From Torymus aiolomorphi (taxonomy: Eukaryota > Arthropoda > Insecta > Hymenoptera > Torymidae): DNA of 64,000 nucleotides. The stretch spans positions 192,812,604 to 192,876,603 of the forward strand of contig CM070873.1 of the NCBI GenBank assembly GCA_036365515.1, in the 5' to 3' direction. Both the position numbers and the translations under genes were made by a program. The notes under the pieces are model-generated. The model saw only the letters and a program-made list of their open reading frames with translations, ran no database searches and was not told the DNA's origin. Shown one piece after another: positions 1 through 64,000 of the stretch (its first letter is position 1; every line of letters starts with the position of its first letter).

Positions 1-11
1 CCGTTACGAAA

Positions 12-1166
12 TTGGCATCATCGAACACTGAGGTAGATGAGAAACCGGGTATACCTGAATACCTATTTTGCAGTGTGCAACGGGGTAGCTCGCCCCCTAT
101 TCTTGTCGGATTAATCTATAGGCGTCCAAAAGTAGCGATGCAAAGAAAGAGCAAAAAGACGGATAAGAAGTCAGACCTCTTCGATCAGATCCGTAAACTA
201 AGTTGTGATTATGGTCCCAAATTTATTATGGGTGACCTTAATGCGGATCTCTCTTCTGGCCCACCAGAAGCAGATGCGATTACGGTAAAGAATCTGGTCG
301 AGGAGCTGTCGCTTCAGACAGTTAAGCATGGACCTACTCACCACAAAACCCCTACCACTCACACGTGGATTGACTTGATACTAACGGACGTGAATGACGT
401 GATACTGGATCATACTAACGTACACTTGCCCAGTTTTGGGAATCATGCAATTATTGATGTCACCACCGACTTATTTGTCCCGGCACCGCCTAAAGAATCT
501 TTCACCTTTAGGAATTTTAAAGACATTTGCCCGACGTCATTAAATGGCTTGCTGTCCCAATGTAACTGGGCAAGTATGAAATCAATAGAATCTGATCTGA
601 AGGGAGCTTTAAATAACCTAAATTCAAACCTTAACTATACAATAGATCAACTAGCTCCTGTAAAAACATTCTGTATTAATAAAAAATATGCTCCCTGGCT
701 TGGTCCTGAGTTGAGGCAACTCATCAACAAGCGTAATTCCACCCATCGACGTTATAAGCGTACTGGGAGGGCGCCGCTACTTGACGAGTTTCTTCGGCTC
801 AGCAATGAGGTCGATTTGCGTATTACTCAAGAGCGAAATTCCTTTCTGCAAAAACAACTCTCTGACGCTCTTGATGATAACAAGGATATATGGAAGGAAA
901 TGCACAATCTCGGCCTCTTGCCAAAGAGGAAGGAGGAGGATCTCGGTAGCTTTACACCAGATGAGCTGAACGAACACTTTGCGGGAACTTCCGCCTCTCC
1001 CTTTGAAAATTTGGAAGACGCAATGGGCACAATTCTATCTGCAAGCGAGGAGGGTTTTTCATTCAAACCGGTAACAATTAACGACGTGGTCCTTGCGATA
1101 TCGCATTTTTCCTCGCAAGCAAGAGGAGCTGACGGCGTTCCCCAAAGTGTGATAGTAAAAGTGTGA
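12..1166 (+). pseudogene. LINE-A endonuclease C-terminal half and linker
   Basis: Reads as the C-terminal part of an APE-type endonuclease followed by the linker that precedes reverse transcriptase. Visible motifs are FIMGDLNAD (the GDFN-type metal site), THTWIDLILTD (the S/T-x-W-I-D motif) and NHAIIDV (catalytic His-like). After about residue 165 come the basic KRNSTHRRYKR segment and the FSSQARGADGVP motif that opens LINE RT domains. The N-terminal endonuclease part is outside the window. The frame ends at 1166 after a short local duplication of GTGATAGTAAA, so the protein is truncated just before RT. Endonuclease would nick the target for target-primed reverse transcription. Confidence 0.8.
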
Positions 1167-1289
1167 TAGTAAACTGGTAGAGACCAGTCATTGGTAATTA
1201 TATTGTGAGAATTTTTAACTCCTCCTCTGCTCAAGGCACTTTTCCGGGTCGCTGGGAACAGGCACAGATTAGGCACTTAAGAAAACTGT

Positions 1290-2648
1290 AGCTCCGTCGA
1301 CAGTTTCGGACTTTCGACCCATTGCGCTGCTCTGTTTTCTCTCCAAGGTACTCGAAAAGATTGCCCACGACCATATCAGGGAGTATCTAAATAGTAATAA
1401 CATTCTTGACCCCCTTCAGACAGGTTTTCGACGACATCACAGTACACAGACCGCTCTACTAAAACTGACGGACGACATCAGAATGGCAAGAGACAAGAAC
1501 CAATTAACACTCTTACTGCTATTCGATTTTAGCAAAGCCTTCGATACTATATCTCCATCGAAATTACTAGGCAAGCTTCGTCTCTTAGTATTCTCCAGGT
1601 CAGCTCTCCTGTGGATTAAATCATATTTACAAGGTAGAACACAGGTGGTCACTTCAAAAAAAGGAGAAATTTCAGACTCCCTAGAAACAAATCTAGGAGT
1701 GCCACAGGGTTCCGTCCTGGGTCCTCTCCTATTCTGCCTCTATGTGAATGACCTACAAGACTTACTTGAAGTTACCACTGCAAAGCATATTTTCTACGCG
1801 GATGATCTCCAAATCTATGTGTATACCACAAAGGATAAGATTTTGGAAGGCATAGCTCGACTAACTGATGCAGCAAAACTCGTATCTGATTAGGCGAAGG
1901 GGGGGGGGGGGGTGGCCTTCGTCTCAATGCCAGCAAAACTAAAGAAATTTTGTTTGACTCAAAACTGGGAAATATCATCAAAGATATGAATTTGTCTGGT
2001 ATTGAGATGCAGTCTGGAGTCCTCATCCCCTTCAGTAGCGAAGTTGTGAGTCTTGGAGTTACTCTTGATAATAAACTATCATGGAAATCGCACATTAACC
2101 AAGTTGTAAAGAAAGCCAATAAAGCCCTATATAGCCTGCGGTTTATCCGGGCTTGTACCTCCGAGACTCTTCGCAAACGGTTGGTCGAGGCATTAGTTCA
2201 GCCGCACCTGGACTACTGTGTAGTGGTATACTTAGACGCGACGAACGAACAGTGGACTAGATTACAGTGACTCCATAATTCATGTGTGAGGTCCGTCTTT
2301 GGGGTGAGAAGGGACGTGCATATTACCCCTTTTCGTAAATGTCTAGGCTGGCTCCGTGTTCAGTGTCGAATGCAGTATCATGCTGCATTATTAATATATA
2401 AAATTCTGCGAGTAAAGGAGCCCAGCTATCTAGCAGCACTCTTTTCTGAGTTTAAACTGCGTCCAACCTTTAGAGGAGTGCCTCCAGAACTCGTGGAACC
2501 TGCCAGAAAATCTGATGCGGCTGCGGGATCATTTCAAGTGCAAGGCGCAATTCTTTGGAACTCCCTCCCCCCATCTCTACGCTACCTTCCATCTTTCTCT
2601 AGTTTCCGTAGGGCGATGCGGCAGTACCTCTTCGATCTCGATCCCTAG
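1290..2648 (+). pseudogene. LINE-A reverse transcriptase, broken
   Basis: RT core visible in pieces: LLFDFSKAFDTI, GVPQGSVLGPLLFCLYVND and the catalytic FYADDLQIY lie in the frame open from 1483 to 1893. The frame then stops, and a run of ten or more G at 1899-1911 marks a probable slippage site. The protein resumes in another frame at 1950, has one in-frame TGA at 2268-2270, and ends at 2648. The C-terminal part (SVFGVRRDVHITPF, ending in LWNSLPPSLRYL) matches the usual LINE C-terminal region. At least one more shift lies between 1166 and 1483. It cannot make a working enzyme. Confidence 0.85.
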
Positions 2649-2928
2649 CTGCCTTCCTACGGATAGGATGGAGCTACCAGTGCCGAGACCTAGCGTGGTC
2701 CACTCAGTTCTTTACCACCTACATCAGTATTACGAACCTATTTTTTTTTTATTTTATTAGCTTCTAATTATGTTAAGACTTGGCCGCTAGGCCCAAACCT
2801 GTGATACAAATTATATTAAAATTGTGCTGTGATATTATAAATAAGTATATATTCTATGACGTGTTTACTGCAACTTCATGCAAGTAGGCAATTTACTGTG
2901 ATATTGAGTATCTGAAGCAATTTGTGAT

Positions 2929-3155
2929 TGTTGAATAAAGGACACACAAATTGGATAGAATAAAAGAGTTTATTGAAGAGACTTAAGCTAAGATACAGTA
3001 TGACTACACTTAGCGCGGGCCATTCTCGGTCTGACGACAAGTTTGCAGGAGCGTCGCGCTCTCCCGTCGGCTCTCACACGTTATAAGGTGGGGAGACACA
3101 CATGTGTACATACGTGTGTCTCGCGCTGTACAATATAATATGTATATTCTCAACA
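2929..3155 (-). repeat. copia 3' LTR
   Basis: 227 bp, starts TGTTGAATAAAGG and ends ATTCTCAACA on the plus strand. It lies at the 3' end of the minus-strand element. The purine-rich stretch just inside it (3156-3165 on the complement, AAGGAGGCG) is the likely polypurine tract that primes plus-strand synthesis. Read on the element's strand it contains an AATAAA signal. Confidence 0.95.
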
Positions 3156-3192
3156 CGCCTCCTTACATTTATATTGTACTATTTCATCATTT

Positions 3193-4221
3193 TCATTTTA
3201 TATTTAACAATTCTCTGAATTTAACAAACTTATCTTTACATAATGCTTTCGTGAATACATCGGCTATATTATTTTCTGAGTCGATTTTTACAATTTGAAT
3301 CTCTTTGTTTTTAACGCCCTCGTGTACATAATGGTAATGAATCTCAATGTGTTTTGAATTTTTCGTAAAGTTTCCAAAGTTCGCTATATTTATCGCACCT
3401 GAATTATCTTCATAAATCTTTATTGGTTTTTCAATATCCAAGTCAAACGTTTTTAATAATTCTTTTAGATATTTCAATTCGCTTACTATTTCAGATAACG
3501 CAACGTACTCTGCATATGTTGAAGCCTTCGTTATACATTTTTGTTTTCGCGATTTCCAATCAATTACATTCCTAAAAACTCGAATTACATAACCTGATGT
3601 AGACTTCCTATCAACATTGTCTCCAGCCCAATCTGCGTCTACATAGCCATCAATTATTTCACAATTTTTATTTCTCTTATATCGTAAACTTAATTTTTTC
3701 GTTAAATACAAATACTTCAAAATTCGTAATGCATATTTCCAATGTGTCTCGGTGTAACAATTTTGGAATCTACTTAAGTAATTTACGCTATGACTAATGT
3801 CTGGTCGAGTGCCAGAACTAACATATAATAATGCGCCAATTAAATTCCTATATTTTATATTTGGTTCGAACTCTTTGGAATTTTCAATTTTTAAATTTGT
3901 CTCCATCGGAGTGCTATATAACTTACTATCTTTTATGTGAAATTTAGTTGCTAGTGACTCAATATATTTTTCTTGACTTAATTCCATCTTACCATTTATA
4001 TAATCATGCTTTACGTTTATGCCTAGATACTCATTTATTTCACCTAAATCTTTCATTTTGAAACGATCAGATAACAATTTCTTTATTCTTTGTATTTTCT
4101 TTTCATCTTTTCCACAAATCAACAAATCGTCTACGTATATTAATAGGTAAACAATGTCTTTGTCTTTTCCATGTATATATAGGCATAATTCTACATTGCT
4201 CTTTCTAAAGCCAAGTTTCAT
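3193..4221 (-). pseudogene. copia C-terminal RT and RNase H
   Basis: Begins just past the frameshift and carries the catalytic YVDDLLICG box early on, the copia motif DLGEINEYLGI, then RNase H: DADWAGDNVDRKSTSGYV, AEYVALSE, and YEDNSGAINIA followed by SKHIEIHYHYVHEG. It ends at the usual place for a copia polyprotein, about 40 bases before the 3' LTR. Apart from being cut off from the N-terminal RT this segment is open. Confidence 0.92.
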
Positions 4222-5744
4222 AACATATTCATCAAAGCATTCATACCAGTCTTTCTCTTTCTCTTCTTCTCAGGACTTTCTCTCAATCCATACAACGCTT
4301 TTGACAATTTATACACTCGTTCGGTTCCATCTTCATAACCTTTTGGTTGATTGACATATACCTCCGTAGTTACCTTTCCATTTAAGAATGCTGTCTCTAC
4401 ATCCATTTGTTCTATTTTGAGCCCATTTTGGCAGCAATATGAAAATAAAATTTTTAACGTTTGATTTTTCGCAACTGGGGAATATATGTCATCAATTACA
4501 TCTGTTTGTTGAAAACCTCTCACAACTAGCCTAGCTTTGTACCTATTATCTGATTTTCTTGTGTAAACCCATTTTACATCTATAACTTTTTTATTTTGTA
4601 CTCTATCGACTAATTCCCAAGTTTTATTTTTATTTATGCATTCGATTTCTTTATTCATGGCTTCTTGCCAATTTTTGCTCTCTTTACTATTCATCGCCTC
4701 CTCAAATGTACAAGGCGTATCTACTCTACAGTATCTTACATAAATATTATAGCTTTCCTTTTCTGGATATCTTACAGGACTTTTCCTATCACGCGTAGAT
4801 TTTCGCGGAACTTTCAATGTTGCGTTTTCTGTATCTTTACATTTCCCCGAAGGTTGATGTAACGATAAATTATTCTTTTCTTTTACTTTACCTTGTTGCT
4901 CTTCGGATTCATTCGCGTTTTCAAAGACATTATCCGATAAATCATCGTTTGTACTTGCATCACTTTCTGTACTATCATCGTTATCAATATTATCTTTATA
5001 ATCAATACCAATGCATTTAACATCTCTTTCTATAATATCCACATGCTTTACAACAATTATTTTATTATTTATAAGTACTCTATAGCCTACATCACTATAA
5101 CCTAACAATATTCCCATTTCAGCTTTTTGATCCCATTTAGACAATCTTTTTTGTTCCGGTTTTCTTACAAAAACTTTACTCCCGTACAAACGTAAATGTT
5201 CGACATTTGGTCTCTTTCTAAAAAATATTTCATAAGGTGTTTTTCTTTCAATCGTATTTGCTAACGTACGATTTTTCAAATACGTCGCGGCACATATTAT
5301 TTCTGGCCAGTAGCATTTATGTACTTTTGCCTCTGATAGTAAACATCGCGCTTTATCCATGATCGTTCTATTAAATCTTTCAGCTGTGCCGTTTAATTCG
5401 TGCACATACGTCGGACAATTATTAATAATAATACCCTTTTCTTTGGCAAATTTATAAAACCGATTATTTAAGTATTCTTTCACATTATCACATCTCAATA
5501 TTTTTATTCTTTTTCCGGTTAAATTTTCAGTTTTATTTACAAATTGAAATAAACAATCAAAAACTTCCTTTTTAGTCTTTATGCAATAAACTTTAGCTAT
5601 TTTACTATAATCATCAATAAAAGAAACGAAATATTTTTCTCCGCTAAACCCAGTAGTTTTAAAGGGACCGCATACATCCGTATGTATAATTTCTAATATA
5701 TCTTTCGCCTTTGTTCTATTATTAGTAAATGGCAAGTTATGCAT
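4218..5744 (-). pseudogene. copia integrase and N-terminal RT
   Basis: Continuation of the polyprotein in another frame. The integrase core begins at IHTDVCGPF (first catalytic Asp), followed by SFIDDYSK, LRCDNVKEYLN (second Asp) and NGTAERFNRTIMDKAR (catalytic Glu). Then come the typical copia hinge RKRPNVEHLRLYG and the RT N-terminus (KWVYTRKSDNRYKARLV, then MDVETAFLNG with the first RT Asp). The frame breaks near 4218-4260 after KALYGLRESP, upstream of the YVDD box. Separate frames for gag, integrase/RT and RT/RNase H show decay rather than programmed shifting. Confidence 0.9.
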
Positions 5745-5751
5745 CTTATTT

Positions 5752-7199
5752 TCAATACAATAATAATAATGTATTTATAATACAAGTTTTACATTTCATA
5801 AATTCAGATTCAAGTTTATTTGGAACGCCCGTTAATAACTGCTGTTTACATATCGTATCCAAATATCTAAAATTTACGTGACCTAACACTCTATACCATC
5901 TTTCCTTTTGACTCATGTTATTATTCTGTTCGGCACTATTTACACAACTTATATTCCTTGCCAATTTAATTTTCATCTTATATGTATCATTAAATTTAAA
6001 TGCTATTGCAGTTACTTTATTATCACTATCTATAATTTTTGCAACTTTTCCTTTCAAAATTACCATATTCTTATTATTCGTTAATTTTCCAACACTTATT
6101 AAATTAGCATTCATTTCCTTAGCAAAATAAACATTATTAATATTAACTTTATTTTGCTTCCCGAAGGTGACAAAATAAAGAGATAGAGTTCCTATCTTTG
6201 TAGCTTTTATAGCTCTATTATCACCGAGATAAATATTTACCGGTTCTTTTAAACTAATACATTTTTCAAAATAATTTTCGTTATTTATAATATGATCAGA
6301 ACATCCGCTATCGAGTATCCACTCTATCTCGCTCATACCTGACGTCTTTGTTTCGTTTGTGTACGCAGCGTGTGTCGTCGCTATCCATGCGCTCGCACCT
6401 TCGCCGCTCTGTTCGCTCGTGCTGGTTCCTTGTTGTCCATGGAATTTTCCGCGTCCTCTGCCGTAATAGCCTCTTCCGGCTGTGCCTCGGCTGCGACCAC
6501 GTGTCGATCCTCTCCATGAGCTGCCGTTGCTACCTGCTTGTCCTCCATCTTGGCAATCCCGTGCGAAATCACCAGGTTTTCCACACTTATAGCAGTTTCC
6601 CTTTCTTGCAGTAAATACATTCGTACTTCTCTCGTTATGCTCTTTTCGATTCTTCATTTCAGCTAGCTTAATTTTGTTTCTTATGTAATCAGCCGTTTGT
6701 TCTTCTTCTTTCAATCTATCAACCAAATCACCTATATAACTGTATGATTCTGGTAACGTGTTGAGCATATAATTCAATTTTTCTTTTTCGCTTATTTTAG
6801 CACCCGCGCCTTTTAACTCATTTACCGCTTTTTCAAAATCACTGAAAAATGCCTCAGAATCACTATAGTTTCTTAATCTTAATTTCTCCAGTCTATTCCT
6901 GCAGACTATTTGTAACGCCGTCGATTCTTTTAAATACATACTGTCTAGCTTCTTCATAATTTTGTATGCTGTTTCTTCTTCACAAACAAATTCTAATTGT
7001 TTATCTGATATCGCACTATAAATTATATTTATTGCTCTCAAATCATTCTGTTTCCATTCTTCTACTTTGTCTGTTTCACTCTTTTCTCTTTCTATCACAA
7101 TTTCACATTTTTTGAGCTTCATGTACATTTGGATCCTCTTTTCCACATACTGCAGTTTCCGCCTTCGAATACTGGTATTGAAACATCCTTTTTATCCAT
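5752..7199 (-). pseudogene. copia gag, zinc knuckle and protease
   Basis: Gag region of the copia polyprotein. The likely start codon is the ATG at 7199. The frame shifts within the first 20 codons (near 7135-7146), then stays open to 5752. A gag helical region is followed by a CCHC zinc knuckle (CYKCGKPGDFARDC), an RG-rich stretch, then the aspartic protease signature WILDSGCSDHI and the GAG-pre-integrase region. The frame ends in a short AT-rich insertion around 5755-5775. Gag would form the particle and the protease would process it. The knuckle has D where G is usual, otherwise canonical. Confidence 0.88.
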
Positions 7200-7377
7200 T
7201 TCGTCTTCTTGCTTGACCTTCGATGTTGTGGCTTGTTCCTTCGACTCGAGCGTTCCTTCGTGCTCGGAGTTTTTCTCTTCCTTGGTGTCCGCCGTCTTAA
7301 TTTGAGTTTATAAGCTGCCCCCAATACTCGCCGAAGCTTGTATTGGGTCAGAGTCTTTTTTAACGCTTACAAACCAC

Positions 7378-7391
7378 GCGCTCTGCTACCA
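7378..7391 (-). other. copia primer-binding site, initiator Met-tRNA type
   Basis: The bases directly inside the 5' LTR read TGGTAGCAGAGC on the element strand. This is complementary to the 3' end of eukaryotic initiator tRNA-Met (..CUCUGCUACCA) over about 11 bases. Position and sequence are those of a minus-strand DNA primer site. Confidence 0.8.
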
Positions 7392-7618
7392 TGTTGAATA
7401 AAGGACACACAAATTGGATAGAATAAAAGAGTTTATTTAAGAGACTTAAGCTAAGATACAGTATGACTACACTTGGCGCGGGGCATTCTCGGTCTGACGA
7501 CAAGTTTGCAGGAGCGTCGCACTCTCCCGTCGGCTCTCACACGTTATGGGGTGGGGAGACACACATGTGTACATACGTATGTCTCGCGCTGTACAATATA
7601 ATATGTATATTCTCAACA
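7392..7618 (-). repeat. copia 5' LTR
   Basis: Second 227-bp LTR, about 97% identical to the one at 2929-3155. It is the 5' LTR of the minus-strand element and ends at the GTGAT duplication. Confidence 0.95.
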
Positions 7619-7802
7619 GTGATAGACCTTAAACAAAAATCCTTATGTTGTGTTCACTGGTTTCTTTTTTGTTTTATTATTAAGTATTGTACTGCGTGAC
7701 TCTTTGTCAACACTATTTGGTTGTTATTTATTTTGTTTTTTTATTATTATTGTATTTTATATTTTTGCCGCTGAGGCGAATAAAAAGGCTATCTATCTAT
7801 CT

Positions 7803-8920
7803 CTCTTTCTCATGTGTATATGTATACATATACAGCTCTGTCTATTCTGCGGCTTTTCGCTCGAGCCGCGTGCACCCAGTCGCATGCAGCTACCGTCTCT
7901 CGTGTGTCGCGCTGCGCGTTACATCCCCGCGCAATCATCGACTCTCTCTTTCACACTCGTGTAGTCGCGGCGCACGCTTCTCTGCCGTGCAGCACTCGAC
8001 ACCTCGACACCTCGACACATGCACGCCGTGCGCCTCTCCTCCGCATGACCACCGAGTCTCTCTCTCTATCTCTCTCTCTCCTACCATGCATGTCATGGCT
8101 GCGCACGAGCCCCTCCGGTTCCGTGCCGTCGTCTCTTCCGTTCGCGCACTCCCTCCCCCCGCCGCTATCTCTCTCCATTATGGCGCGTCGTTCGCCTCGA
8201 GCGAGAAGAAAGGCAGCCACGAGATGACACCGCGGGCGGCCATCTTGGCTCGCTGCGCGCGTACGCACACGTGCGTGTTCCCGCTCAAACTTGTTGCGCG
8301 CCTCTGCCACTTCTGAGAATCATTAGATTAGATTAGATTAGATTTCTCTCTATACTACAGTTTTCTCTTTTTTGATTTTAGCCATTGTTTTTCGTCTCAA
8401 TTTTTGCACGCGCACTTTTTTTTTTATTTTGTGATCTAATTCTCACTTTCTCATACGGTTGATTTTTTATCTTTTAGCTAAACTATTCGCAAACATCAAT
8501 TTTGATTTTTTCGTTTTCTACTGATTCGTGAGTTTCTCCTCTCGTGTTGTTTCACTCGCGTTTCTATTCAATTTGCATTTAAACACTCTTATCTTTGCAA
8601 TTATTCTCCTGAATATCTAGACGCATGTATTTTTACATACCTTTGTTCGCCTTTGATCCGGGCTCGCCTTGTGCCATCGTTTTTGCCCCTGTCTCGCGTC
8701 TCTTTGGCAAACCTCTCCCCGATGAGCACAAAATCTCATGGCTCTCTCCAGTGCACACCGTGCCTTGAGATGCAACCAGGAAAAACCCCTTTCTTTCTCC
8801 AGCTTATGAATCTTTCTCACGTCTCACGACACAAAGGCTAAACACGTCACTTTTTCTCTCGCGTTTTCTCACACACTTATTTGCGCGGTGGAAGCGTCGT
8901 TATCTTACCGGCCCATAACC
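7803..8920. other. CT-rich and GC-variable spacer, no gene seen
   Basis: Between the LINE-A end and a candidate LTR. It holds TCTC-rich stretches (8055-8090), a GC-rich part at 7850-8310 that is open in several frames at once without protein-like composition, and a four-copy GATTA repeat at 8323-8345. The GATTA repeat is the reverse complement of the TAATC repeat that ends the LINE at 59.39 kb, but the sequence beside it does not match that LINE. Nothing here supports a gene. Confidence 0.5.
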
Positions 8921-9184
8921 TGTTGGAGTTTAGAGTAAGACAACAAGATAACTGCAACAAATCAAGATGCAACAAAAGCTTTATTGAAAACACTCTACAC
9001 TCACAAAACTCCATACGTCTGTCTCGCTCGGCGCGTTGCGACCGTCTGACTAGAGCGGCTACTACTCTCCCTCCCTGCACTGCGGCGGCGCTTTCTCCCG
9101 CCGCGCGGCGTTACTCTCTTACATACATGTATATATCTATATCTACTTTAACGCTACGCAAGATTGATCACATAAATTCCAACA
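8921..9184 (-). repeat. Candidate solo LTR
   Basis: A 264-bp block with perfect 7-bp inverted ends (TGTTGGA...TCCAACA). On the minus strand it contains an AATAAA signal followed by a T-rich stretch, the same layout as the copia LTRs at 2929 and 7392. No target duplication is visible (left flank ATAACC, right flank CTAATA), so the ends may be slightly off or the copy may be recombined. Could also be a short foldback element. Confidence 0.4.
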
Positions 9185-9790
9185 CTAATATATGTGATAA
9201 AGATTATTAAAAACATACGGATTTAAAAGCACCAAAAGATCTACATGTTAAACCACTTAACAAACTTGACTGACTGATGTGGATATGGTTGTTACTGCTA
9301 CGTGTGCTCATAGCTTACAAGTCTGATGTACCGTATGTTGCGGTATCAGAATATTTGTTTTAAATATAAAAGATTTTGAGCTAAAAACAATATTTTTTGT
9401 ATTTCAGAACAGAGATGGAGTTAAGAAATAAAGAAGAAGAAATAAAGATGTATTTTTAGTAATTTTATCTTCAAAGCTGTTTTCTACATAATGCAAAATT
9501 TTGGGCTCTACCGTCGACTCCAGATTCAGGAACTGCACATATTTTAATGGGAGAGGTCCAAAAATGTTGGTATTTTACATGATTATTGACTGAAGAGTTG
9601 TATGTATCCAATTTATTTGATTACATAATTTTTTACGGTCAAAAATTGGTAAAAATTCTGAATTTCACTTAAATTTAACTTTCCTCTGTGTTTCCTTTAG
9701 CCTGCCCCCTTTTCTTTTTCTTTTTATCTTTCCTTATTTTCACTTTTGCTCTTCTTTGTTTGCTCTTTACTTTGCTCTTTGCATTTTCTG
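9185..9790. other. AT-rich spacer, nothing recognised
   Basis: No coding signal, inverted ends or tandem repeats were seen. The T/C-rich end (9690-9790) may already belong to the 3' part of LINE-L. Confidence 0.5.
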
Positions 9791-11490
9791 TAGGTTATGC
9801 GAGCACGTATCTCACCACCGGTCGTTTTTTTTCTTCCTTATGAGGTATCAGCTCCAGACAATGTCCTCAATCCACCAGCCGTTTGCTGCCGCTCTCTCCT
9901 CTCCCTCCTAAGGGTCTTGACACCGTCCGACTTTGCGGGTCCACTTACAATGGTTACCGCGTTGTATTCGACCTATTCCACCATCAGAGTCTACCTACAG
10001 CACTTTACTGCTTATCTTGGTTCTCTGCTTCTCATCTTTTCCTCTTTCATATTACCTCATTCAATCTGCATACACTTACCCTGTCTCCATTTATTTGCCT
10101 TCTATAGTCCATGTTGCTCGTGCCTGTAATTGCTTAGTCCATCAGTACGTGCTTCACCGCCACTGGACCTTCCTTACACACTCTGTACCCCTTATCTTCC
10201 TCTCTTCTCCAGTACTCATTCGACCTTGCTTCGTTTCCCATCCTGAATGTTCCCAATATTTCTAGGCCGTTCCTCGATTTTTTTAACTCTTCTTTCCCAC
10301 ATATCCTCTCTTCTTTCCCTATTATCTCTCCCACCTCTCTGGCATATGTCGACATCCTCACATCTCTGTCTGTTTCTTCTCTGTGCAGTTCGTCTCTTCG
10401 TTCCCTTATTTCTGGTTTCTTGTTCTAGCCAATCCTCAAGCAGTCGTTCCATTCTTTTACTGAAGTTCGAGAATTGCTTTCTAGGAATTCCCTTTTTCCA
10501 TTCCAAGACGGTTTCCTATCCTTCCCTCTCCATTTCTACTCATCGTGCTTGCATGCCTGCTCCCAGGACATTCTCTCCAGCGTATCCTCTTTTGCTCTCC
10601 TCAGTTTTTCTTCGAATTTCATCGCTCTGCCTGCTGCGTCCATTGCTATCTTCCTTACTCCTGTGTCCTTTCTGATTGTGTGCCATGGTGTTGTCCTGTT
10701 TAGTTTTAGCGTCCATCTCACATCATTTTTATTCCTTCAATCACCTTCCATCTCTCAAGCCCCAGTTTTCTGCTCCATACATGATCACGCCCTTTACCAT
10801 AATTTCAAACAACCTCATTCGTAGGTCCCATGCGTTCCTGAATTTCCTTTTGGTTATCCTCCATATTCTACTTACCGTACCGTTCTATTTCTGAGTTGTT
10901 TCCTTTCATTGTGTATCCTAGATAGTTGAACTTCTTTACAATTTTCAGCACCTCGTCATTCCACTTGAACGTCACCTCCTTTCTTCTTCCTCCTTTCTTT
11001 CTAAACAACATTATCTTTGCCTTTCTCGCATTTAGGCCAGTTCTTTCCTTGCATCCCATGTCTTAAATCTCACTAGCATGTTTTACACCACTTCTTCCTC
11101 TTCCGTTAAGAGAGCTATGTCGTCCGTGTATGATATGGTCTTGAATCTTTTCTTCTTTCCTAGCCAAACTCCGATTCCCTGCACCTTCTCCATCTCCTCT
11201 TCCAGATCAGCCATCGCTATACTGAATAACATGGGGCTTAGTGGGCATCCCTGCCTCAGCCCTTCCCGTATTCCGAATTCGTCTATGACCTCTCCACAGG
11301 CTGCGAATCCTCCTTGTCAAGTTTCCATTCACCCCTTTCTTTTCCAGACTCTCCCATATCTTGTCTCTCTTGAGCCTCTCAAACGCTGCATTCATGTTCG
11401 CGAAGCGCCCTATGATCTTCGCTCTCTCCTTTTCTATCCCCTTCTTTATCACCTCCTTCTGGACATATATGGCCTCTACTATTTGCTTAT
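9790..11490 (-). pseudogene. LINE-L fragment: RT centre to C-terminus
   Basis: Minus-strand remains of the reverse transcriptase of an old non-LTR element called L here. Going 5' to 3' on the minus strand: RFANMNAAFERLKRDKIWE (the RT domain A helix, with the usual FVDFKAAFD-like core altered) at 11.4 kb; ARKAKIMLFRKKGGRRK, then FNYLGYTMKGN (the YLG box after the catalytic site) at 11.0-10.9 kb; a C-terminal basic, Trp-containing region at 10.7-10.2 kb. Frames change repeatedly. The 5' continuation lies at 20589-21249. The style is that of an abundant insect LINE (R1/I-like), but the clade was not determined. Confidence 0.75.
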
Positions 11491-12083
11491 TAAAGTTGTG
11501 TGTTTTTGAATTTTGAATAAATAAACAGTGTTCTTATTCCTTTAATTTTTTTAATCTCAAAATTACACGTTTCATTTCGATTGTTTCACCTACAAACCCT
11601 AAATAAGTTCAATTCCTTTTTTTTATCTTAAACAAGTATCTAAGGAAATATCCGAATTTTGTCAGTTTGAAACATTTAGTTTTTCTTCGAACTTTGAATA
11701 AATAATTAGTTTCACAATTAATTATTTTCCGAACTACGAATTTCAAGTTTTGATGAATTTTTGATACAGTATTTTGCTAATTTCAGTACTGTACTTTGCA
11801 CTATAAAACTTCCATTAGGGATGGACCTTCAACCCGCCAGGCGATCAATCACATGGAGTTGCAGCTACCGAAATAATAGGCATAGGACCCTCTGCACCTC
11901 GCTCGACACACGCGCCCGCCAACTACAAACCAGGAGCTCGGAGGAGTTTCTCAAATTTTTAGGTAAAATCATTTTTTTTCTTTCTCCCCGTTATTTTGTC
12001 ATGAATCGTCGCAGTATCCAACTAACACGTCAAGGTTATTTCAGTTGAGTTTTTTTTTACTATTCACACTGAAGGCCCCGACG
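11491..12083 (-). repeat. Possible gypsy-type solo LTR, cut by the Transib
   Basis: AT-rich block between the RT fragment and the Transib that does not read as LINE-L. Together with the few bases beyond the Transib (20584-20593) it reads, on the minus strand, TGTTACGTCGGGGCC... to ...CAAAAACACACA, i.e. TG...CA ends like an LTR, with AATAAA motifs. I found no convincing target duplication. Confidence 0.3.
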
Positions 12084-12230
12084 CACAGTGGGCGGAAACG
12101 ATCAAAATTACGCCAGGGTAGTAAATCTAGTCCAAATTAAATAATTTTTTTTTTAAATACTCGTAATTGTATCCGCTTTCTTGTAACACTGCGGAAATCC
12201 ACTTTTTAGGGGTAGAAACAACCCCCACTA
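12084..12230 (+). repeat. Transib left TIR
   Basis: About 140 bp, matching the complement of 20446-20583 with few differences and small indels. The first seven bases, CACAGTG, equal the consensus heptamer of V(D)J recombination signals. Further in are a poly-T run and the shared segment GCGGAAATCCACTTTTTAGG just before the satellite begins. Confidence 0.93.
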
Positions 12231-15200
12231 ACCCTTAAGCTGGCTAACATATCTAGCTCTGGGTAGAGCGAGTTTAATCAACTGCTTTTCTATAAGAAAA
12301 TTAAGATCTCAACCACAGAGAGGCTAGCCCACTTTAACCCTGATATACTTAATCCCCGTAAACCTTACAACCCTTATAAACCACCCCTACTAATCCCCAA
12401 GCAGGCTAACTTACCTAGCTCTGGGTAGAGCGAGTTTAATCAACTGCTTTTCTATAAGAAAATTAAAATCTCAACCATAGATAGGCTAGCCCACTTTAAC
12501 CTTGATATACCTAATCCCCCTAAACTTTACAACCCTTATAAACTACCCCTACTAATCCCCAAACAGGCTAACTTACCTAGCTCTGGGTAGAGCGAGTTTA
12601 ATCAACTGCTTTTCTATAAGAAAATTAAGATCTCAACCACAGATAGGCTAGCCCACTTTAACCCTGATATACCTCATCCCCATAAACCTTACAACCCTTA
12701 TAAACCACCCCTACTAATCCCCAAGCAGGCTAACTTACCTAGCTCTGGGTAGAGCGAGTTTAATCAACTGCTTTTCTATAAGAAAATTAAAATCTCAACC
12801 ATAGATAGGCTAGCCCACTTTAACCTTGATATACCTAATCCCCCTAAACTTTACAAGCCTTATAAACTACCCCTACTAATCCCCAAACAGGCTAACTTAC
12901 CTAGCTCTGGGTAGAGCGAGTTTAATCAACTGCTTTTCTATAAGAAAATTAAGATCTCAACCACAGATAGGCTAGCCCACTTTAACCCTGATATACCTCA
13001 TCCCCCTAAACCTTACAACCCTTATAAACCACCCCTACTAATCCCCAAGCAGGCTAACTTACCTAGCTCTGCGTAGAGCGAGTTTAATCAACTGCTTTTC
13101 TATAAGAAAATTAAGATCTCAACCACAGATAGGCTAGCCCACTTTAACCCTGATATACCTAATCCCCATAAATCTTACAACCCTTATAAACCACCCCTAC
13201 TAATCCCCAAGCAGGCTAACTTACCTAGCTCTGGGTAGAGCGAGTTTAGTCAACTGCTTTTCTATAAGAAAATTAAGATCTCAACCACAGATAGGCTAGC
13301 CCACTTTAACCCTGATATACCTCATCCCCATAAACCTTACAACCCTTATAAACCACCCCTACTAATCCCCAAGCAGGCTAACTTACCTAGCTCTGGGTAG
13401 AGCGAGTTTAATCAACTGCTTTTCTATAAGAAAATTAAAATCTCAACCATAGATAGGCTAGCCCACTTTAACCTTGATATACCTAATCCCCCTAAACTTT
13501 ACAAGCCTTATAAACTACCCCTACTAATCCCCAAACAGGCTAACTTACCTAGCTCTGGGTAGAGCGAGTTTAATCAACTGCTTTTCTATAAGAAAATTAA
13601 GATCTCAACCACAGATAGGCTAGCCCACTTTAACCCTGATATACCTCATCCCCCTAAACCTTACAACCCTTATAAACCACCCCTACTAATCCCCAAGCAG
13701 GCTAACTTACCTAGCTCTGCGTAGAGCGAGTTTAATCAACTGCTTTTCTATAAGAAAATTAAGATCTCAACCACAGATAGGCTAGCCCACTTTAACCCTG
13801 ATATACCTAATCCCCATAAATCTTACAACCCTTATAAACCACCCCTACTAATCCCCAAGCAGGCTAACTTACCTAGCTCTGGGTAGAGCGAGTTTAGTCA
13901 ACTGCTTTTCTATAAGAAAATTAAGATCTCAACCACAGATAGGCTAGCCCACTTTAACCCTGATATACCTAATCCTCATAAATCTTACAACCCTTATAAA
14001 CCACCCCTACTAATCCCCAAGCAGGCTAACTTACCTAGCTCTGGGTAGAGCGAGTTTAGTCAACTGCTTTTCTATAAGAAAATTAAGATCTCAACCACAG
14101 ATAGGCTAGCCCACTTTAACCCTCATATACCTAATCCCCATAAACCTTACAACCCTTATAAACCACCCCTACTAATCCCCAAGCAGGCTAACTTACCTAG
14201 CTCTGGGTAGAGCGAGTTTAATCAACTGCTTTCCTATAAGAAAATTAAGATCTCAACCACAGATAGGCTAGCTCATTTTAACCCTGATATACCTAATCCC
14301 CATAAACCTTACAACCCTTATAAACCACCCCTACTAATCCCCAAACAGGCTAACTTACCTAGCTCTGGGTAGAGCGAGTTTAATCAACTGCTTTTCTATA
14401 AGAAAATTAAGATCTCAACCACAGATAGGCTAGCCCACTTTAACCCTGATATACCTAATTCCCATAAACCTTACCACCCTTATAAACCACCCCTACTAAT
14501 CCCTAAGCAGGCTAACTTACCTAGCTCTGGGTAGAGCGAGTTTAATCAACTGCTTTTCTATAAGAAAATTAAGATCTCAACCACAGATAGGCTAACCCAC
14601 TTTAACCTTGATATACCTAATCCCCGTAAACTTTACAACCCTTATAAACCACCCCTACTAATCCCCAAACAGGCTAACTTACCTAGCTCTGGGTAGAGCG
14701 AGTTTAATCAACTGCTTTTCGATAAGAAAATTAAGATATCAACCACAGATAGGCTAGCCCACTTTAACCCTGATATACCTAATCCCCATAAACCTTACAA
14801 CCCTTATAAACCACCCCTACTAATCCCCAAGCAGGCTAACTTACCTAGCTCTGCGTAGAGCGAGTTTAATCAACTGCTTTTCTATAAGAAAATTAAGATC
14901 TCAACCACAGATAGGCTAGCCCACTTTAACCCTCATATACCTAATCCCCATAAATCTTACAACCCTTATAAACCACCCCTACTAATCCCCAAGCAGGCTA
15001 ACTTACCTAGCTCTGGGTAGAGCGAGTTTAGTCAACTGCTTTTCTATAAGAAAATTAAGATCTCAACCACAGATAGGCTAGCCCACTTTAACCCTGATAT
15101 ACCTAATCCTCATAAATCTTACAACCCTTATAAACCACCCCTACTAATCCCCAAGCAGGCTAACTTACCTAGCTCTGGGTAGAGCGAGTTTAGTCAACTG

Positions 15201-15787
15201 CTTTTCTATAAGAAAATTAAGATCTCAACCACAGATAGGCTAGCCCACTTTAACCCTCATATACCTAATCCCCATAAACCTTACAACCCTTATAAACTAC
15301 CCCTACTAATCCCCAAGCAGGCTAACTTACCTAGCTCTGGGTAGAGCGAGTTTAATCAACTGCTTTTCTATAAGAAAATTAAGATCTCAACCACAGATAG
15401 GCTAGCTCATTTTAACCCTGATATACCTAATCCCCATAAACCTTACAACCCTTATAAACCACCCCTACTAATCCCCAAACAGGCTAACTTACCTAGCTCT
15501 GGGTAGAGCGAGTTTAATCAACTGCTTTTCTATAAGAAAATTAAGATCTCAACCACAGATAGACTAGCCCACTTTAACCCTGATATACCTAATTCCCATA
15601 AACCTTACCACCCTTATAAACCACCCCTACTAATCCCCAAGCAGGCTAACTTACGTAGCTCTGGGTAGAGCGAGTTTAATCAACTGCTTTTCTATAAGAA
15701 AATTAAGATCTCAACAACAGATAGGCTAACCCACTTTAACCCTGATATACCTAATCCCCACATACCCTTACAACCCTTATAAACCAA
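12212..15787 (+). repeat. 162-bp satellite, left array, about 22 copies
   Basis: Head-to-tail repeat with a period of 162 bp, measured between successive GGGTAGAGCG sites (12261, 12423, 12585). Units contain CTAGCTCTGGGTAGAGCGAG (an internal GCTCT/AGAGC hairpin), AATCAACTGCTTTTCTATAAG and CCACCCCTACTAATCCCC. Copies differ by a few substitutions, and variants such as CTCTGCGTAGAG recur at multiples of the unit, showing block duplications. No open reading frame runs through it. Confidence 0.97.
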
Positions 15788-16177
15788 AGTAAAATAGGGG
15801 CAAGTCATACGAAAAAGAGCATTTTCGTGTACATACTATTGCTTGACATCAATATTAGTTTTTCATTTTTTTTTGCGATTTTACATAGGTATCTTCTTAT
15901 TGTAAAATGTATATTTTAATTAAGTAATACAGAAAAGTAGTTCGTTTAGCCATAGAGTTGAATACCATTATGGTTTCCGAAGTGCACCGCGTGGAGTCAC
16001 ACATCACACTTCATTTTTTTTGTTTTTTTTTAATTTTTTTTTAAATTTTTTTATTGTATTTTTAATAATTTTTGTTTTTTTTAATTTTTTTTTTTTTAAT
16101 TTTTTTATTTTTTTATTTTTTTTTTTTATTTGTTGGTTTTGAAAAGGTTGAATTATAATTTTACTGCTTTATGCCAT
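15788..16177. other. Transib interior 3' of transposase, T-rich
   Basis: Starts where the satellite breaks off (..TTATAAACC|AAAGTAAAATAGG). It contains long T runs from 16010 to 16130, on the coding strand an A-rich tail after the transposase stop. No second gene is visible. Confidence 0.6.
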
Positions 16178-18106
16178 TCACAAATTTGAAATTAAAAATT
16201 TTTGCGCTTGTTGACTTAAAGGTTTAATTTTTACCCCATCTTTTATTCTAAGTGAACTGATGACCACATCCGATAATATCATAAGGTGGTGCATTATGTC
16301 TTCGTTAGTTGCTTTTCGATTTACCATTCGGCTGTTTTCTAGATGGATTCTCCGAAAAATCTTATTATTTCCTTCTTGCGGTTCTTCACTTAGCCAACCG
16401 AAAGGGATTTCAAAAGAACTTATTATGTCACTACCATGTATCAGTAGCTTATGCACTGATGGAGGCATTTTATACCATCCATACAATGATATACACATTT
16501 TGTATGTTCCTTCACAATAGTTTTTCATTGCTGCGCAATCAATCATCATGTTGCATGAAATAACCTGTAAAATATTATGAAACCTACTAATTAAATTTTC
16601 ATCTACTCCTATACACTCAGCTACAACCTTTGCATTTTCAAAAAATGTTCTGGCGACATTACCTGTGTTCGTTGTTCCTGCTCCTTGTTTTACGACATCG
16701 ACAGTCAGTGATAATTTGCTTTTTAATAATATCTGTATACTTCTTTTTCTTTCTTCTCTTAAACTTCTCTCTTCTTGTGATAATGCTTGAGGCTTTTTAA
16801 AGTCAGAACTGTATCCGATTTTTAAAAGGTATTCCATGGAACGTATCTTACAGTGCAACCTCGATAGCCCTAATTGATAAAATTCTTGTGAGCATTGGCG
16901 ACTTTTTACGTGATTGAAATCGTTTACAAACTTTGGACCCACTCCGCAAATGTTGCAGGAATTCGTTGCTCTTTGTCCTGTTAGAGAATTACAAACTTTG
17001 CCATCAATCATAGTGCATTTAATATCAAAAGCTACTTTGAATGACAAATCATCGATTTTTATAGAACTTATTTGCACCTTTCTTAATTCACTTGTATAAT
17101 AATCATATAAGCCTTTCACATAATCATCAGTATCTTTTCTGAATTCAAATTTAACTGTCCGACATGTATGAACCGAATTAGGTGTACTATTTGTCCAAAT
17201 AACTCTATCTTTAGCTTTTAATTGAAGTGGTGAAAATGAAACTATAAAAACGGTTGCATCACTTTTCGATTGCGTTTGAACCTCAGGTTCAGCTTCCTCT
17301 AAGTCATCATTTGAAATATTATCGTCACAATTACTATTGGATAAGTCTATAGGTATATTTTCATCATCGTCACTGTTACACATAGAACTTTCATGTGGCC
17401 ACTTTTGCCTTGTAGTTTGCTGCCCGGAAGCACCATCGATTCCCCATTTTCCAATTAGTAATAACGTCTCATTTTCAATTTCTTCCAATAGTCTTCGATC
17501 AAACTGTATCAGTGTTCTCTTTACTGTATGAACTAGCAAAGATATGAAGTCTACTTCAGCTCCAGAGTCATTTACTTTTATACCATCAGGATAACAAAGT
17601 TTCTTTGCTTCGTTAATACTTTCATATGGTAATAATAGTTTATTTCCGCAAATCCTTTCAAGATGAACATTTAAATTTTGATATTTACTTTTAGAAAGTC
17701 TAGCATCTGCATACATCGCTAATGATAGATTATTTGTGTTCTTATGACTCCCAATCTCAGTTTCTCTATTCTGTGCAATCTTTTTTTTAAGCGCTTTGGC
17801 TAATTCTTCAGCACTATACGATGAAGAAAGTTCAGAAATACGTCTTCTTTTCGTAACGTCAGATGCTTCCTCGTAAGACTTTCGCGTACGACCTACATTA
17901 TGCTTGATGGTATCATATGACTGCTTCAATTCTGTCTCAGCTGCTGCAGAGCTTCTCTCGGGACTTTTGAACGTGATTGTAAAATTGTTTTCTAAATAAT
18001 CGCTGTACCGATTAATAAAAGCATCTTTTTTTCGAGAAACATTTTGCCATTGTCTTTTAAAGGTGGCTAAATATGTTTTTATTAATTTTAGTCTGATTTC
18101 TTGCAA
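16178..18106 (-). CDS. Transib transposase, RAG1 core-like, catalytic residues intact
   Basis: 642 residues as delimited. The frame stays open upstream to about 18240, but I see no ATG there, so an upstream exon is likely. Alignment by eye to the RAG1 core gives the full DDE set: D224 in KWGIDGASG (RAG1 D600), D368 in KCTMIDGKVCN (D708) and E578 in SEEPQEGNNKIFRR (E962). The RAG1 zinc ligands also match: C384 and C387 in CNIC, H552 and H557 in SVHKLLIHG, with the same 5-residue His spacing. Other conserved parts are DVVKQGAGTTNTGN (470-483) and LYGWYKMPPS (541-550). No stop or frameshift interrupts it. The enzyme would cut at the CACAGTG ends through hairpin intermediates. An acidic stretch at 245-272 is not part of the core. 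It lies between the two satellite arrays. Activity is not proven. Confidence 0.92.
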   Translation of the reverse strand: MQEIRLKLIKTYLATFKRQWQNVSRKKDAFINRYSDYLENNFTITFKSPERSSAAAETELKQSYDTIKHNVGRTRKSYEEASDVTKRRRISELSSSYSAEELAKALKKKIAQNRETEIGSHKNTNNLSLAMYADARLSKSKYQNLNVHLERICGNKLLLPYESINEAKKLCYPDGIKVNDSGAEVDFISLLVHTVKRTLIQFDRRLLEEIENETLLLIGKWGIDGASGQQTTRQKWPHESSMCNSDDDENIPIDLSNSNCDDNISNDDLEEAEPEVQTQSKSDATVFIVSFSPLQLKAKDRVIWTNSTPNSVHTCRTVKFEFRKDTDDYVKGLYDYYTSELRKVQISSIKIDDLSFKVAFDIKCTMIDGKVCNSLTGQRATNSCNICGVGPKFVNDFNHVKSRQCSQEFYQLGLSRLHCKIRSMEYLLKIGYSSDFKKPQALSQEERSLREERKRSIQILLKSKLSLTVDVVKQGAGTTNTGNVARTFFENAKVVAECIGVDENLISRFHNILQVISCNMMIDCAAMKNYCEGTYKMCISLYGWYKMPPSVHKLLIHGSDIISSFEIPFGWLSEEPQEGNNKIFRRIHLENSRMVNRKATNEDIMHHLMILSDVVISSLRIKDGVKIKPLSQQAQKFLISNL

Positions 18107-19189
18107 TTGTTCTTCAGAAAATGAATTTTTAGATTTAATACTACTGATTATAATTTCTTCTTCACTTACTTTATCATTGTATTTTCTATTAAACAGTAGG
18201 TTACATAGTTCTTCATTTTTTATGGAATAACTCCATGATTAGTAGGTATCAATATCAGTATGGTACTTAAAATAAAGAAATTTATATCAACTAAAACGCG
18301 TTTATCAATGAATACAAATAAAAAATAGCAAATTGGTAAATCTGAATTATTAATTACAGATTGTAAAAAACATAAGAGATTTAAAAAAAATTTATATGAA
18401 AAAAATTCACTACTACTAAAAATTTCGAGAATTAACTAAAGAAAGATTGATGTAATTTTAATATTAGTATGAATGTTCTCGTATTTATTGAAGCATAAAT
18501 AAAAAAGTGGAACTGCAAATACAACTATTGTGTATGTTTAATGAAATAGAAGAATGTGGGATTACAAATGCTCTATTACAATGATGGATTACACGAATTA
18601 CAAACTCGAACTTTTACCTATAGAGAATATTATTAATATCGAAAATTATATTATTATAACTTTTACAATTATAAAAATTTGTATAAGTACATGTAATGCT
18701 TATGCGTAAAAACATAATAACATAATAATTGACAGTTTTAGAATTATTAGGTTTACTTACTCAAGAACTATGTTATATGAATACAGTAAGATCACCAATG
18801 AATGATATTTTAATTTATATTTCACAGATTTAGTATTTAATAACTTACAAGCCTGTAGGGAAATTTTTATAATTTTTTTTTCATTTTCAAATAAAAGCTT
18901 GAAAATATATAATGTTTTATAGTGAGAACTGACAAATTTATAATTCTAGCTGAGTAAATCTCAGGTAAGCAAAAGAAATATTAAAAGTATTACATAAATA
19001 TCCTATTTGCTTTATATAAAAAATGCCTAATATTTGATTTTAAATGCAAGAAACAGTAGATATTTTTCACAAAATAATACTTCATGACAAAGAAACTTCT
19101 GTCAAATCTTTAGTACAGCTTTTTTTCTAATAACATAGTCAAGAAAAAGTTAATTAGAAATTGATGTTTGTGGGTTTGAGAATGACGTA
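18107..19189 (-). other. Transib interior 5' of transposase
   Basis: AT-rich. The first 130 bases continue the open transposase frame without an ATG, which suggests a first exon further upstream that I could not place. The rest shows no coding signal. The promoter of the transposase should lie here. Confidence 0.5.
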
Positions 19190-20452
19190 TATCAGGTTAT
19201 GATTGGTTAGCCTATCTATGGTTGAGATCTTAATTTTCTTATAAAAAAGCAGTTGATTAAACTCGCTCTACCCAGAGCTACGTAAGTTAGCCTGCTTGGG
19301 GATTAGTAGGGGTGGTTTATAAGGGTTGTAAGGTTTATGGGGATTAGGTATATCAGGATTAAAGTGGGTTAGCCTAACTGTGGTTGAGATCTTAATTTTC
19401 TTATAGAAAAGCAGTTGATTAAACTCGCTCTACCCAGAGCTAGGTAAGTTAGCCTGCTTGGGGATTAGTAGGGGTGGTTTATAAGGGTTGTAAGGTTTAT
19501 GGGGATTAGGTATATCAGGGTTAAAGTGGGCTAGTCTATCTGTGGTTGAGATCTTAGTTTTCTTATAGAAAAGCAGTTGATTAAACTCGCTCTACCCAGA
19601 GCTAGGTAAGTTAGCCTGCTTGGGGATTAGTAGGGGTGGTTTATAAGGGTTGTAAGGTTTATGGGGATTAGGTATATCAGGGTTAAAGTGGGCTAGTCTA
19701 TCTGTGGTTGAGATCTTAGTTTTCTTATAGAAAAGCAGTTGATTAAACTCGCTCTACCCAGAGCTAGGTAAGTTAGCCTGCTTGGGGATTAGTAGGGGTG
19801 GTTTATAAGGGTTGTAAGGTTTATGGGGATTAGGTATATCAGGGTTAAAGTGGGCTAGTCTATCTGTGGTTGAGATCTTAATTTTCTTATAGAAAAGCAG
19901 TTGATTAAACTCGCTCTACCCAGAGCTAGGTAAGTTAGCCTGCTTGGGGATTAGTAGGGGTGGTTTATAAGGGTTGTAAGGTTTATGGGGATTAGGTATA
20001 TCAGGGTTAAAGTGGGCTAGTCTATCTGTGGTTGAGATCTTAATTTTCTTATAGAAAAGCAGTTGATTAAACTCGCTCTACCCAGAGCTACGTAAGTTAG
20101 CCTGCTTGGGGATTAGTAGGGGTGGTTTATAAGGGTTGTAAGGTTTATGGGGATTAGGTATATCAGGGTTAAAGTGGGCTAGTCTATCTGTGGTTGAGAT
20201 CTTAATTTTCTTATAGAAAAGCAGTTGATTAAACTCGCTCTACCCAGAGCTAGGTAAGTTAGCCTGCTTGGGGATTAGTAGGGGTGGTTTATAAGGGTTG
20301 TAAGGTATATGGGGATTAGGTATATCAGGGTTAAAGTGGGCTAGCCTATCTGTGGTTGAGATCTTAATTTTCTTATAGAAAAGCAGTTGATTAAACTCGC
20401 TCTACCCAGAGCTAGGTAAGTTAGCCTGCTTGGGGATTAGTAGGGGTGGTTT
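19190..20452 (-). repeat. 162-bp satellite, right array, inverted, about 8 copies
   Basis: The same 162-bp unit in opposite orientation, about 7.8 copies, running up to the right TIR. Units here share diagnostic bases (for example GGCTAGTCTATCTG) that are rare in the left array, so the two arrays have been homogenised separately. Confidence 0.97.
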
Positions 20453-20583
20453 CTGCCCCTAAAAAGTGGATTTCCGCAGTTACAAGAAAGCGGATACAAT
20501 TACGAGTATTTAAAAAAAAAATTATTTAATTTGGACTAGATTTACTGCCCCGCGCGTAAGTTTGATCGTTTCCGCCCACTGTG
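20446..20583 (-). repeat. Transib right TIR
   Basis: Inverted partner of 12084-12230. It ends CCGCCCACTGTG at 20583, followed by the CGACG duplication. The satellite joins it at the same phase of the 162-bp unit as on the left side. Confidence 0.93.
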
Positions 20584-20588
20584 CGACG

Positions 20589-20867
20589 TAACAAGCGGTA
20601 TTCCTCTGTAGTTGCCAACCTCCTTTTTGTTTCCTTTCTTGTATATTGATCTTATAATTCCCGTCTTCCATTCTGTTGGTACTTCTCCTCCATTCCATAT
20701 CCCGTTTAGCACTGTCGTTAGACCCTGTAGCAACTCCTCCTCTCCAAAAATCCATGCCTCGTTCATTATCTGGTGCTGTCCCGCTACCTTTTTCTTCATG
20801 AGTTTCCCGATTGTCTCCCTTACTTCCTCTTCCATTATGTCCTGTAGCCTTCCCTCTTCTTCCTCGC

Positions 20868-20956
<89 letters not shown>

Positions 20957-21249
20957 CCGCCGTCTCTTCTGCTGCATCCCCAATGATGTATTGCCTTCCG
21001 AAGTGTCTCCTCCACTGGTCCTTTGAAATAGATGAATCCATCTGTGAGCCGTTCTGCTTGTTAGATCACACTGCTCTCCAGAAAAGCTTCATTCTTTTGT
21101 CCTTCTTAAACTCCTCCAACCATTTCTTATCTTTACTCCTCTTTTTTTCTAAGAAGTTTCTGTAGTCTCTTCTTTCCTTCCTCCATTCCTCTTCGTTTAT
21201 CTCTCCTTTTCTCAGCCCTCCCAAGGTCTTGTTTAGCTCTTGTTTGTTT
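20589..21249 (-). pseudogene. LINE-L fragment: linker and RT N-terminus
   Basis: Minus strand. A Lys/Arg-rich linker (21249-21066) and then the RT entry region with AGQHQIMNEAWIFGEEE, VPTEWKTGIIRSIYKKGN and GNYRGIPL, the fingers region of a LINE reverse transcriptase. A GA/CT microsatellite (20873-20950) sits inside it. The preceding part (endonuclease) lies 31 kb away at 52348-53740 because the gypsy element inserted between them. The following part lies at 9790-11490. Confidence 0.75.
20873..20950. repeat. (CT)n microsatellite inside LINE-L
   Basis: About 39 CT dinucleotides. Its translations (Ser-Leu or Arg-Glu runs) are artefacts. Confidence 0.95.
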
Positions 21250-22584
21250 ATTCTCGCCAACAATGATAAATGCCAATTTTTAGTTAACCATGCAAATATA
21301 TGTGTTCATATTTTCAATGAATACTAAACGCAAGGAGATGGATAAGTAAAGGTCTTTCAATCATCAATCGTTGCAATTAATAGTAAAGCTTAAACATTTA
21401 TTAACATAAAAATAAAAAGAGGATATCAAAATTAGCGAGGTATAATTAAGTATAATGTTGAGCGCCAGCTGGGACATTCCCAGCATTCCAACTACGATAT
21501 ATTACAATAAACTAATCGCGACACGACAATGATTCGGCTGTTTCGATATGGAGCGGAACGCGAATTCAAGCGCAAACTCGTGAGTGTAGTCTCCGGCGGC
21601 GATAGTTTCGGTACGGTTTCGAGAAGAAGCGCGGTGAGATCCGAGTATGCGGCACGAGAGAGAGACGCAAAGAAGCGATGATCGCTGCCAATACAACTTA
21701 CCACCTCGGAGCTGGGACGAGCGGCGTACACGACGATAAGCTGATGGTCGCAGAGGTTGAGTGGCTGGGCAGCGGCGGTTAGGCGCCCGGACGCACGCCG
21801 GTTCGACGTAGGCGGCACGACGTCGGCAAGCGGCCGCTGGGCTGAGCTCGGCGGTGGCGGTGAGACGCTCGGGCGCACTCCGGTTCGACGCAGGCGGCCC
21901 GACATTGGCAAGCGGCTGCTGGACCACGCTCGCCGTGGATGGCTAGGGTGACGGCACACAGCACTGAACGAAGCGGCGGGGCTCGAAGTTCACGAAGGCT
22001 GGACGCCCGAACAAAACTTCGCGTCTACTTAGAATCTCGACACACAAAAGGCGAAAGCAAGGCACTATAGCGCGTACTGCGGTCCACAATGGAGTGACCG
22101 AGCGCAGCACGCCGACAGACCAATGAGCTCTCCAGGCCCAGCGATCGAGCGCCACCACTCGTTCTTCTTCGCGTACTATTCTCTCTCCCTCTATCTCTCT
22201 CGCTCTCTCCTGAAAATATAGGACCGCGGCGCTCATGCTGGTGTTGATCTGTGCGTCTGCGCACGGTACTTCGTCACAAGACGATTTTCCCCGCGAAGGT
22301 TCGAATCCAACAACGACGGAGGAAAACTGTTAGGTCAGGTCCACTTGGAGGCTGGCGCCTCCACATGTCAGAGAGAAAGCAACTGAGAGGAAGGCAGATA
22401 CGGCAAGCTCGAATATGTAGTGCCATTAGTACTTGCGGGAATGGCAGGAACATCGACTTCTTCATCTGGATCAGGGTACGAGTGCAGCACTAGGAGCGCG
22501 CAATGCTCCTTTACAAGAGTAATGTCTTTGTCTTAGGTCTAGTGTTTTTTTATCTCATTGTAAGGCTCAAAAGTGAGCGTTACA
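21250..22584 (-). repeat. gypsy 3' LTR (left copy, 1.3 kb)
   Basis: Shares its start (ATTCTCGCCAACAATGAT) and end (AGTGAGCGTTACA) with 51254-52347. Longer than the right copy by about 240 bp, because the GC-rich middle (about 21845-22105) holds an extra segment, partly a tandem duplication of the ACGCCGGTTCGAC region. On the element strand the LTR begins TGTAACGCTCAC. Confidence 0.85.
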
Positions 22585-24245
22585 AACTCCCCCTCCCAAG
22601 ACCGAAGCGCGCCCCCGCGGTTTGCGAAGATCCCTAACACCTATATTGCAATATCTACTAAGTTTGTGACTACCGTACTTACATACTTGACAACGTTTAT
22701 TATTGCAGAAAGGCTTCTATTCTAACGCTAGGCGCTCTTATAATCGCACAAGATTCACTCGCATTCGCACTCCATTCGCAACATAGTTTTGTACCGATGG
22801 GACCACAGCAGGACTTGACAACAAAATCATCGGCAACGCAATCTAGCGTTCGATGTCACAACGCGAAAATAAATGTTACCAACTAAGTATTCTACGACGC
22901 ACAAGAAAATATTACAACTAAATATATTCTACCACGCAAAAGAATGTATTGCAAACTAAATATTCTACAACGCAACCGAATATGTTACGAACTACATATT
23001 CTACAACGCAAAAGGATATGCTATAACCTAAGTATTCTATGGCGCAAAAGAAAATGTTACAAACTAAAAAAGTATTCTGTGAAACGAACAATAGTTTTCG
23101 TTCGGTTTACGCAAGCGACGTATTCTACAACGATAGAGAACATTTTTGGTTTCTGAGTGAACAATGGATTTTTGTTCTTATTAACGCACTAATGTTAGTT
23201 TGATCTGGTAAGTGGCCGTAACAAGTTTGTGTTAAGACGGGGAGATAGACTTTCGAATCAACATGCTGAAGCTACGGTTAATGCACATTTTTTGTGTTCA
23301 TGCGTAGCCATGTGGCGTACCTCAATCTGTTCTTACTCACCTCTATTGCCGTCTCACCAATACGCTCTTCATTAACAACCTCCATACTCACTATCCCGAC
23401 AAATGGCAGTAAGTAAGCCCCCCATTACTACAATGACAATGAGTTGTACGAGAGTTTATGCACAATTTGGGACATTTGTACCTATTGCAAAGTTGTCTCG
23501 ACACTACAACAAAAGTTTCGGTAAGTGTGTTTCGATAACCAAAGGGGTGGGTTGTTAAGCGTAATCTCATCACGAAAATTTCTACTTATCATAACTATCT
23601 ATCGAATCCTAGCAGGGCGGACCACAATTGTGCTGAGATTTCTATTTTTGGCGATAGCGATGATTATGACTCTCGAAATCGCTGCGTACCTCTACTATTA
23701 ACTCTATCCCTACCATCAATAACTATTCTAGGTTAAGGACTTGTTGAGCAATAGAGCCTTTACGCAGTTATTTCATATTCTACGACAACGAATTATGGAA
23801 CAAACCTACCACACCGACAATGGTGCCAGGGATGTTGCATTGGAGGAGGGGGATACGACGCATTTCAGACCATGTGCGGTCTCCTTGATTTCCCCCGAAC
23901 CCTTAGCATCGACGAGTAATGTGCTAGTGGATATATTCGGGGGTTTGGCGCCTCTTCTAATTCGGAAAGTCTCTCTACTGTTTTCTCAACTCATCGACTA
24001 CTATATGAGGAGAAGAGGGCGGAGTCATTTTTTTGGACATTCGACGACAAAATTCATAGATCCAAAAAGAAACAACCCCTAACTGGACATGTAGCACCGA
24101 CAATTATGCCTGGGATGTCCTACTAGAGGAGGTGGTACGACACGTTTCAGGGATCAAGCGTGATCTCCCTAATTTTACATGCCCTTAGCATCGACGACTA
24201 ATGTGCTAAGAGCTTTTAATTGGGACTAGTGCCTTGATACCTCCT
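22585..24245. repeat. gypsy 3' internal region: two families of short tandem repeats, no integrase
   Basis: Where RNase H and integrase should be there is non-coding repeat sequence. At 22869-23070 a unit of about 40 bp built on TATTCTACAACGCAAAAGAA occurs five to six times, imperfectly. At about 23810-24230 two diverged copies of a longer unit are seen, each with CACCGACAAT, GGGATGT, GAGGAGG, TTTCAG and CTTAGCATCGACGA in order. No protein signature was found on either strand. Confidence 0.6.
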
Positions 24246-24284
24246 CTATTTTGTAGAGAGAGATTCCATAAAAATTTCAACAAG

Positions 24285-24385
24285 ACCCATATGTTTCGAG
24301 AAGGTGACGGGGTTTCGATAAGGTGAGGGTATTTCGATAAAATACAGGTGTTTCGATAAAATTAAGGTGTTTCGATAAGGTAAGG
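24285..24385. repeat. 19-bp tandem repeat of TTTCGATA
   Basis: TTTCGATA occurs at 24313, 24332, 24351 and 24370, exactly 19 bp apart, with a fifth variant (TTTCGAGA) just before. The same 8-mer is scattered through the rest of the gypsy element. Confidence 0.9.
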
Positions 24386-24489
24386 AAGTGTAATACCTGG
24401 TGAGTTTGGATCCGATCGTGACAATGCGGCTGTTTGCCGAAGCAGAAGGCATAGCATATCGAATGCTTTCTGCTGCTCCCCCTCCCAAG

Positions 24490-26388
24490 ACCAAGGAACA
24501 TTCTTGTTAAGAAGTTCGTTTAAGGGGGCTTTAATTCAGACAAATCTTGGATAAACCCAGCATACCAATTTACCCTACCCAAAAAATTTCTTAATTGTTT
24601 CCGATTTTTAGGGGTTGCGAAGTTCCGAATTGGTTGTTCTGTATCCCCATCCCTTTTTAACCTCTCTCTATTTGTAACGAAGCCTATATGTCGAATTTCG
24701 GCACAGCACAAACTGCAATTGTCCTAATCAACCTGCAACCCTACTTCTTTCACTCTCGCGAGGACCTTCTTTAACAACCCTAAGTGTTGTTCAAAAGTAT
24801 CGGTGGCGATAATGATATCGTCCATGTATACAAAGACTTTCGGGTGCTAATTTGGATCGATTATTTTATTCATTGCCCTTTGAAAGCTCGCTCGGGCATT
24901 TATTAGTCCGTCGGGAAGACGCGTGAATTGAAAGAGACCTTTGCTTGGTATTGCAAACGCTGTAAACTCTTTACTAGATTGCTCTAAAGGGATTCGATTA
25001 TAAGCTTGTCTTAAATCGATTTTCGACCGATAGCTCGTGTTTTCTAAATTGACCGGAAGGCTATCTACGTGGGATAGGGGGTATGCATCTTTCTTTGTTA
25101 CTTTTTTCAGTGGACGATAATTAATGCAAAGCCGAGTGGTGCCATCTACTTTAGGTACGATGACGGCACAACTACTCCACGAACTTTGTGAGGGCTCGAT
25201 CATACTCTCTGCCAACAATTGATCTACTTCTGCATGAGCAGCTACTAACGGCGTTGGCGAAACATGTTTAGCTTTCTGTTTTATTGGTGGATGACCCTGT
25301 ACGTCAATTTTATGAGACGTAATCCGTGCAGCCTCTATTTTTCCACTGTGAGTATCGAGAAGTGGGTCTACTCCGACCCGTAAGAGGATTCTTTCCCCCT
25401 GGAGAAGCTCAGCAACACTGTCGATGGTTGCTACTGCTAGGACTGTATTAGGGTCCTGATTTTTAGGATAGCAGGGGTGAACGATATCTTTTGGAGTGTA
25501 CCAAGTTCGATCTACGAAATTAATTCGCATTTGCAGGCGCTCCATAAGGTCCATTCCTAATATAACGTCATAGTTAAGAGAATTCGACACCCTAATGCGA
25601 GTGGTGACTTCATCTCCGTCAATCGTGAATGTTAATTCTACCTCGCCTAATATTTTCTCCGTTTGGCCGTTTGCCAGGACCATGTAGGTTGAACAGGGTG
25701 TTATTCTAGATTTGACTAATTCATCTGGCTTTGGATCTAAGAACGAGGCTATGGCTCCACTATCGAGCAATGCTGGAAAGGCTCGACCATGAATTTCGAT
25801 ACTAACATAGAGGCGATTATCAACATGTCCTATTGCTGCCGTTTGACACGGTGGCGTTGATGTAAAACATGTTTTGGCTGAATTTTTCTCCGATTGAATC
25901 GGAGCTCCTACTGAGGATAACGCGCAACTGTTCGACGATGATGAATTTTGTTTCTTATCCCCTTCTGCCGTCCCCTTGGTTGCGCTGTTGTAGTTTGGAC
26001 ACGTTGCGACAACAACTCCTGGGTGTCCGCACCTGCAGCATAGAATCCCTTGCCTTTCTTTGCAGCCTCTCGCCCAGTGTCCTTGCTTCTGGCATACCCA
26101 GCATTTGTCCTCTACTGTGTTATTTTTCTGTGCAGTTTGACTGGTCGACGGACTATTGTTCGATGGCGCTGGTTGGCGTGCTTTCGTCGGCACATTCTTA
26201 CTTCCCTGCGCCTTGGTGGTTGGCTGGTCTCGTTTCGCTCTTGGGATTGTGCTATTTGAGAGCGTGACATTGCCTCGTTGTCGTTTCGATACAGGGTAGT
26301 CCTTGGAAACTTCGTTCACATCGGCCATATTTTGTTCAACTTCGACTTCAGTTGTATTTATGACCGCTGCTTTCGTACGCTTTTTCAT
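24490..26388 (-). pseudogene. gypsy pol: zinc knuckles, protease, reverse transcriptase
   Basis: N-terminal CCHC knuckle CWVCQKQGHWARGC plus a second, degenerate one (CCRCGHPGVVVATC). Then the retropepsin motif FPALLDSGAIASF, and RT: EPSQSSWSSCAVIVPKVDG, LCINYRPLKKVTKKDAYP, SKIDLRQAYNRIPL and FTRLPDGLINARASFQ. The frame stops at 24847, just before the catalytic YMDD box, which is present in the continuing frame (VYMDDIIIATDT). A second in-frame stop follows near 24730, then HIGFVTNRERLKRD and the LRNFLGRVNWYAGFI thumb region, and the frame is lost by about 24490. Gypsy order (protease before RT) is clear. Not functional. Confidence 0.88.
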
Positions 26389-26996
26389 TTTGTATGCAAA
26401 ATTCGAAAAGAGCGACGATTCGGGAGGTGGTGGGGACGATAAGTTTTTTCTTTTTCTCGCCTCACCTCCTCTCTTTGTCCCAAGATCTGCAGTTCTTTAA
26501 ACGTTTTGAACTGGTCCCTAAATGTAAAACGATAAAGCGAAGAGTGCAAGTTTCGATACGCCCTTCTGAGCTGGGTCTCCAAGATCATTTTCGGTACTAC
26601 TTTATCTAACAACAATCTCAAATTAGAAATAAAAGATGAAATTGGTTCGTCTGGCCCTTGAGTCCTCGATCTAATTTCTTCTTCCAGACGAGCTTGGAAA
26701 TCATGGACACCGTATTGCAAACGAAGAGCTGCAAAAAAGTCGGTTGTGGATCTCCAGTTTTGACTCAATGGCCTAGCCCAAAAACGGGCTGCACCAGACA
26801 AAATCGACGGAATCAATTTCAAAATTTCACTATATGTGACACTCAACGAGTACTGGCACTCTTTAATTCTTTCTATGAATTCCTCGACGTCTTCTTTATA
26901 CTCTCCAGAGAAACTCACCTGCCACTTCTGTAATAGAGTGCATGTTCGAGTTTCTCTCTGGAATGTGGTATCAAAATTCGAAGAACGTCTTGACAT
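26385..26996 (-). pseudogene. gypsy gag core
   Basis: Retrotransposon gag domain: WQVSFSGEYKEDVEEFIERI near the start, then ILSGAARFWARPLSQNW, FFAALRLQYG and a C-terminal helical part, ending a few bases inside the start of the knuckle frame (26385/26388 overlap). The N-terminal stretch (27300-26997) continues in the same frame with Tyr/Pro-rich sequence but is interrupted by a stop near 27120. Forms the particle shell in related elements. Confidence 0.8.
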
Positions 26997-27349
26997 ATCT
27001 ACTATTGAGGGTTGCGAAAATGAGGTATACCTAGGGTCATTTTGCGCCGAGCTGCGATAATCAAATGGAAGAGCGTGTTGGCCATATGCTGGCCCGTATG
27101 CCGTCGGAGGATATTATCCGTAAGGTGGATACATAGGCGAATATGGCCAATGATGACCACTATTAGGGAGATAAAAACCCATACTACCATCAAATCCCTG
27201 GAGGGGGCCCTGCCCTGCGAGCGACGATCTCGCATTTTCCTCCCAAGGCTGTGGAGGGTTATGTCTCCTCGCACCTTCCATACCTGACGGATTTTGCTGA
27301 TTTATAGCCGCCTGAGGATTTTCTATTCTACTCGACGGAAATTGGCTTG

Positions 27350-28369
27350 CTACTCTGATTGGGTATTAGATTCCCCGATTGACCGGAGCAATAACCCAGG
27401 CAGCTGAAGATTAGCTTCTCTGCGTAAATTCGTTTCTATCCGAGAAGGATACGACGACTGACTAGTTTCGATACGCGAAGTCCTGTTTAGGTTAATCAAA
27501 GGTTCCGATTCTACCAGACGGTGGTTTTCGAAATGTACACGAGCAGTGTTGGATTGGGAGGTTACCGGTGGTGACATGTGGAATGTTTCGATAGAGGGAG
27601 GCAATGGTTGAGGTTGAGGATGTGTTTCGATAAGTTGAGATATGTACTGGTTTTGAGAAAGGTACTGTGGGTAAGGTATCAATCCACCAGGAAGGTTTGG
27701 ATGGGTAGAGGAAATATGGCTATTGTTTGATGGAGTGTACATCATGGATTGTGCCCTCGGTAGATCATACAAATGCTGACTATTCGAATTTCTACTATCT
27801 GGGACTTTTGGTCTGGCCCCATGCGGATGCTGTGTGGCACCAGTGCTCATCACTGTCATCAGCTGGCTGGGTTTGGAGGAGAGCCCAGTATAAATTGATT
27901 CATACATCCTAGGGGCATAATGGGTCGATACTATGCCAGAAGCTATGTCACTATTTGCAACCGTTTTCATATTCGTGGCAACAGTGGCCAATTGGGACGA
28001 TTGATCCATTATTTTCTTCACTGTTGAGTTGGATGCTGGATCTCCCCCCTCCAGGACCTCTCCAACTCCGCTTCCGGTAGTCACGTCCATGAAAGTTTCA
28101 TCATGTTCTAGTCCCATCGCTAGAGATCCCCTCGAAGGATCGTTATCCTCTATAATATTCCAGGAAGCTGCTCTAGCCCCAAATGTTCGACGCAAGTCAA
28201 ATCTCACTAAACGATCGATTAGTTCCGGCATACTTCCTTCTCTACTCAACGGACTACTCTTCAGCGCCTGGAACATTTTTTCTCGACTATAAGATTGGAA
28301 AACCGGTTCTAAGCGATCCCTCTCGGTAGCTATCTCCGGCTGATTATCTCTCTCGGCATTCGAAGCCAT
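27350..28369 (-). CDS. gypsy gag N-terminal region with SAP-like fold
   Basis: 339 residues from an ATG at 28369. Residues about 25-60 (SREKMFQALKSSPL, MPELIDRLVRFD) look like a SAP or helix-extension-helix nucleic-acid-binding motif, then a low-complexity Ser/Pro/Gln/His-rich region to the end. In insect gypsy elements such a segment precedes the gag core and is usually one frame with it. Here a stop at 27350 and another near 27120 separate them. Several TTTCGATA sites (27466, 27586, 27625) fall inside this coding part. Confidence 0.55.
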   Translation of the reverse strand: MASNAERDNQPEIATERDRLEPVFQSYSREKMFQALKSSPLSREGSMPELIDRLVRFDLRRTFGARAASWNIIEDNDPSRGSLAMGLEHDETFMDVTTGSGVGEVLEGGDPASNSTVKKIMDQSSQLATVATNMKTVANSDIASGIVSTHYAPRMYESIYTGLSSKPSQLMTVMSTGATQHPHGARPKVPDSRNSNSQHLYDLPRAQSMMYTPSNNSHISSTHPNLPGGLIPYPQYLSQNQYISQLIETHPQPQPLPPSIETFHMSPPVTSQSNTARVHFENHRLVESEPLINLNRTSRIETSQSSYPSRIETNLRREANLQLPGLLLRSIGESNTQSE

Positions 28370-30647
28370 CGCGACTGCAATAAATAACTACTTAATTTTT
28401 ATTCCTAACGAAGACGAATAAAATAATAACGAGTCTTATTATTTAGGGGTGAAACGGATTTCACCCTCCGCTTACGTAGGCGCAAATTCTCAGGAAGCCG
28501 TTTGGCTTATTTTCTCGGGATGCCAACTAAGACTCTCGTAAATTCGAGAAATGAGGAAGAAAAAAAAAACAAAATAAATGCTGACCAATGAAAAGCAGAA
28601 AAGCAGAAAGAAGAATACAAAAAGAAGAAAAGATCTTAACCAAGTACTGCTGTATTCTGTTATTTAAGAGCAACAAGCGCAAAAAAAAACAATGCAGTTG
28701 AAATAAAACCACCTCAAGAGCAAAAGAAAAATCAAACGAGTAAGAAAATTAAGCAATCAAAAAAAAATAATTTCCTGGTGTGCTGAGGCAAATCCGTTTA
28801 ATAACAAAGCAACCCAAACAATATCTTTATTACTGATCATGTGCCTCCTCAACAACAACCAAGTTACTACAATGATAAAAAAAACTATTAATTACAACTA
28901 CTAAGTGCACTCCATGTGCGCAGTACGCTAAAGAAAATTATCGTCACTTACTTTTCTTATTCTACCAACAATAACGAAAAAAAAAAACGAATAGTTTCGC
29001 TACTCACTTCGCTATATGCTAAAATAATTTAAAACGCTACTAACTACTTTAAAATAAATTGTAATTTCGCAATAGCGAAATTACACCAAAAAAAAAAATT
29101 CAAGTCGAAAGCCAACAAAAACAAGAAAAATCAAGTCAACCGCCGAGTTTAAATTTTACCCGAACACCAAACTAAAATTCAAATCAAAAGCCAAATTTAA
29201 ACTCGAACTGAAAACAAAAAAAAATTCGAACCGACCGCCAAATGGAAAGCCAGCTACGCGACTTACTATATCAAGCATGAAAGCAGAAAATGTTTTGCAA
29301 TACGGATGTAACTATATTACACACTAAAACTCTAGAAAAGGTACAACTAAGCTATAAGGTGAGAAAATGCTAAATGGTTTTGGTTCCGACCGACAAGGGG
29401 GGGTAACTTCCGATTTAAACAGAATATTCACTGGCAATGGTAATTTTAAAATAGTATTACAACCGCTTTCAATATAATATTCAATGACAACTATAATATC
29501 AATATGCTATCTGAAAGTAATCACCGCTTAAATACTGTTTCCAATAATAATTAGAATTTTAAAATTTCGAAAAATGAGACTTAGTAAATAATAGTCTGTT
29601 AAAAATATTATTCAGACACCGAAAAACCGTATATTTTTTTATTTTTTTTTTTTTTTTTTTACTGCAATAGTTTCGAAATTGTTTATTTAAACAATAGTGA
29701 TTTTAATATAAATTTAAAAATAATAATCTTTTAAATAGTTCATAAGAAAAACAACAATAATGTAGGTATGATATTCCAAAATGATAGTTTATCATGCTCT
29801 TAATCAAATGAAAAACAATTTCAACATACTATTTAAAAATAATAATATTCAGAATATATTATTCGACAGAAATAAAATTTTGAGACTTCGTATTTAAGCG
29901 TGATAGTATTTCGAATAATGCTACTCGGTAACTACTTACAATAGCTATAGATGAGAACGTGTCTCGCGCACAAGGTCTCACTGTATGTAAACAAACCGAG
30001 TTTCGTATACGTGCGTTGTTTGTGTACGTTTCGACAGTCGAATAATTATTTTCGACTACTATGCGACTACTTTAATTAATTCAAAATTTTTACTTTAAGA
30101 AATATAATTTATTTTCCTCTATTAAAAAGCAATAATTCCCCTATTGTGCATAAACCCCGACACTTAGTTGCGCTTTGTTTCAAACAAAAAAAAAACAATT
30201 TTGTTTCAATTATGGTGCCGATAATTAGAAGCCACAGATATCGCATAAATGAGAAAGTTTTTCCCAAGCGCAGAAATAGGTGTTTCGATAGTGTGAGAGT
30301 GCATTTATCGGGTGATTAATATGTTAATGAAAAGCATATGTAAAAAGAATAAGCAAGCAGATGTGAATAAAAACAGATATATATGGAAAAAAAAAATATA
30401 TTTTCAAATAATATGGTATATAAATAATTGAAATAAATAATTACATTGAAAGGAAATAATTAAATTGATAATGCTATTTCGTGCAAAATTGCGCTGCGTT
30501 CTATGTCAATTACAACAGCATGTTTCGGTACTATAATTGTGAGAGCGTGCAATAATGAAATTTTCGAAATCTACTAATTTTCTACCAATTATTCAATTGT
30601 AGTTAATAAAGTATTATTTGACAGTTTTCTTTTCAACAAGATTTTTC
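28370..30647. other. gypsy leader, AT-rich, no gene seen
   Basis: On the element strand this is the 5' untranslated leader between the Polinton insertion point and gag. Strongly A/T-rich with runs such as the T stretch at 29637-29660. It has a TTTCGATA copy at 30283 and one at 30644 that ends in the Polinton target duplication. No open frame of interest. Confidence 0.6.
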
Positions 30648-30653
30648 GATATT

Positions 30654-31486
30654 AGTAGTAAGGAGACCGGTATAGCAAGACGGCCCCTCGCGGTGCGGTG
30701 TGTAGGGGCCATGTGGCACCCCGCTGTGCGGTGTGTATGGGTCCCCAAGTGTAACAAGGTCATTAACTCAAGTGTTTACTGTAGCAAGTGTGGCCACAAG
30801 CTAATTAGTGTAAACAATGGGGGGGTGATTTATTACCCCATAAATAATAGACCACTTATGGCGCCCGCCATGACGTCATGCCGTTATACATGCCCCACGT
30901 GTGTTGCCGTATATGCCTTGACTCGAGGTGGTGGGGGGCGAGTGCTTTGGCTGTCCGCGCTACACCATAAAGACCCGTAGGGTGCGAGGCCTCTCGCTGT
31001 ATAGACCGTGTGCTGTGTGTATGGGCCCCAAGTGTGAACACAATTATTACCCCATAAATAATGTCCCGCTTATCGTCCCCGCCATGACGCTATGCCGCTA
31101 TACCTGCCCGGCACGTGCCGGCGTATATGCCTCAACTCGAGGTGGTGGGGGGAGAGACCTTTGGCTATACGCGCTACGCCATAAAGACCTCTCGCTGTAT
31201 AGACCGCGTGCTGTGTGTGGGTCCCAAGTGTGACAAGGTCATTAGCAGATGTGAACACAAGCTAATAAGGATAAACAATGGGGCGGATTACTACCCATAA
31301 ATAATGGCCCACTTACCGCGCCCGCCATGACGCCATGCCACTATACCTACCCGGCGCGTGCCGCCGTATATGCCCCGACTCGTCGTGGTGGTGGTGGGAG
31401 ATATCTTTGGCTATAGGCTCTACGCCATAAAGTCCCATAGAGTGCTGGAGCGAGGCCCTCTCGCTGTATAGACCGCGCGCGCACGC

Positions 31487-31565
<79 letters not shown>

Positions 31566-31705
31566 TGTGTGTGTGTGTGTTTCTGTTTGTGTGTGTGTGT
31601 GTGGTCGCAATGAGAAGTTGGGGTGGGAATAGGGAGTTGGTGTAAAGGAGAGGTCTACAAATAAAAAAGCTGTTGATGAAAAAAATAAATTTTTATTTAT
31701 TTAAT
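30654..31705 (+). repeat. Polinton left TIR with internal tandem modules
   Basis: Matches the complement of the right end over about 1 kb, up to the shared TTTTTATTTATTTAA near 31695. Inside, a module of about 210-250 bp (TAAATAATG, CCGCCATGACG, CTCGAGGTGGTGGGG, CTCTCGCTGTATAGACCG) is repeated three times, starting near 30841, 31052 and 31300. It ends in a GT microsatellite and an AATAAA-containing stretch. Confidence 0.93.
31488..31604. repeat. (GT)n microsatellite in left TIR
   Basis: About 55 GT units with a few interruptions. Counterpart in the right TIR is much shorter (CA runs at 49883-49915 and 50100-50115). Confidence 0.95.
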
Positions 31706-31968
31706 CGTAGAAGAAAGTTAGTCTTACGTTAACATAACTACCTACATCACGAACGCACAATTTTTATTTTAACTTATAATACGAATTACTATTCTACAAG
31801 CACACCATACGCATTCAGTCAATCGCAAACATTTTATTTCGGTTTCACTTTTTAATCATTGTTTTTAAGAGCGAAATATAAAATTTGTATTAATAATAAC
31901 GATGCTGACACTTAGCACTACTTAGCACACACACACACACACACCGCATTGATACTGGTTGCTCCCTG

Positions 31969-32421
31969 TCACTTTCGAGGCATGCAAACGCACCGTCGAT
32001 GGCGACACGTGCTGCACGGTGCGTATCGTAGCTCGCAAATAGAGCACGGATGCAACGGTTTTTTGAGTACTTCTTCCGTATGTTGACACCATCGCCATCC
32101 TGAAGGTAATTTTTCGGTATACGCCATGGCATGCCTGTGCGCCTTATCAAATTTTTCTAGGGCGATATTCGCCGCGGTATTTAACTTGCACAGCACATCC
32201 GTCATCTCCTGCAGGAGCTCGCTGTAGTATTCGCGGGTATCTGGCGATGTTGCCACGGCAAACCGACAACTAATTTCGCCTACAAATTCCACCATAAAGG
32301 CTGAATCCCGCTGCACTTCGTTAAACGCGCCAAAATTAACTTTGATATATTGTTGCATTTTGGCGCGTTTGTACGCCAGCTTGTCGTAGTACGCGAGTCG
32401 GCGCGCACTGATCGCCTTCAT
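31969..32421 (-). CDS. Polinton accessory protein, Cys-rich tail, unknown function
   Basis: 150 residues from an ATG at 32421 (MKAISARRLAYYDK). The first two thirds are predicted mostly helical and charged. The C-terminus holds a cluster of eight cysteines in CSICELRYAPCSTC and RHRRCVC, arranged like one or two small zinc-binding sites. On the minus strand a TATA-like CATAAAG lies about 45 bases upstream of the ATG and AATAAA signals lie downstream toward the TIR, so it looks like a proper transcription unit facing the left end. I do not recognise the family. Confidence 0.55.
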   Translation of the reverse strand: MKAISARRLAYYDKLAYKRAKMQQYIKVNFGAFNEVQRDSAFMVEFVGEISCRFAVATSPDTREYYSELLQEMTDVLCKLNTAANIALEKFDKAHRHAMAYTEKLPSGWRWCQHTEEVLKKPLHPCSICELRYAPCSTCRHRRCVCMPRK

Positions 32422-32597
32422 CGCGCTGGAATACTACACTACACACACTAATCACCGAGCCGCTTTATGGGGAGCGCGGACTGTCCAGGTCGCTCAAGCA
32501 CGGACAGCTCGCACTGCTGTTGCACTGAGGGCACCGTAGAATATCGCACCGCCAACAGCGCGCCCAATTCAGTGCTGTACGTTGATACAGCCCGCAG

Positions 32598-32873
32598 TCA
32601 AAACATCACTCCTGGATGGTTGGTGCTGTAGGTGGTGATGGTTGTGCTGGTGGTGGTGGTGGTGGTGGTGGTGGTGATGGTAGTGGTGGTAGTGGTGGTA
32701 TTGGTGTTGCTGCTCTCGCCTGGTGTTCCAACAGGTTGCGCCGCCACTGCCGGAGATGTCTTTGGCGCAAGCATTTTAGCACTTTCACGTGCCTTATCCG
32801 TTCCGTGTATACGGCCTCCTTCGAAATTGAAATCGTCAATGCTTGCCGATTTCTGAGTGAGATTCTTCGCCAC
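32598..32873 (-). CDS. Possible Thr-rich protein next to left accessory gene
   Basis: An open minus-strand frame with a normal-looking N-terminal part (SIDDFNFEGGRIHG, then PVGTPGESS) that runs into a poly-Thr tract made by a GGT-type triplet repeat at 32636-32700. No ATG precedes it: the frame opens near 32950 after a TAG. A triple TCAGT at 32928-32943 could be a start-site element. May be an exon or chance. Confidence 0.25.
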   Translation of the reverse strand: MAKNLTQKSASIDDFNFEGGRIHGTDKARESAKMLAPKTSPAVAAQPVGTPGESSNTNTTTTTTTITTTTTTTTTSTTITTYSTNHPGVMF

Positions 32874-32933
32874 TTGGCGAGACGCGCTTCGAATCTGGCT
32901 AGTTGCTGCTGGAGACTGGTTATAACTGACTGA

Positions 32934-33421
32934 CTGACTCGATGTTAGCTAACAGTGTTGGAGGTTCACGGGGATGCTGGTGCGGGGATGGGGGGGTTAA
33001 ACTGCTGTTAGTGAGGACAGCTAGAGTGGGGATGTGCAAAAACGTAAAAAAGCAATGTGTCGTCGCTACATCTTTCTTTTGGGGATGCCACGACAGACTG
33101 TATTTCGACGCTTTTCGAAAATGAAATTTACGACATGACGAGGTTTCCAAACGCTCTGATGAAAGCGCATATGTTTTGCCGCGGAGAACCTCGGCGAAAT
33201 TCTTCCCGAATGAAAATTTTTTATTACTCTTTCATGGTTTAAGCACAGCGACTTCGCAGAAGTTTCGGGCTCTACGAGCGCGCGCGCGCGCGCGGCTCGA
33301 GTAGTTCAGTACCTGTACGTGAGAAAAACAGAAATGCGCGTAGGCGTAGAAAACAGCCCTTGGAAGGACACTTAGGATTTTTACAGGAAGACATTTTTTA
33401 ACATCTGTAGAGTTTCTTTTC
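32934..33421. other. Polinton spacer with (GC)n run
   Basis: Short open frames but nothing protein-like. An alternating GC run lies at 33278-33294, the first of three such runs in the element (others near 39612 and 39686). Confidence 0.4.
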
Positions 33422-33893
33422 TTATCGAAAAAGCTGAACGACCGCCATAGTATTCGTACCCCGCTTCGCGGGGATTCTCAATTTTTCTTCAAACCCATCG
33501 GCACGCGTGACGAAAACCTTTCGAGCTAAACTATCGGTACGTGACAGGACCATGCAATAAGACCCCGTTGTTTTTTCGAAACAATATATCACGGTAGCAG
33601 CCCCGCAACAGGATGTTTCGCGTGTAAAGCTTACGCACCGGGGTTTCTGTCGCGCGATCTCGCATAGCAACACTCGGGGTTATTTTTCACACAGCTACAC
33701 ATTTTTAACGGAAAAAAGTTACCTCTTGCGCTTTGGTGAGATTTTCCAGAGACGGCTCGAGTACATAACGTAAACAGATGGTCAAAAACCCCGAGGGAAA
33801 GGTATTTTCTGATACCACGTGTATACTGTATTCAAAACACTCGACGCCGTTGACACCGCCAAAAAGTCGCGCTATAAAAGAGGTGAGCGCCAC
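33422..33893 (-). CDS. Possible minus-strand accessory gene, two frames
   Basis: Two minus-strand frames with fairly protein-like composition: 33893-33705 (SFIARLFGGVNGVECFEY, SGFLTICLRYVLEPSLENL) and 33673-33422 (SCCGAATVIYCFEKTTGSYC and a Lys/Arg C-terminus). They would join only with a frame change near 33690. They are antisense to the polymerase promoter region. No family was recognised. Confidence 0.25.
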
Positions 33894-33910
33894 TTATGGT
33901 CCTACCAGTC
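33873..33910 (+). promoter_or_regulatory. TATA box and initiator of polymerase gene
   Basis: TATAAAAG at 33873-33880, followed 34 bases later by CCAGTC (33905-33910), an arthropod-type initiator. The first ATG after it is at 33936 and opens the polymerase exon 1. Spacing is that of a standard RNA polymerase II core promoter. Confidence 0.6.
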
Positions 33911-34236
33911 TTTCTTTCGAACGAGAAGCGTCCCCATGGAGAATTTTGTCGCTTGTAAAAGTTTACGGGAAGCCGTATTGCGTCTCGCAGCGCAATCACG
34001 CTATAGTAGAGGCGACGCATGGCGTACGCGTCTGAGGACGGTGTCTGCCACGGAACTTGTCAATCAGTTATGACGCTTGTTACGGCTGACTGGCTATCGG
34101 GCAATAGCAAGATTATTCCGTACGTTCAGGGATTCGCGAGATGTACAGCGTACCATCGGGGAATTTGTGGTCGAGTACAACTTGGACAGATTTCCTGTTT
34201 TTAGAAAGCTAATGAGCGAGTACGAGGAGCTATTGG

Positions 34237-34312
34237 GTAAGTAAAAAAATTTTTAATATTTTTCCTAAACTTTTTTTAAAAATTTAGTTCTCTAAAAACA
34301 TTTTTTTTCCAG
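34237..34312 (+). other. Polymerase intron 1
   Basis: 76 bp, GTAAGT donor, T-rich tract and TTTTCCAG acceptor. Removing it keeps the frame between exon 1 and an acidic exon 2 (phase 1). Confidence 0.75.
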
Positions 34313-34935
34313 CCTTAGAAGATTTATTGCGCGACAGCGATTATGATAGCGAAAATATCGAAGCTGATGACGAGGAGAGCAGCGACGCCACTCACTTTGA
34401 GTGGAATGCAGATGATACACCGTCTCAACCAGGGCCGTCTGGGGTGGCAGCGGTTCGGCCCGCACTGATGGACGACAAAATCCTGTAGCTCGCAGGCTAT
34501 CGTTTGACACTGATAGCGACGAGGCTCTAGATAGTAGCCCGCAGCAGCAGCAGCAAATCTGGGTTGCCGCCGTACACAACGCACCTCTTTCCGTCGATAA
34601 TCAGCCTACAGAAGCGGTGTCTGACAGCGAAGAGGAGCTCCCCGTAAGCCCGAACCTTATTAATGCGGAGGACCATGAAAGGGCGAATCTAGAAATGGAG
34701 GCGGCAGAAAATGAGCGCGAGTATATACTGGAGGCGTTATCGCCATACATGGAGCCGGGGGAAGCCGTTCACCGGGCGTTTTTAAGCAATCCTCCTCAGG
34801 CGTCGGCAGATGTAGGCATCGCGAATACCGCGGAAAATCGCTACAACATCTTGAGCAATTTTTACCTTGGAGATCCCGGAGCATACGATAATAAATTTAA
34901 CCCGTGGGACGAAGTTCATCTGCGTATAAATGAGC

Positions 34936-35017
34936 GTAAGTTAAATTAATTTTTCTTTTTTGTAATGCAAAAAAAAAAGAGCATGTTGTTGAAAAAAAAA
35001 ATATTTTTCTTTTTTAG
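34936..35017 (+). other. Polymerase intron 2
   Basis: 82 bp, GTAAGT donor, TTTCTTTTTTAG acceptor. The reading frame is continuous across it (phase 1) and enters a well-formed downstream exon with IRHRDSISYHYPYD. Confidence 0.75.
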
Positions 35018-35208
35018 TCATAAGACATCGGGATAGTATATCGTACCACTATCCCTATGACATTCCCGATATACCTGGGGTTTACGAGCGGTTTTTGAAT
35101 ATACTCCATGCACCACGCGCACAGATATTGCGTTGGTTCCATGACCAGGCGGAAAATATATTTTCGCCGTTGTATACGGAAATAGATCTTGCGGATCTAT
35201 TAGTACGT

Positions 35209-35315
35209 GTAAGCGAGAGTTTTCGCGGGCCACCGGAAGAATAGAAAATGACTAAAAAAGAGAAATGTTTAAATAATATTAAAAGCTGACGACCATTCAT
35301 TTTATTCATTTAGAG
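35209..35315 (+). other. Polymerase intron 3 (probable)
   Basis: GTAAGC donor at 35209, a CTGAC branch-like site at 35286, and a TTTAG/AG acceptor at 35313 or 35315. An alternative pairing starting at GTGTAAG (35207) is also frame-consistent. Without splicing, the upstream frame ends at a TAG at 35242. With it, the frame enters the exon that continues to 35807. Confidence 0.55.
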
Positions 35316-38300
35316 GCCCGTCAATCCCCTCTTCAGGTAGGCGCTGGTGAAGGTCGTAGCAGAAGCAACAGCAGACACAGCAGCAGTAGCAGCATCACAC
35401 GCGACGACGGGGCTGACGCTGGGCCCGAGCGGTTTATTATAGCTGCCGAGGGAGAACAGTACATGCGTAGGTTTGCTGTACATGGCCGCACGGTTAGTTT
35501 TAATATACGTGACCCGGCTGCCGGGGAAAACCCTGTATTATGGCTCGAGAAAAGCATTAGAGACATTTACGAATATATTACATCTAACGTTCCACCTAGC
35601 ACATTAATCGGTGTGAGTATTCGTAGTGATCGGTTTGCGCGGGGGCCCGGAGGGTTGTCGTTCAGGCCTATTGAAAATTTCAGTTACTTAGATTTATGGA
35701 ATTTGATAAATTCTATAAGTCAAAGTAACGCAGTTTTAGGTATCGATGACACACTAGCCTTACAAATATATTACGTTGAAATGCCTGTTGGCGCAGGGGG
35801 AGCATGACCAAAACAAGCGCTAAGCATAGGTAGTCTTCGTAAACGCTTGATCGTAACAATAAAAAACGAGGACAATTTATGTTTGCCGCGCGCGCTCATA
35901 GTAGCGAGAGCACACTTAGCTCTTAAAGCATCCGAATGCGCTGCGACACGCGACGAGTGGCGCGTAATCCGCGACGGTCGGCGAAAATTACAGAAAGAGC
36001 GCGCAGAGAAACTCGTGCACGATGCAGGAGTAATTTTACCGCTAGAGGGGTGTGGATTCCGCGAGTCGACGGTGTCGAAGATTTTTTTGCTGCGGAGGGT
36101 ATTGCTATGGTTATATTTGAAAAGTGTAACTTGGGTAGCGGCGAACCTCCGTTATTTGACGGTCGAAACAAGATTCAAGATTTAAATGCACCGCTTCACG
36201 GTGTCATTTATTTAATCTTTGAGGAGCAGTCTAGACACTTTAACGTGATCACTAATTTATTTGTGGCGGCCGGGTAAAAATTTTTTTGCTCTTATTGTAA
36301 CAAGGGTTTTTGCCGTATTCGGCAACACAAGTGTAAACGAACTTGTGAATCTTGCTTTGTTACACCTCCATGTAGGAGTGACGATGTAGAAATGATAGAG
36401 TGCGCAGAGTGCGGCCGTAAATTTTTCGGGCATGGTTGTTTCGTTAATTACAAGCGCGCGGGTTCGTACAAAAAAAATAATCGCAAAGTGTGCGACGTCG
36501 TGCGGCTATGCGAAAATTGTTTAAAAATAGTAAATACGCAGCACAGTCAACACGAGTATGGTATTAGTTATTGTAAATAATGTTCGAAGCGGCAGCCGCT
36601 CAATCATGCATGTTTCATGCAACCAATTGCTGGTGGTGATGGTGGTGGGAACTTGAAAGCGGAAAAAAAATTTTTATACATTTTTTACGATTTTGAGACC
36701 CTTCAGGATACGCCGTATGGAGAAAACGCCCGAATTCACGTGCCGAATCTCTGTGTCGCGCATCAGGTTTGCAAGGATTGCATAGACGTGGACGACCTTA
36801 AAATCATTTGTAGCAAATGTGGCGTGCACGAGTTCATTTTCACAGACGATCCGGTAAAACAGCTCTTGAGCTTGTGCATTCGGGAAAGCACTGAATTTTC
36901 CGAAATTGTATGCATCGCGCACAATGCCAAGGCTTTTGATGCTCAATTCATTTTAAAAGAATTGGCCGAAAACTCTGAGCGCACAGCCCCCAGCGTCATT
37001 TTGAACGGTCAAAATATTACAATGTTGAAGTACGGACGAACCAAGTTTATCGACAGCATCAACTATTTTCAAATGAAATTGAGTGCTCTACCTGCTGCCT
37101 TCGGTTTGCCCGAAAGTAGTAAGAAAGGCTATTTTCCACATCTGTTTAACACCCTCGAGAACCAGCGGTACGTTGGGCCTCTACCAGCGCTAGAGTTTTA
37201 TTGCCCTGACACTATGTCGCCAGCTGAGCGGGCCGTTTTTCTCGAGTGGCATGAAAATACAAGTCCTGGCTATATATTCGACTTCAAAAGGAGATAGTCG
37301 AATATTGCCAGATGGACGTGGAAATACTGAGGCGCGCGTGTATACAATTTCGAAAAATTTTCTTCGAGGTAGGCGAAACCAACCCATTCGTATCAGCGTG
37401 TACAATCGCGTCGGCGTGTTCGTACGTTTTTGGTAAAAATTTTTTAGTTCCGAATACTATAGGAATAATTCCACCGAACGGTTATAGGCGCGCTGACAAA
37501 CACTCGCAAAAATCAATAGAGTGGTTGCTGTACTGGGAGCGCGAGATCGCTCGAGAGATCGTACATGCAGGGAGGACGCGTGAGTTTCGCTTGTCCGAGG
37601 GATTTTTAGTGGACGGTTACCTACCTGCTTTCCCTCCCGGAGAGGGGGAAGCAGCTAAGGGAATCGTTTTTGAATTTCAAGGTTGTTACGTGCACGGTTG
37701 CCCGCGTTGTTTTACGAACAACCGAGAATCGTTAAAAAATAAGTTTAATCAAACGTATGCACAGGCGTACGAAAGTGTACAGTTAAAAGTCGGTCGAATG
37801 AGGAGTCTCGGCTACGAAGTGCGCGAGATGTGGGAGTGTGAGTTCGATGGGATAAAAAGGCAACAGCCCGAGTTCGTACGGTATCTGGATACTCACCCGA
37901 TAATGAGTAGAATAACGCTCAATCCGCGGGATGCGTTTTTCGGTGGGAGAACTGAAAATATAGTCACCTCATGCACTGTAGAGCCGGGTGAAGAGATCAA
38001 ATATACTGATATTTGCTCTCTTTACCCGTATACATGTAAGCGAGGCCGTTTTCCTATCGGTCACCCGCACAATTACATAGGCTCGGAATGCGCCGTGTTA
38101 ACGGATGGCCAGAATAACAATCTCGCGCGCGTCGAAGGGCTCGTCAAATGCAAAATTTTGCCACCGCGAAATTTATTATTGCCCGTGTTACCGGTAAAAA
38201 TGCACGGGCGCCTTATTTTTCGTCTCTGTCGTTCCTGTTGTGAGGAAATGCGTCAGGACGACTGCACCCACGAACAAGTCGCCGAGCGTGAGTTTAGCGG

Positions 38301-39351
38301 GAGATGGGTAGTGCACGAATTACAGAAAGCAATCGAATTGGGCTACAGCGTGACTGAGATATTTGTCATATGGCAATATAAGAGCACGCAGTATGACCAG
38401 TGCAGCGGCGAGGGTGGGTTGTTTGCCGCGTACGTAAATACCTTCCATCGGTTGAAACAACAAGCGAGCGGGTGGCCGTCTTGGTGTACGGACGATACTA
38501 CCAAGGAGCGTTATATTGACGAGTACGAGCGCGAAGAAGGAATAAGGTTAGACCGGGAAAAGATTGAAAAAAATTCGGGTTTACGTTCGGTCGCAAAACT
38601 CTGCTTAAATTCATTTTGGGGAAAGTTTGGGTAACGGTCGAATTTAAAACAAACGAAAGTGGTCAAAACGCGCGAGGGGATGCTGAAACTGCTCACGACG
38701 CCTGAAAAGGAAGTTTTCGACGTGCTATCGGTTAGCGAGGATCTTTTGTACGCAAATTGGCGCTATAAAGAGGACACTGTAGAGTCGTCGCCGAACAAAA
38801 ATGTGGAACTAGCAGCCTACACCACCGAGCAGGCGCGTCTCGAGATTTACTCGTATATAGAAAAGCTTTCGGCCAGCCACGTTCTCTACCTGGATACCGA
38901 TTCGTGTATATTCAAGTGCAGCGAAAAAGACCCTTCAGAGTATAGACCTCCTTTAGGCACCCTTCTCGGCAGCTTGACGGACGAGCTCAAGGGCTACGGA
39001 GAGGGAGCTTATATTACCAGCTTTCTCTCCGGGGGTCCGAAATTTTATGCCTTTCGTGCGCTCGTCCCATCGACCGGCATCACTCACGAGTGCTGTAAAG
39101 TAAAGGGAATTTCTCTTAATAGCGCCAATACGAGCAAGATCAATTTCGCTAGTATCGAGCGCTTGATCGCAGAGTATTTGGATAACGACGACGAGAGCTC
39201 GCCTATCGTTTTGAAATACAATGCGATCAGACGCACTTGCACGCACGAGGTTGTTACGCGCAGCGAAAAAAAATCCTGTTCCATAGTTCTGAGAAAGCGA
39301 AGACATTTCCAACACGACGTTTCGCTTCCTTTCGGCTATAAGCGCAATTGA

Positions 39352-39882
39352 ATAATTGTATATTTTAATGCGATAAATGTTGTAACTTTTGTATATTTTT
39401 CATAATAATAAAAAATGTATTGTAGATATGTAAACTTTTTTTTACGTGTTAATTATTTTCCACCCATATCCCCTCATCCCATATACCTATTCATAGCGGT
39501 AATCAGCTAACCCGCGTGCGCGCGCCGCGGAGATCAACGGAACAATGCGTTAAACACGCAGCGATGGTTGCTTATATCCGCGAAAGTCACCTGATCAACG
39601 CGGTAAATATACTTATCCGCGCGCGCGCGGGCTGGAGTATGCTAATGACTGCGGAAGTCACCACCGCGGTGATATGGTGATCTTCGCGCGCGCGCGCCCG
39701 CCGCCCCGCCACCGCCGCCGCCGCCCCGCCACCGCCGCCGCCGCCGCGGGGATCGTAAATATCGTAACATTGCTATATGCGGAGATGTTTTCCACGTACT
39801 TCATCGTCAGCTGAGCGCGTGAGCGAGTTAAGGGTTTAAAAAAGGCTGCACGCGTGTAATTTTCTTTATTCGAGTCGTAAAC
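39352..39882. other. Polinton spacer before the structural gene block
   Basis: Holds the polymerase 3' end (AATAAT/AATAAA-rich, 39360-39420), then alternating GC runs (39612, 39686) and a CCG triplet repeat (39700-39745). TTTAAAAAA near 39834 is a TATA-like element about 50 bases before the ATPase ATG. No gene. Confidence 0.5.
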
Positions 39883-40537
39883 ATGGACACGCGATGGAAG
39901 CATCCTTTTACTTGCTGCGTGTGCGGCCCCACAGGCTGCGGTAAAACTTTATTCGTTAAAAGCTTTCTCACCTACCTGCCAGAGGTCTACGACGCACGTT
40001 TCGACCGCATCCTATTTTATTACGCCGAATGGCAAGACGCCTACAGACGAGATTTTAAACCCAACGGGCCACCCATCGAGTTTCGAGAGGGCCTTCCACA
40101 GATGGCGGATTACTCGAGTGACAATGAGAAAAAAGTTACTCATTCTTGACGACCTCATGCGTGAATCGTCGAGCGATGTTATTTTAGATTTATTTACAAA
40201 GGGTAGTCATCACAAAAATATTAGCGTAATATTCGTTACACAAAACGTATTTCACAAAGGTAAGGCACAGCGCGACATTAGTTTGAATACCAAGTATCTG
40301 GTATTGTTCAAAAATCCTCGCGAAAGAGCACAAATACAGCACCTCGCGAGACAAATTTTTCCAGAAGATTCGGCTTTTTTACGCGAGGCCTATCTAGACG
40401 CCACGCGTGAACCTCACTCCTATCTTTTTATCGATCTCTCTCAAGCCTGCTTAGACGAGTTTAGATTTCGAGCAAACATATTTCCCAATGCCGGGACGCA
40501 CGTTGCCTACGTGCTCAAGTACTTTAAATCGCGGTGA
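39883..40537 (+). pseudogene. Packaging ATPase (FtsK/HerA, A32-like), one frameshift
   Basis: Starts at the ATG at 39883. The Walker A motif is GPTGCGKT (residues about 16-23) and the Walker B-like motif is LLILDDLM, found in the second frame. The two frames (39883-40149 and 40118-40537) overlap and are out of register, so one shift lies between about 40095 and 40130. Downstream are the family features VIFVTQNVFHKG (sensor-like Q/N) and SLNTKYLVLFKNPRE. Full length would be about 215 residues, normal for Polinton ATPases. In relatives it pumps DNA into the capsid. Its stop touches the next start codon. Confidence 0.88.
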
Positions 40538-40966
40538 ATGAGGCGTGTGTTAATCAGTCGGGAAAAAACTATGGCGCCGATAGGTCGTAAAGCGGTAGCC
40601 TGCGGTAAACATTTCTCGAAAAGAAACCTTGGTCTCTTGAACGCTCTTTGTCATGGGGACAAAAGACACCGCGTTGCTATAGCGCGCACAGCTGATAAAC
40701 CTCTCATCAGATGCATATGCGAGTGTGTGTTGAACGTTTTGCAGGGCGTCGTAAAACTAAGCGATTCCGAAAAGGGCCGATTGCGTAAACATAAGCACAC
40801 GCTGCGTAAGCTGATCCGTACTGGTGATAGAGGCAGCGGTACTTGGAAATCGAAGAAACGTGTCATTATACAAAACGGCGGGTCGTTTTTACCACTCTTA
40901 CTCGCTCCGATCGTAGGAGCGCTTATCTCAAAAATATTTGGCTCGAAACAGGGAGCGAGCTCGTAA
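40538..40966 (+). CDS. Small basic protein with hydrophobic tail, Polinton-conserved
   Basis: 142 residues, ATG directly after the ATPase stop. Central basic helical region with CICECVLNVLQG and LRKHKHTLRKLIR, then the hydrophobic C-terminal segment GGSFLPLLLAPIVGALISK (about 116-134) and a short polar tail. Proteins of this layout (NLL.ALC...CICEC..NVL.G, GGFLP.L.AP) recur in Polinton-like elements of invertebrates and are sometimes compared with adenoviral pX or pVI. A role in membrane or capsid interaction is only an inference. Intact, with no stop. Confidence 0.7.
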   Translation: MRRVLISREKTMAPIGRKAVACGKHFSKRNLGLLNALCHGDKRHRVAIARTADKPLIRCICECVLNVLQGVVKLSDSEKGRLRKHKHTLRKLIRTGDRGSGTWKSKKRVIIQNGGSFLPLLLAPIVGALISKIFGSKQGASS

Positions 40967-40967
40967 G

Positions 40968-41530
40968 ATGATCCTTGTGCCAGAGCCGCCATCGGAGACA
41001 TCGCAATCTAAAGTCATGGAGGAGGAGGAGGGGGCGAGGAATACGAATGAAAAACTCTGCAAACACCAGGTGACCATTTTTCTCGTCTGGATGGTGAAAT
41101 GTACGATGTTTTACGCTCAAAAGCAGCTAGAGACGATTACGAGAAGTGCATAAAATATCTACAGATTTTACGTCGCTATCTTTTCTTCCGTGATAACGAG
41201 CGTAGCGCTGCGCGTGAGGAGCACCCTAAAATAGACGAGGTCGAAGAAGCGCTTGCACCGCTGTCCGAGGACGACATACTCGTGGGCGTACGGAAAGTAC
41301 ACGCGCGCAAAGCGCGTCTCTTGCTTCGCCATTGGAAAGTCACTGTACCCGAGCGTCTCAAGTGGGATAACTCGGGCACCATTACTATAGATGATCGTGT
41401 AATTGCTCGGTCCAATATAACAGAGTTAATCATCGACGCATTGAAAAAGAACAGTAAGGAAGAGGAGGCGCCCGTTGGCCGCATTGAATTTGCAAAATTT
41501 CTCAAAACTTCCGAAACACCGGAAATTTAA
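40968..41530 (+). pseudogene. Polinton-conserved protein of unknown role, frameshifted
   Basis: The start ATG at 40968 follows the previous stop by one base. The first frame (MILVPEPPSETSQS) is lost near 41090. The main part reads in another frame from about 41099: EMYDVLRSKAARDDYEKCIKY, then PLSEDDILVGVRKVHARKARLLL, WDNSGTITIDDRVI and RIEFAKFLKT. A helical, charged protein of this pattern usually sits next to the integrase in insect Polintons. A further lysine-rich stretch (41535-41700) may be its tail in a third frame. Function unknown. Confidence 0.6.
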
Positions 41531-41707
41531 TTAATAATCCAACAGTTTTAAAAATTGGCCAAATATTGACGGATCCTCAGCGCTCGGCCAAACGTCGCCT
41601 ATCCACACCTATACAGCACGAATCACCCCAGCCATCTATACAGACTCGCAGTAAAAAACAAGCGAAAAAAAGTGGCTCACGCTTGGTTTGTAAAATAAAA
41701 AAAAAAA

Positions 41708-42796
41708 ATGACATACGAAAAACAATACTACGACCTTGAGCATGAAGCTGGCTACGCTGGGGCGCGCAATCTTGTGCGCTTGAACGCTAAAAAGGAAAAG
41801 AAAAAAATTTACTCGTGGCTGAGCAATCAAGATGCCTACACGCTCCATCACCCGATATGAAGGCGATTTCCACGATTACGCTACAACGTGACGAACATTG
41901 ACGATGTTTGGGAGGCCGATTTGCTACAGCTCACGACGATAAAAGATTACAAAGACGGTTACAACCACATTCTAGTGGTGATTGACGTACTCGGTCAGTA
42001 CGCATGGGTGGAACCGATAAATGATAAGACCGCGCGCAACGTTGCCGACGCCTTCGCATGGATTATCGACCGAGCACATCCCCGACTGCCTGTATGCGTG
42101 CAAACCGATCGAGGCAAAGAGTTTACCGGTTCAGCATTTCAGGCGCTCCTCCGCCGAAAAGAGACAACATTCAGAGTCGCTCGCAACCCCGACATTAAAG
42201 CAGCTGTGGTCGAAAGACTCAACAGAACGTTACGCGAGCGAATCTGGCGATACTTTTCTCATAGTAACACAAAGAGATACATCGATGTCGTGCAAAAGAT
42301 TGTACACGCTTACAATCGCACGCTACACAGTGGTACGCACATGAGACCTATCGATGTCACAATGTTCAAGGCGCCGACAGCGATCGAAAATTTCGCCAAA
42401 CGCGCGAGCTACAATTATTGACGGCGAGCACCGGCGCTGCCTAAATTCAAAGTGGGCAACCTCATGCGCATCAGTCGAACCAAGAACACCTTTGAGAGAC
42501 GATACAAAAAAAATTTTAGCGAAGAAGTGTTCAAGATAATCCGCGTTTCGACGCGTCAAAATCTCTATACATACGTGCTCGAAGATTTGAACGAAGAAAT
42601 TATCGACGGTTTCTTTTATCCCGAGGAGCTCGTGTTAGTCGGTCACGAACGCCTCGCGCCCGATAACCGTTTCAAAGTCGAGCGCGTCATACGCACAGAA
42701 GGCCGGGGTGCTAAAAAGAGAGCACTCGTTAAGTGGCTCGGTTACCCTGCTAAATTTAACTCGTGGGTAAAAGCAAGCGAGCTTGAAAACATCTGA
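41708..42796 (+). pseudogene. RVE integrase with C-terminal chromodomain, two nonsense codons
   Basis: ATG at 41708. The same frame runs to 42796 but is interrupted by TGA at 41858-41860 and TGA at 42419-42421. Catalytic core: WEADLLQL (first Asp), VQTDRGKEFTGSAF (second Asp), VVERLNRTLRERIW (Glu). The C-terminal domain ends in a chromodomain, FKVERVIRTEGRGAKKRAL with KWLGYP and NSWVKASELENI. The chromodomain may guide insertion by binding histone marks. The two stops are the only visible damage in about 360 codons. Integrase makes the 6-bp staggered insertion seen as GATATT. Confidence 0.92.
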
Positions 42797-42801
42797 AAAA
42801 A

Positions 42802-43605
42802 ATGGAAACAAGCGACTATTTTTATATGGTACTGCCTAGTAACAGCAGCACGACGTATTTTCCCGAAAACACAATATGCTGTTTTACGAGCCAGCTGCAA
42901 CGCGAGATCAAATTACACGGCGAGTGGCACGTGGACCTCGTTGAAATTCACATACCACACAGTATCGTACATTTTCAAGATGACGAAGCGAGTTACACTT
43001 TTTACATGGCTGAGGACAATGGGAGTCTCATCGACCAAAAACTGTGTCGTATACCCGTAGGTATTTACGATTCCCTCGAACAACTAGTAGACGTTATAAA
43101 CTCGGCGAATGACACTTATAGGCATCAAATGCTCGAGCCACTTAAAACTCGTAAGGGGTCTTACATCATAAGACGCAAGTGTGACTGCCCACAAATACAC
43201 ATTACGGATTTCAGCGAAAAAATCACACGTGTATTCGGCTTCGACGAAGCAGGACAAAAAGGTTCGTTTACAACGCTTAATGAGGGTTACCGGGACATTG
43301 CAGCCAACAGGCCTGCCTCGCTTTCTCGAGCCTTGCCCGACCAGATGTACGTCTATACCGATATATGTGAACCTTATACAGTAGGTGTCACCCAAGCTGC
43401 CCTACTGCGCATAGTTTCTATAGACAACTCCAGCTTTAAGTACGGATGCAGTACTGTACAGCGTTTTGCAACCGTTCACTATATACCTCTTCTCTATCAT
43501 AATTTTTGTAGCATCGTTATCGATATAAGAGATCAACATGGGCGACGTATACCATTCGAGTACGGCACGTTGACGGTCACGCTACACTTTAAGCGCAAAC
43601 GTTAA
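42802..43605 (+). CDS. Minor capsid protein (penton-like), intact
   Basis: 267 residues, ATG at 42802, five bases after the integrase stop. N-terminal YFYMVLPSNSSTTYFPENT, central VFGFDEAGQKG, and the C-terminal single jelly-roll strands with YIPLLYHNFCSIVIDIRD and IPFEYGTLTVTLHFKRK, typical of the Polinton minor capsid protein. The length is normal. It opens a tight block with the basic protein and the major capsid protein (gaps of one and two bases). The frame is fully open, unlike the neighbouring enzymes. Confidence 0.82.
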   Translation: METSDYFYMVLPSNSSTTYFPENTICCFTSQLQREIKLHGEWHVDLVEIHIPHSIVHFQDDEASYTFYMAEDNGSLIDQKLCRIPVGIYDSLEQLVDVINSANDTYRHQMLEPLKTRKGSYIIRRKCDCPQIHITDFSEKITRVFGFDEAGQKGSFTTLNEGYRDIAANRPASLSRALPDQMYVYTDICEPYTVGVTQAALLRIVSIDNSSFKYGCSTVQRFATVHYIPLLYHNFCSIVIDIRDQHGRRIPFEYGTLTVTLHFKRKR

Positions 43606-43606
43606 G

Positions 43607-44101
43607 ATGAGACATTACGCGCGCTACTACGACGATCAGCTAGGTGGGGGTGGCGTGAGAAATGTTTTTGGGTTCGACTTTTCAGAGAGGTCGTGGGGTA
43701 GGAGCCTGGTTAGGAGGCCTTTTTCGTCGCATCCTGCCATACATCACGAGCGGGCCAAGGCTGTAGGTAAAGAGACACTACGCGCAGGTATAAACGTTGT
43801 TGACGACGTTGCCAACAGCGGTGTCAATTTCAAGGAGGCTGTAAAATCACGGGCCAAAGAATCTGGACGCAACCTCAAAAGAAAAGCTGCTGACAAAATG
43901 TCGGAAATAATGAAAGACTCGGGATATAAAACAGGCGTGAATGGCAAGCGGCGGCGCCAGTCGAGAAAGAAACACACTCGGACGCGCACGGCAGGCCGTA
44001 AGAAAAAACCCGGCAAAAGAAAGTCCGCTGTAAGAACGAGCAAGAAGAAGAAGAAGAGGAAAGCCCTTCACAACATAAACGATATTTTTGGTCCAAAGTA
44101 A
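43607..44101 (+). CDS. Basic core-like protein, intact
   Basis: 164 residues. N-terminal MRHYARYYDDQLGGGG, the GxGVRNVFGFDFSERSWG region, then KAVGKETLRAGINVVDDV. The last third is very Lys/Arg-rich (GKRRRQSRKKHTRTR and a poly-Lys run at about 146-151) and would bind DNA or act as a nuclear signal. It sits between minor and major capsid genes, as in other Polintons, where a homologue of adenoviral core or pVI-like proteins is expected. The exact role is not known. Confidence 0.7.
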   Translation: MRHYARYYDDQLGGGGVRNVFGFDFSERSWGRSLVRRPFSSHPAIHHERAKAVGKETLRAGINVVDDVANSGVNFKEAVKSRAKESGRNLKRKAADKMSEIMKDSGYKTGVNGKRRRQSRKKHTRTRTAGRKKKPGKRKSAVRTSKKKKKRKALHNINDIFGPK

Positions 44102-44103
44102 AA

Positions 44104-45439
44104 ATGGCCTTTTTACACTCGCACTCTAGCGAGTGCATGTCGAGCGAGCTCGACATTTTCACTCTTCCGGCGACTCAAACGTCGATTGAGAGTAGTAGTT
44201 TTTTACACTATAAACCTGTGTCCTCACTCAGCGACGAAGGAGACGCACCCATAGAGTCCGTCATCCCGAGCGCAAGCGAACATTATATAGATATCGCACA
44301 CACCATGTTCTATGTCAAAGCTAGAATACAGCCGAATGCCGAAACCCCTGCTGAAAACTTAAAAGTTGCCCCAGTAAATAATTTACTGCATTCAATGTTT
44401 AATCAAATCGACGTTTTTCTAAATCAAAAACTCGTTTCTCCACCCAATAATGCATATCCTTACAGAGCATACATAGAGTCACTGCTCAACTACTCGCCAA
44501 TCGCAAAAGAATCACACTTAACGGCCGGATTGTGGTACGATGATACGCCCGGTTTATTCGAAGCCCTGCCGCACATTCAAGGTGAAATATCTAACAAGGG
44601 CGCACTCCATCGTCAGCATTTCACACTCAATGGAAAAACCTTCGACATGATTGGCCATCTGCACTGCGACGTCTTTAATCAAGACAGAATGCTCATCAAT
44701 GGTGTAGAAATGAGAGTACGACTAGTACGAAGCAAAGATGCCTTTTACCTAATGGACGCCTCCGAAAATGGTAAATTCAGCCTGAAAGTAAAGGAAGCCA
44801 CGCTCATCGTTCGACGCGTGAAGATAAATCCGGGATTTAATTGCGCATGCCAATGCTCTCGCTAAAACAACGGCCAAGTATCCCATCACGAGAGTAGAAG
44901 TCAAAACTTTAACGTTTCACGCAGGTATACATGGCGATACCATCGATAATGCCATTCTTGGGCAACTGCCTAAAAGAATAATAATAGGATTTGTCGATAA
45001 TAAGGCATTCAATGGCAATCGAACATTTAACACGTTTAATTTTCAACACTTTTCAATAAATCACCTCTCCCTCTACGTCGACGGGTCTCAAATTCCGAGC
45101 AAACCGTTACAGCCACGCTTTGCTGCTAACGATATTATATTTATAGATGCATTTCAAACCATCTACTCGGGCACAGGTATACATTTCCTCAACAAGGGCC
45201 TTGGCATAAACCATTTCAACTATTCACTGGGCTACTTTCTCACGGCTTTCGAACTCACACCCGATTTATCGGCTCACTGCGCCTCGCATTGGAATCTCGT
45301 TCGCTCCGGTAGCTTACGCATAGAGATGGGATTTGAGACGGCTCCAACGAGTACAATAAATTGCGTTGTTTATGCCGAGTACGATAACGTTCTCGAAATA
45401 GATTCCACCCGCCAAATATTATCCGATTTTAGCGCCTAG
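44104..45439 (+). pseudogene. Major capsid protein (double jelly-roll), one frameshift
   Basis: ATG at 44104. The first frame (to 44865) holds the N-terminal jelly roll with ESVIPSASEHYIDIAHTMFY, NNLLHSMFNQIDVFLN and YPYRAYIESLLNYS. The protein continues in another frame from about 44850 to 45439 with FHAGIHGDTIDNAILGQLP, FNFQHFSINHLSLYVDG and the C-terminal strands SLRIEMGFETAPTSTINCVV. About 445 residues in total, the usual Polinton length. The single shift lies near 44838-44870. Otherwise well preserved. In relatives this protein builds the icosahedral shell. Confidence 0.87.
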
Positions 45440-45534
45440 TCGTTAAAAAGGTGGGGGGACGAGGACTCGAGAGGACGTGGGCGGCGCCCTCAAGCCTCAC
45501 TCTTCTCCCGGCGCTCGCTACGCACACACGTATA

Positions 45535-46110
45535 ATGGAAATACAAGGATTTCGAGACACTGAAAGGAAGTTTTTACCAGAGGAGGTGGCGATCATTTGC
45601 CTACAGAAACCCATTGTCGACCACTGGATTGTACAAGCACCGTGCAATTTCATCGAGCTGCCTGAAGACGTAAAAAATACAAATTCCTACTGCGCTATCG
45701 ATATTCACGGCATTAACTGGTTCGAGGGCGAAGTATCACTCAGACAGCTATATCGTTATATCTTCAATATCGCAAGAGCAGCAAGACGGATTTACGTTCG
45801 CGGCGAGGAGAAGGCCTGGTACCTGGAATCTTTACTCGGCCGAAACATATGTAATTTAGAAAAATATGACTCGCCGACGTTCGGAAAACTCAACAACATG
45901 TTTTCTGACGTGCTGGTATGTTCTACGCACGCGAATCAGAGGTTTAAAAATAAACAAGATTTTTGCGCGCTCTACAAGGCGCACCAAATAAAAAAGTGGA
46001 TGCGCTCTATACTACCCGAAGAGTGGAAGATGATCAACAAAGACCAAGTACAAAGTCAAATGTTCTACACTGCACTTCATCAGTATCAGCAGAAGCAGTG
46101 CAAAAAATGA
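45535..46110 (+). CDS. Conserved Polinton-associated protein, intact, function unclear
   Basis: 191 residues from the ATG at 45535. An upstream extension to 45451 lacks ATG. MEIQGFRDTERKFLPEEVAI opens it, then HWIVQAPCNFIELP, DIHGINWFEGEV, IYVRGEEKAWYLESLLG and CNLEKYDSPTFG. This pattern (..IQGF....F..KE.A......HW...PP....LP.....N.....HGI.W..G...IYV.G..K..YL) is one I recall from arthropod mobile elements. Acidic residues at IQGF, YVRGEEK and NLE could form a nuclease-like site, but this is speculation. Ends in a Lys/Gln-rich tail. Confidence 0.6.
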   Translation: MEIQGFRDTERKFLPEEVAIICLQKPIVDHWIVQAPCNFIELPEDVKNTNSYCAIDIHGINWFEGEVSLRQLYRYIFNIARAARRIYVRGEEKAWYLESLLGRNICNLEKYDSPTFGKLNNMFSDVLVCSTHANQRFKNKQDFCALYKAHQIKKWMRSILPEEWKMINKDQVQSQMFYTALHQYQQKQCKK

Positions 46111-46262
46111 CTCCGTTTTCACCCGCGGGCCGAGCAGTCCACTGAGGAGGAGGAGGAGGAGGAGGAGCAGAACGACGACGGCCGCGACGAGACGGATGTG
46201 GCCACAGAAATAGCAAGTGATAGCGACAGCAGCACATATTTCACATTTTGCGAAAACGCAAA

Positions 46263-47309
46263 ATGAATACGAAACAAATCACTAGGGCCATTAGTGGCCT
46301 CAGAGCAAACTCGATAGGTGTATACGCAGCCGATCACATCCCCAGAAGCTTGAGTCTTCCAGCCGCTGCTATAACCAATGTCGATACCTCAGATAAGCCT
46401 GGATCCCACCGGAAGGCATTCTACATAGACAAAAATGCAAAAGGAACATATTTCGATAGCTATGGAGTCGCCCCTGTACGACATCATATCGATCGACTTC
46501 GAAGAAATTGCGCAAGCTTCAAGTGGAACGAGAAGAAACTGCAGAGTATTAATTCTAAAGTTTGCGGCGAATATTCTATTATGTTTCTTTGCTATATGAG
46601 GCGTTTCACGTCAGCACTCCAGGCGCGGCGCGCGAGCGCGAAATCATGCTGTTTTCAGCTTGTGTTTGAAGGGCTAAGATGTATCTAAAAGAAATAATCC
46701 CCAAGTGATTTCGATGTATTTTTTCCTCAGCGTTCCGATGGTGCTATTAGTTTCTCAAAATTTTTCAATTCTAACCTCAAAAAAACATAAAACATGTTAT
46801 ATCTCAAAAACTATATTTTTAATATTTTTTTTGACCTGCTAGATCGAAAGAGGAGGAAATTTTACATGGATATAGCCTTTTTCTACATAGGGGTTTTTTG
46901 ATTTTTTCGAGATATTATTCAAGAAATACTTAGAATTGAAAAATTTTGAGAAACTAATAGCACCATCGGAAAGCTGAGAAAAAAATACATCGAAATCACT
47001 TGGGGATTATTTTTTTTAGATACATCTTAGCCCTTCAAACACAAGCTGAAAACAGCATGATTTCGCGCTCGTGCGCCACGCCTGGAGAGCTGACGTGAAA
47101 CACCTCATATGTGTAGCGGTTGCACTTTACGCGCGTTTTGTAACGTCTTTTCAAGTGATTCACATGTAAACGACGCACTGACCGCAAAATTTTATGAAAA
47201 TGTAAAAAGAAAAAATCACCGAAAAAGACTCCGACGTGCGAACAATTTCCCCAGCATTATTTCCAAGGGCGCTGGCTCTTTCGTTCAAACATGTAAAGCA
47301 TTTATATAA
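46263..47309 (+). pseudogene. Adenain-type cysteine protease, split by a MITE
   Basis: ATG at 46263. Reads GVYAADHIP, TNVDTSDKPGSHRKAFYID (His of the catalytic set in GSHRK), TYFDSYG (acidic residue) and SKVCGEYSIMFLCYM (nucleophile Cys), the order of adenovirus-like maturation proteases. At 46597 the gene is interrupted by a 509-bp foldback element. The reading frame resumes at 47107 with CSGCTLRAFCNVF and ends at 47309. Trp after His (GSHW in most relatives) is Arg here. The protease would trim capsid proteins. Confidence 0.8.
46598..47106. mobile_element. Foldback MITE inside the protease gene
   Basis: Nearly palindromic: about 180-200 bp arms starting GAGGCGTTTCACGTCAGC (left) and its inverse ending at 47106, with a short AT-rich centre. 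It is flanked by ATAT on both sides (46594-46597 and 47107-47110). An equivalent reading is a TA duplication with termini TGAGG...CCTCA, which would fit a Tc1/mariner-type MITE. No coding capacity. Confidence 0.9.
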
Positions 47310-47346
47310 AATGTGCGTGTGCGTGTGTGTGTGTGCGTGTGTGTGT

Positions 47347-47389
<43 letters not shown>

Positions 47390-47394
47390 CGTGA
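47310..47394. repeat. (GT)n microsatellite
   Basis: GT/GC alternating run directly after the protease stop. Confidence 0.95.
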
Positions 47395-47785
47395 CTTAAT
47401 TTTTATTATAATATTTCTATTTAATCCTGCGGCACATTCAATTTTTTAGTTTGTAATATTTTTTTTTTTATCCAGAAACACATTCAATTTTTAGTTTATA
47501 TTTACACTTTATGTACATTGTAAGTTTTAGAATTGTAAAAGCTGATGTGTGCGTGTATCGGTCTTTCTTAGTTTATAAGGTTTTGTATACTACGTTTGTC
47601 TTGGCCTTTTATAGCTTGTAATTTTATATTATTCATATATTTGTAAATTTAAAATGTATTTTTTTTAATTTGATCGAACAATAAAAAAAAGTTAAACAAA
47701 CATCGTATTCATTTAACGATCTTGTCCGCTAAATTTAATTCCTTATCTTTTTTATCTTGAAACGAATATGTACTATTCCATGAAG
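47395..47785. other. Polinton AT-rich spacer
   Basis: AT-rich sequence with AATAAAAAAAAG at about 47680, a likely polyadenylation signal for the plus-strand block. No gene. Confidence 0.5.
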
Positions 47786-48200
47786 AAACCGAAAAGCATA
47801 TGCGTAACGGTTTTTTCAAGTGGTGAAAAACACAGGAGGCGCTTTCTTCTTTGAGACTTTGAAACATAATCAGCTCGAGTCACCGAAAAGCATATGCGTA
47901 ACGGTTTTTTCAAGTGGTGAAAAACACAGGAGGCGCTTTCTTCTTTGAGACTTTGAAACATAATCAGCTCGAGTCACCGAAAAGCATATGCGTAACGGTT
48001 TTTTCAAGTGGTGAAAAACACCTTAACTGTTTCCTTTTTTCAAGTGGTGAAAAACACAGGAGGCGCTTTATTCTTTGAGGCTTTGAAACATAAGCAGCTC
48101 GAGTCACCGAAAAGCATATGCGTAACGGTTTTTCAAGCGGTGAAAAACACTTTAGACGTTTCCTTTTTCAAGTGGTGAAAAACACATGAGCCGTTTTCTT
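47786..48200. repeat. Iteron-like tandem repeat with six copies of a palindrome
   Basis: A 94-bp unit (CCGAAAAGCATATGCGTAAC, then TTTTTCAAGTGGTGAAAAA, then AGGAGGCGCTTTCTTC and AGCTCGAGTCA) repeated, the last copies rearranged with insertions. The palindrome TTTTTCA-AGTGG-TGAAAAA occurs at 47812, 47906, 48000, 48036, 48129 (AGCGG centre) and 48164. The array lies just upstream of the gene at 48493. Confidence 0.93.
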
Positions 48201-48492
48201 CTTTGAGGCTCAAAACCCTTAACGGGAAAATTTATGGTTCTGTTTCTCAAGGGCTCCGCGAGTTTCCCAGCGCTTCTCCCCACTCTCCAATACATACGCG
48301 TAAACGTTCATGATTGGGCGCTCGCATTTTACGTAACAATCGAGCAGCCAATCGCAACTCGTGGTAGAAAGGATGGCGATTCGCGCTGGAGAGAGAATAA
48401 GTACGGGGCCTAGCCGCGCCACCCTCAGTCAGTTGCTCTACCTCGACGAAGTCGTGACATTTTTACCAACGCTAAGTCAGTATTTTTTAAAA

Positions 48493-49366
48493 ATGTCTCA
48501 AACAAAGCTAGTGCCGAATTTACTGTACAATTCGACTTACGCTCTCAACAATTCGTACTCCAAATTCGTTTACGTCGACTTGGATTATGCAGTTGGCTAT
48601 TTCCGACCGGTCATCAGGTTCGGTGGGCATACATCACCGCATAAATATATAACTCTGGATATCGACAGTTGGGAACAATTTGAAAAACCATTTCAAGACC
48701 TTCGGAGAGTATCTATGGGCATCAGGCGATTTTGTTAAGCAAGGCAAATATGCAAAAATATATTTACCGCACCACGACGTCGAATTGACCACAGTCTACG
48801 GTCACAGAACCGTATCAATCACCGATAAGCCCCAAGTAACACGGCCATCGTTCACCCTACAGTACGAACACGAGGCTCAACAGTTCGACTTTGAAGACGA
48901 TAACGCCAATCAAAAGGCAGCCGCCTCCACTACCAGTGACGAACCTGCTAGAAAAAAAAAGAAGTCTGAAAAACCACCGAAGATTATGATGCAGTATACA
49001 ACTTTCAGCGGATTGAAACAGTTGCAACAGTGTATAGACTATAAATTAAAAAAGTTAGAAGAAATGTCGGGTTTTGTAAACAAGGTTTTCGGTATAATGA
49101 TCGATGTTATTAAAACGGAAGCAATTAGCAAAAACGACGTGCATTTACTAGACCATACATTCATCGGCGTTGTATTTAATGAACTGGAAGACAAAATGAA
49201 AGAACTCGCGCTAAATCAATTAATGTTTGCAAATTTTAGCGAGAGTTCTCTCGAAATAATGTTTTTGGAAGTATATGCGGAGTATTTAACAATTCTAGAA
49301 AAAAATGTTGTTAGTGCGTTAAAAGTTGAAAAATGTACAAAAATAATTTTTTTTTATTTTATATAA
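48493..49366 (+). pseudogene. Polinton accessory gene of unknown function, one frameshift
   Basis: Start chosen at the ATG at 48493 (MSQTKLVPNLLYNS), because a TCAGTCAG initiator lies at 48427 and the longer upstream frame lacks an ATG at its start. The first frame runs to 48738 and the protein continues in another frame (48680-49366), with the shift near 48700. Visible are VYVDLDYAVGYFRPVI, YITLDIDSWEQFEKPF and GKYAKIYLPHHDVEL, then an acidic/Lys linker (PARKKKKSEKPPK) and a helical C-terminal half of about 110 residues. The N-terminal beta-rich part could bind nucleic acid (inference). I do not recognise a named family. Confidence 0.55.
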
Positions 49367-49529
49367 TAAAATCTATTTTACCTTATCACACTTTTTTATT
49401 TAAGGACCCCTCCTTTATACCTACTCCTATTCACGCCCCCAACTTCTCATTTGCGCTAGCACGCATATATTTATATATGCAGCATTATACATAAGTCATT
49501 CGTCGAAAGACCACCGACAAGGCAACATC

Positions 49530-49706
49530 ATGGGGCCCCCGTTCAGCAAGCACCAGGCCAAACCAGACGACAAAGAACCTCTCATCACCAAGGCAGACAA
49601 GAAAGACTCTTGGGCAAACAAAAAATATTCTCCACCACACCATTCCTTTTCCACCAATTCCTTCTCCTTCTCAAAAAAAGATGGTTATTCAAAATATAAC
49701 GAATAA
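49530..49706 (+). CDS. Small ORF next to right TIR, 58 residues
   Basis: ATG at 49530, stop 49704-49706. Begins MGPPFSKHQAK and is rich in Lys, Ser, Phe and Pro (HHSFSTNSFSFSKK), with no hydrophobic segment. TATTTATATATG at about 49465 is TATA-like and an AATAAA stretch follows at 49787, so a short transcript is plausible. MGxxxS resembles an N-myristoylation start, but Pro at position 3 normally blocks that enzyme. Could be non-coding. Confidence 0.35.
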   Translation: MGPPFSKHQAKPDDKEPLITKADKKDSWANKKYSPPHHSFSTNSFSFSKKDGYSKYNE

Positions 49707-49786
49707 CAAACGGTCCCTTTAAGGACAACATTTATGTTAATGAGGAAAAACTGTTCATAAAATAGGGGGTTTCAGCCCGTTTAAAT

Positions 49787-50755
49787 AAATAAAAATTTAT
49801 TTTTCCTCAACATGCTTTCTTTATTTGCAGACCCCTCCTTTACACCAACTCCCTATTCCCTCCCCCCACAACTTATCATTGTGAACACACACACGCACAC
49901 ACACACACGCACGGTCTATATAGCGAGAGGTCTCGCTCCAGCAGAGTCTTTATGGCGTAGCACGTATAGCCAAAGGTCTCGGCCCCCCACCACCACGAGT
50001 CAGGGGCTTATACGAGGGCATGCGCGGAGCAGATATAGTGGCATGGCGTCATGGAGGGAGCGATAAGTGGTTCATTGTTTACCCTAATTAGCTTGTGTTC
50101 ACACACACACACACATGCTACTGTAAACACTTAAATGAATGACTTTGTCACACTTGAGACTCATACACACAGCACACGGTCTATACAGCGAGAGGTCTTT
50201 ATGGCGTAGCGCGTATAGCCAAAGGGCTCTCCCCCCACCACCACGAGTCGGGGCATATACGACGGCACGCGCCAGGCAGGTATAGTGGCATAGCGTCATC
50301 GCGCGGGCGATAAGTGGGTCATTATTTATGGGTAATAATTCACTGCATTGTTTACCCTAATTAGATTGTGTTCACAGTTGGAGCCCATACACACAGCACA
50401 CGGTCTATACAGCGACAGGCCTCGCACCCTATGGGTCTTTATGGTGTAGCGCGGACAGCCAAAGCGCTCGCCCCCCCACCACCTCGAGTCAATGCATATA
50501 CGGGAACACACGTGGGGCATGTATAGCGGCATGACGTCATGGCGGGCGCCATAAGTGGTCCATTATTTATGGGGTAATAAATCACCCCCCATTGTTTACA
50601 CTAATTAGCTTGTGGCCACACTTGCTACTGTAAACACTTGAGTTAATGACCTTGTCACACTTGGGGACCCATACACACCGCACAGCGGGGTGCCACATGG
50701 CCCCTACACACCGCACCGCGGGGGGCCGTCTCGCTATACCGGTTCCCTTACTACT
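49787..50755 (-). repeat. Polinton right TIR
   Basis: Inverted partner of 30654-31705, slightly shorter, mainly because the CA/GT microsatellite and module spacings differ. The outer 200 bp match with only a handful of differences. Confidence 0.93.
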
Positions 50756-50761
50756 GATATT

Positions 50762-51253
50762 GTTTTTCGCACCTAGCAATTTATCAATTTCGAAGCCAAA
50801 TTGGTTTTCACAAAACCCTTCTGTTTATTTAGAAGACTTTTGTGACGTAATCAATCTACAAAATGTTTCGACAAAATTCTTCTATTTACTATACATTGAA
50901 AAATGAGAAAAACCAAGAAAAATGTCAAGTGTATTACTCTTAAAAATTTTGCACAATTTTCAAAAATTCCACGCACTCACAATTTTTCTAAAACACATAA
51001 ACACGATTAAGCTTCTATTGCCGACGCCTGTTGCGTCGTATTCTCGCTACGACACGAGAATTTTCAAAAAGGCCGACTAGACCGAAAGCGTCGGTTTCAA
51101 AAGCAAAAATGACTATCTACCACGTTTCTCTCTCTCGCGTACCGGTACCGTCGAATTACAACTTTTTCACTAGCGATTCGCGGGGCCCCACGTTCTGGGT
51201 GCCATTTATAACGATGTACTTACGATTTATCCATAGTACAACGTCATGAAGAA
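50762..51253. other. gypsy leader, remainder on the far side of the Polinton
   Basis: Continues the leader from the GATATT duplication to the 5' LTR. Contains the primer-site-like TGGCACCCAGAACG (complement of 51191-51204). No gene. Confidence 0.6.
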
Positions 51254-52347
51254 TTCTCGCCAACAATGATGAATGCCAATTTTTAGTTAACCATGCAAAT
51301 ATATGTGTTCATATTTTCAATGAATACTAAACGCAAGGAGATGGACAAATAAAGGTCTTCAAATCATCAATCATTGCAATTAATAGTAAAGCTTGAACAT
51401 TTATTAACATAAAAATAAAACGAAGATATCAAAATTAGCGAGGTATAATTAAGTATAATGTTGAGCGCCAGCTGGGACGTTTCCAGCAGCATTCTAACTA
51501 CGATATATTACAATAAACAAATCGCGACACGGCAATGATTCGGCTGTTTCGATATGGAGCGGGACGCGAATTCAAGTGCGAGCTCGCGAGTGTAGTCTCC
51601 GGCGGCGATAGTTTTGGTACGGTTTCGAGAAGAAGCGCGGCGAGATCGGAGTAAGCGGCACGAGAGAGAGACGCAAAGAAGCGGTGGCCGCTGCCAATAC
51701 AACTTACCAGCTCGGAGTTGGGAGGAGCGGCGTACACGACGACAAGCTGATGGTCGCAGAGGCTGAGTGGCTGGGCAGCGGCGGTGAGACGGTCGGACGC
51801 ACGCCGGTTCGACGCAGGCGGCACGACGTCGGCAAGCGGCTGCTGGGCTGGGCGGTGGCGGTGGCGCAGCACGCCGACGGACCAACGAGCTCTCCAGGCC
51901 CAGCAATCGAGCGCCACCACTCGTTCTTCTTCGCGTACTACTCTCTCTCCCTCTATCTCTCTCGCTCTCTCCTGACAATATGGGACCGTGGCGCTCACGC
52001 TGGTATTGATCTGTGCGTCTGCGCACGGTACCTCATCACAAGACGATTTTCCCCGCGAAGGTTCGAATCCAACAACGACGGAGGAAAATTGGAGAGGTCA
52101 GGTCCACTTGGAGGCAGGCGCCTCCACATGTCAGAGAGAAAGCAACTGAGAGGAAGGCAGATACGGCAAACTCGAATATGTAGCGCCATTAGTACTTGCG
52201 GGGATGGCAGGAACATCGTCTTCTTCATCTGGATCAGGGTACGGGTGCAGCACTAGGAGCTCGCAATGCTCCTTTACAAGAGTAATGTCTTTGTCTTAGG
52301 TCTAGTGTTTTGTTATCTAATTGTAAGGCTCAAAAGTGAGCGTTACA
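51254..52347 (-). repeat. gypsy 5' LTR (right copy, 1.1 kb)
   Basis: Same sequence as 21250-22584 apart from substitutions and the missing GC-rich block. About 50 bp inside the element, complement 51204 onward, is TGGCACCCAGAACGTGGGGC, which resembles gypsy primer-site regions. The LTR could therefore really extend to about 51205, with the left copy shortened. Confidence 0.85.
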
Positions 52348-54940
<2,593 letters not shown>

Positions 54941-56173
54941 ATGGATATCACATGTTATAATTGCAGTAAATCAATTAAAACTAAATATGTCACATGTGAT
55001 CATTGTAAAAATAATTATCATCCATCCTGTACTTTGCTTAAACAAGTCCGTAATAAGAGCAACAAACTCATCAACTGCTGTCGAAGTTGTATCACTGCAG
55101 CAAATACAACCAGACAGAGGAGTGATTCACTTAATGAAAGCAATGCTAATAGTAGTTCTGCCGCAATTTCAATATTATCATCTCTTTCCACTTCTTCTTT
55201 GAACCTACCGCCACAACCAAATGACCCTCTACAGCAGATACTTGATAAATTAACCACACTAGATACTCTTAACGCAAGATTGAGCACTCTAAGCTCTTCT
55301 CTTGACGTACGTTTTGAGGAAGTGCAAACTACTCTGAACACGCGGCTGGAGGAAGTTTCCACACGAATGACAAACATGGAAGAAAAACTATCACTTCTAG
55401 ATGATCTGCCCCACCTCGCGACTCGTCTTTCTGCTGCTGAAGAGGCCATATCTCAAGTGCAGACTGAACAAGGTAATCTTCGTCGCCTGTTCGATGACCT
55501 CTGCACATCAAATACTGCCACTGCTCCAAATGAACCTACTGTCAGACGACTGGAAAAACTCGAGCATGACCTTCAACATCTCAGTAATACGCAACGAAAC
55601 CTCTCCAGCGAGCTGGTGATCACTGGACTCTCTATCCCGGATACAACATCCTTGAAAGGCGCTGTTTACGCTGCTCTGAAGTTCCTTGACGGTGAGCTTC
55701 ATGACCGCGATATACTACATGTGCGGAAAATGCGCCTGAAACCATCCTCGGAGTCACTGAAGCAGTCCTCACTCGCTACTCATGCAGAAGAACCACCAAC
55801 TACTTCATCTCAGTCAACCAATGGTGATGCTGGATCAAGGGTCACACCACTCATCGTTACTTTATCGTCACGTGCACTAGCTCAGTCGCTCTTAAGCGCA
55901 AAAATAAAAATTGGAAAAATGCATACGTCTCAACTCAGCACCGATTTGTTGGTACATGCTAATGCCAATCCTCCGCTGCCTCACTCTCTGATTAATATAA
56001 ACGAGCTTCTTCCTACTGAACTCTACCGCCTTCGTATATCTGCTCGCGCAGAAGCTAAAAAGAGAGGTTTCGTCAGCTACGTGCGCAATGGCAAAATTTA
56101 CTTAAAGAAGAAGAAAGAAGACGACGCGACAATCATTTCTACTGCTGAGGAACTAACATCTTTTTTAGCATAG
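54941..56173 (+). CDS. LINE-B ORF1 protein with PHD-like zinc finger, intact
   Basis: 410 residues. Starts with a Cys/His cluster: CYNCSKS, CDHCKNNYHPSC and CCRSC at about residues 5-48, a C4HC3/PHD-like finger. Then a Ser/Asn linker, a long predicted coiled coil (about 85-215, LxxLxxR heptads such as TLDTLNARLSTLSSSL), and a C-terminal part with LVITGLSIPD and VRKMRLKPSS that fits an RRM-like fold, ending in FVSYVRNGKIYLKKKKEDD. ORF1 proteins of CR1 elements chaperone the element RNA. The frame is fully open. Confidence 0.75.
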   Translation: MDITCYNCSKSIKTKYVTCDHCKNNYHPSCTLLKQVRNKSNKLINCCRSCITAANTTRQRSDSLNESNANSSSAAISILSSLSTSSLNLPPQPNDPLQQILDKLTTLDTLNARLSTLSSSLDVRFEEVQTTLNTRLEEVSTRMTNMEEKLSLLDDLPHLATRLSAAEEAISQVQTEQGNLRRLFDDLCTSNTATAPNEPTVRRLEKLEHDLQHLSNTQRNLSSELVITGLSIPDTTSLKGAVYAALKFLDGELHDRDILHVRKMRLKPSSESLKQSSLATHAEEPPTTSSQSTNGDAGSRVTPLIVTLSSRALAQSLLSAKIKIGKMHTSQLSTDLLVHANANPPLPHSLININELLPTELYRLRISARAEAKKRGFVSYVRNGKIYLKKKKEDDATIISTAEELTSFLA

Positions 56174-56256
56174 GCTCATCACATCCTCATCGCTCTCTCA
56201 ACGCCATTCATCTCATTCCTACATGTCCACCCCGCTCACGCACATCTCGCATCTTA

Positions 56257-59084
56257 GTGTCTCAGAACCATGGCCTCAGAATCTGTTACTTTAACGCTAA
56301 CTCACTCAAAAAACGTATAGAAATGCTGAAATTTTTTCTCTCAACTCGTTCCTTTTTTCACATCATAGCGGTCACAGAGACTAAGCTTGACCCTAATCTA
56401 GATGCTAGTTCAATAGTGCACCTTGATAACTATGAACTCCTACGTCGTGACCGTAACAAAAATGGTGGTGGGGTTGCTTTATTCATTCACAACTCTATCT
56501 CTGCCACTATCCTCTGCTCATCTGATGGCATCTGGACTGGTAAGCCCGGCAAACCAGAGTATCTGCTCTGTGAGATAAATATCGTAGGCCACCCTCCATG
56601 TTTTGCTGCGGTAGTATATCGTCCACCGCACGCTCTCTTCATTCAAGGAACAGACTTCATTGATAAAATCACGACATTCATGCACGACTATAGCACAAAA
56701 ATAATAGTAGGTGATTTTAATGCAGATCAGCTCTGCTCGTCTGCAGATGCAACTTTCGTTCACCGGTTTATAGACGATAATGGGCTACACAACATTCCTT
56801 ATGGCGCGACGTATCATAGGGATACCTCCGATACCTGGCTCAACCTCTGTCTTGTGGACAACCAGGACAAAGTCGTTGATTTCTGGAAATCTGAGTCATC
56901 CTTTGCAGATGGTCACGACTTGCTCACTGCCACTTTAGGTCTGCACATGCCTAATCCTCCTCAACCCTCGTTCTCTTATCGTGTTACAAGGCCATCTGTG
57001 CAACTACACTTATAGAATATCTTAAAGGTTTGGACTGGACTGCGGTCGAGTCAGCCCCACTTGAAGAGTGTGTCTCTGTCCTTCAAACGCACATCAAAGG
57101 GGCAATCGAGAGTCTAGCTCCTATAAAAACCATTTCACCACGTAAAAAGCGCCATCCATGGTTTAACACCGAACATCACTCTATGATTCAAGAGCGCGAT
57201 CGCCTTTACAAACGTTTTCGTAGGACTAGACTACCACTGGACCTCTTAGCTTACAGACAGGCACGCGATGTAGCTCATCGTACCATTGAAGAGGCGAGAC
57301 TAAACTACCATCACGCTCGGCTCTCCTCGCTTACAGACCCCAAGGATATATGGCGTGAGCTCGAACATCTTGGCATCTCTAGCTCCAAAAAGAAGTCGTC
57401 CGCCCAGCCTTTCACTACCACTGAGCTCAATGCTCATTTTAGGGGTGTCTCATTCGATCAAGACACTCCACCTGTCGCAGACTTCTTGGACTCTTTGGCC
57501 ACCTCTACTCATAATGAGCAATTTTCATTTGATGAGATTCAAGTTTCTGATGTTGTAGCCGCAGTAGCACATTTTAAAACCCAGGCCAAAGGGCCAGATG
57601 GTATTCCACAACATGTAATAAAACTTGCTCTTCCTTTCTTAGCGCCTATCATCTGCAGGATTTTCAATCGATCTCTGCGAGAAGCACTCTTCCCATGTGA
57701 TTGGAAGAAATCTATCGTGATTGCTTTGAGTAAGGTAAACTCTCCTTCGTGCCTAAGTGATTTTCGCCCTATATCACTCTTATGCTTTTTGTCTAAAGCC
57801 CTCGAATGGCTAGTACAACGGCAATTATCTGCTTACCTAGAAGCACGATTATACCTAGATCCGCTCCAGACTGGCTTTCGCTCGGGACATAGCACACAGT
57901 CATGCCTGCTTAAGCTGACTGATGACATCAGACTTGGAATCGAAAAACAACATGTAACCTTACTACTTCTTTTCGATTTTAGTAAGGCTTTCGATTCAGT
58001 CTGTCATGTAAGACTCCTTAAAAAGTTGCTTGACTACGGTCTCTCCAGACTTGCCATCCGTTGGTTAGCATCCTACTTAACAGGTAGAGAGCAGGCGGTT
58101 ATTGATGGCATTGGAAACTGTTCCACCTACCTAAAACTCAATACAGGAGTCCCGCAGGGCTCTGTGCTAGGTCCCTTACTTTTCTCAATTTATGTCAACG
58201 ATATATCTTTGTGCCTGGATCACGATATCTCTCACCTCATGTACGCGGACGATCTCCAAGTTTATATTCGCTGCCCTCTAGGCGAGCTTGATCGCGTTTC
58301 CGCTATAATGAGTGCAAACGCCATCCGAATCATGTGCTGGGACACTCAAAACCACCTTAGACTAAACGTTGGAAAAACAAAAGCAATGGTTATTGGCTCG
58401 CCATACTATATAAACAGACTATCGGCAGTGGCCAGAAACTACCTTGATATAGGTGGTGACCGTATCGTCTTCGAATCGTCGCTACGGATCCTGGGAGTGA
58501 TATTGGACTCCAAGCTCTCTTGGGAAGACCACATCGCACAGACGAGCCGACGTGTGCGTTCCCTCATGTACAGGCTATACTTCTTTAGAAAAAGCACAAA
58601 TCTCAGGCTACGTAAGCACTTAATATTAATGCTCCTCTTTCCAATCATAGACTACTGTTGTCTTGCTTACTGTGATCTGACATTGGATCTAGATGATAAA
58701 CTCCAAAAGCTTGTCAACACTGGGATTAGATACATCTATGGTGTGCGAAGAAGTGAGCACATCACACCCTACAGACGCGAACTGGGCTGGCTAACCACAT
58801 CTGGACGTAGAAAATATTTTGCAGCAAACCTACTGTGCAGGCTATTCAACACTGCTACTCCATCATATCTGCTAGCATTTTTCAACTTCCGTTTGACTAC
58901 TCGTCCAATTAGGAGTAATGCGGCAGCCTTAGACATCTCAAGCTGTCAAACAGAGACACTGAAAAGGTCATTTCACATCAGCTCGGCATATCTGTGGAAC
59001 TCCTTACCATCTCACCTTCGCGATATCACCTCCATCCCTCACTTCAAATCACTACTTCATCATCATCTCCTTGAATCCGTATAA
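56257..59084 (+). pseudogene. LINE-B ORF2: endonuclease and reverse transcriptase, one frameshift
   Basis: The first frame (to 57015) is the APE-type endonuclease: ICYFNANSL, AVTETKLDPNL (Glu), YRPPH, IIVGDFNAD, DTWLNLCLVD and DGHDLLTA (His). The second frame (57030-59084, 684 residues) starts after a break near 57010-57030. It contains the RT with FKTQAKGPDGIP, FRPISLLCFLSKALE, LQTGFRSGHSTQ, LLFDFSKAFDSV, GVPQGSVLGPLLFSIYVND, the catalytic MYADDLQVY, and the thumb LRILGVILDSKLSWEDHI. No in-frame ATG precedes the first frame, so the start is unclear. Apart from the one break all motifs are intact, making this a young copy. Confidence 0.9.
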
Positions 59085-59394
59085 TACAATTATATTCTGT
59101 CTGAGCAATTAACTGTATTTAGCTTCTCTCACACTGATTATGCTTCTTTAACTTTATACTTAGCTCCTTTAAAACTATATTTTGCCTTGCGTAACTTATT
59201 TATATATTGTAAAATTTTTGCTCCATGTACTCTGTATTTTTGCTTGCGTTAACTTAAAACTTGTAAACTTATATATATGTATATACATATAACTTATATA
59301 TATGTATAATATTATAATTCTTTATTTAACTTGTACAACATAATGTACAGATAATAAAACTATATAATCTAATCTAATCTAATCTCCTGTTATC
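59085..59394 (+). repeat. LINE-B 3' UTR and terminal TAATC repeat
   Basis: AT-rich 3' UTR ending in AATAAAACTATA and about four TAATC units. Beyond it LINE-L sequence resumes. Confidence 0.75.
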
Positions 59395-60253
59395 CATTCT
59401 AACCCTTTCCAATTCCTCTCTTCTTGCCTTCTATTCTAGAAAACCTCTGCTGTCGCCGCTGCCACTTCACCTCCTTGTCCACCTACAACCATTTTGTACT
59501 CTCTGCTCTTCATCTCCTCCCTCCACTTTTTTAGGACCTCCACCTCTTGTCTGAGAGCCTCATTGCCTGGATTCTGTGCCCCTTCCTTCCCTTTCATTTC
59601 CTCCACATCGTTCTTCATTATGAGTATCTCCGTATTCATTTCTTTCAATTCATCGTTCACATTTTTCCTCCATTTTTGATTGCTGTCGTCGAAATGATTT
59701 TTAAGGTCTTCGAATCTCTTTCTCATTTCCAGATTGTCCTGTCTTCCGATCTTGACTTTTTCCTTTTCGAGTTCCTTCGCCCGTTTCCTGTAATCTATCA
59801 TTACCTGCTTCAGCATAGAGTTAACCTCAATTAGACTACTTTTGTCAATCGTCTTTTCCATGTTTCTGATCAAGTCCCTATCCTCGCTCTCCTGCCTCTC
59901 TTGCTCCACGACTGTCTCATCCCAGCTACTCTGGCTTCCTTCTTCGTCCTCCTCGTTTTCTTCCTCCGTATCCTCCCCTTCCTCGTTCATTGATCTCTTA
60001 TTCTCATTCTCTCCCTCTCTCCTTCCGCCGGTGAATCTTTCTTCCTCTTCTCTAGCCTTTCTTTCAACATCTGTGGTTTCTCTCTCTTGCTCCCTGTCTT
60101 TGACCTGGTGCTTAGTGTCCTAACTCTTCTCCCCGGTCCCACCGCTTTCACTCTGCATGGAGTGAGTTCCTCTTCCTTTACCTGTTTCTGTCCATTCTGC
60201 TCCATTTCCTTCCCGTCTTCTCCTTTCTGTACTCCTTCTACCACTTCTGTCAC
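59395..60253 (-). pseudogene. LINE-L fragment: ORF1 N-terminal coiled-coil part
   Basis: Minus-strand frames 60253-59987 and 59990-59436. The second is 184 residues: a Glu/Asp-rich start (EEENEEDEEGSQSSWDE), then a long charged helix with heptads (LKQVMIDYRKRAKELEKEK, MNTEILIMKNDVEEM), as in LINE ORF1 coiled coils. The C-terminal continuation lies on the other side of LINE-B at 53740. This is the 5'-most recognised piece of L. Confidence 0.7.
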
Positions 60254-61757
60254 CTTATTGAAGAATCGCCCTCAGTTCATCAGTCTATCCCTGCTCTATA
60301 CAGTGTGGCTGTAACTTAAGCCTCGTCTCCCGCTCTCTATACTATTATGAACTGCGTTCGCATGGACGAGTAGCAGAATATTTAAGATCGGTCTACAATG
60401 ATAATTTAGAATTTAAAAGATTAATTTCAAAACAAATATTAAATAAATCAACCAACTAAATAACAAACGTACTGAAACGTATTGCCATAAACTAAAAATC
60501 CGATAAGACTTTAAAAATGAAATAATTGATTTACTTAATTAATCAGATAACTTATTTCAATTGTTCCGTAAATAAATAATAAATAAATAATAAATGAATT
60601 TACGATAACCCGAATGAAAATAAATGATTCTGATGGTAAATACTAACTCCGTACGTAATTAAACAAACAATAATCAGGTGATCGACAATTGGTAATGGGT
60701 AAGAAAACAAACCTAATAGTGATAATTAATAATTGAAGTTCGCTCAGGGTGGAAAGCTCTTCTAGGAATTGTTTATTACTCTGAGATTCTAGGAAATCCC
60801 CAAGTGATAGGTGACTGGAACGGTCAAGGCATTGAAGGACGAAGAGGGCCAGATAGTCGGAGTCAACAATACCAGGAATCCATTAGCACCAACGGTCACT
60901 CAACGTGAACACAAACAGCAGTGAAGCCTTTAGCCAAGGTCGAAGGGTCAAACAGCCTACTATCTCTCAGCGTCGAGAAAAATAAACAGCAACGTAGTCT
61001 GTAGTCAAGGACGGAAGGTCAACCAATATACGATCTTGTAGCGTAGTCTGCCTTCAGGAACGAAAGGTCGAGAAAACGGTTTGGCGAGGAAGTAAACACT
61101 TCCAATAGGTCGAGGGCACAAACGCTTCCAAGAAGTGGTTACTCGAGAGTCACCCCCAGGACAACTGACTATCGACAACAAAGGTCACCTCAAGGGCAAG
61201 TCAACGGACAACCAGAGACAAACAATTTCCAGAAATATTGCGCAATGGCGCAACGGCCTAACGGCCCGAGCCATCGTCAACAAACAATCACGAACTAGCG
61301 GCGTCCCACGCCACTGGAGAGGGCCGGTCCGTCACCCGCTGCTCATCACTCTCGACCCTATTTTCTAGTCTAGGGTCTCTCCATCGCGGGTCTCCCTACT
61401 TGAGAGTGGAGTTAGGCTTCTGAGGCAATCTGGCGCCCTACAGTCTCTACACCATTCTGCCTCCCACTACCAACCTGAAGCTCCACCCACGATCCAGAAT
61501 ATAAATTGGGCCACACCGCTGTCGAGTGAGTCGCTACCAAGTAGCTTGGTACTCTGCTGCACTTGTGCATGTTGCGCCCAAAAGTTCTATCTTATTGTCA
61601 GATTGAGTAAATCTTAGAGTCAAGCGTCATCGATTAATTGTTCGAGCCGATACAAAGACATTGTGTTAAGACAAAGTTAACAAACATCAAGTTAAAGTTA
61701 ATTCTCTCGAGTACGAGTTTTATTTCAAACTTCCCGCGACTCCTTGCGCTTCAGCGC
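60254..61757. other. LINE-L 5' flank and LTR-like promoter region, no gene
   Basis: 60300-60760 is AT-rich without features. From about 60760 the composition changes and GGTCGA/AAGGTC-rich sequence with repeated elements (AACGAAAGGTCG, GGACGGAAGGTCAACC) leads to a clear promoter at 61500. This resembles the upstream part of an LTR of a gypsy or BEL element, but I could not find the partner LTR or a body in the window. Confidence 0.4.
61500..61535 (+). promoter_or_regulatory. Likely Pol II core promoter of an LTR
   Basis: TATAAATT at 61500-61507, followed 20-30 bases later by GTCGAGTGAGTCGC with an initiator-like segment. The downstream sequence (61545-61757) is free of coding potential, as in an LTR R-U5 region. 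Confidence 0.35.
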
Positions 61758-61761
61758 TTAA

Positions 61762-62324
61762 GGGGGTTTCACCAACCAGGCCCGAACCCACAGAGCACGG
61801 CACCCTGTGCGATGCGTACAGACTCTCGCATGCGCTCCCCCTCTTTCTGTTGAGAGTTGCTTTCTACGGGACTGAGCACAGACACCGAGAGACTCCTGTC
61901 TGTGTGTGCGCAGCAAGCGTGCGCGCCAGCGGCGCTCCCGCTCTCTCTCCCCTTGCTATGCATGCGTGTCACGCGCGCGTGAAATCTAACCTGATATTCC
62001 GCACTTTCAATTAACGTATCTCACGAGCAAGACCGCTGGGCTTTCTCAAATTTGAATGTCTTGTTCTAATAGATGTCATTAATAACATTTCGGCTTTTAG
62101 AAAAATTGCTAAGAAAACTTTTCGAGTTACAATCGAAAACGTTCATTTCGCGCGGGCCGTCCCATAAGGCGCTGTGTTAAAATACGCGACTTTGATATTT
62201 AATATCTCGAGAACTGAACCGCTGGGAGTTTTTAGATAGAAATATCTTATAGACAATAGTATTATCAACACCTGGTCAAAATTGAGAGAAATTTCTAAGA
62301 AAAGGCGTTTTGGGTGAAACCCCC
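61762..62324. mobile_element. TTAA-flanked MITE, 563 bp
   Basis: Termini GGGGGTTTCACC (left) and GGTGAAACCCCC (right) form 12-bp perfect TIRs, with TTAA duplicated outside (61758-61761 and 62325-62328). A TTAA target is used by piggyBac and Kolobok families; which one is not clear. It interrupts the LTR-like region, whose sequence continues at 62329. No coding capacity. Confidence 0.8.
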
Positions 62325-62328
62325 TTAA

Positions 62329-62551
62329 TCGAACAACGAACCCACAATTTAATTGGTCAACGAGGCGACCATTGCAGAAACGCCCTTCCTGCTCGCAGAC
62401 CCCGACTCGGGTCGTAACAATACCTAGTCTATCCGTGGCTGAACCTTAGGGCTCGGACACTTAAATATAAAAAGAACAAGAATTACATGGGTTTCTATAT
62501 CTATATATACATCTTGTTTCTTCTGTATCTCGCTCACTCGTTGTTCCTCGT
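62329..62551. other. Continuation of the LTR-like region
   Basis: Follows the MITE. Contains ATTTAATTGGTCAACGAGGC and CCCGACTCGGGTCGTAACAA, similar in style to the end of a gypsy LTR and leader. Not resolved further. Confidence 0.3.
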
Positions 62552-62684
62552 GTTTTTTTCCATCTCCCTTAGTTTTCGAGATATTTGCCTGGTGGTTTTA
62601 AAATGGGACACCCGGTATATACAAGGTGTCCCATTTTAATCACCCCAGGCAAATATCTTGAAAAGTATGAGAGATGGAAAAAAA
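62552..62684. repeat. 60-bp hairpin: two head-to-head element ends
   Basis: Left arm 62552-62612 and right arm 62625-62684 are inverted copies with few mismatches (TTTGCCTGG.., AAAATGGGACACC / GGTGTCCCATTTTAA), separated by CGGTATATACAA. This looks like two termini of one family meeting head to head, or the terminal palindrome of a foldback element. Confidence 0.8.
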
Positions 62685-63420
62685 CTTTAAAAACAAAAGT
62701 TGTAGGGTGCAAAGGGGGTCAGCTAATGGTAACAACGACTTTGACCTTGAACTCTTTTTTTTTCAAGGTTACTTCAAGGTCAAAGTGATTTTTTTAAATG
62801 AGAATCCCTACTTTCGACCCCGGAAATGGAAAGATCAGAAAATTTTACGTTCAGAAAGGTCTGATATGTTGGGGTTTCAAGGTCAACCAGCTAATTTAAT
62901 GAGGTCGACCTGGGAATACCTCTAGGAAAGACAAAATTGACCTTGACGTTCAAGGTCATTTTAAGGTAAGTTGATTTTATAAAATGGAACCCCTTATTTT
63001 TGATCCTGGAAATGGAAAGAGCGGAAGAATTTACGTCCGAATATGACCTTGACCTCGACCTTGACTTTAACCGTGATCTGGAAGGTTAATTTAAGGTCAA
63101 GTCAATTTTTTAAACTCCCCTTATTTTTAACCTCGGAAATGGAAAGAGAAGAAAATTTTACGTTCAGATATGTACCGTCATATGGTGTCAAAGTTGGCCC
63201 TCTGGGGTCAATTAAGGGTCAAATCGTGCTTGAGGTCAATTGGGGTCAAATTAATTTTTTTAATCTGATGTGTTCTTACTTTTGTCAGCGTAACTCTGAA
63301 GGATTTTTGGGATTAATTTTCGGTATGAAAAGGTACTTTTCTTCTTGTTCTTTCTTGGTTAGGTTGGCACCATTGAAATGTACGGATACGTCAAATGATA
63401 TTTTTTAAGTACGAGTGACC
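62685..63420 (+). repeat. Imperfect tandem repeats rich in AAGGTCA
   Basis: Three to four diverged units of about 150-170 bp, each with AAGGTCA motifs, CTTATTTTTGACCC-like sequence, GGAAATGGAAAGA and AATTTTACGTTCAG. TCAAGGTCA or its complement occurs at 62742, 62774, 62877, 62938, 62950 and 63044. No credible gene. Confidence 0.7.
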
Positions 63421-63783
63421 GATTACTTTAAGGTAGTTATGAGGCGATGATTTAATGGTTTTGTTATGAGTCAATTATAAATATTCGAATTCTTTAGTTT
63501 GGTCAATTTGGGAATATTTACATTTTTTTTAAAGAGTAATAACAATACTGTACTCGAAAATAGGTAGAGTTAGTTATTTTTAGTGGTGTCACTGTGCACA
63601 GTACAAATAAAGAAAACCTTTTGATTTCTTATTATTGAATAGCATACGGTAATGATTTAATGTGTTTATTAGAATAAATAACTTTTTCGCTCATTTCCGA
63701 AAATTGCCTTCTTAATTTCTTTTTATACATACAATTGAAGTGGAAAACCAAATTTCTTTTGTGGTACCATATTCCTTTTTGAG
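63421..63783. other. AT-rich leader before the DUF4817 ORF
   Basis: No repeats or coding signal seen. Presumably the untranslated leader of the transposon gene that follows. Confidence 0.4.
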
Positions 63784-64000
63784 ATGGCTGAATACACGCC
63801 CCAGGAGATTGTGAATATGATAACAGTTGTTGGTGAATGTCATGATAATTATAGGGCTGCAGAAAGACGCTATGCCGAGAAATATCCCAATGCCCGTCAC
63901 CCAGATAGGAAAGCCATCAAAAGATTATTAACGCGAGCTGCACATCGTTCGTAAGAGGCGCAAAACTGGAACGAAACAGCACATTGCGCTGGGTGTGCGA
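63784..64000 (+). pseudogene. DUF4817-type transposase N-terminus, partial, one frameshift
   Basis: ATG at 63784. MAEYTPQEIVNMITVVGECH, then NYRAAERRYAEKYPN and RHPDRKAIKRLL form a helix-turn-helix of the DUF4817 type that begins many insect transposases (often joined to a Tc1/mariner-like DDE domain). The frame stops at 63952-63954, while a basic continuation (KRRKTGTKQHIALGV) is open in another frame to the window edge. A single shift near 63945 or a splice site is possible. The rest is outside the window. Confidence 0.65.

Follow-up and report, generated by a model that had tools for sequence, protein, structure and literature searches.

Inverted arrays of a 162-base repeat in a Transib transposon of Torymus aiolomorphi

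Introduction

The stretch of DNA analysed here, which we call the window, comprises 64,000 nucleotides from the hymenopteran Torymus aiolomorphi (GenBank assembly GCA_036365515.1, contig CM070873.1). It contains a candidate relative of the V(D)J recombinase, and the question is whether this is an intact and perhaps active transposon, as was first supposed from its letters alone, or a copy whose history is more complicated. In our view it is highly probable that the element is a cut-and-paste Transib which inserted with duplication of CGACG, that this copy is now disabled, and that the inverted arrays of a 162-base unit found in its arms are intrinsic to its family.

Boundaries of the element and insertion site

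The element occupies 8,500 bases (positions 12,084–20,583) and carries its transposase gene on the minus strand. Its extent is defined by exact inverted ends, by the transposase and by empty-site paralogues of the left flank. The terminal sequence CACAGTGGGCGG is exact at 12,084–12,095 on the plus strand and at 20,572–20,583 on the minus strand, facing inwards; these are the only matches in the window at one mismatch or fewer, and two such matches were reached in none of 100 shuffles, which bears out the ends originally proposed. The unique outer parts of the inverted repeats (left, 12,084–12,215, plus strand, with CACAGTG first; right, 20,453–20,583, minus strand) were delimited by alignment to one another; of about 132 aligned columns, three hold substitutions and three hold gaps by manual count. 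Inverted ends in the Transib superfamily begin CAC(A/G)(A/G)TG, a motif that the ends of the window element fit. The sequence CGACG flanks both ends, at 12,079–12,083 and 20,584–20,588, as had been noted from the start, and is a five-base, GC-rich target duplication of the Transib type. In a survey of 13 end pairs in this genome, which omitted one copy of the same family (C2) whose ends lack the last five bases, nine pairs have matching five-base flanks; all nine fit NGNCN and five fit CGNCG.

A search of the genome with the two flanks joined gave 40 matches: two to the window itself, 16 to the left flank and 22 to the right flank. The junction lies at joined position 150, and 12 of the 16 left-flank matches extend to position 155–157. 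Seven of the 16 were fetched, and all seven cross the insertion point without the element and continue into the start of the right flank, reading CGACGTAACA at the junction in six cases and CGATGTAACA in the seventh. The original prediction had looked to empty sites for confirmation, and these uninterrupted paralogues support both the boundaries and the CGACG duplication. The left flank is a member of a dispersed repeat, and the right flank falls within a reverse-transcriptase gene, as judged by eye from its translation. The two right-flank paralogues that were fetched (L040 and L041) begin at joined positions 156 and 161, just past the junction, because the right flank belongs to this gene. 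From the endpoints of the flank paralogues, the Transib is evidently placed about 10 bases or less from the end of one repeat, which is itself inserted into another.

The transposase

The body of the transposase is an open frame of 686 codons from stop to stop (16,178–18,238, minus strand). It had been described as unbroken over 642 codons; the frame is indeed open, but it is longer than this, and the residue numbers first given were 44 too low. The residues formerly numbered D224, D368 and E578, which we take to be the counterparts of RAG1 D600, D708 and E962, are accordingly D268, D412 and E622, and the zinc ligands are C428/C431 and H596/H601. With this renumbering the predicted catalytic and zinc-binding set stands: D268, D412, C428 and C431 are invariant among 14 sequences, and E622, H596 and H601 are at least 90% conserved.

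Searched as a single sequence, the protein matched one solved chain only, that of HzTransib (PDB entry 6PQN; E = 4e-83). A profile search of solved chains recovered HzTransib (1e-169) and 16 others, all of them RAG1 or RAG1L; the alignments to RAG1 chains include the histidines and the second and last acidic residues, but not the first. The structure model has a mean pLDDT of 79, and its best fold match is HzTransib (6pqx; TM score 0.90 by target length), compared with TM scores of about 0.5–0.7 for RAG1 and BbRAGL chains. At least 18 related proteins were found among 7,996 candidates scored, the single named one being from Helicoverpa armigera. On the basis of the sequence matches, the conserved residues and the predicted fold, we regard the element as a genuine Transib encoding a RAG1-related DDE transposase, as first assigned. 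A reading of the N-terminal part as a RAG1 nonamer-binding domain is not supported: the full profile matches it to RAG1 weakly (13.5 bits, i-E 0.15), and the cut profile A2 gave no RAG1. A Pfam match to Spore_III_AA lay below the Pfam cut-off and was disregarded.

The element shares with RAG1 and ProtoRAG the catalytic core and the CACAGTG heptamer but differs from them in having no second long frame, the transposase being the only frame of at least 130 codons inside it in a scan of unsplit frames, which bears on the presence of a RAG2-like gene. The ends of the element had been called RSS ends. The heptamer is present, but the two ends are alike, lacking 12/23 asymmetry, and neither has a nonamer that exceeds chance; the term therefore applies to the heptamer alone. 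The RSSs with nonamer and 12/23 asymmetry by which RAG-like (RAG1–RAG2) transposons are recognized are thus not found in the window element.

The inverted arrays

The description of the element as a complete Transib gave its bounds correctly but overlooked its most striking part, namely two arrays in inverted orientation whose length varies between copies. In the arm 3′ of the gene, 22.0 units of a 162-base repeat lie at 12,216–15,786 (plus strand; TRF and unit-by-unit comparison), and 7.8 units of the same repeat lie in inverted orientation on the 5′ side at 19,187–20,452 (minus strand; TRF and inverted-repeat analysis). Together the arrays account for 4,837 of the 8,500 bases, or 57% of the element. 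TRF also delimits a T-rich tract 3′ of the gene (16,014–16,131). The longest inverted arm pairing covers 1,287 bases at 96% complementarity. Its long inverted ends are composed of tandem repeats of variable number, which gives the element a foldback-type architecture, a descriptive term that implies no superfamily. The 162-base units differ from one another by few bases; units 4–6 are identical to units 8–10, and units 11–14 differ from units 18–21 by 0–2 bases each. Although the unit length is a multiple of three, a coding repeat was rejected, as the longest stop-free run is 53 amino acids.

Three further copies in the genome (C2, C3 and C4) make up, with the window element, what we call family A. 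Both arms of all four copies carry the array, at 3.8–22 units; the counts on the 3′ and 5′ sides are 5.0 and 3.8 in C3, 6.05 and 6.3 in C4, and 7.1 and 4.8 in C2. The part-unit fraction on the 3′ side is alike in all four copies (0.04–0.07), and on the 5′ side it is 0.78–0.81 in three of them, C4 having an extra part unit. Copies thus differ by whole units, as might arise by unequal exchange, slippage or conversion. The mean distance between units is 0.040 within arms and 0.039 between the arms of one copy, and between copies it is 0.044 when like arms are compared and 0.048 when opposite arms are. Since the distances within and between copies are nearly equal, homogenization of units within copies appears at most slight.

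Other Transibs in the genome and a possible role of the arrays

RAG1-related transposases with intact genes and exact ends had been called uncommon. This agrees with the available part of one account (PMC4411706), according to which animal genomes mostly have no autonomous Transibs, or else one or a few copies of them; against that norm the present genome looks rich in Transibs. At least 83 transposase matches were found in it (65 of 1,037 candidates scored), and the end pattern has 110 matches at three mismatches or fewer, compared with none for a reversed control. Six short paired elements were picked from the end-pattern list; three have matching flanks (CGGCG, CGGCG and GGACG) and three do not.

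The tree assigns seven of 20 excised loci to a second family, family B (about 45% identity), of which four are stop-free and three contain stops. The four stop-free copies (L027–L030) have a 679-codon frame that is open from start codon to stop, ends of 25 bases matching at 24 or 25 positions, and matching five-base flanks (CGCCG, AGGCG, TGCCC and CGGCG), and they differ from one another by 7–12 bases in 2,040. All seven catalytic and zinc positions are kept, while L030 is altered at the glycine adjoining the first catalytic residue, which is invariant among the 14 aligned sequences. Judged by these stop-free copies, their matched ends and flanks and their catalytic positions, family B would be a better candidate for activity than the window family.

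We surveyed 25 stretches for arrays by TRF (score of at least 100, at least four copies), namely 15 transposase loci, extended stretches around six of them, and the four elements of family A. By tree-based grouping, arrays lie near the gene in family A, family B, L013/L014, L016 and L019, and none was detected by TRF in three families (L005, L007/L008 and L017). For L005, L017 and L012–L019 generally the survey covered 1.5 kb on each side, so that the arrays of L013/L014, L016 and L019 are known for the 3′ side alone. Array-bearing and array-free families are interleaved in the tree, some deep branches of which are poorly supported. In the four array-bearing families other than A the arrays are telomere-like, with a common GGGTTTA-like unit; those in the arms of family B are about 490–720 bases long and start 433–449 bases from each end. 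A comparison of the 162-base unit with these arrays gave a score reached by 7 to 50 of 200 shuffles, depending on the motif. Motifs for G-quadruplexes make up 0.49 of one array and 0.83 of the other in L027, the one family B copy examined, and there are none in the 162-base array or in the arrays of L013, L014, L016 and L019.

In every array-bearing family the main array is oriented with its C-rich strand inward, with a skew of 0.4 to 0.9; a small array in L013, its counterpart in L014 and one weak array in L019 have the opposite skew. A single sign of skew in five families is not strong evidence (two-sided chance 1 in 16). In these five families arrays are present in both arms wherever both arms were seen. 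One reading, which we offer tentatively and think rather unlikely, is that foldback-type architecture is recurrent among the Transibs of this genome, five families keeping expandable, inward-C-rich arrays that serve the element; such arrays could act in setting up the paired-end complex, in transcription or through double-stranded RNA.

For family A itself, the 162-base units may be repeated binding or folding sites that aid transposition or expression, by analogy with the secondary binding sites proposed for the repeats of Galileo (PMC3573991) and Tetris (PMC4079207) in the parts of those accounts available. The retention of at least 3.8 units in both arms of all four copies is consistent with such a role, as is the strand bias shared by the main arrays of the four other families. 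However, the similarity of the unit to the 132-base end is no better than chance, 180 and 139 of 200 shuffles scoring as high, and we have rejected the idea that the array consists of copies of the terminal binding site. In addition, three short elements with related ends (L044–L046) have no TRF array and yet show clean five-base duplications, and the three families without a detected array count in the same direction. We therefore consider a function for the arrays doubtful.

Integrity of the transposase gene

The original prediction held that this copy could be active, or recently so, unless an upstream exon is damaged. In favour of an intact Transib are the open 686-codon body with its catalytic residues and the difference of only about 2% between copies. 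We have rejected the idea that the start lies in an upstream exon, which the relatives and the other family members make unnecessary: related proteins have their initial methionine at the position where the window frame begins, and in all three other copies a start codon at that position is in frame with the transposase body. In the window copy this conserved codon (18,234–18,236, minus strand) is out of frame with the body; its own frame meets a stop after seven codons, and a stop codon in the frame of the body sits just before the start position. The break is a single-base length change directly after the start codon and is private to this copy. Another private change, R632H, alters a position whose conservation in the other sequences is 90% or more. 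On this assembly the gene is thus not complete in the sense of being usable, and an intact element with its start upstream is, in our view, improbable.

As assembled, the window copy does not have the transposase open from start codon to stop that defines an autonomous copy, and is probably unable to make transposase, though an assembly error could account for the frame break. An internal in-frame start at residue 175 would give a product of about the length of HzTransib, so that some product could be made. The three other copies all contain internal stops, and two of them also have frame-changing length differences, so with the window start out of frame none of the four copies is open in this assembly. 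The window copy also lacks a stretch of about 70–80 bases near 18,531, upstream of the gene, which is present in the other three. Its private codon changes number 7 synonymous and 11 non-synonymous, and those of the other three copies pooled 6 synonymous and 35 non-synonymous, plus five stops (Fisher p = 0.08 without the stops and 0.04 with them), which is a weak hint that the window copy was under constraint for longer.

The part of the original suggestion that concerns recent activity fares better when applied to the family. Coding DNA differs by 1.6–2.2% among the four copies, which makes recent movement of family A plausible. Non-coding inner DNA differs by 1.6–2.0% among the window element, C3 and C2; the higher non-coding values against C4 (5.8–6.4%) probably result from misalignment around a large insert. 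C3 is flanked by CTTCG and CGGCT, with no matching duplication, in this respect like the Galileo copies that are interpreted as chimeras in the available part of PMC3573991. C2 is missing its last five bases at each end, and the same 246-base sequence lies, inverted, outside both ends (98.8% identity); one of its ends may have been copied onto the other. Because of these unmatched flanks and truncated ends, the copies of family A do not form a clean series of simple insertions.

Proposed history of the window copy

By homology to HzTransib and RAG1, the transposase of a cut-and-paste Transib would pair two CACAGTG ends, cut, and re-insert the element. The window copy would have inserted, duplicating CGACG, near where another dispersed repeat ends, and its gene would have lost the reading frame directly after the start codon. 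Given this loss, the copy is most likely disabled and would be movable solely with transposase supplied from elsewhere. In each arm a unique outer end of about 132 bases is followed by the 162-base-unit array and then the gene, and the arrays most probably belong to family A and not to a later invader. That the arrays are an unrelated genomic satellite, acting as target or invader of the copies, can be dismissed as extremely improbable, the satellite-like length of the unit notwithstanding, for 65 of the 69 full or partial matches of the unit in the genome lie inside the four elements and the other four are weak (lower-bound counts, as the search skips very common words), and the arrays hold the same inverted position in all four copies, with the inner-junction phase alike in seven of eight arms.

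Relation to known elements

With HzTransib of Helicoverpa zea (PDB entries 6PQN–6PR5; PMC1852546) the window element shares transposase homology (profile positions 167–663), fold, inverted ends and a five-base duplication. HzTransib is given as 3,518 bases with a deduced protein of 489 amino acids, compared with 8,500 bases here, and the window protein has some 165 N-terminal residues that are absent from the solved HzTransib chain. The available portion of PMC1852546 mentions long inverted repeats but not arrays.

In the plan of its array-bearing arms the element resembles two Drosophila transposons, as far as the available parts of their descriptions go. Galileo, of the P superfamily (PMC3573991), likewise has long inverted ends in which a variable number of tandem repeats is embedded, but it belongs to another transposase superfamily and makes seven-base duplications; in one D. 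mojavensis subfamily its repeats, of about 210 bases, number two or three. Tetris, a foldback element of D. virilis (PMC4079207), has inverted ends made of an outer domain and tandem repeats of about 220 bases, with a variable number of units, there between alleles. It differs in that no transposase of its own is known, and its repeats also form long satellite arrays away from element ends, which was not seen for the 162-base unit. No description of a Transib with such tandem-repeat arms was found in searches of open-licence PubMed Central papers.

The window element indicates that the end architecture of Galileo and Tetris can also be adopted in the transposon family from which the V(D)J recombinase descends, with as many as 22 units in one arm here. 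One genome in which arrays were seen in some Transib families and not in others, together with a family that has four open copies, provides a natural comparison set, which bears on the effects of subterminal arrays on a RAG1-type transposase and on the origins of satellites.

The transposase and its relatives

The minus-strand transposase of the Transib element carries an N-terminal part of approximately 165 residues (window 17731–18238), which is described here from a structure model and a profile. Residues 1–89 of this part are confident in the predicted structure. The solved chain of HzTransib, the Helicoverpa zea transposase that is the closest relative of known structure, has no counterpart of it, and a search of the PDB with its profile gave no match better than E = 0.29.

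Four copies in the same genome (L027–L030, on contigs C5, C2, C2 and C1, respectively) belong to a separate Transib family, with a frame that is uninterrupted from start to stop. Their ends are near-exact, their 5-base flanks match and both arms hold telomere-like arrays.

We note two further loci. The Transib copy at C2:178106500–178124500 (L025 and L026), which is of the same family as the window element, lacks the final five bases at either end and is bordered on both sides by one 246-base sequence, the two occurrences being inverted relative to each other. At C3:54909200–54913500 (L048) there is an inverted pair of stretches, spaced 4 kb, that are 73–81% similar to part of the 162-base unit repeated in the arms of the window element; two frames of at least 150 codons lie between them.

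Other probable mobile elements and a repeat in the window

A Polinton/Maverick-like gene set occupies 36581–46688 (plus strand), where Pfam recognised two domains, one of a type B DNA polymerase and the other of an integrase; the three additional frames searched gave no Pfam match. Copia-type retrotransposon pieces (gag and RVT_2) are found at 3193–7191 (minus strand). The LTR-retrotransposon-like piece at 24847–28387 (minus strand) contains protease and reverse transcriptase domains within 24847–26496, as identified using Pfam, which returned no matches for 27350–28387. A repeat is present in two copies (21250–21862 and 51253–51863) with 92.7% identity. Finally, region 56149–59084 (plus strand), in which a 708-codon frame contains RVT_1, is probably a non-LTR retrotransposon.
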